From Polytrichum commune (taxonomy: Eukaryota; Streptophyta; Polytrichopsida; Polytrichales; Polytrichaceae), in contig OX485808.1 of the NCBI GenBank assembly GCA_950295325.1, positions 2,854,501-2,918,500 of the forward strand: a DNA stretch of 64,000 bases. Direction: 5' to 3'. The first letter of the stretch is position 1, and every line of letters begins with the position of its first letter. The position numbers and the translations under genes are program-made. Below are positions 1-64,000 of this stretch, in pieces. The notes below the pieces were generated by a model. The model worked only from the letters and a program-made list of their open reading frames with translations. It had not been told where the DNA came from and made no database searches.

Positions 1-723
1 ATATGTATTATTTCATCTCATTTTTATATATAGATATGTAACTAATGATAAGGCACCTTAATTTTCAACATACACATGAACTATAGTGGGTCACGGCACT
101 TTCTACCCATCCCAACTTCCAACCACAGTAATAGACAAAAACAATGTACTACTTAAATCAATAATTACAACTACTTGGCTCCATCACTACAACAAAACAC
201 GTCTTTTATTCCCGCACCCACTTCAGTGCATGTCTTTTATTACCATAAACAGTGAACGGTTGAAATTGTTGAAATCCACCTTTACTGTCCTCATGTCTGA
301 GTTAACTTCGGGGTGTCATGGTAGTCATGTGGGACAAGAATGTGCTTGGGAACGCACTTGAGAATGTGTTCGGGAACGTCAGAGAACGTTCATTACTACG
401 GATAGTAAAGTGGTCGACTTCACTATGTCACTTCAAAATGTTATGTGTTTTTGGGTTTTCCATAGAATGCTCACAAAAGAATGGCCCATTTATTTTTGCT
501 AACATATAATGAAATATACATATTCGACCACAATATGAAATTACCACATACTCAAGATATTATAATTTATTCTAGAGGAGCATGACCATCTTCTTCAAGT
601 GCAGCTTCATAAAGTGGTCGACTTCACTATGTCACTTCAAAATATCCACTTCATATTTAGGTTGAAATTTAATAAAGATTTGTATTCAAAAATGTTATTC
701 TAAAATCAAAGGACAAACTATTT
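1..723. other. Non-coding stretch with a 33-bp direct repeat
   Basis: No supported gene. A 33-bp sequence beginning AAAGTGGTCGACTTCAC occurs at 407-439 and again at 611-643 in the same orientation. A CACTA-type terminal motif (CACTACAACAAAA) lies at 185-197, and GGGAACG-like short repeats lie at about 348-390, but no partner end was found. Confidence 0.4.
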
Positions 724-1095
724 CACCATTTATGGTATTTAAGTGCACAAATTCTGATTGTCTTGCTCAATGTTGATTGTAAACCGCAACATAGTGTCAC
801 CAACACTAAATGTTAACCCAACATTATTTGTCATTCCTTGTAATTTTTTTGGGGGATTATTGATTTATAGTGTTGCAATTATTGTCACTTACTAAGTGAG
901 TGTTCATCCAAATGTCAATCATCCATTACATTATTTCATCACAAGTTGCTGACAAGAGAAGGTAAGGTTTTTGCCAATGGATGAACACATCCATCATCCA
1001 TAACAATGTTTGTAAACTTATTCACAAGAAGTGTCATCCAAAAAGTTAACATAGTGATATTAAATGTCATATGACACTACTTGTCATATTAAGTG
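724..1095 (-). mobile_element. MITE family A, diverged full-length copy
   Basis: This approximately 372-bp element is the reverse-oriented relative of the copies at 14105-14494 and 36768-37137. Shared landmarks include a block meaning 'gattgtcttgctcaatg', a block around 'aacactaaatgttaaccc', and a block around 'ggatgaacacatccatc'. The ends are degenerate versions of the palindromic terminus CACTAAATATGATATTTAGTG, and TA follows the right end. No coding capacity is visible, so it would be non-autonomous. The TA flank suggests a Tc1/mariner-type parent, which is an inference. Confidence 0.7.
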
Positions 1096-2090
1096 TAGAT
1101 GCTTAGAGGTATCTAAGCGTCATGTCCACTAATTGCCAACATAATACTATTTGTCAACATAAGTAAGTTTTAAAGTAAAAAAAATGATTAACAACATATA
1201 GGGTAGTAATTGGAATACTTGGGATGATAGTTTGTGTTTTAATATGCAAGGGAACATATTATTTGATATACTAATGACAAGTGTCATGTGTTCACATACT
1301 AGTATGCAAGGGGAAGATACTCTTGAGCATACTAATGTCAAGTGTTATTTGTGTACACTTTAATCATCATGTAGATTATCGTGTAACATAGGCATACACC
1401 TCATAACACTATTGAACATGTTGATGTCATGATATTAGTAAGTGCACTTGAAATGCCGAGTGTCATGAGGTGACACTAATGGTGAAGTTGTCGACCATTG
1501 ATTTAACCTAGCATACGCCTCAAAATAGGGTAAGTGACACTATTACGCATGTGATACTAAATACCACAACGGTGTAACCATTTCATTGAGTGTGGCCCAC
1601 ATTGTTCATCATTGATCCGCAACAATTGTCTTGCAATCATTGGGCAGCAAACAAAGTCGATGTCACATGAAAATTGGTGTTGCATGAGAAAGTCACAAAA
1701 ACCACTATGTTGTTTACACTATTGACCATTGATCATTGACCACCACTTTTTAAATTCTCTCATTGGTTGTGAAATGAAATGAACGTACGTTGCTGCTCTA
1801 ATCAAGAAGGTCGAGATCTATGCTATAAGGGAATTGTATTTGTTGAGGTTCATATATCTCACTTCATTTCACACAGCGCAAACCAAAAATAACCGATTGC
1901 CCAAGGCGTGTTTTGTGGTAAATATTTACAATAGCCCCAAATTACATAAGAATTCCAAACGGATCATTGGCAATACAACCTAATGCAACGATGTAATGGT
2001 AGGATTGCGTCCTTCACTTTGCACGTCTATTTCTTGATTTACCCATATTGATGGACAACAAGCTCATACAACTTAGGGCATGTTTACACG
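1096..2090. other. Non-coding stretch
   Basis: No gene seen. The stretch is rich in short repeats of the 'gtgtcat / gacact' type, resembling the termini of the MITEs in this window, and probably consists of decayed MITE material. I could not define element boundaries. Confidence 0.4.
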
Positions 2091-2449
2091 AAAGCCATTA
2101 GGCCATGGCTCTTGAGAATCCTGGAATTCTCATTGGGTAAGAGTGTCACATGCCCTTGTTTTAGGTTTACATGAGGTTTGTTTTGGACCACAACCCATTA
2201 CATTTTTAGTGGATGAAAAATCTACATTGAATCTTGCATGCCAAGCATGGATAAGGTTGGCCGCGATTGTAAGGTTATTTTTGAGACGGCTCTTGGAAGT
2301 GGGCATGGCAGAATTTTCGGTAGGAATTTGGGTTTACACTAAGGACTTGTGCCCTCCAAAAGACTTTGGGCTATAGTCCATATAGTTCTGTATGGTGTCA
2401 TCCAAAAGCAGGGTATCATGGTCATTCAAGAGCCATGGCCTATGGCTTT
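2091..2449. mobile_element. Inverted-repeat (foldback/MITE-like) element
   Basis: The left arm at 2091-2115 reads AAAGCCATTAGGCCATGGCT and onward to CTTGA. The right arm at 2425-2449 is its reverse complement with one base missing. The interior of about 310 bp has no convincing coding content. No clear target-site duplication was found, so the exact ends and superfamily are open. Confidence 0.6.
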
Positions 2450-2809
2450 GGCCTCTCTATAATATACACATTTGCATATAAAAAATCTTGCAAGCAAATG
2501 TAGTTTCACTTACATAAAACTCAAAGACGTTTCATTTATTGAATCAACTTTTGATTTTGTTCAATACCACCACACAATATCCTTACATCCACTGGATTAC
2601 GGATTCAATAATAAAGGACATACATGATGCATTAACCTACAAAACGCCTATGGTATCTTTATTTTAAGTCTATACACCAATATGTTTGGAGGGGGGGTGA
2701 TGGGACAAGAAGGTGAAGTCATCCAACCTCCAATATGTCCTTCCACATTTTACAACTAGTTACTCAAGCAAGTTCTAGGATGTCAAATTAATCCACACAC
2801 ATGGTATCT
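2450..2809. other. Non-coding stretch
   Basis: No gene, RNA or element could be supported. The stretch contains a short G-run near 2690. Confidence 0.4.
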
Positions 2810-3154
2810 CCTATAGGCCATTCCACCTATTCAAGTGCAACATATAAAAAATGCCAAAATACCAAAGGCCTCTAGTATCTACTTTAGGCCATTCCAACCA
2901 ATTAAATCCAACAAGGTCAAGGAAGTTGAGTTCCACAACGTCCCTTGAATCTCCTTTGAGCCTTTACACCCATTTAAATATAAAGAAGTCAAGGAGGTTA
3001 AATGATCCCAACGCCTCAGGAATCTCTTTTAAGCTTGAAATCTACATGAGTTGACTCTAGTCCAAAAGATCATGTTGCCCACCACCTCTAATGTTTCTTT
3101 CGAGCTAATACCCAACACCTTTCATTTTCAAGCCTACACAACCCTTCATTTTAA
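2810..3154 (-). pseudogene. Decayed LRR units beyond the stop of the NLR gene
   Basis: Directly 3' of the stop codon of the kinase-NB-ARC-LRR gene, the minus strand still resembles its 72-bp LRR unit. For example, 2966-3040 reads LKEIPEALG before drifting out of consensus, and further diverged units with stops and frame changes extend to about 2810. The array was therefore once longer, and the present stop truncated it. The units nearest the stop are the best preserved. This strip is unlikely to encode protein now. Confidence 0.7.
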
Positions 3155-6100
3155 TCAAGAGCATTGAAGCCAAGTCATCAATTTTCTCCAGGATCGACTC
3201 AAGCGTTTGCGGGTGGAGAATTTGACCTCCTTGACCACCACTGTTTGACAAAGATTACTTTTCTTCAAAGTCCACGCCCAAGGTTTTCTACCCCAAGCCT
3301 TTGGTATCTTCTTCAAGCGTTGACACCCCCATAAATCAACGGAGGTCAATGAGGTCAAGTTACCCAATGCCTCCGGTATCTCCTTCAAGCCTTCACAATA
3401 ATTTAAGTTGAGGGAGGTCAAGGAAGTCAAGTTACCCAACGCCTCCGGTATCTCCTTCAAGCCTTTACATTTACGTAAGTCGAGCGAGGTCAAGGAGGTC
3501 AAGTTACCCAATGCCTCCGGTATCTTCTTCAAGCCATGACACCAACTTAAGTCGAGTGAGGTCAAGGAGGTCAAGTTACCCAACCCCTCCGGTATCTCCT
3601 TCAAGCCTTCACAATAACTTAAGTTGAGGGAGGTCAAAGAGGTCAAGTTACCCAACGCCTCCAGTATCTTCTTCAAGCCATGACACCAACTTAAGTCGAG
3701 TGAGGTCAAGGAGGTCAAGTTACCGAACGCCTCCGGTATCTCCTTCAAGCCTCTACACCTACCCAAGTTGAGGCACGTCAAGGAGGTCAAGTTACCCAAC
3801 GCCTCCGGTATCTTCTTCAAGCCATGACACCTACTTAGGTCGAGCGAGGTCAAGGAGGTCAAGTTACCCAATGCCTCCGGTATCTCCTTCAAGCCTTCAC
3901 AATAACTTAAGTCGAGGGAGGTCAAGGAGGTCAAGTTACCCAACGCCTCCGGTATCTCCTTCAAGCCTTCACAATAACTTAAGTCGAGGGAGGTCAAGGA
4001 GGTCAAGTTACCCAACGCCTCCGGTATCTTCTTCAAGCCTTCACAATAACTTAAGTCAAGGGAGGTCAAGGAGGTCAAGTTACCCAACGCCTCCGGTATC
4101 TCTTTCAAGCCTCTACACCTACCTAAGTTGAGGCGGGTCAAGGAGGTCAAGTTACCCAATGCCTCAGGTATCTCCTTCAAGCCCCAACACCTACTTAGGT
4201 CGAGCGAGGTCAAGGAGGTCAAGTTACCCAACGCCTCCGGTATCTCGTTCAAGCCCTCACAATAACTTAAGTCGAGGGAGGTCAAGGAGGTCAAGTTACC
4301 CAACGCCTCCGGTATCTCCTTCAAGCCTTTACAACAACTTAGGTCGAGCGAGGTCAAGGAGGTCAAGTTACCCAACGCCTCCGGTATCTCCTTCAAGTCA
4401 TAACAACAACTTAGGTCGAGCGAGGTCAAGTTACCCAATGCCTCCGGTATCTCCTTCAAACACCAACACCCGCATAAATTGAGGGATGTCAAGGAGGTCA
4501 AGTTACCCACCGCCTCCGGTATCTCCTTCAAGTCCCAACACCAACTTAAGTCGAGGGAGGTCAAGGAGGTCAAGTTACCCAACGCCTCCGGTATCTCCTT
4601 CAAGCCTCTACACTTACTTAAGTTGAGGGAGGTCAAGGAGGTCAAGTTACCCAACGCCTCCGGTATCTCCTTCAAGCCTTCACAACAACTTAAGTCGAGG
4701 GAGGTCAAGGAGGTCAAGTTACCCAACGCCTCCGGTATCTCCTTCAAGCCTCTACACTTACTTAAGTTGAGGGAGGTCAAGGAGGTCAAGTTACCCAACG
4801 CCTCCGGTATCTCCTTCAAGCCTTCACACCCACTTAAGTCAAAATAAGTCAAGATGCTTAAGTTGCCTATGGTGCTTGGTAGGGATCGCAAATTTTTGCA
4901 ACATCTTATTCTCATTTTGTATAAGAATTTCAATTGTCCAATGCTATCATCAATATGATGTAGAGTAGATACGCCTTCAATCACCAAAATTTGCAAATTC
5001 ATATGATTGTCCCATTTGAACATAAATGGATTTGAGGTCATAATTTCAAAATCACGATTCTCTTGGCAAATCACCGTCAAACATTGGAGATTGTTTGATT
5101 GATTCAAAAATTTATCCAATGAGATTGAACCATCAAAACCTTGAAAACCAAAATATCGGAGCGAAACCAAAGGTTTTGTAATGTCAAAGTGTGTTTTGAA
5201 TTCCTTTGTTGGTTCATTGAAAGAAAGGCATTCGATACGCTCCATAATTGTTTGTGTTCTCCCACTCCATGTTGCATTTTGTATTTTCCACCATCGAGTA
5301 CCTTTATACATGGGGTCTGTTTCCACAATCATACGTCCCATATCCCGTAATTGATCATGGATTTCATAGACTCCATCTTTATCAATCTTAACCAAGGATT
5401 TATCTTCGAGACGTTTCAACGATTCTTCAGGATTTTTGTTCACATCTCGCCATAAATGTGACGAGGTCACAACTTGTAATGTATCCATTGGGACCAAATC
5501 TTTGCTAAAATGACAACATAGGTCCAAAAACAAGTTTTTTTCTTCTTGGGTAAGGTCGTCGAAGCTTATCCGTAGGCAATGCCAAACCTCATTGTTATTT
5601 TCCGATCCCAACGCTCTTGCCCTTTGTAGTCTTTGCAAAGCTCGCACCCAAATGCGTAGTCTCTTCAATCCATACAATGTTCCACCCACAACTTTCAAGC
5701 TCAAAGGGAGCCCTCTACATGCATCCACAATGTTCTCGACGATGTCCACCATATGAGATGGTATTTCATATCCTTGATCACCAAAAGCATGCCTAGAGAA
5801 TAATTTCATAGCTTCGCCTTTGATGAGTTCATCCAAATCTACACGACCAACGTCTCCCAGGTTTTCCACAAGGTGCCAATCACGAGTTGTGATGATCATC
5901 TTGTTAGTACGTTTGGCTTTGAAGATATCAACATCCATCAACTCATGAATTTGCGTACTATTGCCAATGTCATCAAAAACAATGAGAGCACTTTTGCTTG
6001 TGATTGTTTGGCAAAGACGGGTCCTTGCTTGTACAATGTCTTTCACATCATCGACCTTTGCCCCTAAGTTGCTCAAGATTTCTTTGAAAATCTCGATAGT

Positions 6101-7858
6101 GCCACAATCTTTGTTCTTCATGAAAATAAAACAAATTGCTTCAAATTGACCACGCATACGTTCCATCACAACTTTTGCCAAAGTAGTTTTGCCCATTCCA
6201 CCCACCCCTATAATGGCCACTATGGGGTGTTTCTCCAATGCTTTCGTAACCCTTAGGATTCTTTCTCGCATACCAACAAGCTCGTTTCCTCCCTCCTTTG
6301 CACTTGTGTCCCCCTTGTGCTCCATAGTACCTATTCTCGGTAGAATGTTCCCACTTGTTTCTTGAGTTTGAGGGATGTTGGCCTTGTCCATCTTCACAAC
6401 ATTGTTCATATTGTTTGAAGCATTCAAATGAAGTTCTTGCCGAATTTGATGGAGCCTCGAACAAATATCTTGAAAGGTTGGCCTTTCAGATGGTTGGAAA
6501 GACCAACAATCTTTGATCAAAGATGTCAATGACTCGGGGCAATCGGGCGGCAAGCTCGGCCTCTCTCCAACTTCCATCCTTTCTTTTATCTCGGATCTCC
6601 TACATTGTGAGAATGGAATCACCCCCGTAAGAATGTAAGAACACACCATGGCAAAGCTGAATACGTCACTTTTGAAAGCATTCACAAGATGTTTCAATGT
6701 GTCATCGTATCCTACAAATGTCTCTGGTGCCCTAAACCCGGCGGAACCTAGATTATGCCATGTTGGCTCTTCGTAAGCATCTTGTGCTTCAATTTTTGAA
6801 ATTCCAAAGTCGACCAATTTAACTTTCATGTAGCCCATGGAAACCAATATGGGATCATTCAAGGAGTTCACAAGGATGTTTTCGGGCTTCAAGTCACGGT
6901 GTGCAACATTCATGTCATGGAGATAGAGCATTCCGCTTGCAATTTGGAACATGACATCAACGGCAACAAGATTTGGTCGTTGCAAATCAACATTGTTCAT
7001 AATTGCAACTCCGAGATTTCTCTCCATCTTCTCCATCACTATATATCGCCAATTGCTATCATGGTCACCTCCTTCACCACAACATATGAACTTAACAATG
7101 TTTGGATGACTCAACCCTGCTAAAATACCCACTTCTTTCTTGAAGTTTTCATATGCTTTATCTTTAGAATCAATGTCAACCGCTTTAAAAACCTTCATAG
7201 CCAATTCCAAGCCAAAGCAATTTGTTTCGTATATTTGTCCACAAGCACCACGTCCCAACGGAGTTGATCGTTGAGGAATCCAACTGTTTGCTGGAAATGT
7301 ACAGGAATTCAACTCAACACCTTCTCCATCCATTCGACAAACCAACCGGTCGTAGGCATACTTTAGAACTTGCCGATCCTTCAAGGATTTTGTTGCATGA
7401 CTATGTTCCAACAATTGCAAGACCAATGCCTTTTGGTCTTTCTCCACTTCTGTTACATTGATCGGATGGAACTCTATGGACTTTCGAAGGTCCATGGTCA
7501 TTATCCCCAATATTTGGAATTGCTCACACAATGTATCGAAAGTACAATTGAGCTCTTCAAGCAACTCACGAAACTCTTCTTCATTATTCATCTGCCACAA
7601 TGATGCATGAATCCAATAGTCCCTACTGCAGTCTCGGATTAATGCCTCGATTTTACACACAACTCGATATAAATCCTCCATACTTGGTCCGCGCTCCATT
7701 TTGTCATGAACTTGTTGGACCAAAGTCTTGAAACATTCTACAACAAGATTCGATTTGTTTTTTAAATGCAAACATTGTTTTGCATTCAATAAGATCTCCT
7801 TTTGTTCCAATTGCTTCAATTTTATTGAGCACTCCATCAAAAGTTGGGAGTTCTTCAT
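3155..7858 (-). CDS. Kinase-NB-ARC-LRR (moss-type PNL) immune receptor
   Basis: Single open frame of 1567 residues, ATG at 7858-7856, no intron needed. Residues about 1-195 look helical and are unassigned. A protein kinase domain follows at about 196-475: glycine loop GRGACGQIYE near 203, invariant Lys in AMKVF near 221, catalytic HRDLKPEN near 322, DFG near 350 and APE near 376, so it looks catalytically competent. The NB-ARC domain spans about 530-840: P-loop GVGGMGKTT near 554, kinase-2 LIVFDD near 627, MIITTRD near 655, GLPLSLKV near 718, and IHD in place of MHD near 833. From about residue 985 come LRRs, dominated by near-identical 24-residue units. This architecture matches the kinase-NBS-LRR class of mosses, thought to act as intracellular pathogen sensors; the ligand is unknown. 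TIR, coiled-coil and RPW8 signatures are absent. Upstream non-coding exons cannot be excluded. Confidence 0.93.
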   Translation of the reverse strand: MKNSQLLMECSIKLKQLEQKEILLNAKQCLHLKNKSNLVVECFKTLVQQVHDKMERGPSMEDLYRVVCKIEALIRDCSRDYWIHASLWQMNNEEEFRELLEELNCTFDTLCEQFQILGIMTMDLRKSIEFHPINVTEVEKDQKALVLQLLEHSHATKSLKDRQVLKYAYDRLVCRMDGEGVELNSCTFPANSWIPQRSTPLGRGACGQIYETNCFGLELAMKVFKAVDIDSKDKAYENFKKEVGILAGLSHPNIVKFICCGEGGDHDSNWRYIVMEKMERNLGVAIMNNVDLQRPNLVAVDVMFQIASGMLYLHDMNVAHRDLKPENILVNSLNDPILVSMGYMKVKLVDFGISKIEAQDAYEEPTWHNLGSAGFRAPETFVGYDDTLKHLVNAFKSDVFSFAMVCSYILTGVIPFSQCRRSEIKERMEVGERPSLPPDCPESLTSLIKDCWSFQPSERPTFQDICSRLHQIRQELHLNASNNMNNVVKMDKANIPQTQETSGNILPRIGTMEHKGDTSAKEGGNELVGMRERILRVTKALEKHPIVAIIGVGGMGKTTLAKVVMERMRGQFEAICFIFMKNKDCGTIEIFKEILSNLGAKVDDVKDIVQARTRLCQTITSKSALIVFDDIGNSTQIHELMDVDIFKAKRTNKMIITTRDWHLVENLGDVGRVDLDELIKGEAMKLFSRHAFGDQGYEIPSHMVDIVENIVDACRGLPLSLKVVGGTLYGLKRLRIWVRALQRLQRARALGSENNNEVWHCLRISFDDLTQEEKNLFLDLCCHFSKDLVPMDTLQVVTSSHLWRDVNKNPEESLKRLEDKSLVKIDKDGVYEIHDQLRDMGRMIVETDPMYKGTRWWKIQNATWSGRTQTIMERIECLSFNEPTKEFKTHFDITKPLVSLRYFGFQGFDGSISLDKFLNQSNNLQCLTVICQENRDFEIMTSNPFMFKWDNHMNLQILVIEGVSTLHHIDDSIGQLKFLYKMRIRCCKNLRSLPSTIGNLSILTYFDLSGCEGLKEIPEALGNLTSLTSLNLSKCRGLKEIPEALGNLTSLTSLDLSCCEGLKEIPEALGNLTSLTSLNLSKCRGLKEIPEALGNLTSLTSLDLSWCWDLKEIPEAVGNLTSLTSLNLCGCWCLKEIPEALGNLTSLDLSCCYDLKEIPEALGNLTSLTSLDLSCCKGLKEIPEALGNLTSLTSLDLSYCEGLNEIPEALGNLTSLTSLDLSRCWGLKEIPEALGNLTSLTRLNLGRCRGLKEIPEALGNLTSLTSLDLSYCEGLKKIPEALGNLTSLTSLDLSYCEGLKEIPEALGNLTSLTSLDLSYCEGLKEIPEALGNLTSLTSLDLSRCHGLKKIPEALGNLTSLTCLNLGRCRGLKEIPEAFGNLTSLTSLDLSWCHGLKKILEALGNLTSLTSLNLSYCEGLKEIPEGLGNLTSLTSLDLSWCHGLKKIPEALGNLTSLTSLDLRKCKGLKEIPEALGNLTSLTSLNLNYCEGLKEIPEALGNLTSLTSVDLWGCQRLKKIPKAWGRKPWAWTLKKSNLCQTVVVKEVKFSTRKRLSRSWRKLMTWLQCS
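3300..4823 (-). repeat. Homogenised 72-bp LRR tandem array inside the NLR gene
   Basis: About 21 copies of a 72-bp unit encode the 24-residue LRR with core LKEIPEALGNLTSLTSL, then [D/N]LxxCxx. One unit lacks three residues (near 4400-4430). Differences concentrate in the residues around the conserved Cys (KCRG, CCEG, WCWD, GCWC, YCEG, RCWG, RCHG), while the framework is almost invariant at the nucleotide level. Units 9-11 and 14-16 share the order YCEG, RC(W/H)G, RCRG, so a five-unit (360-bp) block appears to have been duplicated. Because 72 is divisible by three, long spurious antisense frames run through the array. Confidence 0.95.
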
Positions 7859-10800
7859 GATGCAATACTTGCCGTATGCCCTTGAATAAATGTACTTTAT
7901 GAAATCTCAATTTAAAAGGATTTTGTATTGGAAAGGAACTTTGAAGGATCATATAATCATCTGCACATCAAAGCCAAAAATCAAGATTAAGAACACACCT
8001 TCATGTACAACACATTTATATCTACTTTATTATATGCAACACATATTACATCTATCAAAAAACAAATCATGAAATAAAATAAATAAAAAATCATGTATTC
8101 TAAGAACTCCTCCTTACTAGTTCCAACACTCTATAGTCTACTTGGAAGCATACACAACTTAATCACTTCATATGTTAAACATGTTTGTAACATAATGTTG
8201 GATGTTAGATGTTCTTGGGCAACCTAGATTTTCTACATTTGTAGAAGATATTAAGGTCTAAACAAACCTTCATTAACCATTCATACAATATAGCATGAGC
8301 ATTGTATTATACATTATACAAGAAAATTCAAAGTTGTAGAATGATATAATACAAGTATTACTTGGAACCACCCCCCGCCCAACAATCATGAAGTTTTCAC
8401 TAACTAGGATATGAGACAAGAATTTGGTATTTAGGTGCAAGTTGGACAACTAACACCAAAATCCAAAGAGAAATGAATCATGAATGTGCGTGAACTCTTT
8501 GTTGGAAACCTAAATGATGTGCATAGGTGACCATGAAAAAAGTATACCCCTACATGCGAGAAATTTATAGTGAACAAATAATGTATATGTAGGAACAATA
8601 AGCTAGAAAATGGCTCATATATTTATATTAAGTTTTCCAATTTAATGTCATGAAAACCTCCACTACATACACGAACTATACTTCATGAAATAAATAGGCC
8701 TGCACTCCATATAGGATCCACTTTTACTTTCCAATGACATTTAGTCTTTGGACATTTTTCATCCATATGATATATCCCATTATACCTTGACCCTTAAACA
8801 CACATCACTTCAAAGAAATAAGGTATATTAGATGAAAATAACAAATCTATTGTCAATCATGTCTCTAGATCTTAGAAGCCTTTTGTACATCTATTGTAGA
8901 ATTTCTTTGCAGAACTGTGTCAACTTCCCAATTACCACATAATACATACCAAATTAGCAAAACATGTGCCGAGAAACGCTTCTAAACCCTTTTGGTTTGA
9001 ATCTACCACCCCGGAAAACGTTTATCAAACACGAATGAGGCTGCTATACCTACCAAAAAGCCATAGCAACCAAACGAACCAGGTAATGGATGTGAGAAAC
9101 CTTCTCTCGACATGTAAGCGCCCAACCTACCGAGCTGCAATAATGACATGGTAAACATTTTGTGCCTGTTACAGGCGATTGCATGGCGACACGTGTCCAT
9201 TATGAGACCAAATGGTCATGAATTATGGGCGATAATGTGCACGCTCATATCAAATTAGGAATAAACACTCTAGTAAAATATATACATTAATTTGGAATTC
9301 CATCATATGTTGATAGTTTCTTCCCAAGTGAGTTTGTTTCGTAGTATGCATGTATCAACGTACAACGCAGACAATACTCTCATATGCATTATTATTTTCA
9401 TATAAACTATTTTGTCTACATTTTCTTAAATCCTAGTACTCCGTTAGATAATCATAACACTTGCACATAAACAAGGTTGCACTCGACGCGCTTGGGTTGG
9501 CGGATTCACACTACACTATCACCTCACTCTTGATGACAAGGTGGAGAACATCCTTATAGTCTATTCCCCATTCTCCTCCAACAATCACTTCCCTCCTAAA
9601 CACTCACAATACTTGATGACAACACATGCCACTCAATAACTTTATCACGTATCACGTAGCCAGTCATTTAACAATTTCCAAATGGGACAGTTTTTTGGAC
9701 CCAACAATAAGGTGAATAGGAATTTCTACATGAATCATGCAAGCGCATGATTGTATTGAAATAGCGAAGATATGCACCTATGTGAAGAGGTAGGAAATAC
9801 AAATGATGATGGTGTTGTGGTCAAATCGCCCTTGAAGTCAACTTCCCAATCTTCACGAGCCATGCTATTAAGCAAGTCGCGGAAGTCCCTCTTGTACAAC
9901 ACCACACTAAATGCTTAAGTTAACGTGGCCAACATTATATGTCGTCCATCACATGCATTTGGCAACTAGAGAGGGTGTCATAGGACACTTGGTGCTACAT
10001 GACCAACCATGAAGACCACTCTAAACAACATGGTTAGACATTTTTAATCCCACACTCAATATCTATGGTTTTGATTGCTCTTCAAATTTTAGGGCGCACA
10101 AAATCCCTAGGAGCAACCGCCGCTCAACTCAACATCAACACAACCTAATTTCTACACTAAACAACCGCCAACAAATCTAATCCACAAAGAGGAGTGCGAG
10201 TACATAGGAAGCAACATACATGTGAAGCATATTAACTCCTATTTAGACTCCTCTTTGCATGACAAATACCTACTTCAATAGCAAGCTATTGATATGTCTC
10301 CAAGAAACAAACAAAACAAACAAATATTTGGCTATTGGTAGAACCACAAGCTACACACAAAGTGGTCAAGCTAAGGAATATTTTTGACGGTTACATACCT
10401 TTTGTTCGTCGCTACATAGTGGAACGAGAGGTCGAGTCCAACAAAGCCTGGGAAACGATAGGGATGGTGAGCCCAAAGAATAATAAATCATTGCCCATGA
10501 CCCTAAGTATCATTTGAACATCGTTGCCGTTGCAAACCACGACCCACCATCACCAAAGAACCTGTAAGTTTTGGGAGTCGGTTGATCGTGAGAGCCAAGG
10601 TGGTGAACAAAGGCCAGCAGGCACCTCCCACAAAACTAAACACAAGATCTTTTGTAGAATGCCATGAAGTAGAGCACAGAGTCATACAAAATACACCAAG
10701 ACTCATGCAGAGTCACAAAAGAGTCTCTAGAAAGTGTAGAACTTTTAATGCAAACTATTACCTTTAAACCTTGAGACATTGTGCATGGTAGCCAGCGGCA

Positions 10801-12206
10801 ACAAGCCTTTCAGTGACTTCTCGCAGTTGGATCACAACTTTTGGGGCAATCTACACAGGAAGTTCAAGAGGTCCAAAGAGGTACTCCGGGGTGATGAAAA
10901 AGGCAACTCAAGAATTCTTAAAGGCAACTAACAGGAGTGAAATTCTTGAAGAATCTCGCAGAATTATTATCCCTACTCTATTTATGCAATTTCAAAGAAA
11001 AGGTTCCAGATAATTGTTCTGATTGTCCTTGAGAAAACTTCTCGACTTATATAGTATACTTCTGCTCAATCAGACATTGCTAAGAATCAGGCTTCGTAGT
11101 AATGATGATTTTGTCGGCAAACTTATAGAGTTCAAGTCTAGTTGTGAGATGATCGAGATAGAAATAGTGACAATTGTTGTTCATCAAAGTTACACAAGCG
11201 TAATTGTCCCTTCACAGCTAACACGAATATTCATACATCACATTTTCTTATGTTGCATCCTCCCCCTTCCTTTGGCAATATATCACTTTGTGCAGGTGTT
11301 AATTTGCACTTAGATTGCCTTTCACCACCTATTGTTGTCTTGGTTGAAACACATGTTGCTGATAGTCAGGCTTCGGTTTAAAGAGGAAGAATATTATTGT
11401 TAAGACCGATTAACTTAGGTCGATAAAACCCGGAGAGAAGATAACCTGCTCTGAAGTTTATCAATCCAGACATACATTACATTACATCATTATCCCCGTG
11501 TCTTCATACCGGAACCCTCTAAGGAAATAGTGAACGTCATACAGGTGATACCACAATAAAAAGAAGCCCAACAGAATTGTCTGCAATGAAATCGAGAACT
11601 GGTTTGCAATGCGGCACTCAAACGGATTTGGTTCAAGTTTTGACAATGTGAGCCTTGGAAATCCACTTTTGAAAGTTCAGTAGGAGGAGCAAGTGCAATT
11701 GCGCAGACACGTCCGCGTATGTCCGCATCGAGATTGATGTTTAAGAAATTACTGCGCAAAATGCACACCAAGTGGAGTGGTTCCGCAAAAATAGTTCTGT
11801 AGATATCCACGTTCAATAATCATGGCTGAGATGAGAATTGGCGAAAGAAGTACTTGAGTAGGACGCATTGCAGATTCAAGCGTAGAGAGACGGTGGTCAA
11901 GGAGCCGAGGATGGAGATCATCGACTCCGTCACGCTCCGCCTCTTGCCGAGGCTCTCCCGCATCAACTGCGCACGCGCTCTCACTTTCTCTGTTTCTTTC
12001 CTCCTCCACTCCTCTTCACTTCAACCTTGTCACAAATCACCGCCATGCATCTCCGTCTTCTGATTCCCAATTAAATCATCCCTCCCACACGCTCCCAAGC
12101 CTTCGTGATGTGCGCAAGTTGCAATCTTCCTCTTATTCCACCTAAATCTCGGTCCAAATCCCCTGTTCTCTACAATGCGCTTCTTTACCCTTACACAGAT
12201 ACTTCA
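7859..12206. other. Long stretch without a supportable gene
   Basis: I see no conserved domain, RNA gene or bounded transposon here. Short frames near 10.3-11.3 kb and 11.5-12.0 kb lack recognisable motifs. At 11850-12060 base composition is more GC-rich, and the sequence looks like degraded coding or promoter DNA, but no family could be assigned. Confidence 0.4.
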
Positions 12207-12660
12207 GCTCCAATGTTTTGCTTCCCAACAACACTCCTCACGCATTAACAAGCAGGTCTTCGTCTTACTCCCCACAAATGCATCTCCGTCTTTTAATTTT
12301 CAATCATTCCACAACATGCATAACCTCACAGCACAGCAACGTCGTTGCATCTCCTACGTTCCCAAGCCTTAGCGATGTGCGCATGTTGAAATCTTCGTCG
12401 TCCTCCGCCTCAAATCTCAGTTCTTAAATCTTCTTCTTTAACCGCACAACACAGCAACTTCAGCTGCTTCCAATGTTCTCCTTCCCAACAACACTCCTCG
12501 CGCATTAAGAAGATCTTCTTCGTCTTGCTGCGCCACAAATCTCGAACCACATCAAACCTCAGCTGCTTCCAATGTTCTCCTTCCCAACAACACTCCTCGC
12601 GCATTAAGAAGATCTTCTTCGTCTTGCTGCGCCAGAAATCTCGAACCACATCAAACCTCC
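12207..12660. repeat. Local tandem duplications
   Basis: A unit of about 98 bp containing 'ccaatgttctccttccc' and 'cgcgcattaagaagatc' occurs twice head to tail at about 12462-12655. A diverged third copy starts at about 12207. A second, older duplication with a period of about 235 bp links 12045-12150 to 12280-12390 (both contain 'catctccgtctt' and 'cccaagcctt'). No product recognised. Confidence 0.65.
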
Positions 12661-13099
12661 TCTGCGGAGTGGCTATGGCTATTGGCTATGGCGGGAGTGG
12701 TGGTGGAGGTGAAGAAGTCGGTTTGGTGAAAAGGATCGTGGTTGCTTGAGTCCGTGTCCACACGTTTATGGGCGGCCTAGGGAGACCCGGATTTGGGCGG
12801 GCATGTTGGGTTACCGATTGCACGTCTCCCACAAGACCCACGCTGGCCAAAGTGTCTGTACTCACTCGAGATTCCCGCTGCTTGGATTAGTGGACGGGGT
12901 TCAAGAGACTCACGGTCAGAAGCCTGGAATATTTGAATAGGATAATGGTTCATGCCTTGCGTTAGGGAATGAGCAACACGTGGACTGTAACTGTGAACCA
13001 TTCTTGGGTTTCCCTCCCTGCAGCTCGCCTGGCAGGCTAACCAGAGCGTCTTTATTTAGGTTTCTCGAACCTTCGGAAGACATCTAGAGAACTTGCGGC

Positions 13100-14062
13100 C
13101 AGTGTGTATGTTTGACAAATTTCATGTGACGTTCAACCCCAAATCCAAAGTGTCACGTGACGTCTTCAAAAACAAAAATGAATGTCAATTGACATCTACA
13201 TTTTATTTCAAAATGTCACCTCGATTTTTGGCTTACACAATATTTTAGAAAACTAATATTTTGAATAATAATAAAAAAACTTGATTTGTAACCAAAAAAT
13301 ATATATATCAATCGAGCGTAAGTATCCTTCGGTCTCGCATGTTTTTCCAAATGTTTCCAGAGAGGCAGGGGAAGTGGAAAGCAACCACACAATCACAACT
13401 TCATAATTACACGTTAATTATCCCAACAGAACAATTCACTCTGGAACAAAGTGCACTACAATCAATCCTAACCAAAAGCATGCGTTGATCTTCGTGCCAC
13501 TTCTCCGTCATTTTTGCAATAAGAAGCCTCTCCAGCTCCAAGAAAGCTTAAAGGGATTCAAATGCTTTCAACAAGGGAGCTTTGCGATTCAAAGGGAATT
13601 GCTCAAAACAACTTTGGTTGAAAGCAAGAAAAACTCACATTGGTTGGAATCAAGAAAAAACTCATATGGAGTGGAGGATGTGCAAGCACCACAGTGATAC
13701 AAACATTTGCCTTGCCATGTTCCTAGTTAGTCTCGCTCTCCGATCACCGGCTTAGCTCCCGGTTACAAAGGAAATTGCAAGAGCAAAGTTGAACTTAAGT
13801 ATTGGAGTGAGTGTAGGAAGTTCTCCTACTATTATGGGTTATGTTTTCCGGATACTTGAGCTGCACTTTATAGTACTCAAGTAATACGTGTCATTTTCAA
13901 TTTCTAGTGTGTCAATTGACGTGTGGTTTTTTTCTTCAAAAGTCACAGTACGTGTCAATTTCTAGATTGTGCATGTCAATTGACGTGCATTTTTTTTTTT
14001 GTGCAAGTTTTTGCGTGTCAAAAGAGAAAAACTTGCAAAAACTTTGTCAAACATATACACTG
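13100..14062. mobile_element. Non-autonomous hAT element (963 bp) with 8-bp TSD
   Basis: The terminal inverted repeat begins CAGTGTGTATGTTTGACAAA at the left end and CAGTGTATATGTTTGACAAA on the opposite strand at the right end (one mismatch in 20). The element is flanked by a perfect 8-bp direct repeat, CTTGCGGC, at 13092-13099 and 14063-14070. A CAGTG start and an 8-bp duplication are diagnostic of hAT transposons. Subterminal regions on both sides carry several TGTCAATTGAC or TGTCACGTGAC palindromes, plausible transposase-binding sites. No transposase is encoded. Confidence 0.92.
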
Positions 14063-14104
14063 CTTGCGGCTTCCTGCTCGGTTGAGGCCTTCTTTGGGCA
14101 ACTA

Positions 14105-14494
14105 CACTAAATAGGCTATTTAGTGTCAGATGGCGTTCAATGTCACTATGGTATCGTTCCGGATGACACTTCTTACAAGTAAGTTTATCGATCCTGTCAT
14201 GGATGAGTTCGTCCATCGCCCAAAATCCTACCTCCTCTTGTCACCAACCTGTGATGAGATGTTGTCGTGGATGATTGAAATTTGGATGACAGATCACTTG
14301 GTAAGTGAAAGTAATTGCAACACCGTAAATCTATTACCCCCCCCCCCCCCGGCCAAGAAAAAAATAAATTACAAAGGAATTACAAGGAATGACAAATGAT
14401 GTTGGGTTAACATTTAGTGTGGGTGACACTAAACCGAGGTTTACAATTAGTATTGAGCAAGACAATCAAAATCGGTGACACTAAATATCACCTC
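14105..14494 (+). mobile_element. MITE family A copy
   Basis: Left end TA then CACTAAATAGGCTATTTAGTG. The right end is a degenerate CACTAAATATCAC. The interior matches the copies at 36768-37137 and 724-1095 over nearly the whole length, including 'ggatgagttcgtccatc', 'gtggatgattgaaattt' and 'acaattagtattgagcaagac'. A run of 14 C lies at about 14337-14350. No coding capacity. Confidence 0.85.
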
Positions 14495-15175
14495 TAACTT
14501 ACAAACGTTTTTATAATTGGATTTGTCAAAAAAAATAAAAATTTAGGTCTTAACCTACGGTTGTTGAAATTGAGGTCGCATTTTATGGGCAGGTTTGAGG
14601 GAAATCGGGTGTGGGAAGTTAGGGGTTGAACCAACCCCACCAAATGCTTGGGCGCAACTTCAACTTATTTGATTTTTTGAGTTTAGCTTTATAGTATGTA
14701 GTGTGACTTACTACATGGGTTTATGGAATGCTCTAACTTTCGCTAAGAATGTAAGTTGTCATGAAGGAAAGTCCATGCATTTAATCTTTTTTGGTAAAAC
14801 ATAAAATCCATAATCAGGAGTTATGGCCTTGTGAATTTCCAAATAATTGCACTCTATATCATAAACAATGTACCATTCAACTTATAATGTGTAGGTTGTA
14901 TGTTGTACATATACCTTTAGAAATATCTTAGTTTCACAAAACATATCAGGATGTTTAAACTGGTTGAGAATAATGAGATTCGAGTGCTTGTAGGATTTTC
15001 TTCATAGGAGCTTCATGCTCAACAGATTCAAAGATTCAAATTCAATCATTAGTGTTGAATGAAATTTTTATTTTTGTTTTTTGTCTCTCTCTCTATATAT
15101 ATATTTTCATAATGTTTAAATTTAGTTGCGGAATAATGTAGTCACCAAGTTGGTGTTTAACGTTGGCCATCATTA
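14495..15175. other. Non-coding stretch
   Basis: No gene seen. A CT/TA microsatellite lies at about 15085-15107. Confidence 0.4.
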
Positions 15176-15391
15176 CACCATTTATGGCATTTAGTGTCAC
15201 TTACTAGCCAAAGTTACACATTGCTATAATATTTTATTATTAATGCAAACATTTACCAAGTAAAAAATGTTAATGCTTGATAGTGTCCAAACAACCAATT
15301 TGGCCCTTGTTGGTAAAACATGAGATCTATAGTAAAAATTTATAGCACAATGTAACTACAAAAAGTAAGTGACTAAATGCCATACATGGTG
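15176..15391. mobile_element. MITE family B copy (216 bp)
   Basis: The inverted termini begin CACCATTTATGGCATTTAGT (left) and CACCATGTATGGCATTTAGT (right, opposite strand), followed by the family signature CACTTACT. TA flanks both ends. Length and interior agree with the copies at 16427-16644 and 22576-22793. A further right-end fragment of the family lies at about 15440-15475. Confidence 0.88.
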
Positions 15392-16426
15392 TAGTGAGAT
15401 ACATAATAAAAAAGTTATAGCACAACAAACTCCAAATAGTAAGTGACATCAAATACCATAAGTGATGTCGTTTTCATGCCTGTTTTTGTCCTAAAGTGCA
15501 CTCTTGGTTGATAGTAATGTGAAGTGCATATACTTTTTTGAGCACCAAAGAGCTCAAGTGTTGAAGTCATCTTTATCATGTGCCCCACTTAGTGTCACTG
15601 CATTGTCAAGTTTAACACCACGTGCGATTGAAAATAAAATTCATTTCTTACATAAAGCATCACCAAAATGAGTCCAAACTTTATCAACCTTTTTTCATGA
15701 CTAGATATACATAGTATCTATTACATAGGTAAAAAATGATATCCAAATTTGATGATTTGTTTTTCTAAATAAAGCATACCGTTTCTAACTAGAATGACGC
15801 ACAATTGAACTAAAACAATTACTACAAAAATGAAGATGACTAGAAAATTCAAGAAAATGTACAAAAGATATTATCAATGATTGAGTATATGTATGTGAGA
15901 AGATCAAAAAATTTAAAATTCTCTATGGCATTGAATATAGGGTAGCAAAGTTTTATCGCACGTGGTTATGAAATGTACGGGGGGTGTGATCGCCCCAATA
16001 TCCTCAAGGATGATGCTCTCATAAGCAAAGTCAATTTGGATGATGGATTTATTCTCATGTTTGCCCAATTTGACTTTCCACATGACATGATTGTCATTAC
16101 ATTTATTAGTCCTACTAGTGTGGGTGGAAATTCAGTGTAGGCCACATTGATTTTCTATTGAAGGTGACATTACCATGGGGTCAAGACCTTACATAAAGTA
16201 AAAGTCACCTCAGGGATTGTTCACACTTATGGGTAAGTCCTATTGTGATTGCTAGATTTACCAATCTTGATGATAAAATAACCTAACTTTAAGTTAACCT
16301 AAATGACATTCACACTTATAGGCAACTTTACCAAAGATGTTGCCTATGTAGAGAGGGTTACTACTTCCATTCACACATGGTCATCACTAAACTCACCATA
16401 TTTGCCAACATGTCATGTGATGACTA
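15392..16426. other. Non-coding stretch
   Basis: No gene seen apart from a MITE-B right-end fragment at about 15440-15475. Confidence 0.4.
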
Positions 16427-16644
16427 TAATGAATATGCTATTTAGTTTCACTATATTATTTGGAATTACTCAATGCTATAACTATTTACTTTATGTTTCA
16501 AATTCTACCAACAAATGTCAAATTGGTTGTTTGGACATTATAGAACATTAACACCTTTACTTGGTAAGAAATGACATCAATAGTAGTATGATATAGCATT
16601 GCATAATTTCAAATAGTAAGTGATACTAGATTTCATATTTAGTG
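16427..16644. mobile_element. MITE family B copy (218 bp)
   Basis: The right terminus is well preserved (on the opposite strand CACTAAATATGAAATCTAGT then ATCACTTACTATTTG). The left terminus is decayed (ATTTAGTTTCACTATATTATTTGG). TA lies outside both ends. The interior shares 'gttggtaaaa/ttggtaag' type landmarks and overall length with the other B copies. Confidence 0.75.
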
Positions 16645-17500
16645 TAGTAATTCAATAGTCACTACCATTGTCTTTAAATTTAGCTAACCATTCTCGTACG
16701 CATGTAATAAGATACCACCCAAGTGAGACGCTAATCGTGTTGGTAGGTTAGACATGTGAAGTAACTGAACCCAATGATGGTAACTTAATGTATGAGGCAA
16801 GTTAACAATCCACCAAGTGTGCATATAGTTATAAATAACCATGTCGTAAGAGAAGATACCCACGGTTGTGAACCATGCCTTACATCAATAGTAGCATAGA
16901 AACAAATAACCACCCACATTGATTTTTTATAATAAAATTATTGTCGCCCACTCTATTTTGTATAATATTAATTATTATTGTCACCCACGCTATTTTTTAT
17001 AAAATAATTATTGTGCCCCATGCATAATTTTCTATTAGAAATTTAGCGTGGTTTGAGAATCAATGTGGCCCACATGAATTCTCATTATAAGGATTACAGA
17101 GGGCTCTAGAAAACTAGTGTGGCCCATAGTAATAGGATTATTTAGTTACTTTTGCGTTTATTAGTCTAACTTGTATGCTTGAAAAGTGCTAATCTATGCA
17201 CACATAAGGGAGCAACATCTTCCAGGGAGCTTCTCCTTTGTATTAATGCAAGCATAAGTTTGCACTTAAACCATGTGGATTTAAGTTGAAATACATCAAC
17301 TGGATTTATTCACTTCCATTCAACAACATTGTTCTTTGTTTGACCTAGTCCAAAATTATGCTTTAAGAAGTTGCAAACCTAAAAGGAAATTAAACAAGAT
17401 GTGGGCCGATTTCAGCCTTTTGGCCAATCACAAGTGAGGATTTCAAGCTTCTTACACAACGAATTGGCCTTGCCTCTAGGTGTAAATCGGCCCTAAGTAC
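16645..17500. other. Non-coding stretch before the hAT element
   Basis: No gene seen. Two or three imperfect repeats of 'attattgtc(g/a)cccac' occur at 16930-17010. The last eight bases (CTAAGTAC, 17493-17500) are the target-site duplication of the adjoining hAT element. Confidence 0.5.
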
Positions 17501-18170
17501 CAGAGCCCTACATTGGGTGCCCATACCCATGCCTATGCCCATGCCCGCCCATGCCCGTGGGTTTTGGGTGGGCATGGGTGCGATATTAATGTTCATGGGT
17601 GGGCATGGGTGGGCATGTCTGCAATATTATTGTTCATGGGTGGGCATGGGTTTGATATTATAATGGGTGGGCATGGGTGATCATGAGATCATTGCAGCGG
17701 TGAGCTTAGCATTGCCAATGAATCGGGATACCACTACTAAATTCAATATTCTCTTGTGGTGGAAGCTGAAAGGAGCCCCCACATTCCCCATCATGTCGCG
17801 CGTGGCGCGTTTGGTTTTGTGCATCCTTGCATCTAACTCCAAATCGGAGTCAAACTTCTCGGATGCAGGGAATACGCTAACCAAGAAGCGCTCCGAGCTC
17901 AAGCCAGCGATAGTGAACGACCTTTTATTTGTCCGATCCAACCAAGACTTGGTGTAGGCGGGTAATGCACATTACACAATTTTTGAATACATGGGCGCCA
18001 TTTGAATAGCATGGGTGGGCATGGGTGGGCACATGTCACGCTATGTGTGGGCATGGGTGGGCATGGGTGCACACATGTCATGCTATGGGTGGGCATGGGT
18101 GGGCATAGGTCGCTGCTAATGGGCATGGTCTGGGTATGGGTGCAATTTAAAAGGAAAATGTTGGGCTCTG
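17501..18170 (+). mobile_element. Internally deleted hAT transposon (670 bp)
   Basis: The inverted termini start CAGAGCCCTACATT (left) and CAGAGCCCAACATT (right, opposite strand). A perfect 8-bp direct repeat, CTAAGTAC, flanks the element at 17493-17500 and 18171-18178. Both flanks of the interior contain many GGGTGGGCATGGG motifs in either orientation (17518-17690 and 18005-18140), a typical hAT subterminal repeat arrangement. The middle preserves the C-terminal end of the transposase gene, so this is a deletion derivative of an autonomous element. Confidence 0.95.
17667..17957 (+). pseudogene. hAT transposase C-terminal (dimerisation) fragment
   Basis: A 96-codon frame carries the hAT dimerisation domain: LLWWKLKGAPTFPIMSRVA, then SKSESNFSDAG, then LTKKRSELKPAIVNDLLFVR. 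In complete hAT transposases this domain closes the protein and mediates multimerisation. The N-terminal BED finger and RNase-H catalytic core are absent, so it cannot transpose alone. The displayed start is arbitrary. The fragment sits centrally within the hAT termini at 17501-18170. Confidence 0.93.
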
Positions 18171-19379
18171 CTAAGTACACACTTCCCACTAGTCCTCGCA
18201 GATTGCACAAAGATTGCCGGGTGTATACTAATGTTCATCAAGTTTCTCAAACACCATGCAATGAAGAACAATATGAAGTAACCCTATATATGGATGCCAT
18301 GCACTTCAGAGCAGTATCAAAACTACAACCGTTGTCCAACGTTAATATTTTCTTTTAAATATGGGCCATTAGTTTGGACAGAAGAAATGAGTCTTCTTAA
18401 TAATCGTGCACTAGAGCGTTGTGGAAAGGAATAAGCAACCAAGCCTTGATCATTTAGGCAACTTCAGTCTTCAAAGAAACCTCGCCACAAGTGCTAGTAC
18501 ATATTCAAGGGTCGTATTCCAGGGTTCTTCTATTACCTACTTGATGCCATGCTCCATATCTTGCATTTGCAAGTAGGAAATTAACTTGACAAATGCTTCT
18601 ATGATTGACTTTATGCATGATGCTCCCATCAACTTTTACTGCATTTGTGTTCATCATATCTTCTCTAATTGTAATTATCTTACAGTGTTAAAACTTTGAA
18701 ATTGTTAAAAATAACAAACAAAATTCCAAATATATGTCAACTGGATATCAATCCTAACCTAAAATGTGGCATCTCATTTGGAAATACATTGATTCTTTTA
18801 GGCATGGTCCATATTTTACTAGCTTCTAGACATATGCTTTGGAAGAAATGACTTGTAATGCTGCACACTTTGTGGTAAATTTTAATTACATTTGTGTTCA
18901 CCAAACCAACAATACCATCATCTACTAACTCTGCCCATTAATTGTTTTTCCCCATATATGAATGAACAAGGTACCATTATGTCGGCTACAAAAACTTTCA
19001 TATTCCTTTTCTGTTATTTGGATGATGATATTTTTGGTTGTTGTTTTAAAATTAGATTTAAAATAACATGGTTTACAAGGACTAATGCATGCATGAACAA
19101 TTCCACATTGTTGTAACATAACATGATTATGCTAAGTGACCAAGTTCGTTGGGTCGGGAATGTGTCATGTAAGGTGTTAGAATGGTACCTTGTGGATGTT
19201 TGTTTGCACATACATTCAACCATAGTAGATAATTGAGATTTGGGTGGAGCTATATCACTCAATATTAATGGGATGGAGCAGTTTATAGTTGCTAAATATT
19301 GTTATGAAATGCATGAACAACTTCATACAGAGTTGATGTCATTGTAATATGATTGTGCAAAGATTGGTGTATTTTCCGA
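18171..19379. other. Non-coding stretch
   Basis: No gene or bounded element recognised between the hAT element and the CACTA transposase remnant; the latter's 5' part may extend into 19.2-19.4 kb. Confidence 0.35.
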
Positions 19380-22060
19380 TCATCCCTCATTTGCAAGCCT
19401 TGTTTAGGAGCCCTACATTGTCAAAGTTGATGTTTAGCACAAGCGTAATAAATATGCGGATGGATATATGAATGGATATATGAATGGCCCACAAGACGGT
19501 ACAACTTGGAGGCATGTTAATGATACATTCCCAGATTTTGGCGATGACCCTAGGCATGTGAGACTATGGATTTCAATGGATTGAGTCAATCTATACAACT
19601 AGTTCAATCGGTTCATTCAACATGGCCAATCATAGTTGTCATTCACAACTTGCCACAGTGGCTATCTATAAAGAAATGTACACATCATGTTATCTACAAT
19701 AGTGCATGGTGTGTGAAAACTAAACTAACAATTTTCAATTTATAGTGAGTAGTAATAATCTATATACCCACTTGATTGTCCCTAATAATTATGGCAAGTG
19801 TTCAAATTTGTTGTGTTTTTTCTTGCAAGTCCCAGGTAAGTGCCTAACATGGACATAATATCTTCAACCTCTTATTGGCGAGTTGAATGAACTTTGCGAA
19901 GGTGTGCCATACACATATGATGTCAACACAAAGACTCACTTTAGGATGAGAGGCATTTGCCTTTGGACTATGACCGATTTTTGAGGTACATAAGGCTTAA
20001 ACCCAATACGGTATGGCACATACCATTTATTCATCTACATGGTTGTGTTCCAATCTATATTTAGCACATTCTCTATAAGCCTCCACTATCATTTCTTCAT
20101 GGGAAGAAACTTAGCAAATAGGAAGACATTGATGTTGGTACAAATAATGAATATTGTTGGTATGAATAGTAAGAATATTGTGATTAGTGTCGGTATTTTC
20201 ATTCATGACACTACTATAGTGCTACTATGAATAGTATTCTCATTAAATAATACCGAGATGAACAATGTGACCTATAAATAGTGTCATGCATAATAGTGGC
20301 TACTCCGAATAGTGTCTTGAGTATAACTCTACCCAAATTGTCGCATTGAAGCCTGAATGTATGAATAATAATAATAATAAATATGAAGTTGTTCGAGGAC
20401 CCCGTAGAATACAATTGACATAATCTAGGATGATGAAAACGACCCGCATGGCTAAATTATAATGTTATGCAAGTATATATTACTCTATACACTTGTTTTA
20501 TTTGAGCTAGTTGTGATGTCTATGTTGTTAATTTTAACCTCTGCATAGTTGACGGAATGCACTTTTCGTATGTGAATGTGGATGTGGACGGAACACTTAA
20601 CTTTTGCCCTATAAGTAGCATCTTTTGTTTCATAAAAGGGAACATACTTTTAGAGTTTTTTTTTTGTAGTCCATAGCCGACTGGCTAAGGTTCAACCCTA
20701 AACTGTAAATTAACTGATTCACCGTATGTGTCCTATAAATCAACGTAGCTGACAAAAATGATACCATACTCTTTGTGAAACACATCACGACCTAATGCAG
20801 AGAAGAGTTACACATCATGTATCCACATAAGAGGGTTTTCCACAATATAATTTTATACAATAAACATTAAGTATTTGGTGTATTATGGTTTAGGGTTTAG
20901 GGTCACATTGTATGGGAAAAAAATGACTTGCATTATGAGTCGGTTAGCATATATTTGGGTAATGAATGAGTTACAGGGTTGGGTTGGCCAGTCTTTCGAT
21001 ACATTCTTGTATTCAAACCTTCTCACCGCAAGCTTGAAATTCGACGAAATGGTGGCTTCTATTGAAATAGAGAAAGTGCATCATTTTAATCATGTCATAC
21101 TTTGATATCCTTATAATGAAGGCCATGGCAAGAATAGGTTCCATATATAGTTGGAGACACAACAATAACGTTAATCGATTATTAGTCATCAAGAAGACTA
21201 GAATTTTGAGGTTGAGGGGGTCAATGGGATAGTGTGCAAGAGTGTGATTCCTAGAGCTTTAGTCTTAACAAACTGTAGGATTAAAATTACCATATTTTCA
21301 TTAATGTATGTTTGACAGTAGTTTCATGTAACGATTTTGGGTTGGGTAATGACAATCTGCAAGATTAGGGGTTTGTTCAGGGTTACCATGCAAGGAATAA
21401 TGGCATGCCCAATTTGTGGACCTAACCTTGTTAGTCATCACACAATAAAAAAAAAAACAATGTATCCATTTTGGGACAATTTTTGCCAAAGAAGCACAAA
21501 TATCGCATCCCTAGGTATGCGTGTAGATTTGACAAGTAAAGGTGTAGGCTACCTACATCAAGGCATCCAAGTGGCCAAGACATGATACGAGGGTGGAATA
21601 ATGTACGGGTTGGCAACATGCCAACTAAAAAAGCTGAAATGAAACAATTACCAATATTTTGTACACTCTTATATTGGAAGTTGCGTAATTATATCTTTTG
21701 ACTTGAATTGGTTGTGACAAAACTTAGAAAGTAATTTATACCGGTTCATTAATCATGTGGCGAAACTGAAGGTTATTGCTCAAGTATGTCCATAACATAA
21801 TATCCATGAGATGATGTAGGACTTATTGTGTTACCATTTGTTGGACCCTATGCATATCAAAAAGAACATATGCAAGACATTCATGAAGATATTTTCGAAC
21901 ACAAAGGGGACTAGAGAAGACAAATTGTTGGTGCGCGAAGAGATGAAAGCTCAAAACCAACACCCCCTCCATTGGCCACACGATAACAACAAATTTAGAA
22001 TGGCCAGCTAGGTATGGAAAAAGTTGAGTTGCAAAAAGGGTTGGGTATAATTTCAACTAT
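19380..22060 (+). pseudogene. CACTA (En/Spm) tnp2-type transposase, broken
   Basis: Several pieces of the plant Transposase_21 (tnp2) family appear in the correct order in changing frames with stops. Near 19380 reads IPHLQALFRS; 19490-19570 reads GPQDGTTWRHVNDTFPDFGD then DPRHVRLW; 19850-19985 reads YLQPLIGELNELCEGV then FRMRGICLWTMTDF; 21390-21440 reads GIMACPICGPNLVSHH; about 21480-21515 reads FLPKKHKYR; 21838-21940 reads LDPMHIKKNICKTFMK. In intact family members WTxxDF and the ACPxC motif are close together, so about 1.35 kb at roughly 19990-21340 looks inserted, and a shorter insertion lies before 21826. No intact frame or CACTA termini were identified. Confidence 0.82.
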
Positions 22061-22575
22061 TAGAACCTCCACAAATTATGTTTCGAATCTTTCCAAAAGA
22101 GTGAGAGTCATGGAGTGATTTAGAAACTCCATACTATGTAATTTAATTTAATTCAACAACAAAATATGCATTGTCCCTAATCTTGTTTTCCTTCTAATAC
22201 ATCAATGAGATAGAACATTATCAATTTATATGAAAGCTTCAAATAACAAATTATAAAATTTCCTATATACAATTTTTTTTTTAAACCACACACACTAAAT
22301 GTAACAATTAATTTTTCTTTAGGAAATACTTGCAACGAATAGAAATGCAACCACTTTTGGGCCTCTAGGATATTTTAAGAGTGTAATCTTTAAAATAAAT
22401 AACCAAATATATCCCACACTAATCCTATCCACACTACCAATGTTTGAGGATGAAATCCTCGATGCTCGTCAAATGGACACCAATTTATGTACCAATTTGA
22501 ATTTACCTAGTGGGACAATTATATTGACTAAAATTATATTGTCCAAATTGATCATGAGCCCGGCATACATTGGTA

Positions 22576-22793
22576 CACCAAATATGATATTTAGTGTGAC
22601 TTACTATTTGGATTTACACGGTGCTATATCCCTTTACTATTGATATAAAGTTTTTATCAAGTTAAGTTGTCAATGCTCTATAATGTGCAAACTACCAATT
22701 TTACATTTGTTGGTAAAATATGAGATGTACATCAAGTAGATATAGCATTGTGTAATTCCAAATAGTAAGTCACACTAAATATCATATTTAGTG
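22576..22793. mobile_element. MITE family B copy, best preserved (218 bp)
   Basis: The termini are about 40-bp near-perfect inverted repeats starting CACCAAATATGATATTTAGT (left) and CACTAAATATGATATTTAGT (right, opposite strand), both continuing GTGACTTACTATTTGGA. TA dinucleotides flank both ends. It has no coding capacity. Confidence 0.92.
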
Positions 22794-25700
22794 TAGTGAT
22801 CTTTGCAAAACTTGGAGGACGTTGCATCTTGTTTAGTGGATTCATTATCTATTTTGGACGACTGGATTTGGTCACTAGACTTGGCTCGCACGATACTAGT
22901 TCTAACAAATTGGTGACCAATCATCAAGCTCAAATCAAGAATATACAAGGTAATATGCTATGGATATGTTCAACTAGTAGATGTGTAAAGTTGGACTCTT
23001 GTTCAACTTTGGAGTATCGAAGTATACATTGCCACATTGGATTATGATTTTAATAAAATTGAGGAATGCTTTAAACACTTTCTCAAAGTACTCAATCTGT
23101 ATCCTAGCAACTTTTTTTTCACTTATGAGTTCATGCATAAAATATAGTCTTCGTTAATATTTTGCAATTGTGAACTTTTACCACAACCACCACTCATTAT
23201 AACATTTGGTACCATGAAGTATTAGATTTGCTTATATCAAATTTTTCATGCATTTATCTAGCTCATGCACAAAACAAAGCGTGTGTTTACAAGTGCATTA
23301 CGAGCTTTTGTTGAGAAAATGTCATTGGTTGTTTTGGGAGATGTTGAGTTGTGCAACGAATAAGCCAACAATATTCAACTTGTCATGGGTCTTGCAGTGG
23401 CAATTGAAACAATGAAGATACTATGCTTCTGTTGCTTATGGAGGCTGTAGGCAAAGGTGTTTATTGCTTATCGTCGTTGAATTTATCATAATACTATTTG
23501 TGCACACGTGTCAAATGTGATAGGATCTTGCTCAAGGATGCCCAATCAGAGGAGATAGAATCTCTCTCTATATATATATAAAGTTTACGAATGTCATCCA
23601 AATGATGTTTAATCAACCTTCAAACAATGGCAAAGCACAACAATGATTATCCCAATTAATGCGTGTTATTGTTCGGAATCACACTATAACTTTGTAATGA
23701 GAATATAATATTCTACCAAGCAAAGCCATTTATGTTCTACAGTGTTAACCTATTGAACTTTCCTTAGTAAATTTTTTGAGTAAAACGTTATTGCATGGCT
23801 TAACTTCAAATAGTAACACCCACTAATTGGGATAATGTGTGTAGTCTGAATACCACATTAATGCCCACTACATTCATAGTATGACCCCAAATACCCTTGT
23901 CAATGTAGTCGAGACTCATCCACTCTAGATGTCTATCCCTACAAGAGTGTTTGTATATTGTCACACTAATTTGGGTTCATAATTGCTCTTAGCTACCATA
24001 CAGTTCAATGAACAGCACTAACTTCTCGAAGCTCATTCATGTGCAATAATACAACACTAAGGTTTGAGTGTGGCATTTTAATGAGGAACAACATAACATT
24101 TTGAAATATTGGTTTCTATTGAGATAGTATTTGGTGTCATCTTAAATAATACTACTATTAATTTTCTCTTTGATGACAAATGTTTGCAAACAAAGTGGAC
24201 CACGATAATTGGTATGGGATCAACATATTCATAATCAACATGGATACTCGTGCTCAATCTCGATGTGAACAAGAAAATGGTAGAACCGTGAGGCTTTGTC
24301 TTTTTCAAAGATTCATGAATTCACAATTAGTGTGGGCCACACAAATGGCAGTTTATGATAAGATCCGGGGTCTCGAGGAGTCAAGCCCTTGTGTATAGGA
24401 TGATGTGCAATAACTCGCTCACCGGGCCCAATGGATTCTATGATGCAAGAAGAATTTGACGGTTGGCAAATACTTTATTCAAGTATGTTATCCAAGTCAT
24501 TCATAACATTGTTAGGCAGGCACATGATGGTCTCTTTCCAAAGGAAGAGGTTGAAATTAGGGTGAGTTAGGCCGCTCGCCCACTAGATTCTAGAAAATAT
24601 TGGGTCAGAGGTGTTTGCATGTACTTAAGTGCGAGTCACCATCCAACCAGTGTTGTGGAGTGTTGTACGTGGACATGGGCCGCTAGACTTTCATGCACCC
24701 ATTAAAGAATCTTTAAGTTACAAGTGTCGGTCACCAAAGTTTTTGAAGACAGGTTTTGTAAGGAAGAGGAGGTTTTAACATGCAGGAGGAGGTTAGTACG
24801 TGGGCCCAAATTTGAGAAGATGGGAGTATAGCTAGTTGGCACATACAAACCCTACCCAAACAATTTTTCTCTATTATTGGTCGGGTTTGTCCTTATTCAC
24901 ACTAGAATATGGTGGGTGAGTAGCCTACATAAAAACTCACCTTTAAAACATCACGATAATTCACAACTCCTTATCAAAAAGTTCACAACACATAACTTAG
25001 GCGCTCCCTATAGACAAAAAATCTTGGAATTGAAGGAGAGGTATCCTCAAGTGCTCCAAATTTGGAGAAGTACAAGGCGGTGCAATTTTTTTCCGTGTAA
25101 GAAGATAGGAATTAGGAGAACCGCAAAAAAATTGATAATTTTATTCCTTGAATTGAAGTTACCGTGGATTTCCAAACCCAAAAGTTGGCCCGATCATATT
25201 ACCAATGACTAGAGTCTGCCATAACCGGTCATTTCAACCATTCATTCCTCCCCACTTCAGCACTCAAACCAACAACATATGTCATAGCACTATTGGTTCT
25301 GACCTAATCAAAATTCAGTCCCAACCTGATGGAAATTATGGCACCCTATAGGTTCCATGGGGTCGTGATCAGGAATAGGCCCCTCTACTATTACTTTAAC
25401 TTTGTTTGCCTAAAAATATATAAATCTCGTTTATGTCAGCGTTACATGACCCTAGTGAGCAGTTAAATGGACCTGGTTGACTATGGGTGCCTCAACTGCA
25501 CAACCCTAATACAGACAGAAGCATATAAGAATCGAGGCATCACTCAGCCAGAGAAGCTCACAAATAGGAACAGCCTTTTGCTTCACATGTTTCTCAAATC
25601 TTTAAACACTCGACCATTGTCACTAACCAGTGAAGAAACTGATGAAAATCATGCCACGGTTTCTTAAGAACATTTCTGTGCACTTGGCAAAGCAGACAAA

Positions 25701-26257
25701 AGACACAAATGAACTCCGAATATACAGCTAATGTGGAGATGGGTCTTTATTTGGAATATATAAGAGTAATCAACCGATACACAAATTGAAGCCTACAGAT
25801 AGAGATTCTCTCCACTAAGTAGGCATACACACCCAACCGGGAGGCTTCTTTAGGCACAGTTCAGGTCAAAACTTGATCAGGACTTCAGCTCCAATTATGT
25901 GAATTACAACTAGTTTGCACACATTCATATACCAATATGTCAGCCTTTCGACTACTATGGCCGAAGTCTTGTTAAGACAGACCCCAACGTCAAAACAAGA
26001 TTCACCCAGGTTTGCTGCTAACTCTCTCTCTCTCTCTCAATTACTCCTCACATGCCATCATGAGGGCTTCGTACACAACTGACTGCTAAGGTGGAGGGGA
26101 TTCCTGGAACACATCAGCGGGTTCTATAATAGAGGGATAAATCCTCCCTCCCCCTGAGAAAGGTATCAAATTTGCCTATAATGACAATTTGTGTGTCTAA
26201 GAGGGTTTGAATTAATGCACCTGTTGACCTGAGGGACAACAGAAATATTGTAGGCGC
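22794..26257. other. Long stretch without a supportable gene
   Basis: Frames here are short and unrecognised. At about 23698-23850 lies a repeat (family C) shared with 39474-39640: both contain 'ccaagcaaag', 'tttatgtt' and 'attgggataat'. A (TA)n tract lies near 23565-23580 and a (CT)n tract at about 26020-26039. The last few hundred bases are probably the 3' untranslated region of the fibronectin gene on the minus strand. Confidence 0.4.
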
Positions 26258-29240
26258 TTAGTTTACTGTGAAATAGGCAGCGGCAAAAGTCAAGGCAAGT
26301 CCGAGTGCAAGCGCCATCCACCATCGTGTCATTAGACTCCATGGTTCCCGCAACTGCAACCTAGCTTTTTGTGCAAACATGGTCATTGACATTGCCAGGT
26401 CCTCTGCAAGCGAGGACTTTCCTTTTACATGCAAGTTTGAGGGTTGCCTTGCTATGGTGATTGACGAGGACCATGCACTCCAGGCACTTGAGCCAACTCC
26501 TTGTGCTCCATTCGCCCGAACCCGGAACCGGTATTTGTGCTCTTCTACCAGATTTGGTACCTCAAAACTGCACTCACAACATGTTCCTACCATCGTTAGC
26601 ACAGATTAAGTCCGAGATTGTTAAACAAGGGCGGAATGTGGAAGATGATTTTTGTGCTGTAGCTACAAACAATACGAGCATGACATGTGCAAAGAACGCT
26701 GTTCTAAAGAAAAGTTCAATACAAAATACTTAAACAGGTCTAGGAAACCAAGTTTGTATCCTACAAGGAACATGAAAGTAATGAGTGAAAAAACGATACC
26801 TAGTGGAAGATCCTTCATACAATGACACAAATTTCCCTGCCTTTTTTAGATCTTCCATCTCCAGGGTGTAAGACACGGTCTCTGCAACACCTTCGCTGAG
26901 ATGAACCGAGTCAGCCAGCTGCTGAGCGCTATTATTGTCCTTGGGCACTTCCAGCCAATGAACCCTTACAGATTTCTCAGTGACACCTTTAACTTTTGGA
27001 GTTGGGGGTGTTCGTGGGGGAGCTATTGGTAGCTCCACCGTGACAATTTCACTTAGAGCACTTGCTCCCAAAGCGTTGATAGCCTGTGTGATTTACACAT
27101 TTATCAACAAGGAGTTCGTTAAGAAAAACTTAAATTACTTTCACATGCTATATATTTGTTGTCCAGACTAAAGTTGAGTAGATTATTGCAGCAGTATGCA
27201 AGTCTCATACATGACAGGTAATGCTAAGGCTCAGCTCCAATTGATATCCTACCCCAGAAACTTAAACTTATTCACAGAAGGTTCAAGGTTCCTATCTCAG
27301 AGATTCACAATTGAAGCCCAGACCGCAAAAGTAAAGGACACCTTTACAATAAAAAGTAGGAGTTTTGACCTGCACAGCAACACAGTAGCATGACGCAGGA
27401 ACTAGCTTGGTTGCCTTGTGGTTGGTGGCTGCACCTTCATACACCTGATGGATGTAAATGATGTCTCAAGTCAGAGATCCTCACATCTTACAACATTTCT
27501 TTCACAACCATAACAAGTAGCGCACAGAAATGAGATCCAGTCAGCTATAAAAGAAAAAAAGACCTGAAGCATTGAATAAGTTACTTACTTTCCGTAGTCT
27601 GCCTCCCTTGCCATCATCCATCATCAATTTGTAGCTGTACACATGCCAAAATCCACTCTTAGGAAACACACACTGCAATCCATGGCCTTGTCACAAAGTG
27701 TGCTGGTGAGAATCAACTTTCAGATAAGAATTACAATAAACAAAAATCTGTAGCTCATCCACAAGTATCGGAGACATTGAGAAAGCCAGAACTTCACATG
27801 CACCAAAAACCCATGGATTCACAAGAATTGTTGGAGTCTTCTGAAGTACAGTACATTGGTGAACGCTTAAATAAGGGACTAATAACATGTTGCAAAATGT
27901 GTATGGCTGTTGCTGATAAGGAAATGGACTAGGATACAAAACAAGAGCTTTACCTAGTAACTGGGATCCCATTGTCACAGGCTGGAGCTGACCATCGAAT
28001 GCGCACACTGGTTGGAGTAATGGAGCTGAACAAGGGAGATTGGGGTGCTTCAGGAGCAGAAGCTAGTGTGGTGAAACCAACACTTGGGCTTGCAGGAGAT
28101 GTACCCATATCATTATGGGCGGCCACTCGAAAATTGTACTGAGTACTGGGCAATAAGTCCACAATATTGTACCTGCCGGTCACAAAAGACATGTAGTGTA
28201 GTGAGACTCAAAGAGCTACGTTGTGACTAGGAGAAATTTTTCATCAAACCCAGGAGATGCCTTGTGACTACTCAGAACATTATATTATCCTTTATATATA
28301 TGTGTATGTGTGTGTGTATATATATATTCAAGGATACTTGAGGTGATGTCATTAGAGATATGATGGAGAGACATACTCAAGGGCATTGCCGTCGTACACC
28401 TTGCACCGGAGCCATTGTCTTGCCTTGGAACCTGCAGACACAACACACGCTGAGTATGCCGACTTGTAGAAATATTATAAAATGTGTATGTCAGCAATCA
28501 AACCAGCTCATTCAAAATTCAAAAAGTGCCACAGACCTCCCATCTCAGAGTCAAAGATGTCGATGTTGTATCTAGTACAGTCGGGGCACATGGAGCAGAC
28601 GGAGCAGCAGATGATGTCGTTCCAACAATAAAAGAACTAAACCCACTTGGGCCTGCTTCATTGTGTGCCTGAAGATTCAAGCCAATAATAAGAATGCCAG
28701 ATTACAATTGTGAACTACAATTGAAACTTGGGGACTACACCCAGCAATAATATAATCCACCAAGACAGGAACAACAATAACAACAAAAGAGACCATAAGA
28801 AAGGTAGGAATAATCATAACCAGTTGATACAACCAACTGCGCAAGTTCTGACCACCTTGGTTTCTGAAGTGTACAGAAGGGCCCAAATCTAAACCAACTA
28901 GAAAATCAAAATTGACAACTCTTTAAAAGCAGTGCACAGCCTCTATGCAGGATGTGACAAACATTACTTGTTTGTATTCCTGTGAAACACTTCTTGTACT
29001 TATCATATCCAGAACCTGGCCATGCAAAGCCATCCCAAGTCATCCCTCAGGCATAACATTTATGGAAATTACTGACCTGAACCCGGAATGCATAACTGGT
29101 AAAAGGCTGAAGCTTCTTGATAGTGTGCATTGTGTTGGACCCATAATAGACATCCTGCAGAGCCAGGTCCCTTTGACCTTCATTTGCCACCTTTGCAAGG
29201 CCTTCCTGCGAATCAGACTCATCCTCACTATCACTAGTAC
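26258..29240 (-). CDS. Fibronectin type III, tail-anchored protein (5' end not found)
   Basis: Splice-consistent minus-strand exons: 29240-29077, 28668 to about 28523, 28431-28377, 28172-27954, 27634-27589, 27444-27370, 27083-26800 and 26567-26258. They encode the end of one FN3 domain (LQPFTSYAFRVQAHNEAGPS) and three further FN3 domains, with repeated motifs such as LLPSTQYNFRVAAHNDMG, DNGIPVTSYKL and EEHKYRFRVRANGAQG. The C-terminus has a basic segment then a hydrophobic anchor (WWMALALGLALTFAAAYF) ending five residues from the stop, which suggests a tail-anchored membrane protein. The layout recalls FNDC3-type proteins; function in plants is unknown to me. The donor after about 28523 is uncertain, because only a non-obvious site keeps phase with the 55-bp exon. 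No exons for the start of the protein were found upstream of 29240, where a tRNA gene lies 87 bp away. Confidence 0.85.
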
Positions 29241-29326
29241 CTGAAGAAACATGATAAATACAGATCGGTTGTCCTATCAATAGAAAAATATGCCAAGAAT
29301 ACAACGGATGTATTCAAAAACATACA

Positions 29327-29411
29327 TGCATCAGCCGGGAATCGAACCCGGGTCTGTACCGATCTGCGATGTTTTTGGCAGGGTACTATTCTACCACTAG
29401 ACCACTGATGC
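29327..29411 (-). tRNA. tRNA-Gly(GCC) containing a 14-nt intron
   Basis: Read on the minus strand, the acceptor stem is GCATCAG with CTGATGC, followed by discriminator A. The A box (GGTCTAGTGGTAGAATAG) and B box (GGTTCGATTCC) are intact. The anticodon stem GTACC/GGTAC encloses CTGCCA, then AAAACATCGCAGAT, then C. Removing those 14 nt restores the usual loop CTGCCAC with anticodon GCC. The insertion lies exactly at the canonical nuclear tRNA intron position 37/38. Intron GCAG can pair with loop CTGC, including the expected pair between C32 and the third intron base from its 3' end. A TTTTT pol III terminator follows at about 29315-29320. The mature tRNA would be 71 nt. Confidence 0.93.
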
Positions 29412-30323
29412 AGCCAATCACGTGGAGACACGCGTCACCCGACACAGCGGAATGTGCTCAGGCCGGAGAGCTCTTGAACATTGGATAGCATTGGCTCCGT
29501 TTCTTTGAACCATATGGGATTTACACTCCGGAATTTCAACCTGCTTAATGTCACTCCTCTTATATCTCCAAACCCTAGGGAATGCCAGATGTTCTTGGTT
29601 GACAATCCCACTCCTTATTGTCACATTGCCTTCCCATATATATATCACATGTTTTGACATTCAACCAAACCACCAAAGAATCCAAACCACACGCTTGCAC
29701 GCATCATGTTGTCATCCTTCCAATGAATTGCCATTATTGTCATGTCGATTTTGTGTTCTCTCAAAATGTCACATGCTACACTAATATGCCTTGCCACATG
29801 TTAAGCAAATGACAACCTACATTATTTATCAAAATAGGTTTGTGGAATCCAGTGCCACATCATGGCCTTGGTGACAAGTCATGGGAAGTTAGAAAATAGG
29901 TCTAGAGTATTCAAAGGCACATCGTGGCCCTTTGCCACTTATTTATTATTTATAAAATATGAAGTTTTGAATAAAAGTTTGGAGGAAACTAGGGGTCTTA
30001 CACGCCAACCTGAGGGTATTTACCTAAATTAAGCTCCATCAGCCTCTTGATGAACTCATCTAGATTTTGTTATGAGGTAACTCACTTGAGTGTAGACCAT
30101 TATTTAGCTACTTACCTACCCTTCTAATATAATAATATTCAGTGACAGTGCTTCACCCGAGTTTTTCAAGTTGCATCTCAAACAACATTGTTGGTAAAAG
30201 AATAATATAGTTCCCAAATAATATTTGACTTATTCCTAGCCCCACCCACCCACTATACTGAGGTGATTAATGTTATGTGCCACGAAATTTTGGCGGTCTA
30301 TAGTGTAGATGAAGTTACGAAGC
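29412..30323. other. Non-coding stretch
   Basis: No gene recognised. This is where upstream exons of the fibronectin gene would be expected; I found none. Confidence 0.4.
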
Positions 30324-30632
30324 TTTGGTCCAATTTTGGTATTTTGTAATGTTTAAGGAGTGTTCAAGTGGCACCAAAACTCCCCTTTTAAATTTAGTGA
30401 AATAAAGGGGAGGCATTTGACTTTAGCCAAAAGGGGACTATTGTATAAAAATCTCATTACAAAGTTTCGAAGGCACCTAAAATAATGCTCTCAAAAGTTT
30501 AATAAGGAGTTCAGCGTTATATAGTTGGCTTATGGCCAAGGTCAAACACCTTCCCTTCATTTCACTACAATTGGGTTTCGACACCACATGAACACTCCTC
30601 AAACATTATAAAATGTCAAAAGTGGGCCAAAA
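30324..30632. mobile_element. Foldback/MITE-like element with arms longer than 100 bp
   Basis: The left arm runs from TTTGGTCCAATTTTGGTATT to about 30440, and the reverse complement of the right arm starts TTTGGCCCACTTTTGACATT. The arms continue to match through 'taatgttt(a/g)aggagtgttca', 'agtgaaat(a/g)aaggg' and 'tttgac(t/c)tt(a/g)gcca' at roughly three-quarters identity. Interior is short and non-coding. No target duplication was identified. Confidence 0.7.
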
Positions 30633-31821
30633 CTCCCTACCAAACCACATGATTTTGAGAGACTTCAAGGCCAACTCCATTGCCTTGTCTAGAGTTGAGG
30701 AACTTATTGTTTCTATGTCTCGGAATTGCTGGAGAGATCAGGACTTGATTGGGGAGTTACAAGTTGTTTATTCAGCCAAGGCACAAACTTGGCATATAAC
30801 CTTGAAGTCGGTGCATGATTAATTGGTCCAGTTTCAAAAACTTCTGTTGATCTTCTTGGTCAATATAGAATCGCTGTGTTAAAAGTGACTCAAATTAATG
30901 AAACCTGATGTTTAGAGTGCTTTGGCTTCACATCTTGGATGTCCAAGTGACTCTACTCTCATTGTGCACATATGAACAATATGGTATATTCTCCCAATAT
31001 ACTACTATTGTCTTCCATTCTCTTATTACAATAGTGGATTCAGAGATTCTCAACAACTTGAAACAGCACAAACTAAGTTATTGGCTTGCATATTCATTGC
31101 AAGTGGATTGCAAGCCTCTAAGGTTGAGGCATCTATGACCGATAAAATACGAGAGTTTATCTCTGTTTGGGAGGAGTAATAGCAGGAATTGTATCTTCTT
31201 GCAGAGAGAAACAGATTCTAAGGAGAATGCAATTATATTGAATAGAATTCCATGAATATTGAAACTGCTGCAAATTCCGAAGCGTAGATTTTAGGGTTAC
31301 ACATAGTCGATTAATCCATAACCGCTCACTTCAATGCTAGTCCTCGGCTACAACAATTGTCAAAACTCTTCTGAGGATAATCAATCACAAGCTGCCACCA
31401 CATTGAGTATAGGCATCCATAACCGATCACTTAAGAGATCCTGCTGTATGGTCCCACGGAATGTAACAAAGGAGATGTGTAATATTATGTTCCCAAGAGA
31501 GTTGATACATGGTTTTTCATACTCAATTGTTAGCCCTTTTAAGGGTTTAGGAGCCCAATTTGGACTCTCATACATGCGGCATTTTGAAATTATACAACGT
31601 GAATCTAGATTGTGAATCGATTTAATGGTAGTTAGTGATAGCTCTTTGATACGCAAGGTTTACTTCACGATAGTCACACAAAGTGAAGTAAATAGAATTG
31701 GATAACGATTTCATGTCATCTAGTATAAAGAGCAAATACACAATTAATATGAGCATGCTAAAATCTTATAAGGGTTAGTATTGTATCATTGTGCTTTCTG
31801 ATAGGTAGGAATTCATTTCTG

Positions 31822-31856
<35 letters not shown>

Positions 31857-34399
31857 GCACTCTCCAGTTATATCATCTCTAACTTGGGAGTGAGTACATA
31901 CATCCACCACAAATAAAGAATAGGCAATGTTTCTCATTCATTGTTAAAACCCATCTTAGGGTTGTTTTCGATCAAATTTCCAAGTTATAATGATATTGGA
32001 AGATTGGGTTAAGTCATTTGTTATAAGTTGGGTTTGTTTGACACAACCATTGAAATATACAACAGAACCAATTATGACAATAATACACATGTTGGCAAGC
32101 TCCCCCATGCATAGTAACTATGGGGGCATTCACGGTTGGGGTACTACTTTTGGGTGTCTAACGGAAAATGACTTTTTTAGATAACTTCACATGCTTGGTA
32201 TGATTAGATTTGTATTGTGAAGCATATTTTGGATCATACCTACAATTCATACTTCATATTGAGTACACCGACAAAGTTAATTTAGAAGGAATAGAATCAT
32301 CTAAGATATCATTTTGATTCCTTAAAGGACATTTAGGAGTGTTGTCTTAATTATTCACCTTAGGATCAAGGAATGAAAAGGACAACAAGAATTAATCGAA
32401 ACGATCCCAATTTTTTTCCTCACAATCATCGTTCAAGTGTGTACCAATAGAACCAAAAATGTATTGAATACCAATTGCCCAACTTTACATGTGGCACCAA
32501 ACATGGCCAAAAATACATATAATCACGGCCACACCTAAAAGGAACGTCTAGTATTAGAATTGGACAAAAAAAATTATATGAATGGACACATGACACTTAT
32601 ACCAAGGTACCAAGATGCAAAACATGAAATAATTGACCACCAATGCACACCTAAATAGCAAAAAATGCCATTGATGTGGCCCAAACAAGTCATTTGACCC
32701 CTTTTCAAGTTTTATGACTTATCTACTTATTTCATAGGGAATTTCTCTATTATTGGTGATTATTTAATAAGAAATAATATATTTCTTGATATAGCCTATG
32801 AACTATCTACTTATTTATTTAAAATTTATTGATCAAATATTAGTAAATCATGATAAACACCGAAATCCACTAGTCCTTAAGTCCTTTGTCCCAAAAGTAG
32901 TACCTCAACCATGAATGCCCCCCTATGCATTTCCTACCAACTTTGGGTATTATATTTAATTATCATGGTGGTAATCTGCCATATACCTATTGATGATGGT
33001 TGGTTTCTCTTTGCCATTTGCTAGCTTAAAATATAGCTATATTATAAGGAGAAAGGCAAGAGAAGACCCTATAAAATCCAGGGCATGTCTTTTGATAATG
33101 TATTCCATAGATAAAATTCCAACATCACCATGAAACTTTAACAAGTCCAAAGGAGCAATTGACACATTGAAGTACTTCAAGATGAAGAGTTTTCTAGTAG
33201 CAAGGTATTTTTGGAGAGAACTATAGACACCAAAGTGGAGGCATTGGCCATTTTGGAGAATATTACTTGGGTAACTTTTTGGCTTTCAACTACACTAAGG
33301 GCCGATTTACACTACGGTGGAGAAGTCCACTGGTCATGAATTCTAGGGGAATTTTGAAGTTTGATTGGCCGAGAGTGACACTCTTGTCCGGTGGTGGTTT
33401 ACACTACGGCCAAGAGTCCTTTGGTGGAGAACTTTGTACATGGATGAACAAATGTCACGGTTGCCAACGTGGCGACACTTTTTCCAAGGGGAGTTCTCCG
33501 GACGTCAAGTTTCTTGGGCAACCTCAAAGCCTTGGACAAGAAACTTGGCCTCCGGAGAACTCCAACTTGAATAATATAGTTCTTCCCTAGAGAAATCTTT
33601 GCACTATTGTTCTCCCTCATTAGTATGACATTTTTGGGAAATACAAAAACAATTGTATTATCGAGGTGCCGTCTTCTCATTAATATGAAAAATGATGTAA
33701 CATTGTCATATTATTGAGGGAATACAAAAAAATAAGTAATATGAGCTTACAAATATATACAACGAGTTTAAGCAATATATATGGTATGAAAACTCAAACA
33801 ATAGCATGGTGCTTTGTAGCTATGAACGCAGGTGGTTGTATGGATTTGGTGGCTACACCAACCTACCATTATATGATTTGCGGGCTTCATAATGCCTTTG
33901 AAATGTGCATCTTAATGACATATTGCGAACATAATACCCACATGTAGAGCGAAACCGCAATTGCATTAAGATCGTTGATGATGGGAACTTCCCTGCCACC
34001 AAGCTCCGGGAAGATTTTAAGGCATAATCGGTCAACATCCTAGTGTTTCCAAGTCCAAGCAGTTACATGTTGTGATCTTTTGGTTTTGCTTTCAGATTTT
34101 TGAGACATATTTGACATATTATTCTAAAACGGTCGGTAGTTCTCCGGAAGTCTTGAACTTGAACCAGTTATTTTGCAAACTCAACCGATTCATTTGTAAC
34201 TAGCAGCCAGTTCTCCCCATTCATTGCCCGTAACAATAGTGAAACCAAGTTCTTATGCAATAAGGTCGATTGCTCTTATGAAGTGAGACCTTCAACATAT
34301 GGAAGAAGACATTGCACTTGCCCCTCCAAATGGCATTTCATGTCACCACAACGATCATTGTTCTTATCCCTCATATTCATCTCTTTGCACCACCGTCAT
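30633..34399. other. Long stretch without a supportable gene
   Basis: No conserved protein motif or bounded element recognised. A (TA)n-(CA)n microsatellite lies at about 31820-31860. Frames at 33.27-33.68 kb are open on both strands but show no recognisable domain. Confidence 0.4.
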
Positions 34400-36243
34400 T
34401 CACACCTTTGGCAATTTCAACGTACCCAAAATGCATATGCCAAGGGCCGACTCAAATTTCTCCCGAGCAAAATGCATTGCTAAAATCAAGAGAATTGCCA
34501 AACAACAACAATAACTCACGACTAATTCATCCAATGTTGACAAATTCCCACTACCATTTGCCGGTCTCTTTAGGTATGGACAACCTTCTAGATCAAGTGT
34601 CTCAAGGTTGTGAGGTTTGCTTAAATCCGGTAGGTCACTTAATCTTGTGGGTGAAGAATCCAAAATTTGTTGGTGAATGCATTGATCGGTTTGTTCAACC
34701 TTAGTAGTCTTCATGTTGCTCACAACCAAAAGTGGTCAATGGGGTCAGTGGGTAATTTGGCTAGGTCACATTTAAAATTCCAATGATGGAAGAATCCCAA
34801 TCTTTTGAAGACTTTGCAATCTTCCACAATCATGAAAATATGTTTTCTTAGTTTGCATAGTCCACTAAGATTTGGCAAGTTCCACAATCTCGATTTTGCA
34901 CAATTTAACTCAAACAACATTGTTAAATATGCAATGCCTGGATTGTGGTCAATATTGGATCCCAATATATCAATAACTTGTAACTTTGTCAACTTGCGGA
35001 GATCAAGGAGCCTTTCAAAGTTGAAACATCCACATAACACCAACTCCTTTAAAGAAATGCCTTCCTCTAGCCTTGGAACCACGGGTAGATCACTTAGTGC
35101 ATTTAAAAAACGACGTGCGGCATAATATAGAGAGGATTAAAATAATTTGAAATAAAATTTATAAAAGAATTCCAAATAATGAAGGGGCCATTAAATGTAG
35201 ACAATCCCATTATAAGTAAGTTAGATGGACATAAAACGTGGGCCATTATTTTTTTGTAAAATTAATATAGGGGCTGAAGATAAGGGTCCTATGTGTTTTC
35301 ATCATAACAGTGTTTGCAATGGTATTACTTTGCTATGGTCTCCTATGTGTTTTCTTCATAACTTTGTTTGCAATGATATTATTGTTTGCACCCTTCTTTG
35401 TTTCCATGCTTTCCCTCAACACTCGTCAATTGTGTTAGGAAGTAGATTAGTTTTTATTACTTAAAAGGAATATAGAGAACAAAAAAATTGCAGTGACTTG
35501 GACAATATAAGTAATGAAAGGGTGCAAACAAATGGGTCATTTTTTATATTTAAGTAATTATAGGGAGGCTTTAATTCAGCCCTTGAAGGTAAATAGCCCC
35601 AAAACAAAAAACCCCCAGCCACACGTGGTGCACAAAAATGCCTTAGAGTGATCTACCCGTGCTTGGAACTTCAATGATGTTGACATATCGAATAATTGTT
35701 AGTGTTTCAAGATTTATACAATCTCTCAAGTTTTGCGTAGAAGTGCCATAGTTCAACCTTTGTATCCAATTATAGGGCAACTCCAAATGCAAATACCTTG
35801 ATGATGTCCAAGGGAGACAATATGACAATTGTGTGAAATGTATATGGAGAAGATTGTTTAAAACCTTCCAAATGTACTGCCTCCAATACTTGACAATCCT
35901 CCAAATATAAATACACTAGGTTCTCCCACTAATGTAAGTCAAGGCTTTTCAATGTTGGACAACATTGGAAGATTAACACTTATGTTGTCGAGCAATTATT
36001 GTAGAAAACTTTGTGTGTCAAGTTGTTTATTTTCACGCCATCCATGACAAGCCTCCATTCCAAGAAAAAAAAATTCCAAGCAAATTCCAAGCACATGTCA
36101 TGGATATGAACACCTCCATCTCGAATGTCCTCAACCAGTGCTTCATCTTTAGCTCCTTCAACTATCATAGCATTACTCATGTGATGAGTTGTGTTCAACT
36201 GCCCTAACTTTGGATTTAGTCTAAAGCATTGGGGATCTTGCAT
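34400..36243 (-). pseudogene. NLR (NB-ARC-LRR) pseudogene fragment
   Basis: The minus strand reads, from 36243 downward, a segment with VHIHDMCLEF that resembles the MHD region of NB-ARC. Then come LRR-like strings: TLKSLDLH, stop, then ENLVYLYLEDCQVLEAVHLE (about 35940-35870). A frame change near 35800 is followed by LRDCINLETLTIIRYVNIIE. After a transposon insertion at 35080-35661 it resumes with VPRLEEGISLKELVLCGC (about 35075-35025), and further LRRs follow, for example LSDLPDLSKPHNLETLDLEG near 34640-34580. At least two premature stops and one or more frameshifts make it non-functional. The kinase and the nucleotide-binding core were not found. It is a second, decayed member of the receptor class at 3155-7858, or a related one. 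Confidence 0.82.
35080..35661. mobile_element. hAT-like non-autonomous element (582 bp) inside the NLR pseudogene
   Basis: The terminal inverted repeats are perfect for 15 bp (CACGGGTAGATCACT) and remain similar to about 45 bp, with shared GCATTT and ACGTG(C/T)GGC blocks. The flanks are a perfect 8-bp direct repeat, CTTGGAAC, at 35072-35079 and 35662-35669. Excising the element plus one repeat copy rejoins the minus-strand LRR reading frame without a break, independent proof of the insertion point. An approximately 54-bp internal duplication starting 'cctatgtgtttt' lies at 35288-35400. No transposase. Confidence 0.95.
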
Positions 36244-36767
36244 TTGGAGGCTTTATTTCTCGAATCTACCCTTGGGCCCATGAACACAAATCATCAGTTG
36301 AGTTATGTTATGACCCTCCATGAACAATACATTAGAATACACTTAGAAGAGTCCATTTTGAATTGACAAGCACACTTAAACAATTTAACTAATTATACAA
36401 ATGTTGGTAAGATCCTCAAGATTATATGCCAACAATAGACAACCATCCTTTATTATTAGCATGAGTTTTGTTGGGGAGTTTGTTGTTTTATAAACAACAG
36501 TTATATGTTCATTCTCGGACGTAGTGCAAATATTTGAATGAAACTAAAATTTAAGTATATTTGGATTCATGTATGAATTTTGGATAATTCTAACTGTCAA
36601 AATATATGAGGAGCCTTTGGGCACATTAGTGGGGGCCCATGAGGTGAGCATAAATACTTGTCCAACAATGTGATTGGACCCTGGGGGGTGAGGGTTAAGT
36701 CTTTTTGGAGCGGACAAGCTAAGATAAGGTAAGAGTAAGATGTCCAAAATAAGAGGAGTTAGAAATA

Positions 36768-37137
36768 CACTAAATATGATATTTAGTGTCATATGGAATT
36801 TAATGTCACTATGGTAACTTTTTGGATAACACTTCCTATGAATAAGTGAACAAATATTGTCATAGACGATGGATGAGTTCATCCATTGGTCAAAACCCTA
36901 CCTTCTCTTGTCAACAACTTGAGATGAAATATTGTCATGGATGATTGAAATTTAAATGAAAAATCATTTGGTAAGTGACAGTTAATGCCACAATGTAAAC
37001 GTACAATCCCCCAATAAATTTACAAGGAATGACAAATAATGTGGGATTAACATTCAGTGTTGGTGGCACGGTACCTTGGTTTACAATTAGCATTGAGCAA
37101 GACAATTACAATTTATGACACTAAATATCATATTTAG
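36768..37137 (+). mobile_element. MITE family A copy, best preserved (370 bp)
   Basis: Flanked by TA on both sides. Left end CACTAAATATGATATTTAGT then GTCATATGG; right end ATGACACTAAATATCATATT then TAG. Interior matches the copies at 14105-14494 and 724-1095. Each end is itself a palindrome, so the element can fold both within each end and end to end. Non-coding. Confidence 0.9.
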
Positions 37138-37293
37138 TAGAGCTCGGAGTCTTCATGAAATTGAGTTTGCACTTATGTGAAGTTATCGTATCAAAGGAGT
37201 ATATATGAGCTTCAAATATTACTTGGCAAATGGCTATGGGTTTGATCTAGGTTTTCGAATTATTTCACACTATTTACATGTTTCATAAACTAG

Positions 37294-37465
37294 AAGGAAT
37301 GACAAATAATGTTGGGTCAACATTTAGTGCTAATGACACTATACCTCGGTTTACAATTAGCATTGAGCAAGACAATTAGAAATGATGACACTAAATAATC
37401 ATATTTAGTGTCCTAAGCAAGATTACCACTAGGGGTTGCAAGTAGTTCACTAGATTGTCACTAAT
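37294..37465 (+). repeat. Right-half MITE-A fragment with shared flank
   Basis: 37294-37410 matches the last 120 bp of MITE family A. The following 50 bp ('agattaccactaggggttgc' and onward to 'ttcactagattgtcact') recurs beside the half copy at 39104-39290, so the two segments share a larger repeat unit of which the half MITE is only a part. Confidence 0.75.
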
Positions 37466-38073
37466 CCATTCTTATCAATTGGCTTTATCAAAGCTTAGTT
37501 GAGTTCATCCTTGAGGCTTCACTATAGTTTAGTTTTGTCTACAATTTGCAATAGTCTAGTGCCCATCATGAAACTTAGATCTAGGAACATTGAGGAGGTA
37601 TTCTGAAGCCCATGTGTACTTTAGGTTATCTTGTAACAAAGTAGCCATCTCCTTTGGATATACGACATGGCTTTTTATACACGTTGGTTGACATACACTA
37701 GGTTGCAAAATTTACACAAATACGATGGTTGGCGAATATGGACTACAGAACATTCCAAGTTGTCGTTGTTGCGGTGTTGCTTTTGTTGTAGTCGTTTGAT
37801 GTTTTTGTCCCCAAATGTGCACATCCCTTTTTTAATTTTGGACTAGTGGTTTGTTCAAATCTACTTAAATATTACTTATAAAAAATAGGTAGATTTGATT
37901 TATTTTGACAGATCGAGATGTGCTAAAATAAGCTTGATATGTAGTATACCAAAATAGGTTTTTATTCACTCAAATCTAGACACTACCCCCCCCCCCCAAG
38001 CATGCATCACAAGTAGAAATAAATTATTTATGCTACTTACAACCAATGGGATATTTACTAAGGGACCAAGTCC

Positions 38074-38612
38074 CCCGGGTATGCAACTCCCGTATTATAT
38101 GGTCCTGATTATAATCACTTATAATGCGTTTTAGTCCAATATTGAGTGATACAATTTTTTTTAATGTAGGAAACCCTTGTAGCCCTTCTAACAAGGAATC
38201 CAAAAATGTAATTATATATAGGAAATGAATATATTTTGAAGCATATAATTGCATTAAAAACCTAATTATATGATTTTTTTTTAATACATGGACCATAGGT
38301 CAAACTACCCAACTTTTTGGACTTTTTAATAAAATTTTAACATTGTGAATGACTTATAATTTTAATGGGAGGCAACTTTTTTTTCATCTCATTTATTTAA
38401 TTTGGTCTTCACCCAACTTTTTTTTCATCTCATTTTATTTAATCTGGCCTTTACCCAACTTTTTTCCATCTCATTTTATTTAATTTGGTCTTCACCCAAC
38501 TTTTTGATCATTTTAATTTGATATAATTTGATATAATTTTTCCAAAAGCCATCCTCTAAGCCGTTTTTAATACGATGCCCCCTGCGTATAATATGGGAGT
38601 TGCGTACCCGGG
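38074..38612. mobile_element. TIR element (539 bp) with 8-bp TSD and CCCGGG ends
   Basis: Left end CCCGGGTATGCAACTCCCGT, right end (opposite strand) CCCGGGTACGCAACTCCCAT, both continuing ATTATA: 26-bp inverted repeats with two mismatches. A perfect 8-bp direct repeat, CCAAGTCC, flanks it at 38066-38073 and 38613-38620. The interior has about three tandem copies of a 51-bp unit ending 'ttcacccaac' (38350-38510). No transposase. The 8-bp duplication fits hAT, but the CCCGGG terminus is not the usual hAT start, so the superfamily is open. Confidence 0.92.
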
Positions 38613-39103
38613 CCAAGTCCCAACACAAAGTCTCATTAGATTCAAGGATTTGTCTAATGTATGTCCAATTTAATCATTTAAAGCTTAAATTTACCAAGAA
38701 TGTCATTAATCTAGATGAGGACCTAACTCACCCCTTCATGAGATAAAATATATTTTGAGCTTAAATACAATAACATGAAGTTGAGACAATGCATGTTGCT
38801 CATTACCACTCCACACATATACCTTTCCTTTGGCACACATATTCTCAAGAGTGTGAGGTAACCTACCAACACATAATCTTCACATAGTTCAATTTAGTTG
38901 CACGACACTAGCTTGAAGGCTTGGCACATGGAACTTTAGCATGTGTGCTTTAATCCTATAAACATCAATCTTTAAGTCATTACATTCTCCAATATCTTTT
39001 GATTGGGTGTCATCTTATGGAATCAAAACAAATACCAAGGATGCGTGACTGGCAAATTTTAGAACACTCGATGAGTCATCCTCATATATAGATGAACTTC
39101 AAA

Positions 39104-39290
39104 AATTTACAAGGAATGACTAATAATGTGGGGTTAACATTTAGTGTTGGTGGCATGGTACCTTGGTTTACAATTAGCTTTGACTCAGCAATACAATTAG
39201 AATTTATGACACTAAAGAATCATATTTAGTGTCCTTAGCTAGATTACCACTAGAGGTTTCAAGTAGTTCACTAGATTGTCACTGATCCTT
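39104..39290 (+). repeat. Second right-half MITE-A fragment with shared flank
   Basis: Copy of the repeat described at 37294-37465: last part of MITE A followed by the same 'attaccactag(a/g)ggtt' flank. Confidence 0.72.
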
Positions 39291-39462
39291 CACTTCCTTC
39301 CTTGCCCTTACTTGCAACATACTAATGGACTGCACGCTCTTGCATAGTTCACGCTAAGCACCTGATGAGTTTGCGTGGACGATAGAAGAGAGTGATGTTG
39401 TATGCGTCGGTAATTAGTGCGCACCCACACTACACGGATGATCGCAATTAGTGCGTGCTATA

Positions 39463-39640
39463 ACTATTCAATGAGAATGTAATATTTTTTGCCAAGCAAA
39501 GTCGTTTATGTTTTATAAGGTCCAAACCAACCTCTTGAACTTGAATCATTCGTAAAAACTGAACTTTTCAATAAGACATTATTACCCTGCGTAGCTCCGA
39601 ATAGTAACACACACTCATTGGGATAATCAATGTAATATCT
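39463..39640. repeat. Interspersed repeat family C, second copy
   Basis: Matches about 23690-23850 over 150-180 bp with indels, sharing 'ccaagcaaag', 'cgttattgc / cattattacc', 'aatagtaacac' and 'attgggataat'. Nature unknown. Confidence 0.6.
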
Positions 39641-40093
39641 CCTATGTTTTTTAGGCATGGGTCCCTTATTATTATTGGTGTGGCCCACATTATTTACCAC
39701 AATCGATAGAGTTGATGGTCACCCAATGGAGATTGCATTGACGGTAAGGGGGCAGGTCAACCACTTTGATCAACCAATGCATAATCACAAAGACTAATTT
39801 GTAGTAGCCGGGGGGGGAGGCTCTTCATTCATGCTTGCTCTGTAAGGAACTTAAAGCTTGTGTCTATTGCTATCTATTGTAGCCATGTAGATTGGAGATG
39901 AAAGCATTGGAGACCTCTTGTGATTTTTAGTTCGTTTGACACCAAAAACAACATTAAAGACCCCATTTTAGTCTAGTGAAATGCAGTTGGAATGAATCGC
40001 CCACAAACTTGTAGGAGATAGGGCTTTGTTGGAGAGAGCCTAACATGATTGCTATGAATTCTTAACCTTTAACATGGCTAGTATCAAACTTTA

Positions 40094-40255
40094 ATGCTAC
40101 AATGCTAATATTGGCCTTTAGTGTCACTTACTATTTGGAACTACGCCCAAACTATGCAATGTTTAAAGTAGAATTTACTACAAACACCGTTTTCCACCAA
40201 CAATGGTCAAATAGGTTGACATTATGGAGCATAAACGGCTTTACTTGGTAAACTT
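40094..40255. repeat. MITE family B, truncated copy
   Basis: Left end with CCTTTAGTGTCACTTACTAT then TTGGAACTACGCC, and the typical interior up to 'tttacttggtaaa'. The right inverted terminus is absent. Confidence 0.7.
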
Positions 40256-40495
40256 GACTCATGTTTCCATTCAAAATGTATAACACTACACAACTATGTT
40301 AGTACGTTGTTTACGGAAAATATTATGGGCCACACTTTAAGTGAGGAAACCCACACAAAAAACATTGGGAGTATCACTATGGTTGCATGTCATATTCAAA
40401 CCCCCATGTTATATAACATAGATTGTCTCCGCTAGATTATTTCTATTCCATGGTGTAGAAGAGTGTGCATCTAAGAGACTTCCAACAACGTGAAT

Positions 40496-40523
40496 AACAC
40501 TATATTCGTTAAATTGAGACTTT
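40496..40523 (+). repeat. Left terminal inverted repeat of the large element
   Basis: AACACTATATTCGTTAAATT followed by GAGACTTT; pairs with 57108-57135 with one mismatch. Confidence 0.85.
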
Positions 40524-40599
40524 TTGGGCATTTTGAGACATTCACAGAAATAAGAACAAGGATAAATGGAACACATATTGGAGAAAGTTGTAAGATGCT

Positions 40600-40940
40600 A
40601 ACACTTTGAAGCGGGTGTTTAGAACAAGAACCCCATTAATAACTCATATTTGGGATTGTTTAGGGTGGGCAATCCAAACCTTAGGCCAAGTTGAATGGGA
40701 AATCTTAAAACATTCATATTATCGCACAAAAACTTGTATGAATATGGTTAAGGTAGGGTGGGCAATCCAAACCATAGATCATATTGAAGGGGAAATATGT
40801 GAACCAATATAATATAACATGCAAAATATTCCAAACTCATATTTGTGATGGTTTAGGTAGGGCAATCCAAACCTTAGACCATATGGAAGGGGAAATCATG
40901 TGACACTTATATTATTGCAAAGAAAACATACAAAGTGTGG
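40600..40940. repeat. Left subterminal repeats of the large element
   Basis: Three imperfect copies of a unit of roughly 110-120 bp, each containing 'aggg(tggg)caatccaaacc', then 'ttaga/ggcc.tat', then 'gg(g)gaaat'. The core resembles one degenerate arm pair of the TTTGGGTCG/CGACCCAAA palindrome; the equivalent position in the derivative element (50320-50335) reads AGGACGACCCAAAC. Possibly binding sites for an element-encoded protein. Confidence 0.65.
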
Positions 40941-41037
40941 CATGTAAAATGCATAGCATGCTAACACCACACATCCATTGGATAGTGCGACCCAAAATGT
41001 TCTTGCCTATGGCCCACAACCCTACGCCTACTATGGC

Positions 41038-41832
41038 CTATCTAGCCTCGGAGACTACCTCTTTTTCTTTTGCTTCATTTTCTTTTGTTTTTTTTTCTTT
41101 TGCCTCTTTTTCTTTTGCTGCGGCTTCTTTTGCTCGCATTGCTTCAACATTCCTGAAAATCTCCGCCCCGCGACTATAGCCATTCTTGGGGTGACTGCCA
41201 ACAATAACACATTTTGGATTCCGTCGGCCGCCCGAATTATACGACGAAGAATTCGAATACGATGAAGTGGACTGTCTTGCATTTCTGGTCATGGAGTAGA
41301 AACGCTCCAACTCGATGGATGCACTAGACCGCATAGGTTTACGGGTGAGAGCAACCTGCAATGCGTCAATGCAAGACCACATGTGTTAGTTTAGGGAGGA
41401 AGACCCAAACGTGTCACACGTTCATTTTTTAAGTGCGGGATGATTGTAATGCGCGGTTAACCATGTTTGGGGGTTCACCTTGTCACCGGGGGCGTTCCCG
41501 TCGGAGTCGGCGAGGAGGGGCAATGCGTCCCGCAAAGGAATAGGAAGGGTTCCACTCTTCGTTGGCCGAGCGTCCATCCGCAGCCGCCGTTGAGGTGTAA
41601 TACTGCCGCCGGGCCGAGAGGGGGACGTCCGGACGCATTTGCGATTTATGCCCTTGAGCGGTGACGGGGACGGAGATCGCCGGAAGATTTGCTTGGGTGG
41701 GGGGCTATCGACGACACTGGCGTCAATAGGCTCCTTGGAGTAGTCTATGGTGGACGCGGCATCGTAGACGGTCTCGTAGAAGAAGCTCCCCAAGTTTGAT
41801 TCGCTGACGATCTCAATCGACGGCTCCAAACG
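41038..41832 (-). pseudogene. Downstream exons of the leftward element gene (low-complexity, unassigned)
   Basis: A minus-strand exon starts after a T-rich acceptor (TTTTGCCATCAG) at 41832. It encodes a Ser/Pro/Arg-rich segment (for example IFRRSPSPSPLKG) to about 41460. A second exon, after acceptor CATTGCAG near 41360, encodes RKPMRSSASIELERF and ends at 41038 in a Lys/Glu-rich helical stretch (KEAAAKEKEAKEKK). No known domain. The link to the FCP1-like exon is uncertain, since that exon reaches a TGA at 41942 with no obvious donor before it; this may be a separate gene or a decayed junction. Confidence 0.5.
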
Positions 41833-41941
41833 CTGATGGCAAAATTAAAACAAACAAAACCCAATGGGAGGGGGAGCATGTGAAAATCGATATACATTTG
41901 AGGCATAATATATCACACACAATGGCACACCATGTAGTATC

Positions 41942-42754
41942 TCAAATGAGTTTATTATATTTCGCGTGAGCGTACAACTCTCTGTACATATAGTCCTTCG
42001 GATCCATGTATCTTTCGCCTATCGGATTACAACTAAGGAACCGGGGCACGGGTAGTCCGCTCCCCACGAGTGTTTGAATGTACTTAAGTAGGTCTAACAA
42101 AAAGCGGTCTCGGACCTTCTCGACCGTCCACGTCGGGCAAACTATGAAGTTCGAGGTCGGGTTCAAAATGTTCTTGGAAGCGCTGTCGTCCACCATCAAC
42201 GTGTTGTCACGGGTGGGGCGAACGTCGTAGGGACAGCCGACCATGGTCGGACGTTGGTCCCATACGACTGGCTTCAAGACCTTAAGAAATTGGTTTACGG
42301 CGGGGTTGTTGGGCTTCTTCACAACCCTGCCCTCGGGGGTGTATAACGTTCTACAAGAATCCTGTCCTAGGACCAAGCACGGGGGTTGGAGTCCCTTGAA
42401 GATGAACTCCACGACGGCCTGGGTGGTCTCGGACTTCATGGAGCTCCACACGATCACCCACCATTTGGATAGGGCGACCTGTAGGAAGCGCCGAAGCCAC
42501 GGGCGGAGGTACACTAGCTTGTTTTTGATGTACGCGGGGGGATCATCATAGTTGGCGTCCTCGGGCTTGCAGAAAGGCACCGTGGGGACCCTCGGACAAT
42601 GCACGCACTGGACAAGGACCCCGTTGAGGTCTAGCACCAGGAACCGGGTCTTGGGAGGCAAAGGTGGTGAGGGCAAAATCGGGGGGACCACCGCGCTGTC
42701 CTCCACACTCCTCGGAGAGGATCGGTGGGGAGCCGCGACGCTATGCTCCGAACC
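41942..42754 (-). pseudogene. Leftward element gene, exon 4: FCP1/HAD phosphatase-like domain
   Basis: After acceptor CGCAG the frame runs from 42754 to a TGA at 41942. It encodes RFLVLDLNGVLVQCV near 42650-42600, LRPWLRRFL, WWVIVWSSMKSETTQ, and MVDDSASKN near 42190, followed by WTVEKVRDRFLLDLLKYIQ. This is the layout of FCP1/SCP-like (NLI-interacting-factor) HAD phosphatases, which remove phosphate from proteins such as the RNA polymerase II tail. The usual DxDxT active-site motif reads DLNGV, so the second Asp is Asn and activity is doubtful. The domain itself has no stop, but it belongs to a gene with nonsense codons in exons 1-3. Exon 3 joins to it in phase. Confidence 0.8.
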
Positions 42755-43206
42755 CTGCGGCGACGAGCGAGAGAAGGCGGACGAGGACTATGTTATGCTA
42801 TGTCCATCTCAAGCAGAACGGAAATTTTGTGCAAACACAAGAACAATTGGACCATTGGTGGCAACAAAAACATACAAGGCGAACAACATACATTGGGACA
42901 CGGATGCAAACATATGGGCGTCAAAAATAATAATTTTATTTTTACAAATCTCTATGTACAATTTGATGGGGGGGGGGGGGGAACCGCGGTGAACGAGGGC
43001 ATTCACACTATCCTAATTGTACATCTACAAAATTGGTTGCGCGCCGCCAAGGTCGAGCGTAGTCAAATGCAGGTGAGACGAAGGGGATCGCGGGGGGCAC
43101 GTTGGGGGAGGGGGAGCAAGTGTAGAGCATGGGGGGGGGGCAGGGGGTGTGCATTTCCTCCTAGCAAGGGGAACACGACCACGCCAACAAGACAATGACC
43201 CAGGAA

Positions 43207-43228
43207 GTTTGGGTCGGTCGACCCAAAC
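43207..43228. repeat. Palindrome copy in intron 3 of the leftward gene
   Basis: One full copy of the near-palindrome (arms TTTGGGTCG and CGACCCAAA, centre GT, flanked by G and C) inside the intron 43250-42755, whose donor is GAG|GTAATA and acceptor CCGCAG|GG. The same intron has long G-runs at 42967-42980 and 43130-43141. Confidence 0.9.
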
Positions 43229-43250
43229 TGGGGAGGGCTCAGTGTATTAC

Positions 43251-44741
43251 CTCGCCCTGGTCATGTCTCGACGATGTGGAAGCCTCCACCGTCCCCGCTG
43301 CCCCGCCTCTCTCGCCACCGCCTTCTCCGACGACGTCAGGAACCTTCTCCTGCAAACGATCGGCATCAGGCCCTTGTCCTAAACCAATCCCCGCATGTGC
43401 ATCATGCATGCGTTCATCGATTTGGTTAGGAGTAGAGGTATCACCAGGCCCTTGCAGGCCTTCAACATCTAGCATGGCCGTGTCTAGTTGACACCCATGT
43501 TGGTCAAGGGAGGACTGCGCTGCAACGGGGTTTGGGTCACCCGACCCAAACTGTCCTGCATCTGGAGAGGGCCCTTCGGACACTACAGTGGATGGTGGGT
43601 TTGGGTCGGTCGACCCAAACATCCTGGGGTCGTCCGATTGGTGAGGGGGCGCCATGACTATCGGGGGCCGAAGTGGTGGAGGGCCCAAAGGGGAGGAGGC
43701 TCCAGAGACGCGCCAGATGTTGGGGTCATCCACTTGTTGGACCGGCGCGTACGGAACTTGGTGGGGCCGCATCAAGTGCTGGGAGCTGAAAGACGATTGC
43801 GGCACAGGCTGCTAAGGGATGCTCTACGGAGGGAAGCCGGGGGGCAAGTGCGGGAAGGAGCTGGAGGGAGCCACCACCAAACCTTGCGCCCACATTCCTT
43901 GTATCACTTGTGATATCAATTCGGCGTGGGACGGAGGTTGGGCCATCGCCCTCTGTCGCTCTTGCTCCAACAGGAGAGCCCTCAGCTCTGCTACCTCGTT
44001 CCGCATTGAGGGCTCTTCAGCGGCAGCCTTCTGCAGACGGACGCGTTGCTCCTCGTCCCTCCTCATCTTCTCGTTCGCCTCCTCCACAGTCAGGACCTCG
44101 GGCTTCACCCTAACCATGCCAGCGAACGCTGTCGGGGACGGGGGATCTGATCTGAGCCGTTTGGCGAGCTCAATATCATCATCGTCCTCGCTGCTTATGG
44201 CAATGGTCTCCTCCACGGAGTAGTCGCCATACAGCTTCTTCCCCTTCAACTTCCTCCTCTCCCTGAACGTGGCGGTCGCGTCCCTGGAGTACATGTCCCA
44301 TGCATCGTCCACAGTCAGGACGGGCACGAGCTTACTCTGCGGGGTTGCCGCCCGCATCGCCTTCTTCCGTTGAGGGGCTTCGGATTGTTGCGTGAAGCCC
44401 GTTGCCCCTTCCTCGACGTCGCCTTCCTTCTCCGCCTCCTCGTGTTCCTCTTCTTCCTCCTCCTCCTCCTCCTCAACCTCGCCACCTTCTGTGCGGGACA
44501 GATTGCCCGGATGCAACCCGACCAGAGGTTCGGGAACTTGGGTTGTGGCCCTCATGGCCATTTCCTCCGGGTTGATGCGCCTCACCCTATCAAGAGGGTT
44601 TTCGCCACCTTGAACAACCTCGTCGACGTAGCTACCCGGGATCCAATCGAGGATGTCCATCTTCTTCGCCAGCGATTTCTGCACCTTATAAAATGGCAGA
44701 TCGCCATCCTCTATGTAGGAGTATATATTCAGCCCCGACAT
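43251..44741 (-). pseudogene. Leftward element gene, exon 3: acidic and Pro-rich region
   Basis: The exon follows acceptor TTGTGTAG at 44742 and ends at donor GAG|GTAATA (43251). It starts MSGLNIYSYIEDGDLPF, has a run of about twelve Glu near 44450-44475, a basic patch (RERRKLKGKKLYG), a heptad-like helical segment (RRDEEQRVRLQKAAAEE), and a Pro/Gly-rich tail. No known domain. Two TAG codons at 43824-43826 and 43812-43814 interrupt an otherwise continuous frame. In the tail, two copies of the element palindrome are translated as FGSGDPNP and FGSTDPNP. Phase agrees with exons 2 and 4. Confidence 0.72.
43530..43620. repeat. Two palindrome copies inside exon 3
   Basis: Copies at 43530-43551 (imperfect, centre region ACC) and 43599-43620 (arms intact, centre GT) lie within the coding frame and encode FGS(G/T)DPNP. 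They show that the motif can be carried in coding sequence as well as in introns. Confidence 0.85.
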
Positions 44742-44815
44742 CTACACAATCCAAGTTATAGGGAAATTAGAATTTGTCGAGGCAGTCACATAAACAAGAC
44801 TAAGTGAAATGTGTA

Positions 44816-44981
44816 GTTTGGGCCGGTCGACCCAAACTTGCAAAGAGCCTAGTTTGGGTCGGTCGACCCAAACCTGCAAAGAGCCTAGTTTGGGCCGGTC
44901 GACCCAAACCTGCAAAGAGCCTAGTTTGGGTCGGTCGACCCAAACCTGCAAAGAGCCTAGTTTGGGTCGATCGACCCAAAC
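44816..44981. repeat. Palindrome array in intron 2 of the leftward gene (5 copies)
   Basis: Five copies at a 36-bp period, separated by CTGCAAAGAGCCTA-type spacers. Four have centre GT (two of them with GGCCGG for GGTCGG), and the last has centre AT, which is a perfect palindrome. The intron is 45009-44742: donor ATG|GTAAGT, acceptor TTGTGTAG. Confidence 0.93.
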
Positions 44982-45009
44982 TGCTTACGAGCTATAGAAA
45001 GTCACTTAC

Positions 45010-46341
45010 CATAGCAGCATAGACAGGTTTTGAGCCTCCGAAGACGTTGAAGATGCAGTCCCCTCTCCTCGTCAGTGTCCTCATCATTCTCATGTAAAAT
45101 TCCATCCGCAGTTCATCTGCAAGATAGCTCGCTTATTTAGCCTCGTCGTAGAGGCTCTTGTTGGCACCCAACCCTTCTGGAACTTAGAAGAGTTTGTCCA
45201 TCCGGGATATAGGGTGGTTCGGAACCTTCAGCAACTCCGCTTTGTACACGAAGTACAAACACAAGACGTTGACGAACTTGGTCTTCTTGTCCTTCAACGT
45301 CGTGTAAGCCCCCTCCGCCGGTGCGGCGATGTAGTGAGACTTGGACACTGCATACTCCGGCTGCAGTTTCCGGACAAGCTCGTACACCTGCTCCGCCCTC
45401 CTATCCTCGACTATCCAAAGCCAGATATCTACCTCCCTGAACTTAGGGCTTGCATAATCGACGAACTTAGTTAAGAAGGGGTCGTAGAAGAGGGTGCTCA
45501 TCGTGCCCTCAAATGAGTTTCCAGGAATATTTCTAAAATCAATCATCCCAAAAGGAAAACGGTCCCTTGCTTTCGTCCTTATCGCCATTCTGGCGTCTTG
45601 ACCTGGCCAGCCCTGAATTTTCAAAGGCTCGAAGGTGACAAGGTTGAAGTAAGCGTCCCCTTCAAACTGGACAATCTTTTTTTCCTTGATGAAGTTCGAG
45701 AACGCACGCGCTGTGTGATCCGGAAGCGCCCGGTTCTTCCCACCCTTCACCATCTTGGCCCGCAAGAAGTCGTCCCCCGCTTCCCTTATTAGAGCCGCCA
45801 TGGAGGCACTGGTGAACTTATATTTATCTTTGAATGCTCTCCAGTTAGCCTCATGAACCTCGCCGTCCACGACAATATTCCTCTCTGGCACCAATTTATG
45901 CAGCTCCTGCACGATAGTCGTCTTCTTTTTCCTATTCTCCGTCCATTCCTTCATGGTGTAGCATGAAGGAACGAAGGATTTGGGCTTTACGAAGACAATA
46001 TTCGGGTGCACCCAGCACGTCTTGGCCGTGGGTGCCACGTGCAGGATGTGCGATGCCGCCTTCTCCACCTCCGTCTCTGACAGCCCTTGAAGAGTTCTAA
46101 AGAACTCTCTCACGAGAGGCTTCATCTGCTTGAAGCGCGAGGCCAGGCTGAAGAAAGCACCAGTGTCGGGGTCGATCAAATCCCCTGTCTCGTGCTTTTC
46201 AAACACGGTTTTCCACTTCCTCCAAACTGAGTCCGATGCTGTAATCAAATAAATCTCCCCCTTGAGGTCGCTGTATTTCTTCTGCTTGTGGCTCGAATTA
46301 TCAATGGAGGAGAATTTGTTGATCATTTGGTATTTGAAATC
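45010..46341 (-). pseudogene. Leftward element gene, exon 2: unassigned conserved-looking region
   Basis: The exon begins after acceptor CGTGCAG (DFKYQMINKFSSIDNSSHK) and ends at donor ATG|GTAAGT. It encodes about 440 residues of globular composition, with strings such as SDSVWRKWKTVFEKHETGD, SRFKQMKPLVREFFRTLQG and VDIWLWIVEDRRAEQVYELV. I do not recognise a domain. Two TAA codons, at 45184-45186 and 45133-45135, interrupt the last 60 codons; the frame between and after them keeps a protein-like composition (LADELRMEFYMRMMRTL), so they look like point mutations rather than a natural end. Confidence 0.7.
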
Positions 46342-46431
46342 CTGCACGTGAACAAAACATAACATTTGAATGCGTGTTAGATAAGTACATGTGATTTCCA
46401 AACCATATCATGACCAACATCTACAACAAGA

Positions 46432-46597
46432 GTTTGGGTCGATCGACCCAAACTAAAAAAAAACACAAGACTGCAACAGTTGTTTGGGTCGATCGACCCA
46501 AACTAAAAAAAACACAAGACTACAACAGTTGTTTGGGTCGATCGACCCAAACTAAATAACAAGGCTGCACCAGGAGTTTGGGTCGGTCGACCCAAAC
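46432..46597. repeat. Palindrome array in intron 1 of the leftward gene (4 copies)
   Basis: Four copies at a 46-49-bp period. The first three have centre AT and are perfect 22-bp palindromes; the fourth has centre GT. Spacers contain 'aaaaaacacaagactgcaaca'-like sequence. The intron is 46606-46342: donor GAG|GTGAGT, acceptor CACGTGCAG. Confidence 0.93.
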
Positions 46598-46606
46598 AAT
46601 ACTCAC

Positions 46607-47931
46607 CTCCCACTTGGGATTCTTGTCCTTCGCATTCTCCCTCTCCTTGGGAGGCCTACCATAGAACTCCCACACCTCCCGCGAGGCCATGATATTCCTT
46701 ATCTAGGAAGCTTGGTAGGCCCTCTTCTTGTTTCCCATATTGAAGTACCGGGAGATGTCGCTGAGCTTGGTCTCGTCGTCAGACCACACCACCAGTGCCT
46801 TCCAAACCTTCAGCTTTTCCTTCTGATTGTTGGGATTGTCCCACTCATTCATGAGTTGGATTTTCTTGGATGCCTCCACGCTGTGTTGGCCGTCTATCAG
46901 CCAAAAATCACCCTTCTGAATTGTTGGCCACATTTCAGGTGTAGGCATTTTCTTAAGACCCTATGGCATCACTACAATCGTTTGCCTGTCGTCTTTAAAC
47001 TGCTCGCAAACGATCTGCGCGATTATCCAGTCAACGTAGGCGTCCTCCTTTGCCCGGACACACTTCTCCGGTGGCGCTAGATGGCACTGGCTAATGTTCA
47101 CGTCGAACTTGAAATCCCTGCCCATGAAAAAACAGTGGGAGCATTTCGTCGTGAAATTGTTCACGATTTTCTGCAGCTCCCCTGCATCCACCTCTTCGCC
47201 GGGCTTCGGTATGTGCAACTCCGGTGAGACTGGCTCGTCAGTTATCACAGATGACTCTCTCGCCCTCTTGGATGGAGTTGTTTGACGGCTCCCAGAAGGT
47301 GTAGGTGTCTCACTATTCGTAGGTGTTTGGGAGGGAGTGGTCCTACGCGAGTCAGCCGGTACTGGTAGCGGCATCCTCACCGATTGAGGTCTTGACGACC
47401 CTGCTCCTTCCTCTGTGGGAGCTTTCCGCCTCACAGGTTGCTGTGATTTGGTTTTGCTTTGCAGGCCCCTGTTCAGCACGGTTATTGCATGTTTTAGTTT
47501 TGTGAACCGGCTTGAGACCTTGGTATTCGATGTACTCCCATCGATAAATATTGTCTCCGGCTTGATAACTTCCGGTTCGACACAAGACTCTCTTGCATAG
47601 AGTGCGTCGAAAGGCTCGGAGAACTGGTGCATGAACATATGCGCGTTCTGCACAGCCGAGTTCTCGAGGATGACGTCGGTGTAGTCTCCAAGAGACTGTA
47701 CCGATGCGACCTCCCATCCCGTAATAGTCGCCCAGGTGTGTTTCTCCACGGTTCTCACCTTCACAACAAAAATCATTTTGTATGTTGAGGCTTTGACTAC
47801 TTGAATAGACCAAGCGAGACAAGCCCGTCCTTAGGGGAATAGGAGTCATCCTGCAGGGTTTCGTGCTCCTGCCACAACATGTCCGGCGCAGGCATGAACC
47901 ACCTTTCGCCGGGTCTTTTCTTTGGAGCCAT
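46607..47931 (-). pseudogene. Leftward element gene, exon 1: ParB-like DGQH domain
   Basis: ATG at 47931-47929 directly follows a strong acceptor (TTTTCTTACAG), so a 5' untranslated intron is likely. The protein starts MAPKKRPGERWFMPAPDMLW, shifts frame near 47805-47820, and continues VVKASTYKMIFVVKVRTVEK. A Ser/Thr/Pro-rich linker follows, then VDWIIAQIVCEQF, GDFWLIDGQHSVEASKKIQ (about 46920-46865) and LSDISRYFNMGNKKRAYQAS. The order of a PIxV-like strand, DGQH and a residue-poor helix matches the ParB/sulfiredoxin-type fold, used in DNA or nucleotide binding. TAG codons at 46961-46963 and 46703-46705 interrupt it. Role in the element is unknown; a DNA-binding job at the palindromes is a guess. 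Confidence 0.75.
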
Positions 47932-47957
47932 CTGTAAGAAAATAATGTGCAAAGTTA

Positions 47958-47979
47958 GTTTCGGTCGTTCGACCCAAAC
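47958..47979. repeat. Single palindrome copy just upstream of the leftward start codon
   Basis: One-mismatch copy (TTTCGGTCG ... CGACCCAAA, centre TT) 27 bp upstream of the ATG at 47931, in the predicted 5' untranslated intron. Confidence 0.85.
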
Positions 47980-48217
47980 ATCTACGACATGAATAGGTTT
48001 AGGTGGATTGTGTATTTATATATTTCAGCATCATTTGTAATGATAATAAGAATGTTATGATTATTGGGTGGATTTGCATTTTATATTGTTTGTGACATGT
48101 AGGATTCCTTGATACTTTTCCTTGATACATTCCTTGATTATTATTTTGGGTTGATGTGAATTTTATATTGATGCAAAAATCATGGATTTCTTTATGAGTT
48201 TATAATTAGAAGACTTT

Positions 48218-48475
48218 GTTTGGGTCGTTCGACCAAACATGATGCTTTGTGTTATATTTGGGTCGTTCGGCCCAAACATGATGCTTTGTTTTGTGTTTGG
48301 GTCGAGCGACCCAAACAAGGGGCTGTGTTTGGGTCGGTCGACCCAAACAAGAGGCTGTGTTTGGGGCGGTCGACCCAAACAATAGGCTGTGTTTGGGTCG
48401 GTCGACCCAAACAAGAGGCTGTGTTTGGATCGGTCGACCCAAACAATAGGCTGTGTTTGGGTCGTCTCCCCAAAC
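48218..48475. repeat. Palindrome array upstream of the leftward gene (8 copies)
   Basis: Eight copies. The last five follow a 31-bp period with spacers 'aagaggctgt' or 'aataggctgt'. Centres include TT, AG and GT; several arms carry single changes. The array lies about 0.3-0.5 kb 5' of the ATG at 47931, probably inside a 5' intron or promoter. Confidence 0.92.
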
Positions 48476-48699
48476 TGTATTATTTTAATATATTTTTTAA
48501 ACTTGGCATGTAGCATATACAATGCTTATGCATTGTGTATGCTACAACACCGTGAATCTACAAACACATATTGGTTAAAATAAAACACAATACCTTTCAA
48601 AGATGTTGTGCAGACAATTTGGAGTAGAGCAGGTTGTTCTTCCAATAATTCTCAATATCAAACAAACTGTGAGAAAGTTCAATGAGAAACTTTCAAATA

Positions 48700-49020
48700 A
48701 GTATCAACTCTCTCAAATAGCTCTTGGATCTCTCAACCAACTCCTGAATCTCACACAGAACTACTGAATCTCTCAAAAGACTTCGAAATGTCTAAACCAA
48801 CTCCTGAATCTCACACACAACTACTAAACCTCTCAAAAGCCTTCGAAATGTCCAAACCAACTCCTAAATCTCACACACAACTACTAAACCTCTCAAAAGA
48901 CTTCGAAATGTCTAAACCCACTCCTGAATCCCTCACAAAACTACTGAATCTCTCAAACGACTTCGAAAACTCTCAAACAACTCTTGATACTCTTAAAGAA
49001 CTCTTGAATTTCACAAGCAC
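48700..49020. repeat. 60-bp tandem repeat, 4-5 units
   Basis: Units contain 'ccaactcctgaatctcacac' then 'aactactaaacctctcaaaa' then 'gacttcgaaatgtct'. The period of 60 keeps a plus-strand frame open (SKPTPESHTQLLNLSKDFEM-type repeat), but composition and position, in the 5' region of the leftward gene, favour a minisatellite. Confidence 0.8.
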
Positions 49021-49319
49021 TCCTAAAACTTCCAGTACAAACACCTGGACCTCCCAAACAGAAGCTTTATCTACTACACAATGTTCTACTAACTTCCTTC
49101 AGCACTTTCCAATACTCTTCAACACTCTTTTGCTAACTTCCTTCACGCTCACGCTCTAAAACCTTCCTCCGTATGTTTCTGTTTCTTTCAAAACTCTTCC
49201 TAACTTCTAAGATTGCACAAGGGCTATTCTATTGAAGAGCAAAAGAAAGGAGGGAAAAGAAGATGCAGAAGAAAGCAATGAACGCGGGAGAATGAAGGGT
49301 TAACCTACACCAAGCCTGA

Positions 49320-49405
49320 TTCACCGCGGCGCTTTGCGAAAGCGGCGCTTCAGGAGAGGCGGCGCTTCGAAGCGAGGCGCGGAGAGAGAGAGAGAGAAAG
49401 AAATG
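49320..49405. other. GC-rich GCGGCGCTT cluster next to a GA tract
   Basis: Three or four GCGGCGCTTYG-type motifs in both orientations, followed by (GA)n. On the minus strand this is a pyrimidine tract followed by CpG-rich DNA upstream of the leftward gene, so it may be part of that promoter. This is inference from position only. Confidence 0.35.
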
Positions 49406-49757
49406 AGAAATGCGACGGTTGGGGTTTTGTTTACCTCGGGCATTGGCCCCCAACCGCATGAATAGGGTGCCCACAGGATTAGGGCACCCACGGAAACAGG
49501 GTTACAGGGAACCCTAAAACCTAAATCCTAACGCTTGACTCTAAACCCTTAGCGGGCCTACCTCTTTAAGAGTACATAGGCTATTTGCCTCATAGCATAG
49601 GTTGCATTCTACAATATCAACTTTTTGTAAGTTGAAAACCTTTTGAGTTTGTAAGTTCCTCGCCAATTGCCTTCAAAACTAATTTTTAGTAGGTTAAAAT
49701 CCTTCATATCTTTTAATGTTGTAGGTTTTAAAATCAAAATTTGAGTACTAAGTGGGA

Positions 49758-49812
49758 TCCTTGGCAGGAATTGAACCTGGCTAAGCCTTTCACCACGTTT
49801 GAAGGCCAAGGA
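49758..49812 (-). repeat. Possible tRNA-derived (SINE-like) fragment
   Basis: On the minus strand TCCTTGG at the start pairs with CCAAGGA at the end, and a B-box-like GGTTCAATTCC precedes the 3' arm. At 55 nt it is too short for a tRNA, so it may be a SINE head or coincidence. Confidence 0.3.
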
Positions 49813-50152
49813 TTAACCAAGTCTTTTTTAAAGAGTTGATTATAAGTTATGAAAGGTTGCTAAAATTCAAATGAGTTTAAGGGTGAAAGTTCTCACCATG
49901 TTCTCATTCAAGTTCTACTCTTCCTGCAAGATATAGCCTAAAGATATGTACTTAGGCCAACTAATTTCCCAATTTGAAGAAGGATGAATGGCTAAAATCC
50001 TCTCTTTTAAAAAAAATTTAGGCAAAATTTCCTAAATGTTTTTTATCACATAGGTTGATATCCTATGTTTTTAAATTGTCCATAGGCTCTTTGTCCTACA
50101 CTTTCAAAATTTTATAGGCTAAGTCACTAATTTTGTAGGCTGCATTTGTTTT

Positions 50153-50411
50153 AATCGGTATATTCGTTAATTTGGGATTTTTTCGGCATTTTGAGAAAGT
50201 TACAAATATAAGAACATGGATAAAATCGCACGTACATTGGAGAATGTTGTAAGATGCAAATACTTTGAAGCGGGTGTTCATATCAAGAACGCAATTAAGA
50301 TCTCATATGAAGATGGTTTAGGTAGGACGACCCAAACATTACACTATGTTGTTGTGGTCCATATATTAATTTGAGAGAAGAGAAAATCTCAAATTAGCAA
50401 ATTTTAGGGTT
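50153..50411 (+). mobile_element. 259-bp deletion derivative of the large element
   Basis: 50153-50345 matches the first 190 bp of the large element (from TATATTCGTTAA through 'ttgtaagatgc', 'actttgaagcgggtgtt' to 'tttaggtaggacgacccaaac'). 50355-50411 matches its last 55 bp ('ccatatattaatttgaga' to the terminus). The two ends are inverted repeats of each other. It lies between the two genes in the same orientation as the host element. No clear target duplication was seen. Confidence 0.8.
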
Positions 50412-51989
50412 TAGGTTCTTTTGGACCCTGCTCTAAACCTTTATTAGTTTTTTCAAAAGAACTATGGAGTACCCTAAGGTGCTACATAAAATGTGTTATT
50501 CTACAAAACTAACCATTTATATAGCCAGCGCATTCTTACAACAAAACTTTATGCTAAACTAATACTTATCCCCTACTTACATGACACCATACCCTAAATT
50601 TTCGAAAATCATTGAAGGCATTGGTTTCTCTTTTGTTTGAGCATGTTAGAAAAACCATATAATTGCGTTATATTTAACGATGTAACCATTCACATTTAGT
50701 CTTTACCAATGATGCCAACAATTCACACGATATTGAATGAAAAAAAAAGATTACCCACACCCCCCAACATGTGGAACAATTTAGAATAATTGAGTGTGGA
50801 GCCTAATAAATGAATACCTTTCCCAACTGCATTTTGCAGGGTTTAGGAGATAGGAGATAGGGTTATAACATATTAATCTATCCAATGTCAATGTATAACA
50901 TTGTCTTACTCGTGAGAAGAGTCTTATAGGAAGGTTATAGTGAAGACGATGTTGATTATGTTAATTTGTTATTTGAGACGTTTAAACACGATATATTGAT
51001 TGGTCGTGTGTTTATTCAAATAACATGAAATATTGTGGATGTTAATAGGGGCTAGGGGTCCAACTTTGGATGTTTCGCTCACTTTAGGGAATCACATATT
51101 AGTCGCTAATAAACCATCGTTCATGATGTATTTAATATATGAAATGTGATGTAAAAGTAAATCGGAGAAGCACAACATCATGTTGTTATTCATTGTTCTC
51201 TCCACGTGTATTAGATAATGGAGGAAGATATAACAGATATTGTTTGCATAATATGAAGAAGAGTCTAATCGGAAGGTCATAGTAAATACAATCTTGATCA
51301 TGTTAATATGTTATATGGGACGTTTAAACATGATATCCTAATTGGTTTTGTATTTAGTCAATGCGTATTTCATGTTGTGGATGTTATAAGGGTTTAGGGT
51401 CCAATCTTGGATGTTTTGCTCTCACACATTAGTAAACTTGAAGTGAACTTGAGGATGGATTCAAGTAACATTAAAAGATTGAACTAGAAAGGGACATTGG
51501 TAGTTAGTATCCCCTTAACAATGTCCACATACGTTCGTCATTGCCACTCTTGCATGCGAGATAATAGAGCAAGGTTCTAGGGTTTAGGGTTTAGGGGGGA
51601 CAAATAAATAATTCTATTCATCATGACAATGGCCTCAAGCCTTGGAAACTCTCTCATAATTGCAGCCTCCAAATGGCCCAAACCCCACCTAAATAGGTTT
51701 ACACTTGAAAGCATTGAATGGAGTTGTGTTTGGGTCTACATATTGGTTAAAATATACCTTGATGATACTTGAAAAAATTAATGTGGCCGCCACCCTTCCT
51801 CCCAATGGCGTATGTCATATCCACACAAAACAAAACAAATAGATTAAATAACATAGACTAAGTCATATGACGGCTGGGGTATCAGAGGGGCATTGATAGA
51901 TGCGCATTTTTCTACTATAAACAGAAAACGGGGAATTATGTCAGGAGGTTTGAAATAACCTCTGCAAGAGAAGAAGGCGGGGAAGGCAT
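50412..51989. other. Intergenic region of the large element with a 200-bp direct duplication
   Basis: No gene seen. About 50914-51110 and 51248-51440 are diverged direct copies; both contain 'gaagagtct', 'gacgtttaaaca', 'gttgtggatgtta' and a 'tttggatgtt' motif. Two interstitial TTTAGGG units lie at about 51577-51592. Confidence 0.6.
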
Positions 51990-52075
51990 CCAATGACTAA
52001 GTCTGGGAAGCGGAGGTGGATAATATAAAGGGGCGCACCCCCCAAAAGTCGGTCCTTCTTTTCTCTTCTCCCGCT
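51990..52075 (+). promoter_or_regulatory. Candidate core promoter of the rightward gene
   Basis: CCAAT at 51990-51994, a TATA-like TAATATAAAGG at 52021-52031, then a pyrimidine-rich patch (CCTTCTTTTCTCTTCTCCCG) at 52053-52072, about 30 bp downstream, where transcription could start. The coding start is 1.46 kb further on, so a long 5' untranslated intron containing the palindrome array is likely. Confidence 0.55.
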
Positions 52076-52334
52076 GTCGAATTCGTAGAGAGAACTCTTA
52101 GTAAGAGCTGTACTTCAAGGTTCGTGCATGCTGCCGTTCATGAGCACTTATCCATAGCATGCAAGTTCATGAGCACCTATCCACAGCATGCAAGCCCACC
52201 GTGAACTTTGCAATGAGCTCAAATTCAACACACCACGCAATATCCGCCGCATTATACGCCGGATTTTGTGGTGTACTTGGGCGAACCTTCACCTCTACAC
52301 TAGTGTTGGCGGGTTTTGAGTCTGACCCTATGAG

Positions 52335-53338
52335 GTTTGGGTCAACCGACCCAAACCTGTCCACTAGTGTGTTAGGGTTTATGTCTGACCCTTAACAGGT
52401 TTGGGTCAGTCGACCCAAACCCCAACCCCAGTGTGTTAGGGTTTTTGTCTGACCCTTATCAGGTTTGGGTCGACCGACCCAAACCTGTCCACTAGTGTGT
52501 TAGGGTTTATGTCTGACCCTTGTGAGGTTTGGGTCGGTCGACCCAAACCCCTACCCCAGTGTCTTAGGGTTTTTTTCCTGACCCTTATCAGGTTTGGGTC
52601 GACCGACCCAAACCACTACATGGTGTGGGTGGATGTACTCTTGTGAGGTTTGGGTCGGTCGACCCAAACCCCTACCCCCAGTGTGTTAGGGTTTTTTCCT
52701 GACCCTTATCAGGTTTGGGTCGACCGACCCAAACCACTACCTGGTGTGGGTGGATGCACCCTTGTGAGGTTTGGGTCGGTCGACCCAAACCCCTACCCCA
52801 GTGTGTTAGGGTTTTTTCTTGACCCTTATCAGGTTTGGGTCGACCGACCCAAACCCCTACCTGGTGTGGGTGGATGTACCCTTGTGAGGTTTGGGTCGGT
52901 CGACCCAAACCCCTACCCCAGTGTGTTAGGGTTTTTTTTTCTGACCCTTATCAGGTTTGGGTCGACCGACCCAAACCCCTACGTGGTGTGGTTGGATGTA
53001 CCCTTGTGAGGTTTGGGTCGGTCGACCCAAACCCCTACCCCAGTGTGTTAGGGTTTTTTTTCTGACCCTTATCAGGTTTGGGTCGACCGACCCAAACCAC
53101 TACCTGGTGTGGGTGGATGTACCCTTGTGAGGTTTGGGTCGGTCGACCCAAACCCCTACCCCAGTGTGTTAGGGTTTTTTCCTGACCCTTATCAGGTTTG
53201 GGTCGACCGACCCAAACCCCTACCTGGTGTGGGTGGATGTACCCTTGTGAGGTTTGGGTCGGTGGACTCAAACCCCTACCCCTGTGTGTTAGGGGTTCAG
53301 TCCGACCCTTATGAGGTTTGGGTCGGTCGACCCAAACC
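52335..53338. repeat. Palindrome array upstream of the rightward gene (about 17 copies)
   Basis: About 17 copies at alternating spacings of roughly 56-64 bp. From about 52460, copies with centre AC and copies with centre GT alternate, i.e. the asymmetric core is laid head to head. Two copies plus spacers form a 120-bp higher-order unit containing 'agtgtgttagggtttttt', 'ctgacccttatca' and 'ggtgtgggtggatgtac'. One copy near 53254 is damaged (GGTGGACTC). The array ends about 200 bp before the start codon. Confidence 0.95.
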
Positions 53339-53536
53339 CGCACCAAAATAATTTCTGGAACTTGTTTTGGACTTGCACACAGTGTTGGGAGTTCACATTG
53401 TAGTCGTGTTGGAAATGTCTTCATCCTCGGTGTCCCCATTGATCATGGTATCTTGCATTTTCCGATATTTGATTCTTTTGGACCCTTACATTCTTTCCAT
53501 GTGTGTTGAGGTTTCATGTGCATGTGTGTAGGCGCA

Positions 53537-56500
53537 ATGGAGGGAGTTGGTGGAAGAGGGGATTCCTTCTCTGACAACATGGGCAACACCCAATCTACGT
53601 CTGGGGATGAGCTAGACATTGTCAGGGAGGATAGTTTTGATGACAGTGCAGATGAAGGTGACTTGGGGAGTCCTTCGCCATCTGCCCCTTCTTGCCCCAC
53701 TGTGGAATGTGCTGGACTTTCACGAGCTTCATGGGTGAATTTGGATGTAGTACTTGTTAATGACAGTGGAGTTGCTGTGGCGGAGGGTATTTGTCGTAAC
53801 ACACATCCACAAGATTGCATTGATGAAAACCCCCTTGGCACCGAGGACGTTGGAGTTGTTATATTGGAATCACTCGTACATTCCGAAGTGAATCCAACTC
53901 ATAGGTTTTCGTTGCGAAGGTGGCCGTTGAGGAATGTGACAATTGAGGGGGTTAGCTTGCATGACCATGAGCGACGACACATCCAAATCCAACAGGAGCT
54001 CCAAGCAAACATTTGGCCACGCAAAGGCCTACGGAAGTACGATACATTGGCACATCCTACTCCGTCTGCAAATGAGTGTAAACGTCAAAGGTTGCTTTGT
54101 GAGGAGTCCATTAGAGAAGTTGCCACAAAGGATTGTTGTGTACATCGTTGTTGCCAATTGTTCCCAAGGGATAAATTGAAGGCCATCCGCGAGGAAATGT
54201 GGCTTGGAGATTTCCGTCTAAGATCCACCAAAAAGCTTGATGTCCATAGGGCGATACATGTGAACGGAGCGGGTCGCAAGGTCATCACCCTTGAGAGCAT
54301 AGACGTGTGTTGTACGGCATGGTACATCATTCACGGTGTGTCAAAAGCGGAATTTTATAGACAAGCCACGTATGCCAAGGAAGGCCGCCGGTCCCGTCAC
54401 CATGGGAATACGGGCTTAAAGAAACCAAGGGAAGCAACGAGACAAGCAACCGTCACTCTGGCAACCATCATTGTCCCCCTTGCCGATGCAATGCCGCACA
54501 AAACACGCACACTCGCAACCGGTGAAAAGGTTGTGGAGAAGGTTCTTCCTACAAGCACGAAATGGAAAGACATATTGTTGGACGTAAACGCAGTTGGCGA
54601 GAAGACTGGGTTGGACCCTATTTCGTTGTCGAAACTGAGTGCAATAAAAAAATCTCACTTTAGCGAATACATCACAAAAAGACGAGGCGACAAATTTGCC
54701 CGTTGTTCTAAATGCGAGAAGTTGAAACGCCTTCGAGATGCACACACGATGGGGACAGAGTCATATGCCGCACATCAAATGAACTATTTCAAGCATGTGA
54801 ACATGCAAGAGGCACACCGTAATGATTACTACACAAATAGAGCTTTGTCCATCTCTAGGCCTTTGGAGGTCCTTTCAATCATCCATGACAAAATGGACCA
54901 TGCCAAAACAACCTCACCATGTTTTGCAAATCGAATAAAAGCCACGGACGGCCTTTTTAAGCTTCCTGTATCGGTTACAGGTGATTTCGATAACAATTGC
55001 ATTGCATTACCTAAACACAAATTTGTGCTTTAGGTTTGTACTTGGGGCCATAGATGTACACCATGTGAATTTTTTGGTGTTATAGTTGAATATTAAACCA
55101 TTGGGTTGGCTTTGCAGGGATGATTGCACATGGACATGGTGATGTCAAGTATGCTCATTATGCTCTTGATTTGTATCCGGCGGATTCAAACCACACGATA
55201 GGGTCATTTGCAAAGCTTTTACGTGATTTGGAGAAACCGCCGTCCTATTCATCAAGATTGTTATTTGAAAACTCGGGATCAACACCTCTATATGAAGCGG
55301 TCTTGGATGGAAGAGATGTATGCGTGCACTCCTTGCCGGAGCCACCAAGTGAAGATGTGATTGCCAATAATTTGCCCCCAACTCTGCGTGTCCAATTGGA
55401 TAATTGTACGAAGGACAATAAAAGTAGATATGTTTTTGCATATTGGTCGTTGTTGGTTGCGAAAGGCATTTTCAAGGAGATTTTTGTGTCCTTTCTATTG
55501 GTAGGCCACACGCACGACGATATCGATGCATCTTTTGGGCGGTGGAGCATGAAGTTGCACGAGGAGGATTTTCCAACAATCCCATTGTTGATGAAGTCGT
55601 ACATGGATTTGGAGAACATTCCCGTCATCCCCCATATGATCGAGGAGGTTCCAGACTTCAATGCATTCATAGAACCGTATATTCGAAGCGGAGCTCACCG
55701 ATTGATCGGACATACGAAGGCACAACAATTTCGGTTCTACGTGCGTGACGATGGTATCCCCGCCATGCAATACAAGTTGTTGTGCATGTCACAAGACTGG
55801 AGCCCGCCGGAGGGTCTCCTTGTATGGCGTGTTGATGGGGAGGGAAGGACGATGTTGCCTGACGGAGAGCCTAAGCCTTGCAAACCAATACCCATGAAGA
55901 ATTTGGAGGACATTTGTAAAGGCATATCAGGCTTCATACAATATTGGGAGAGTTTGAGGGTAGCGGATGTTGGTGGATCGTGTTGGCTTTGTTACGGAAG
56001 TTGGATACAATATTAGACACGTGTTCGTGGCGCTTTGGCAAACCTTCATCAAGATACACCCCTTACTTTAAAGCATGGGTTTTGGCCACAAACACGTGTC
56101 AATGTACAAGCTTCGGAGGCTAGTCTTTTGGGAAATGGAGAGGTTCGAGAGGAGTTTGATGTGGACGACCATTACGTGGGGCCTGCTAGTAGTCGTCCGC
56201 CACCATTTTTCCGCATTGCAGTGGATTGTCATGAAGGTTATATGCTCATTTTGCGTCCTGGAGATGAGACATATGCAAAGCCAGTGTGGGTGGCAAGAGC
56301 TTTGTCCAATCCAAATTTTGTAACTTCCAGCCCTCATTTTCGACAAATACAAGTAGAGTACTACCGACCGACAGCACGGAATGAAGATGTTGTTCGGCAT
56401 TATACAGGCTGGGAACAAACCAACACTTTCGGTGGAAGGTGGATTCTGAGCACGGTCCATCTTGGGTAGATACAGATTCCATATTCATAGCATGGAAACC

Positions 56501-56603
56501 ACGGAAAAATCATAGTGGATCAGTGTCCATCCCTCAAAAGCACATAACTTTTGCAAAAGACAACCTTGCTCGGATCGCAGAAGAAGCAACCCACGTTGAA
56601 TGA
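53537..56603 (+). pseudogene. Rightward element gene: DUF7869-like putative transposase, two exons
   Basis: Exon 1 is 53537-54980 (start MEGVGGRGDSF; an upstream in-frame ATG at 53516 is less likely because GTGTGTAG looks like an acceptor). Exon 2 starts at 55118. The intron 54981-55117 (ACAG|GTGATT ... TTTGCAG|GG) joins the halves as LPVSVTG-MIAHGHGD. Key motifs are IIHDKMDHAKT (54881-54910), LDNCTKDNKSRYVFAYW (55396) and LLVGHTHDDIDASFG (55496-55540). This spacing matches the DUF7869 family, whose Asp-rich motifs fit an RNase-H-like nuclease; calling it the transposase is inference. CxxC residues (CSKCEKL, near 54710) and a Cys-rich patch (CCVHRCC) may bind zinc. A TAG at 56014-56016 and a frameshift near 56440-56454 disable it; after the shift the frame continues to a TGA at 56601-56603. 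Confidence 0.82.
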
Positions 56604-57107
56604 GAAGTTGGTAGGATTGTGTTAGCATGATTATAGTGTAATATGTAATTCGACAAATATATATTACTTATATGTGTGCTCCTCAAACTTGGGGCAAAGT
56701 TTGGGTAGAGCTTGCGAATGCTATATTGTTTGGGGTTGGATGAATATCCATTTACTATATTTCAATACAGTTGTGAAGTTCATTTTTTTTATTAAGTTTG
56801 GGACTACATTTTCCATTGAAGAAAAATGCATTTATTGCATGCACTTTGTATGTTGCAATGTCTATATTTTATTGACCATGCTAATAATAGAAATCATTTT
56901 ATATGTTTCTTGGGTGAAACTAGTTTGGAGTGCTCTATCCAAAGTGTTTTTGTTGATGAAGTTGGTGTTGAGTGCTCTACCATATGTGCTTATGTCCACA
57001 CATAATAGATTTGGGATATTAGAACATATAATATATTTGAGATTGTTCGCAATATAGTTTCGGAACACGGAATGTTGTTTGATCCATATATTAATTTGAG
57101 ACTAGAG
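56604..57107. other. Right subterminal region of the large element
   Basis: AT-rich and non-coding. The last 50 bp contain 'ttaatttgagac' and 'gtcttaattta', which can fold as a hairpin and recur at the right end of the 259-bp derivative. Confidence 0.55.
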
Positions 57108-57135
57108 AAAGTCTTAATTTAACGAATATAGTGTT
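57108..57135 (-). repeat. Right terminal inverted repeat of the large element
   Basis: Opposite strand reads AACACTATATTCGTTAAATT then AAGACTTT; pairs with 40496-40523. GAAT follows directly. Confidence 0.85.
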
Positions 57136-58660
57136 GAATACCAATTCAATTCATACCCGAGCCTATGAAGGGAATTGGCGTCTACATTTGTCATTAGGGG
57201 ATGTTTTATAATGTTTAATGATGATTCTCTCGAGAAGGGAGTGAACTACACATATTCGTGCTACGGTGCATTGTGAGAATTAGGAACAGGAATCATGTGT
57301 CACTCCTGTGAAAGGAGGTCAAATTCTCCATGAGTGTGTGCTAGGAGGCCGAACTCCTGTGGCAGAGCAAGGTTATCTTACATTTCGTCACGACTGGTTC
57401 AAAGGCATAAGAGTGTGCACTATGATGGACATGTCTTGTGTGTATTCCTGTGAAAGGAGTTTAGATCCTTTATGAATGTTGATGTATTCGGATCCGAGTT
57501 TTGCATGATCTCAGGGAGAAAAATCATCTTCTTTGTGTATCCCATTCCTGGAAAGAGTTTGGGGAAATTCTATTGAAACTTAAAGTGATGTTCACTGCGA
57601 GCAAGTATGTCCTGTAGTTCTTACTTCACCTGATTGAGAGAAAGTGATGTTGAGTTTCTGTCCGACTCTGAAGCATCATGGATGGAGTAACTTTGAGCCA
57701 CGGAATTGGTGAGCCTGTGTTAATGAGTGTGAAGTTGAAGAAAGTCGAAGCAATCTGTCTCGTAAGGCACCCGAACGAAAATGCCGCGCAGAGTCGAGAG
57801 GCAGAAGGAGTCGCGTGATCGGAAGAAGCCGTGAGCAAGAAATAAGTTGCCCATTAACCCATATTGTTTGGGTGAGGCTGGAAGGGCAAGCATATAAAGA
57901 GAAGGAGCCAGCTCTATGTTCGAGAACTTGACGCTGACTTGGTTACTGGTTACTGGTTACTAAGACTGTGGCCCTCTTTGTGAGATTGGTTACTTGTGAC
58001 TGTTACTTGGAATTGGACTATGGTCCTGCGATTAGACGCTCTCGGTCCTGGTCTTGTTCGGTTCGCTTAGACTCGTACACTAGGTTCCCGTCACTTGTAA
58101 CTAGACTTTTGCACATTATAACAATTAATTCTAATGTGTTCAAATTCCATTTGATTTTGATAAGTCTAAAATGACTAAACAATAATTCAACTTTGAGATA
58201 TTGAAGTAAATCAATGAATTCATTTGCTTAGAGGTAGGAGAGTCATGTGTGATTGTGATGTTTCCTAACCTGTGGTATGGCCGATAGTCCTTGGTTACTT
58301 ATCTCAAGAGACTATGGTCACCTCAAGGAGTTCTTGCCTTGGGGTTTCTGAGACTATGGCGTACCCATATGTTTATGGCTGAGCTGTGACTCCCTGAATT
58401 GCAAAACACATTATAAGAGTGATGTTACTGACGAGAATGGGTTATAAGGGAGTGACTGATCAATTGCATGTACTGCTGTGAGTGACCCTTAACCTTAATT
58501 AAATCATTCCCAAAATTCACTTTAGAAGTCCTTTTACCTGTGTTTGTTGTCCTAAATTCACCTTAATTCCCTTGTGATCTATCAATTAACTTAATGGTGA
58601 TCCCTAGATGTAACACCTGACACTCATTTGGTCTTCCCTGTGTGGTTTTCTTAATTGGAA
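57136..58660. other. Non-coding stretch, possibly LTR-like
   Basis: No gene. A TATA-like ATATAAAG at about 57892 followed by repeated GGTTACT units (57943-57965), and 'aaaggagt/aaggaggtc' repeats at 57310-57460, resemble the regulatory part of an LTR. I found no matching second LTR, primer-binding site or retroelement protein, so this is only a suggestion. Confidence 0.25.
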
Positions 58661-61600
58661 CCCAATCTAAAAACCTATCTACAGTGGGCCAAGATGGCCT
58701 TGCAAATGCCGATTCGGGATCCCAGACACTCCATCCAAAACGAACACCTATAAACTGCTCCCAGTTTCCAACACTCTACTATCTTGAAGCGTACCCGGCG
58801 GTGTAGGAGTGTCTGGGCCCACGGAGTGACAGTTTTAGGTGCCATTAGTGGTGCCACCTCATAGCGGCCTCCACTACCTTCATGTAGGGTAGGTAATGGG
58901 CTCCACTCTATCTCGGGTTGGTTCAAGTTGGAATTAGGGTGGCTTGTCAATGTTTATTATAGCCATTCTATTCATAACGCCAAAGGAGGTAGGCCCACAA
59001 AGCACAAAATGGTCATTCCCCAGGATGCAGGGGGGTTGGTTCCCGGGCTGCAAGGTGATGGTTTTGCAAGCGTACTGGGAGGGATCATGGAGGTAGCCAT
59101 GTTGCTTTGCGTACCATTATTACTTGGGCTTTGATGTAGTTTGGATCTAGTACCCAAATGTGTTGTGTTGGTTCTAGGATATGAAGGAGGGGGTCCTCAT
59201 CACTTGCAAGGTTGCCATACACGGGGCCTATGGATTGGTTTAAGGAAGCTAGTAGTTATGGTTTTGAATATTCATCAAATATTCAATTGAGACTAAAGAT
59301 ATATTTCTTCTTTCTTGATACCTATTTTTAGCCCAAAGACTAATATGCATATCATTTTTTATATCAACCACATAGCCATATGCATGTGCAATAGCTTAAA
59401 GTGTTGGTTTAAGCACCCTCTACCTTAGGTGCACGTTACTCCAAAATGGGAAAGCCCTTCCCTTTCTAACTTTACTTGGGTCCACACACTCCCTCACTAT
59501 AGAAGAGAATTGTACCTCCATAGAAGGTGTGTGGTGTCGATTTTTGAATTCTCTTAGTCAGATGAGTGTTTAAATGTATCAATGCTCTTTTTGAACTTCA
59601 CAAGTAGAAATAAATAGGTGTGAAAGGGGTTATGAACCGAGATTTCAGGAAGTAATTCAAAAGAGGCTATGGCCCGATCCTAGGAGGTGCCCGGAGGATA
59701 TACAAGCCGTTGTCTGGTAGGAAAAAATAAAAAGCTTTTGGTGGAGTACAACTTTGAGTAGAGAACGAGGGTGATTGAGAGAGAAATTTGAGGAGTATTA
59801 TCTCAATTCTAAGAGAGAATTGCAGATTTATACCAAGGAGTGATTCCTCAAGGTTGTCAAGATAGAATTTAAGTAATATTTTGATTGTCTTTCCCAATCC
59901 AAGGTGTGTAACTTGATCGTGGTATGTAATTGGTTAGGCCATACTCTGTGCAGAGGGATTTTTACTTGATGGCCGACATATGAATATATTATTTATGGAA
60001 ATTATTGAAGTTTGAATTTGTTGTAGTCGAATTGCTGCAATTACAGGCTATAATCTGATTGAATCTTGAGTTATAAGTTGGCAGTGAAAAGGAATGCAAT
60101 CCCAGTCAGTATGTTGCGTGTATGAATGTATTTGCATATGTATGTTTTATGTCATGCACTCATTGAATTAAGCAGGGATAATTTTAGATGTTTATTTATG
60201 GGAACATGATTTCACCATAATTGATTCATGAATGTTGAATACGTAATAATGCTTGATGAATTAAAAATTGAGACAGTTGCCTGAATGATAAGCGAGGGCT
60301 GATTAGAGAGAAAATACATATTGTGTTCAAGGGCCATAGTATGTCCAAATTGATATTTGCTAAGCAGAGAGCTCGTGGAGCTTTGTGTAAAAATTATTAG
60401 ATTATCCTTGGATTAATTAGTACAGAGATTGCAAGAATTGATTGATTGTAAATGAATACATTCAAGACTCTATAAGTGTTACCCGTATAAGCATTATGAT
60501 TTCCTATATGTTAAGAAATTTTTACTCCCCTACAAAAACAAAATTGGTAAGATTAGTGAGTGTTATGTGTTAAGTGTTATAACACGCTCTACTCTCTTCT
60601 TTGTTAATTGCACCTCTATAAGTGTTAATTTTGAGAAAACCAAGGTAATAATATATGAGAGCATACATTTTAAGCATGTAATCACATTTATCCCATATTC
60701 ATTGCGAACAATTCAAAATTGTTGGAGGCATACAGGTGTTCTTTTGATCTCTATAGAGAGGGAGATATAGGAAGCTAGGCGCTTGGTAGAGGTTGATGAA
60801 GTTGCTATCTACTTCATCAACTGACGTTGTTGTCCTCTGATAGTGTGGTGGGTGATGTGATGAATACTCATGAATACCGCAATTATGAGATGGAGTTTGA
60901 TTCAAACAACCCCTATGAACCTAATGATGAGTTTTGGATATGTATTCCTCAGTAGATCAAGAAATTATTGTTGAATAGGTTATGGTTGATAACTTGACGT
61001 GGTAGAAGAAACTGTAGGATTTAGTGTTGCTGAGCGTTCTCTGGAGAAATACTTTGAACAAAGACCAAATGATGCCATATCACACACGAGGGGCATTCAA
61101 GGACTCCAGAAGGAAGTTTCATCTCATCATTTGGAAGCTTCTCATCATACTACTATAGACTCTTCCTTTCGGTTAGTTTAGTTGGAAGAATCTCGTCAAG
61201 TTACTACTATACAAATTATTTCTTTCAATTAGTTTAGTTGAATTATGTATTATCATAAGTACTTTCATTTGTACAGGGTGCATCATGCTTAGATTATCCC
61301 TACAATGAAATAGAAATTGGATACATGTTGGGTACCATAAAGCCTTGGAATCTTCATGCCTAACTTATGTGTGGAGATTGAGATACGCTTTACCTTGACC
61401 ATACCTACAAACTCATATGTGAACCCGAAACGGGTCCACTGAGCAATATGCTTCGGGACAAGTGTTACTATCTCTTGTTGGAGGCGGTCTTTTTGGAGGT
61501 GGTCCTTTTTGGTAACCAAATAGGTTTTTCATGGCTTGATAGTAGCATTCATCATGCAATAACCAACATCTTTATGTCACATTGATTATTAGTCATTAGA

Positions 61601-64000
61601 TTGGACCAGAACCCGTTTAATTAATGGCAACATGTTTATTTATATATAGTATCCTCCACTATAATATGCAAAGATCATGATGATCATATCAATTTTATTA
61701 TGACTATATTTCCATTATAGATTAATTGCTTATACGAATTAAGATACATTGATTTTATTCATCATATTTTAATATCATAACTTTCATATAGCATTGAGGA
61801 TTCATATTGTCCTATAACATCTAGATATATGGAAAGTGCATCATCAAATCCGCCTATAGATTTCAGATAGCCAAAAATCCAATTTTTTTTAATATGTCTA
61901 AATTCATATTGAAAAAAAATCAAATTTTGATATATGATACACACTGTCACATCATGGTAACTTAGAACATCGTGGTACACGAATTTCCAATCCCAAAGAA
62001 GGATGAATTAATATCTTTGGAGAACAAGACTCGGTGGAAAATAGAATTGTAGGGAAGTTGAAGTTTGAAGAGGTTGAGCTGGCCACCGAGTCTTTATCAT
62101 AGAATTGGAAGTTGACATTCATTTGAGCTATATATATATATATATATATGAAAAATATGTTGATATGGGATTGAGATTGTCATATTCTACATGAGTTTCC
62201 TTCAAAATAGAATATTCTTGTTATTCAAATCTTGCCTAACTCTTTCGTTTTCTTTGCATTAATTTATAATTTTCTAGAAAATTAAGACACAAAGAGAAAT
62301 AATCCACTCATGTAACACTCAAATGGATGAATTTGATTGTAGGCACATTCCAACTTGCATATGTAATAACAAGACAATTCTACTCCATCACATGTTGGTA
62401 GAATTTTTTTAACAAGTATATAATTTTCTACCCATACAACATAAATATCTAATACACACTTCAAGGAATAGGAAATAATTAATTTCAATGAACGTATATT
62501 GTATCATTGACTTTAGTGTGGCCTTAATATCATATCAAACATTTTCATTAATCTAGTATTTTGCATTAATGTGGTGCACATTGCGCATTATAGTCATACA
62601 CCACAATATTCCATAAAATAAGTAAATTAGTGTTATGTGTACAAGCTATCATATTTGACAATTGTGACATATGTTTCATCGCAAACTCTCTAGTGTATCA
62701 CGAGTTTTGTTGTGTAAGTCTAATTGGTAGAAGTTGGAGATCATGAAAAACAAACCAAATAACACCCACGTACCTTATGATCCACCCAATCATAGTGGGT
62801 ATATTTTGGTGAACCACATACTTTCAACCAACCATGTGAGAACGTATGGGCTTTGCCCTTGGGGGAGATAGGTGTTGACGGGCGTGTCCCGTGTCCGTTT
62901 AAGGTCTTCACCTTTGAAAGAAGGCAATAATCTTTGGGACCCTGTAATTCTTGTAATGCCCATATTAGAATCCCATATAGACTTAGACAAACTAAAAAAA
63001 GAAATAACACCATAATTCACGTTGGTGACAACATTCGAGCCATCTATCCTTTCTTTTTCTTTCTTTCTTTATTGGTTTCACACGAGAGTTAAACAAGAAG
63101 AAGGGGGGAGGGGGGGGGGACAAGTATGGTGGGAAATGGTTGAAGCACTTTGCTCCATCCATGATGTGATTGACTTGTGTGGCAAGGAGAGATATGGATT
63201 TTTTGTATGCTCATGGCTAAAAAAATGCCTCTCTTGGTGGATTCTCACCTACCTTATATATTGTGGTCACCTTATTTCTCATATGTATCATCACAAATTT
63301 GAATGATCACAACGCTTGTTGAAGGTGTGGATGATTTCTATTGTTAGGTCTAGGGTACGGTGATCTATTGGTGCAATGGTGAGGATGTTGTGACGATATG
63401 GTTGTTTGAGAACGAGTGGCTTCAAAACTAACATGAGATCAATAATGGCATGGGTTTGGTTCATGGAGGCTGCAAAATAACAAAATATGTAGAATTTTGG
63501 TAATATGGGGAGAAATGGAAGAAGTTTGATAACATATTCATATAATTATCTTAGGATACTCTCAAAAGTGGTATATAATATGTATGTATTATATGTATCT
63601 AGAGGTATGGTTTTATGGTGGGGATGTTCTTATGGACTCGGATCTGATGCGATGATGGTGGGTGGATCCAAGGGCCAAGGTATGGATTATGGTATAGATG
63701 TTGGATTTGAAAGACGGTAGGACTTAACTCAATAGATTTTGCCTATACTCTTCGTGAATGATATATGGTCTACACATACATGTTGTGTGTGTCAAGTTAT
63801 AAAGTAGAGTGCAAATACATACAAGACCAACGAGATGTCCATTGAGGAGAAAGTGGGAGAGACTTTGCAACCTCTTTGCAACTCCCAATTCTATAACAAT
63901 AAAGGCACATTAGTAGAATATAACATTAATCAACAAGCCTTGGCACTTCCCCACATCATGTTGACATTGTTGCTTTGTATGGCAACAAGCTATGAGATTC
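58661..64000. other. Long stretch without a supportable gene
   Basis: No conserved protein motif, RNA gene or bounded transposon recognised. A (TA)n tract lies at about 62128-62148 and a G-run at about 63100-63119. The frames present are short and lack codon-level or motif support. Confidence 0.4.

Follow-up and report, generated by a model that had tools for sequence, protein, structure and literature searches.

The 64,000-nt stretch of the Polytrichum commune genome analysed here (the window) contains a decayed copy of a giant DNA transposon, 16.6 kb in length, which moves as a unit by cut-and-paste between terminal inverted repeats (TIRs) of 20–28 bp and duplicates 4 bp of its target. The family is a very large DNA transposon with many copies in this genome. 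It carries two divergent genes and repeats one palindrome throughout its interior. The reading favoured here, at a probability of roughly 0.6, is that of a Sola-type transposon in which a DUF7869 protein would be the transposase, and the protein of the other (left) gene would bind the palindromes of its own family and so counteract silencing.

Ends, copies and target duplications

The element is bounded by 28-bp TIRs at 40496–40523 (+) and 57108–57135 (−), which differ by one mismatch. GAAT stands outside both, at 40492–40495 and, adjoining the right TIR, at 57136–57139. With up to three mismatches allowed, the 20-bp end matches the window twice, at 40496–40515 (+) and 57116–57135 (−), and not at all in 100 shuffles. 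Exact matches to it number 733 across the genome (360 forward, 373 reverse), with none for the reversed-pattern control. Identical 4-bp flanks border 15 of 16 distinct copies checked, the exception being a pair of ends spaced 36.9 kb apart, and the ends of the family read AACACTA. The left flank of the window element has a 99% paralogue on the same contig that represents the empty site, with a single GAAT (C6:2707744-2707747). The match of the left flank, C6:2707448-2707747, ends at window position 40495, that of window 57136–57165 covers C6:2707744-2707773, and the two overlap by 4 bp.

Both genes are present in 11 of 11 near-full-length copies, comprising the window copy and ten others. The first 100 listed ends include 21 convergent pairs at a spacing of 14–19 kb, and the ten were chosen from these by hand; since the choice was by length, the proportion describes near-full-length copies. 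For ends and palindromes alike, positions are known for the first 100 listed, while totals cover the genome.

A preliminary description, made from the window alone, had proposed the 28-bp ends with one mismatch and GAAT outside both, and the window alignment, shuffles and genomic copies bear it out. Its TIR transposon with two divergent genes agrees with the 733 genomic ends, the duplicated flanks and the joint presence of the genes between these ends. The further copies, 4-bp duplication and empty site that it suggested looking for in the genome were all found, the copies with the 20-bp end and the empty site as the paralogous one on C6. It had also taken a 259-bp derivative as independent support for the ends. 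The single candidate found lies inside the 16.6-kb element at about 50152–50410 (+) and derives from a related element by internal deletion and decay. Compared with the 28-bp end, its own ends carry 6 and 9 mismatches in 28 positions. Its left part is about 80% identical to the window element's ends and its right part about 84%, and no clean duplication was seen around it. It is an old, nested derivative; support for the ends comes instead from the genomic copies.

The right gene, a probable transposase

The right gene has its first exon at 53510–55013 (+), which is open in the window copy, has an approximate donor position and carries the first of the conserved Asp regions (DxMD) towards its end. 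The second exon, at 55118–56016 (+), carries the DUF7869 domain with the motifs QxDNC and GHTH[DE]D[IV]D, and is interrupted by an in-frame stop in the window copy. The Pfam match (PF25273, 55090–56016 (+), E 3.5e-41) agrees with the DUF7869-like gene reading right of the preliminary description. In the window copy, the frame of exon 2 continues past the stop to about 56469, and 502–504 aa are open in 7 of the 10 other copies; exon 1 is open for 485–553 aa in nine of the ten other full copies and for 403 in one. The D residues of DxMD, QxDNC and H[DE]D[IV]D are conserved, acidic motifs of the sort to be expected in a DDD transposase, and dN/dS for exon 1 is 0.19–0.40. The domain is common to the 16.6-kb family and a related 25-kb family, at 34–52% identity. 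No mention of DUF7869 was found in the literature searched, and viral contigs, when scanned with an alignment of the domain, gave 66 pattern matches, none of them a relative. Motif, conservation and association together make the right gene a probable DDD transposase.

The left gene

Exons of the left gene all lie on the minus strand. Exon a (46607–47933, start approximate) has, in the window copy, two in-frame TAG stops and a frame break near its start. Exon b (45184–46344) has a homologue in exon b of the 25-kb family, and its open frame is shortened in the window copy to 407 aa, versus 471 in many others. Exon c (43239–44741) is acidic and of low complexity, with a frame break in the window copy near 43812–43823. 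Exon d (41942–42787) encodes an FCP1/NIF-type phosphatase-like domain (PF03031, E 1.1e-13), as the preliminary description had recognized, and has a dN/dS of 0.17–0.21. Exon e (41422–41844) has no domain that was found, and exon f (41038–41385) encodes an Ala/Lys/Glu-rich tail. The FCP1-like domain was seen in the 16.6-kb family only, the corresponding end of the other two families being outside the stretches read. The classical motif of FCP1-type phosphatases is DxDx; as the left gene has DLNG in its place, phosphatase activity is doubtful.

Among 36 exon comparisons, dN/dS is below 1 in all 33 that could be computed, dS being saturated in the other three, all of exon a; codons in poorly aligned stretches were dropped, and different copies served for different exons. 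The left gene is under purifying selection. Exon b is homologous across three families, the window type sharing 32–34% identity with that of the 25-kb family (E 1e-16 to 3e-12).

The left gene had also been called ParB-like, a resemblance that holds at the level of a motif and finds no counterpart in a Pfam family. Exon a carries DGQH, an IDG-type box resembling the ParB box. A Pfam scan of the left-gene domain matched neither ParB_N nor any other family, and searches of Pfam, PHROG, NCBIfam and PDB with it returned nothing significant; the PHROG ParB match has an E of 0.044, in three of five members. Across the genome PF02195 has four matches, on contigs C10, C12 and C23, none in the elements. 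Comparison of the domain by hhalign with three P1-type ParBs gives 0.1%, even though the alignment falls on the ParB box; since the three sequences are close relatives of one another, this profile-profile comparison is weak. A tblastn search of 50,697 phage records gave one match, at E 7. Cas1, the best PDB match (E 1.5 and 0.97), was taken as chance. The DGQH region may be ParB-like, a kinship indicated by the motif only.

Related families in the same genome

TIRs of the 25-kb family match those of the 16.6-kb family at 16 of 25 positions, a level reached by 33 of 200,000 mononucleotide shuffles. The element starts with ATGGGG and shows 4-bp duplications in 9 of 10 end pairs; it was read except for about 3.5 kb of the left end, and of the left-gene exons in the part read, those other than b and c were included in the Pfam scan. 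A third family was sampled over 1.5 kb as a test.

In the related families, a divergent DUF7869 gene lies 8–40 kb from the left gene in 42 of 53 places, compared with a shuffled mean of 0.13; at two of all 53 places a DUF7869 in non-divergent orientation is present within 40 kb as well. The count uses 53 of 135 left-gene rows (later fragments and rows of the 16.6-kb family were left out) and 52 of 150 DUF7869 rows (the 502-aa class and others were left out), and the shuffles used estimated lengths for C6 and C7. Only 150 of 1491 DUF7869 candidates were scored, so that the 11 partnerless places may be misses.

FCP1-like domains belong to ordinary plant genes, and the presence of one in the left gene could mean that the left genes were captured as host fragments and do nothing for the element. 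This is very improbable given the values of dN/dS below 1 in every computable comparison, the homology of exon b in three families and the excess of divergent pairing over shuffles, and it is already contradicted for exons a to d of the 16.6-kb family.

Family-specific palindromes

The palindrome of the 16.6-kb family is GTTTGGGTCG-NN-CGACCCAAAC, present in 22–31 copies per element in the 11 full copies read. In the window, all 26 occurrences of its core lie within the element and none in the remaining 47 kb, in keeping with the earlier remark that the same palindrome runs throughout. Perfect 9+2+9 palindromes in the 11 copies are of this one motif in 282 of 284 cases, and none occurs in the rest of the window. 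The genome holds 9731 sites (control 0); among the first 100 listed, 63 fall within two elements bounded by TIRs, which together account for 35 kb out of 1.72 Mb, and 19 are away from any exact end.

Most sites are in introns and intergenic DNA, between left-gene exons and between the two genes. In the window there are two at 43211–43616 (one in the gap from exon c to exon d, the other within the frame of exon c), an array of three exact sites between exons b and c (44856–44977), four sites between exons a and b (46436–46593), three exact sites in 32-bp units upstream of the left gene (48299–48408), and 14 sites in units of 64 and about 121 bp upstream of the transposase gene (52467–53333). 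Over the 11 copies, 20 of 292 sites lie within the exon c frame and 272 outside it; none is in the right-gene frames.

As perfect inverted repeats, many of them in introns and promoter-side DNA, the palindromes might work as RNA or DNA hairpins, in splicing, termination or as a source of small RNA. However, the arm letters are nearly invariant within the family (282/284), with no paired changes, and the 2-base centre is free, which indicates that the sequence is kept and not just the pairing; a 2-base loop is also poor for a hairpin. A role as hairpins is therefore quite improbable.

Each of the other two families has a palindrome of its own. In the 25-kb family it is CCCACGGGTG-NN-CACCCGTGGG, which makes up all but one of the 15 perfect palindromes in the part that was read and has 819 sites genome-wide (control 0); one lies inside the exon c frame and one about 1.35 kb from the right end. 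The third family has CCCACGGGCG-NN-CGCCCGTGGG, with seven perfect 10+2+10 sites in the sample and 208 in the genome (control 0); among 50 listed sites, 34 have one of four divergent gene pairs at a distance of up to 5 kb and 16 are away from these pairs. That gene and palindrome each come in a distinct version in two related families suggests a system for recognising the transposon's own DNA, a parallel drawn from three families.

The palindromes are part of the elements and vary from family to family, which would also be expected if they were binding sites for the transposase or a partner, acting in transposition as synapsis or enhancer sites, and not in escape from silencing; transposases of other superfamilies do bind repeated internal sites. 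We consider this unlikely. In the 11 copies the palindromes all stay clear of the outermost 2.69 kb on the left and 3.79 kb on the right, most lie between left-gene exons and between the genes, and a 3.6-kb deletion copy (C1:11508363-11511968) with a clean 4-bp duplication argues that much of the interior is dispensable in cis. Separately, the palindrome could be bound by the transposase or by another region of the left protein.

Superfamily placement and known systems

The preliminary description recognized no superfamily for the element. Sola, which fits in length, TIRs and duplications, was missing from its list, and the claim is not supported. Three other placements were rejected. Membership among Mutator-like elements, to which the VANDALs belong, disagrees with the 4-bp duplication, and Pfam scans found no MULE domain. 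CACTA/EnSpm elements, with CACTA ends and a 3-bp duplication, were considered because the element's end contains CACTA; against them are the 4-bp duplication, ends reading AACACTA and the ATGGGG start of the related family. Maverick/Polinton elements have a 6-bp duplication, polymerase B and integrase; the duplications here are 4 bp, and no such Pfam domain is present in the exons scanned.

Length, TIRs and 4-bp duplications fit giant Sola-type elements, compared by description. Passages of PMC10741241 on Sola describe a DDD transposase, 4-bp duplications, variable TIRs, some elements above 15 kb and presence in the moss Physcomitrella. From motif, conservation and association we infer that the element belongs with or next to this superfamily. 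Sola2 of Dictyostelium and Polysphondylium, in the relevant passages of PMC3627910, similarly has 4-bp AT-rich duplications, TIRs of 12–21 bp and accessory genes; compared by description, it differs in that its accessory gene is Fanzor1 (as chimeras) and that of the moss is the left gene.

A ParB-like gene opposite the transposase has already been reported in Ectocarpus. Sections of PMC12477816 describe Sola1-1_Ec32, a giant TIR element of 21.5 kb, with a ParB-like-domain accessory gene on the strand opposite to the transposase. They give the accessory genes of algal giant transposons as ParB plus DNA-methyltransferase, with similar proteins in green and red algal transposons, and guess that the ParB-like proteins bind their own element, naming no target. 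The moss elements differ in the FCP1-like domain of the 16.6-kb family and in their palindrome arrays, the string "palindrom" having no occurrence in the main text of PMC12477816. This gene arrangement and its algal relatives would suit a left gene descended from algal ParB and DNA-methyltransferase accessory genes that marks copies by recruiting a modifying enzyme, not by opposing silencing. A Pfam scan of the window-family left-gene exons found no methyltransferase domain, a further difference from Sola1-1, and we regard such a descent as improbable.

With bacterial ParB-parS the moss system shares an IDG-type box, in a protein encoded within an element that bears palindromic sites, and phage P1 parS is annotated with repeated ParB sites. 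It differs in that the left protein has no significant profile match and that the Pfam-scanned exons hold no ParA-like domain. In layout the palindromes resemble the VANC targets of Arabidopsis VANDALs, for which passages of PMC5735166 and PMC10398659 describe family-specific motifs in introns and intergenic DNA, as tandem repeats of fast turnover. Both systems have element-specific short motifs that are dense in their own family, mainly non-coding, in tandem arrays and different between families, but VANC motifs are 8–9 bp in one orientation and the moss motifs are 22-bp palindromes.

Proposed mechanism and its meaning

In the mechanism proposed for this giant cut-and-paste family, which moves as a unit between its TIRs, the DUF7869 right gene would supply a DDD-type transposase, and the left gene a putative DNA-binding protein whose target would be its family's own 22-bp palindrome. 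Such binding might then coat the non-coding DNA and keep the element expressed against host silencing, as VANC does; this step, the least certain, is suggested by the layout of the palindromes, which resembles that of VANC targets in its family-specific motifs, its tandem arrays and its place in introns and intergenic DNA. In the 16.6-kb family this may be helped by the FCP1-like phosphatase domain, whose target could be RNA polymerase II.

The best reading is that the left protein marks its own copies via the palindromes of its own family, perhaps against silencing. A broader version is put forward tentatively, as a possibility we would not yet favour: a lineage of giant plant transposons might encode ParB/parS-like protein-palindrome marking, family-specific and co-diversifying, directed against silencing, as an independent analogue of VANC in an unrelated superfamily.

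DUF7869, so far of unknown function, gains a likely role as transposase. The three families in one plant genome offer three candidate targets, one for the protein of each family and each with hundreds to thousands of sites, and with these three protein-palindrome pairs the idea of self-binding is directly testable in vitro and in moss. If true, this could mean that transposons have evolved sequence-specific self-recognition a second time, independently.

Element ends and target sites

The 16.6-kb transposon at window 40496..57135 is bounded by the 20-bp end AACACTATATTCGTTAAATT, placed by pattern search at window 40496-40515 (+) and 57116-57135 (-). These are its only two sites in the whole window at up to 3 mismatches, and 100 shuffles gave none. 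As the preliminary description had it, the 28-bp ends differ by a single base and GAAT stands outside both left and right. The assembly searched (408 Mb, 64 contigs), in which the window is C6:2854501-2918500, holds 360 forward and 373 reverse exact matches to the 20-bp end; the reversed pattern is absent from it. The first 100 ends listed include 38 convergent adjacent pairs, 21 of them spaced 14–19 kb. Flanks were fetched for ten end pairs, and the 4-bp flanks are identical in nine; the lone exception is spaced 36.9 kb.

Eleven near-full-length copies, that of the window included, were read whole and are 16.4–17.4 kb long. The 4-bp duplication suspected earlier is present in all 11, with a different tetramer in every copy (GAAT, ATAA, GTAA, TATA, ATCT, CTAT, TAGT, AATG, ATGA, TGAT, TTTG). 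Pooling the two samples and counting five shared copies once, it is found in 15 of 16 distinct copies. An empty site, also sought, exists as a paralogous site on the same contig (C6). There, C6:2707448-2707747 is 99% identical to the element's 300-bp left flank, right up to the boundary, and C6:2707744-2707773 is identical to the first 30 bp of the right flank. These two stretches share 4 bp, so the target is present once. The right flank at this site (C6:2707744-2711902) is broken after 30 bp by ∼3.86 kb, with 3 bp overlapping; a separate insertion that duplicated 3 bp is the probable cause. Complete or partial repeats of the sequence left of the window element, 93–99% identical, lie at five other sites in C6:2.70-2.96 Mb and at one on contig C1.

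Two divergent genes

The right gene, on the + strand, consists of two long exons, the first at window 53510 to about 55013 and the second from about 55118 to 56016. An in-frame stop cuts the second in this copy, while seven of the other ten full copies keep it open for 502–504 aa. A domain scan found DUF7869. The acidic residues of DxMD, QxDNC and H[DE]D[IV]D are kept in a five-row alignment that includes two other genomic DUF7869 classes, and from these residues we infer a DDD transposase. More DUF7869 genes in the genome are about 31–40% identical to that of the window family, and a DGQH-type gene lies beside one of them.

The left gene is antiparallel to the right gene, with exons a to f, which may encode one protein or more. 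Exon a of intact copies carries the ParB-box-like WLIDGQHSVEA, and exon d is FCP1/NIF-like by domain scan; the ParB label for the gene is a weak one. The ParB_N profile gave four matches above its curated cut-off, on contigs C10, C12 and C23, outside the seven large contigs, and these are possibly bacterial or organelle-derived. The window copy is decayed, with two stops in frame in exon a and frame breaks at other places. Open left-gene frames exist in other copies: among 1155 candidates for a 407-aa exon b query, at least 102 were scored, with 91–100% identity and many of them lacking stops. Between subfamilies, dN/dS is 0.03–0.40 in all 33 exon comparisons, out of 36, where it was computable, the lowest values resting on near-saturated dS.

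Left and right halves of the element appear to have been swapped between lineages, to judge from how far subfamilies D and A have diverged: dS is only 0.045–0.065 for the right gene, against 1.77, 0.90 and 0.76 for left-gene exons b, c and d, and saturation for exon a. Nested at window 50152-50410 is a degenerate 259-bp sequence derived from a related element. The subfamily A copies that were read have it, while subfamily C copies and one copy of D have part of it.

A palindrome for each family

The window copy contains 26 palindromes of the form GTTTGGGTCG-NN-CGACCCAAAC (palindrome 1), with 0 in the window outside the element. The exact core, GGGTCGNNCGACCC, occurs 22–31 times per copy across the 11 copies, and an unbiased scan of these for perfect 9+2+9 palindromes returned 284, of which 282 were palindrome 1. 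Clusters lie at matching positions across copies, between left-gene exons and upstream of both genes, within repeat units of differing length. Some sites are coding, with 20 of 292 in the 11 copies inside the exon c frame and 0 of 292 in the frames of the right gene. The centre bases differ by subfamily, being mostly AG/CT in one, GT/AC/AT in two and mixed in a fourth. Genome-wide there are 9731 sites (control, 0); of the first 100 listed, two TIR-bounded elements contain 63, 18 adjoin a lone exact end, and the other 19 are elsewhere.

A related 25-kb family has DUF7869 genes of a class with one 692-aa frame, 34–52% identical to the window family's transposase, depending on the part. Its ends, ATGGGGATATTAACTAAAATGAG[A/C]C, occur 47 + 44 times in the genome at up to 2 mismatches (control, 0). 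The ten end pairs examined are spaced 24.1–25.2 kb, and the 4-bp flanks are identical in nine and one base different in the tenth. The TIRs of the two families match at 16 of 25 positions gap-free, a level that 33 in 200,000 mononucleotide shuffles attain. The interior is known from about 21.5 kb of one copy, where the left gene is again divergent and contains VVNGQHTLAA in its exon a. Its exon b finds that of the window family at 32–34% identity (E 1e-16 to 3e-12; window copy, E 7e-14). Palindrome 1 was not found in the ∼21.5 kb read, where 14 of 15 perfect palindromes are instead an arrayed CCCACGGGTG-NN-CACCCGTGGG (palindrome 2), one site being inside exon c. Palindrome 2 totals 819 in the genome (control, 0), with none in the 11 window-family copies.

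Searching with the 25-kb exon b revealed a third family, with left genes 59–66% identical to those of the 25-kb family and a 1187-aa open frame in four. In three of these a DUF7869 gene is about 17 kb away from the frame; in the other the distance is 36 kb. If protein and palindrome go together, the third family would be expected to own a palindrome, and this was set as a test. The 1.5 kb upstream of one third-family left gene holds seven perfect CCCACGGGCG-NN-CGCCCGTGGG (palindrome 3), which is palindrome 2 with one base per arm changed symmetrically. It totals 208 in the genome (control, 0); of 50 places listed, 34 are no more than 5 kb from one of four divergent gene pairs, and the other 16 are elsewhere. 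Across the three families, palindrome likeness tracks left-protein likeness.

In a further DUF7869 class the divergent neighbour gene has PVDGQH (27% over 93 aa, E 0.003). Among 53 left-gene places of the related families, drawn from the matches to the 25-kb exon b, a divergent DUF7869 gene is 8–40 kb off in 42 (shuffled positions: mean 0.13, maximum 2), and a non-divergent one is within 40 kb in 2. All matches listed in the DUF7869, exon b and related left-gene searches sit on seven contigs.

Other features of the window

A single 1583-aa frame at window 3155-7906 (-) has protein kinase-like and NB-ARC-like parts plus a run of 72-bp tandem units encoding about 20 leucine-rich repeats, which suggests a moss resistance-type gene. 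The kinase-NBS-LRR combination is familiar from mosses and, together with the confinement of the listed matches to seven contigs, makes a moss the probable host. Window 731-1097 and 36766-37132 form a 367-nt inverted pair, 82% complementary and 36 kb apart, of another repeat family with more copies at about 14098-14490 and 37287-37400. A short MITE-like element at 22563-22806 has inverted-repeat arms of 68 nt that are 87% complementary.

Relation to known elements and possible function

Sola elements are described in PMC10741241 as having DDD transposases and 4-bp duplications, some elements exceeding 15 kb, and as present in moss; PMC3627910 gives AT-rich 4-bp duplications for Sola2. A giant Sola-1 of Ectocarpus (21.5 kb; PMC12477816) carries a gene with a ParB-like domain plus DNA methyltransferase opposite the transposase, and its authors suggest that proteins of this kind may bind the element encoding them and modify it. 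The window element is probably a variant of this kind of giant Sola-type element, with a putative ParB-like gene. Cognate palindromes and their joint diversification were not met in the literature consulted; the search was not aimed at palindromes, and we do not claim their absence from print.

The transposase would cut and paste at the TIRs, and the left protein would bind its own palindromes. The palindromes might instead act as hairpins, but their arms are conserved letter for letter, which argues against this. Binding by the left protein could serve transposition or anti-silencing. Targets of VANC, the anti-silencing protein of Arabidopsis VANDAL elements, are described in PMC5735166 and PMC10398659 as lying mainly in introns and intergenic DNA, in fast-turnover tandem repeats that are dense in their own family. 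The palindromes likewise lie mostly in introns and promoter-side DNA, away from the ends, and differ family by family. Because this placement and family-by-family change resemble VANC targets, we prefer a putative anti-silencing role for the palindromes, by analogy, over one in transposition.
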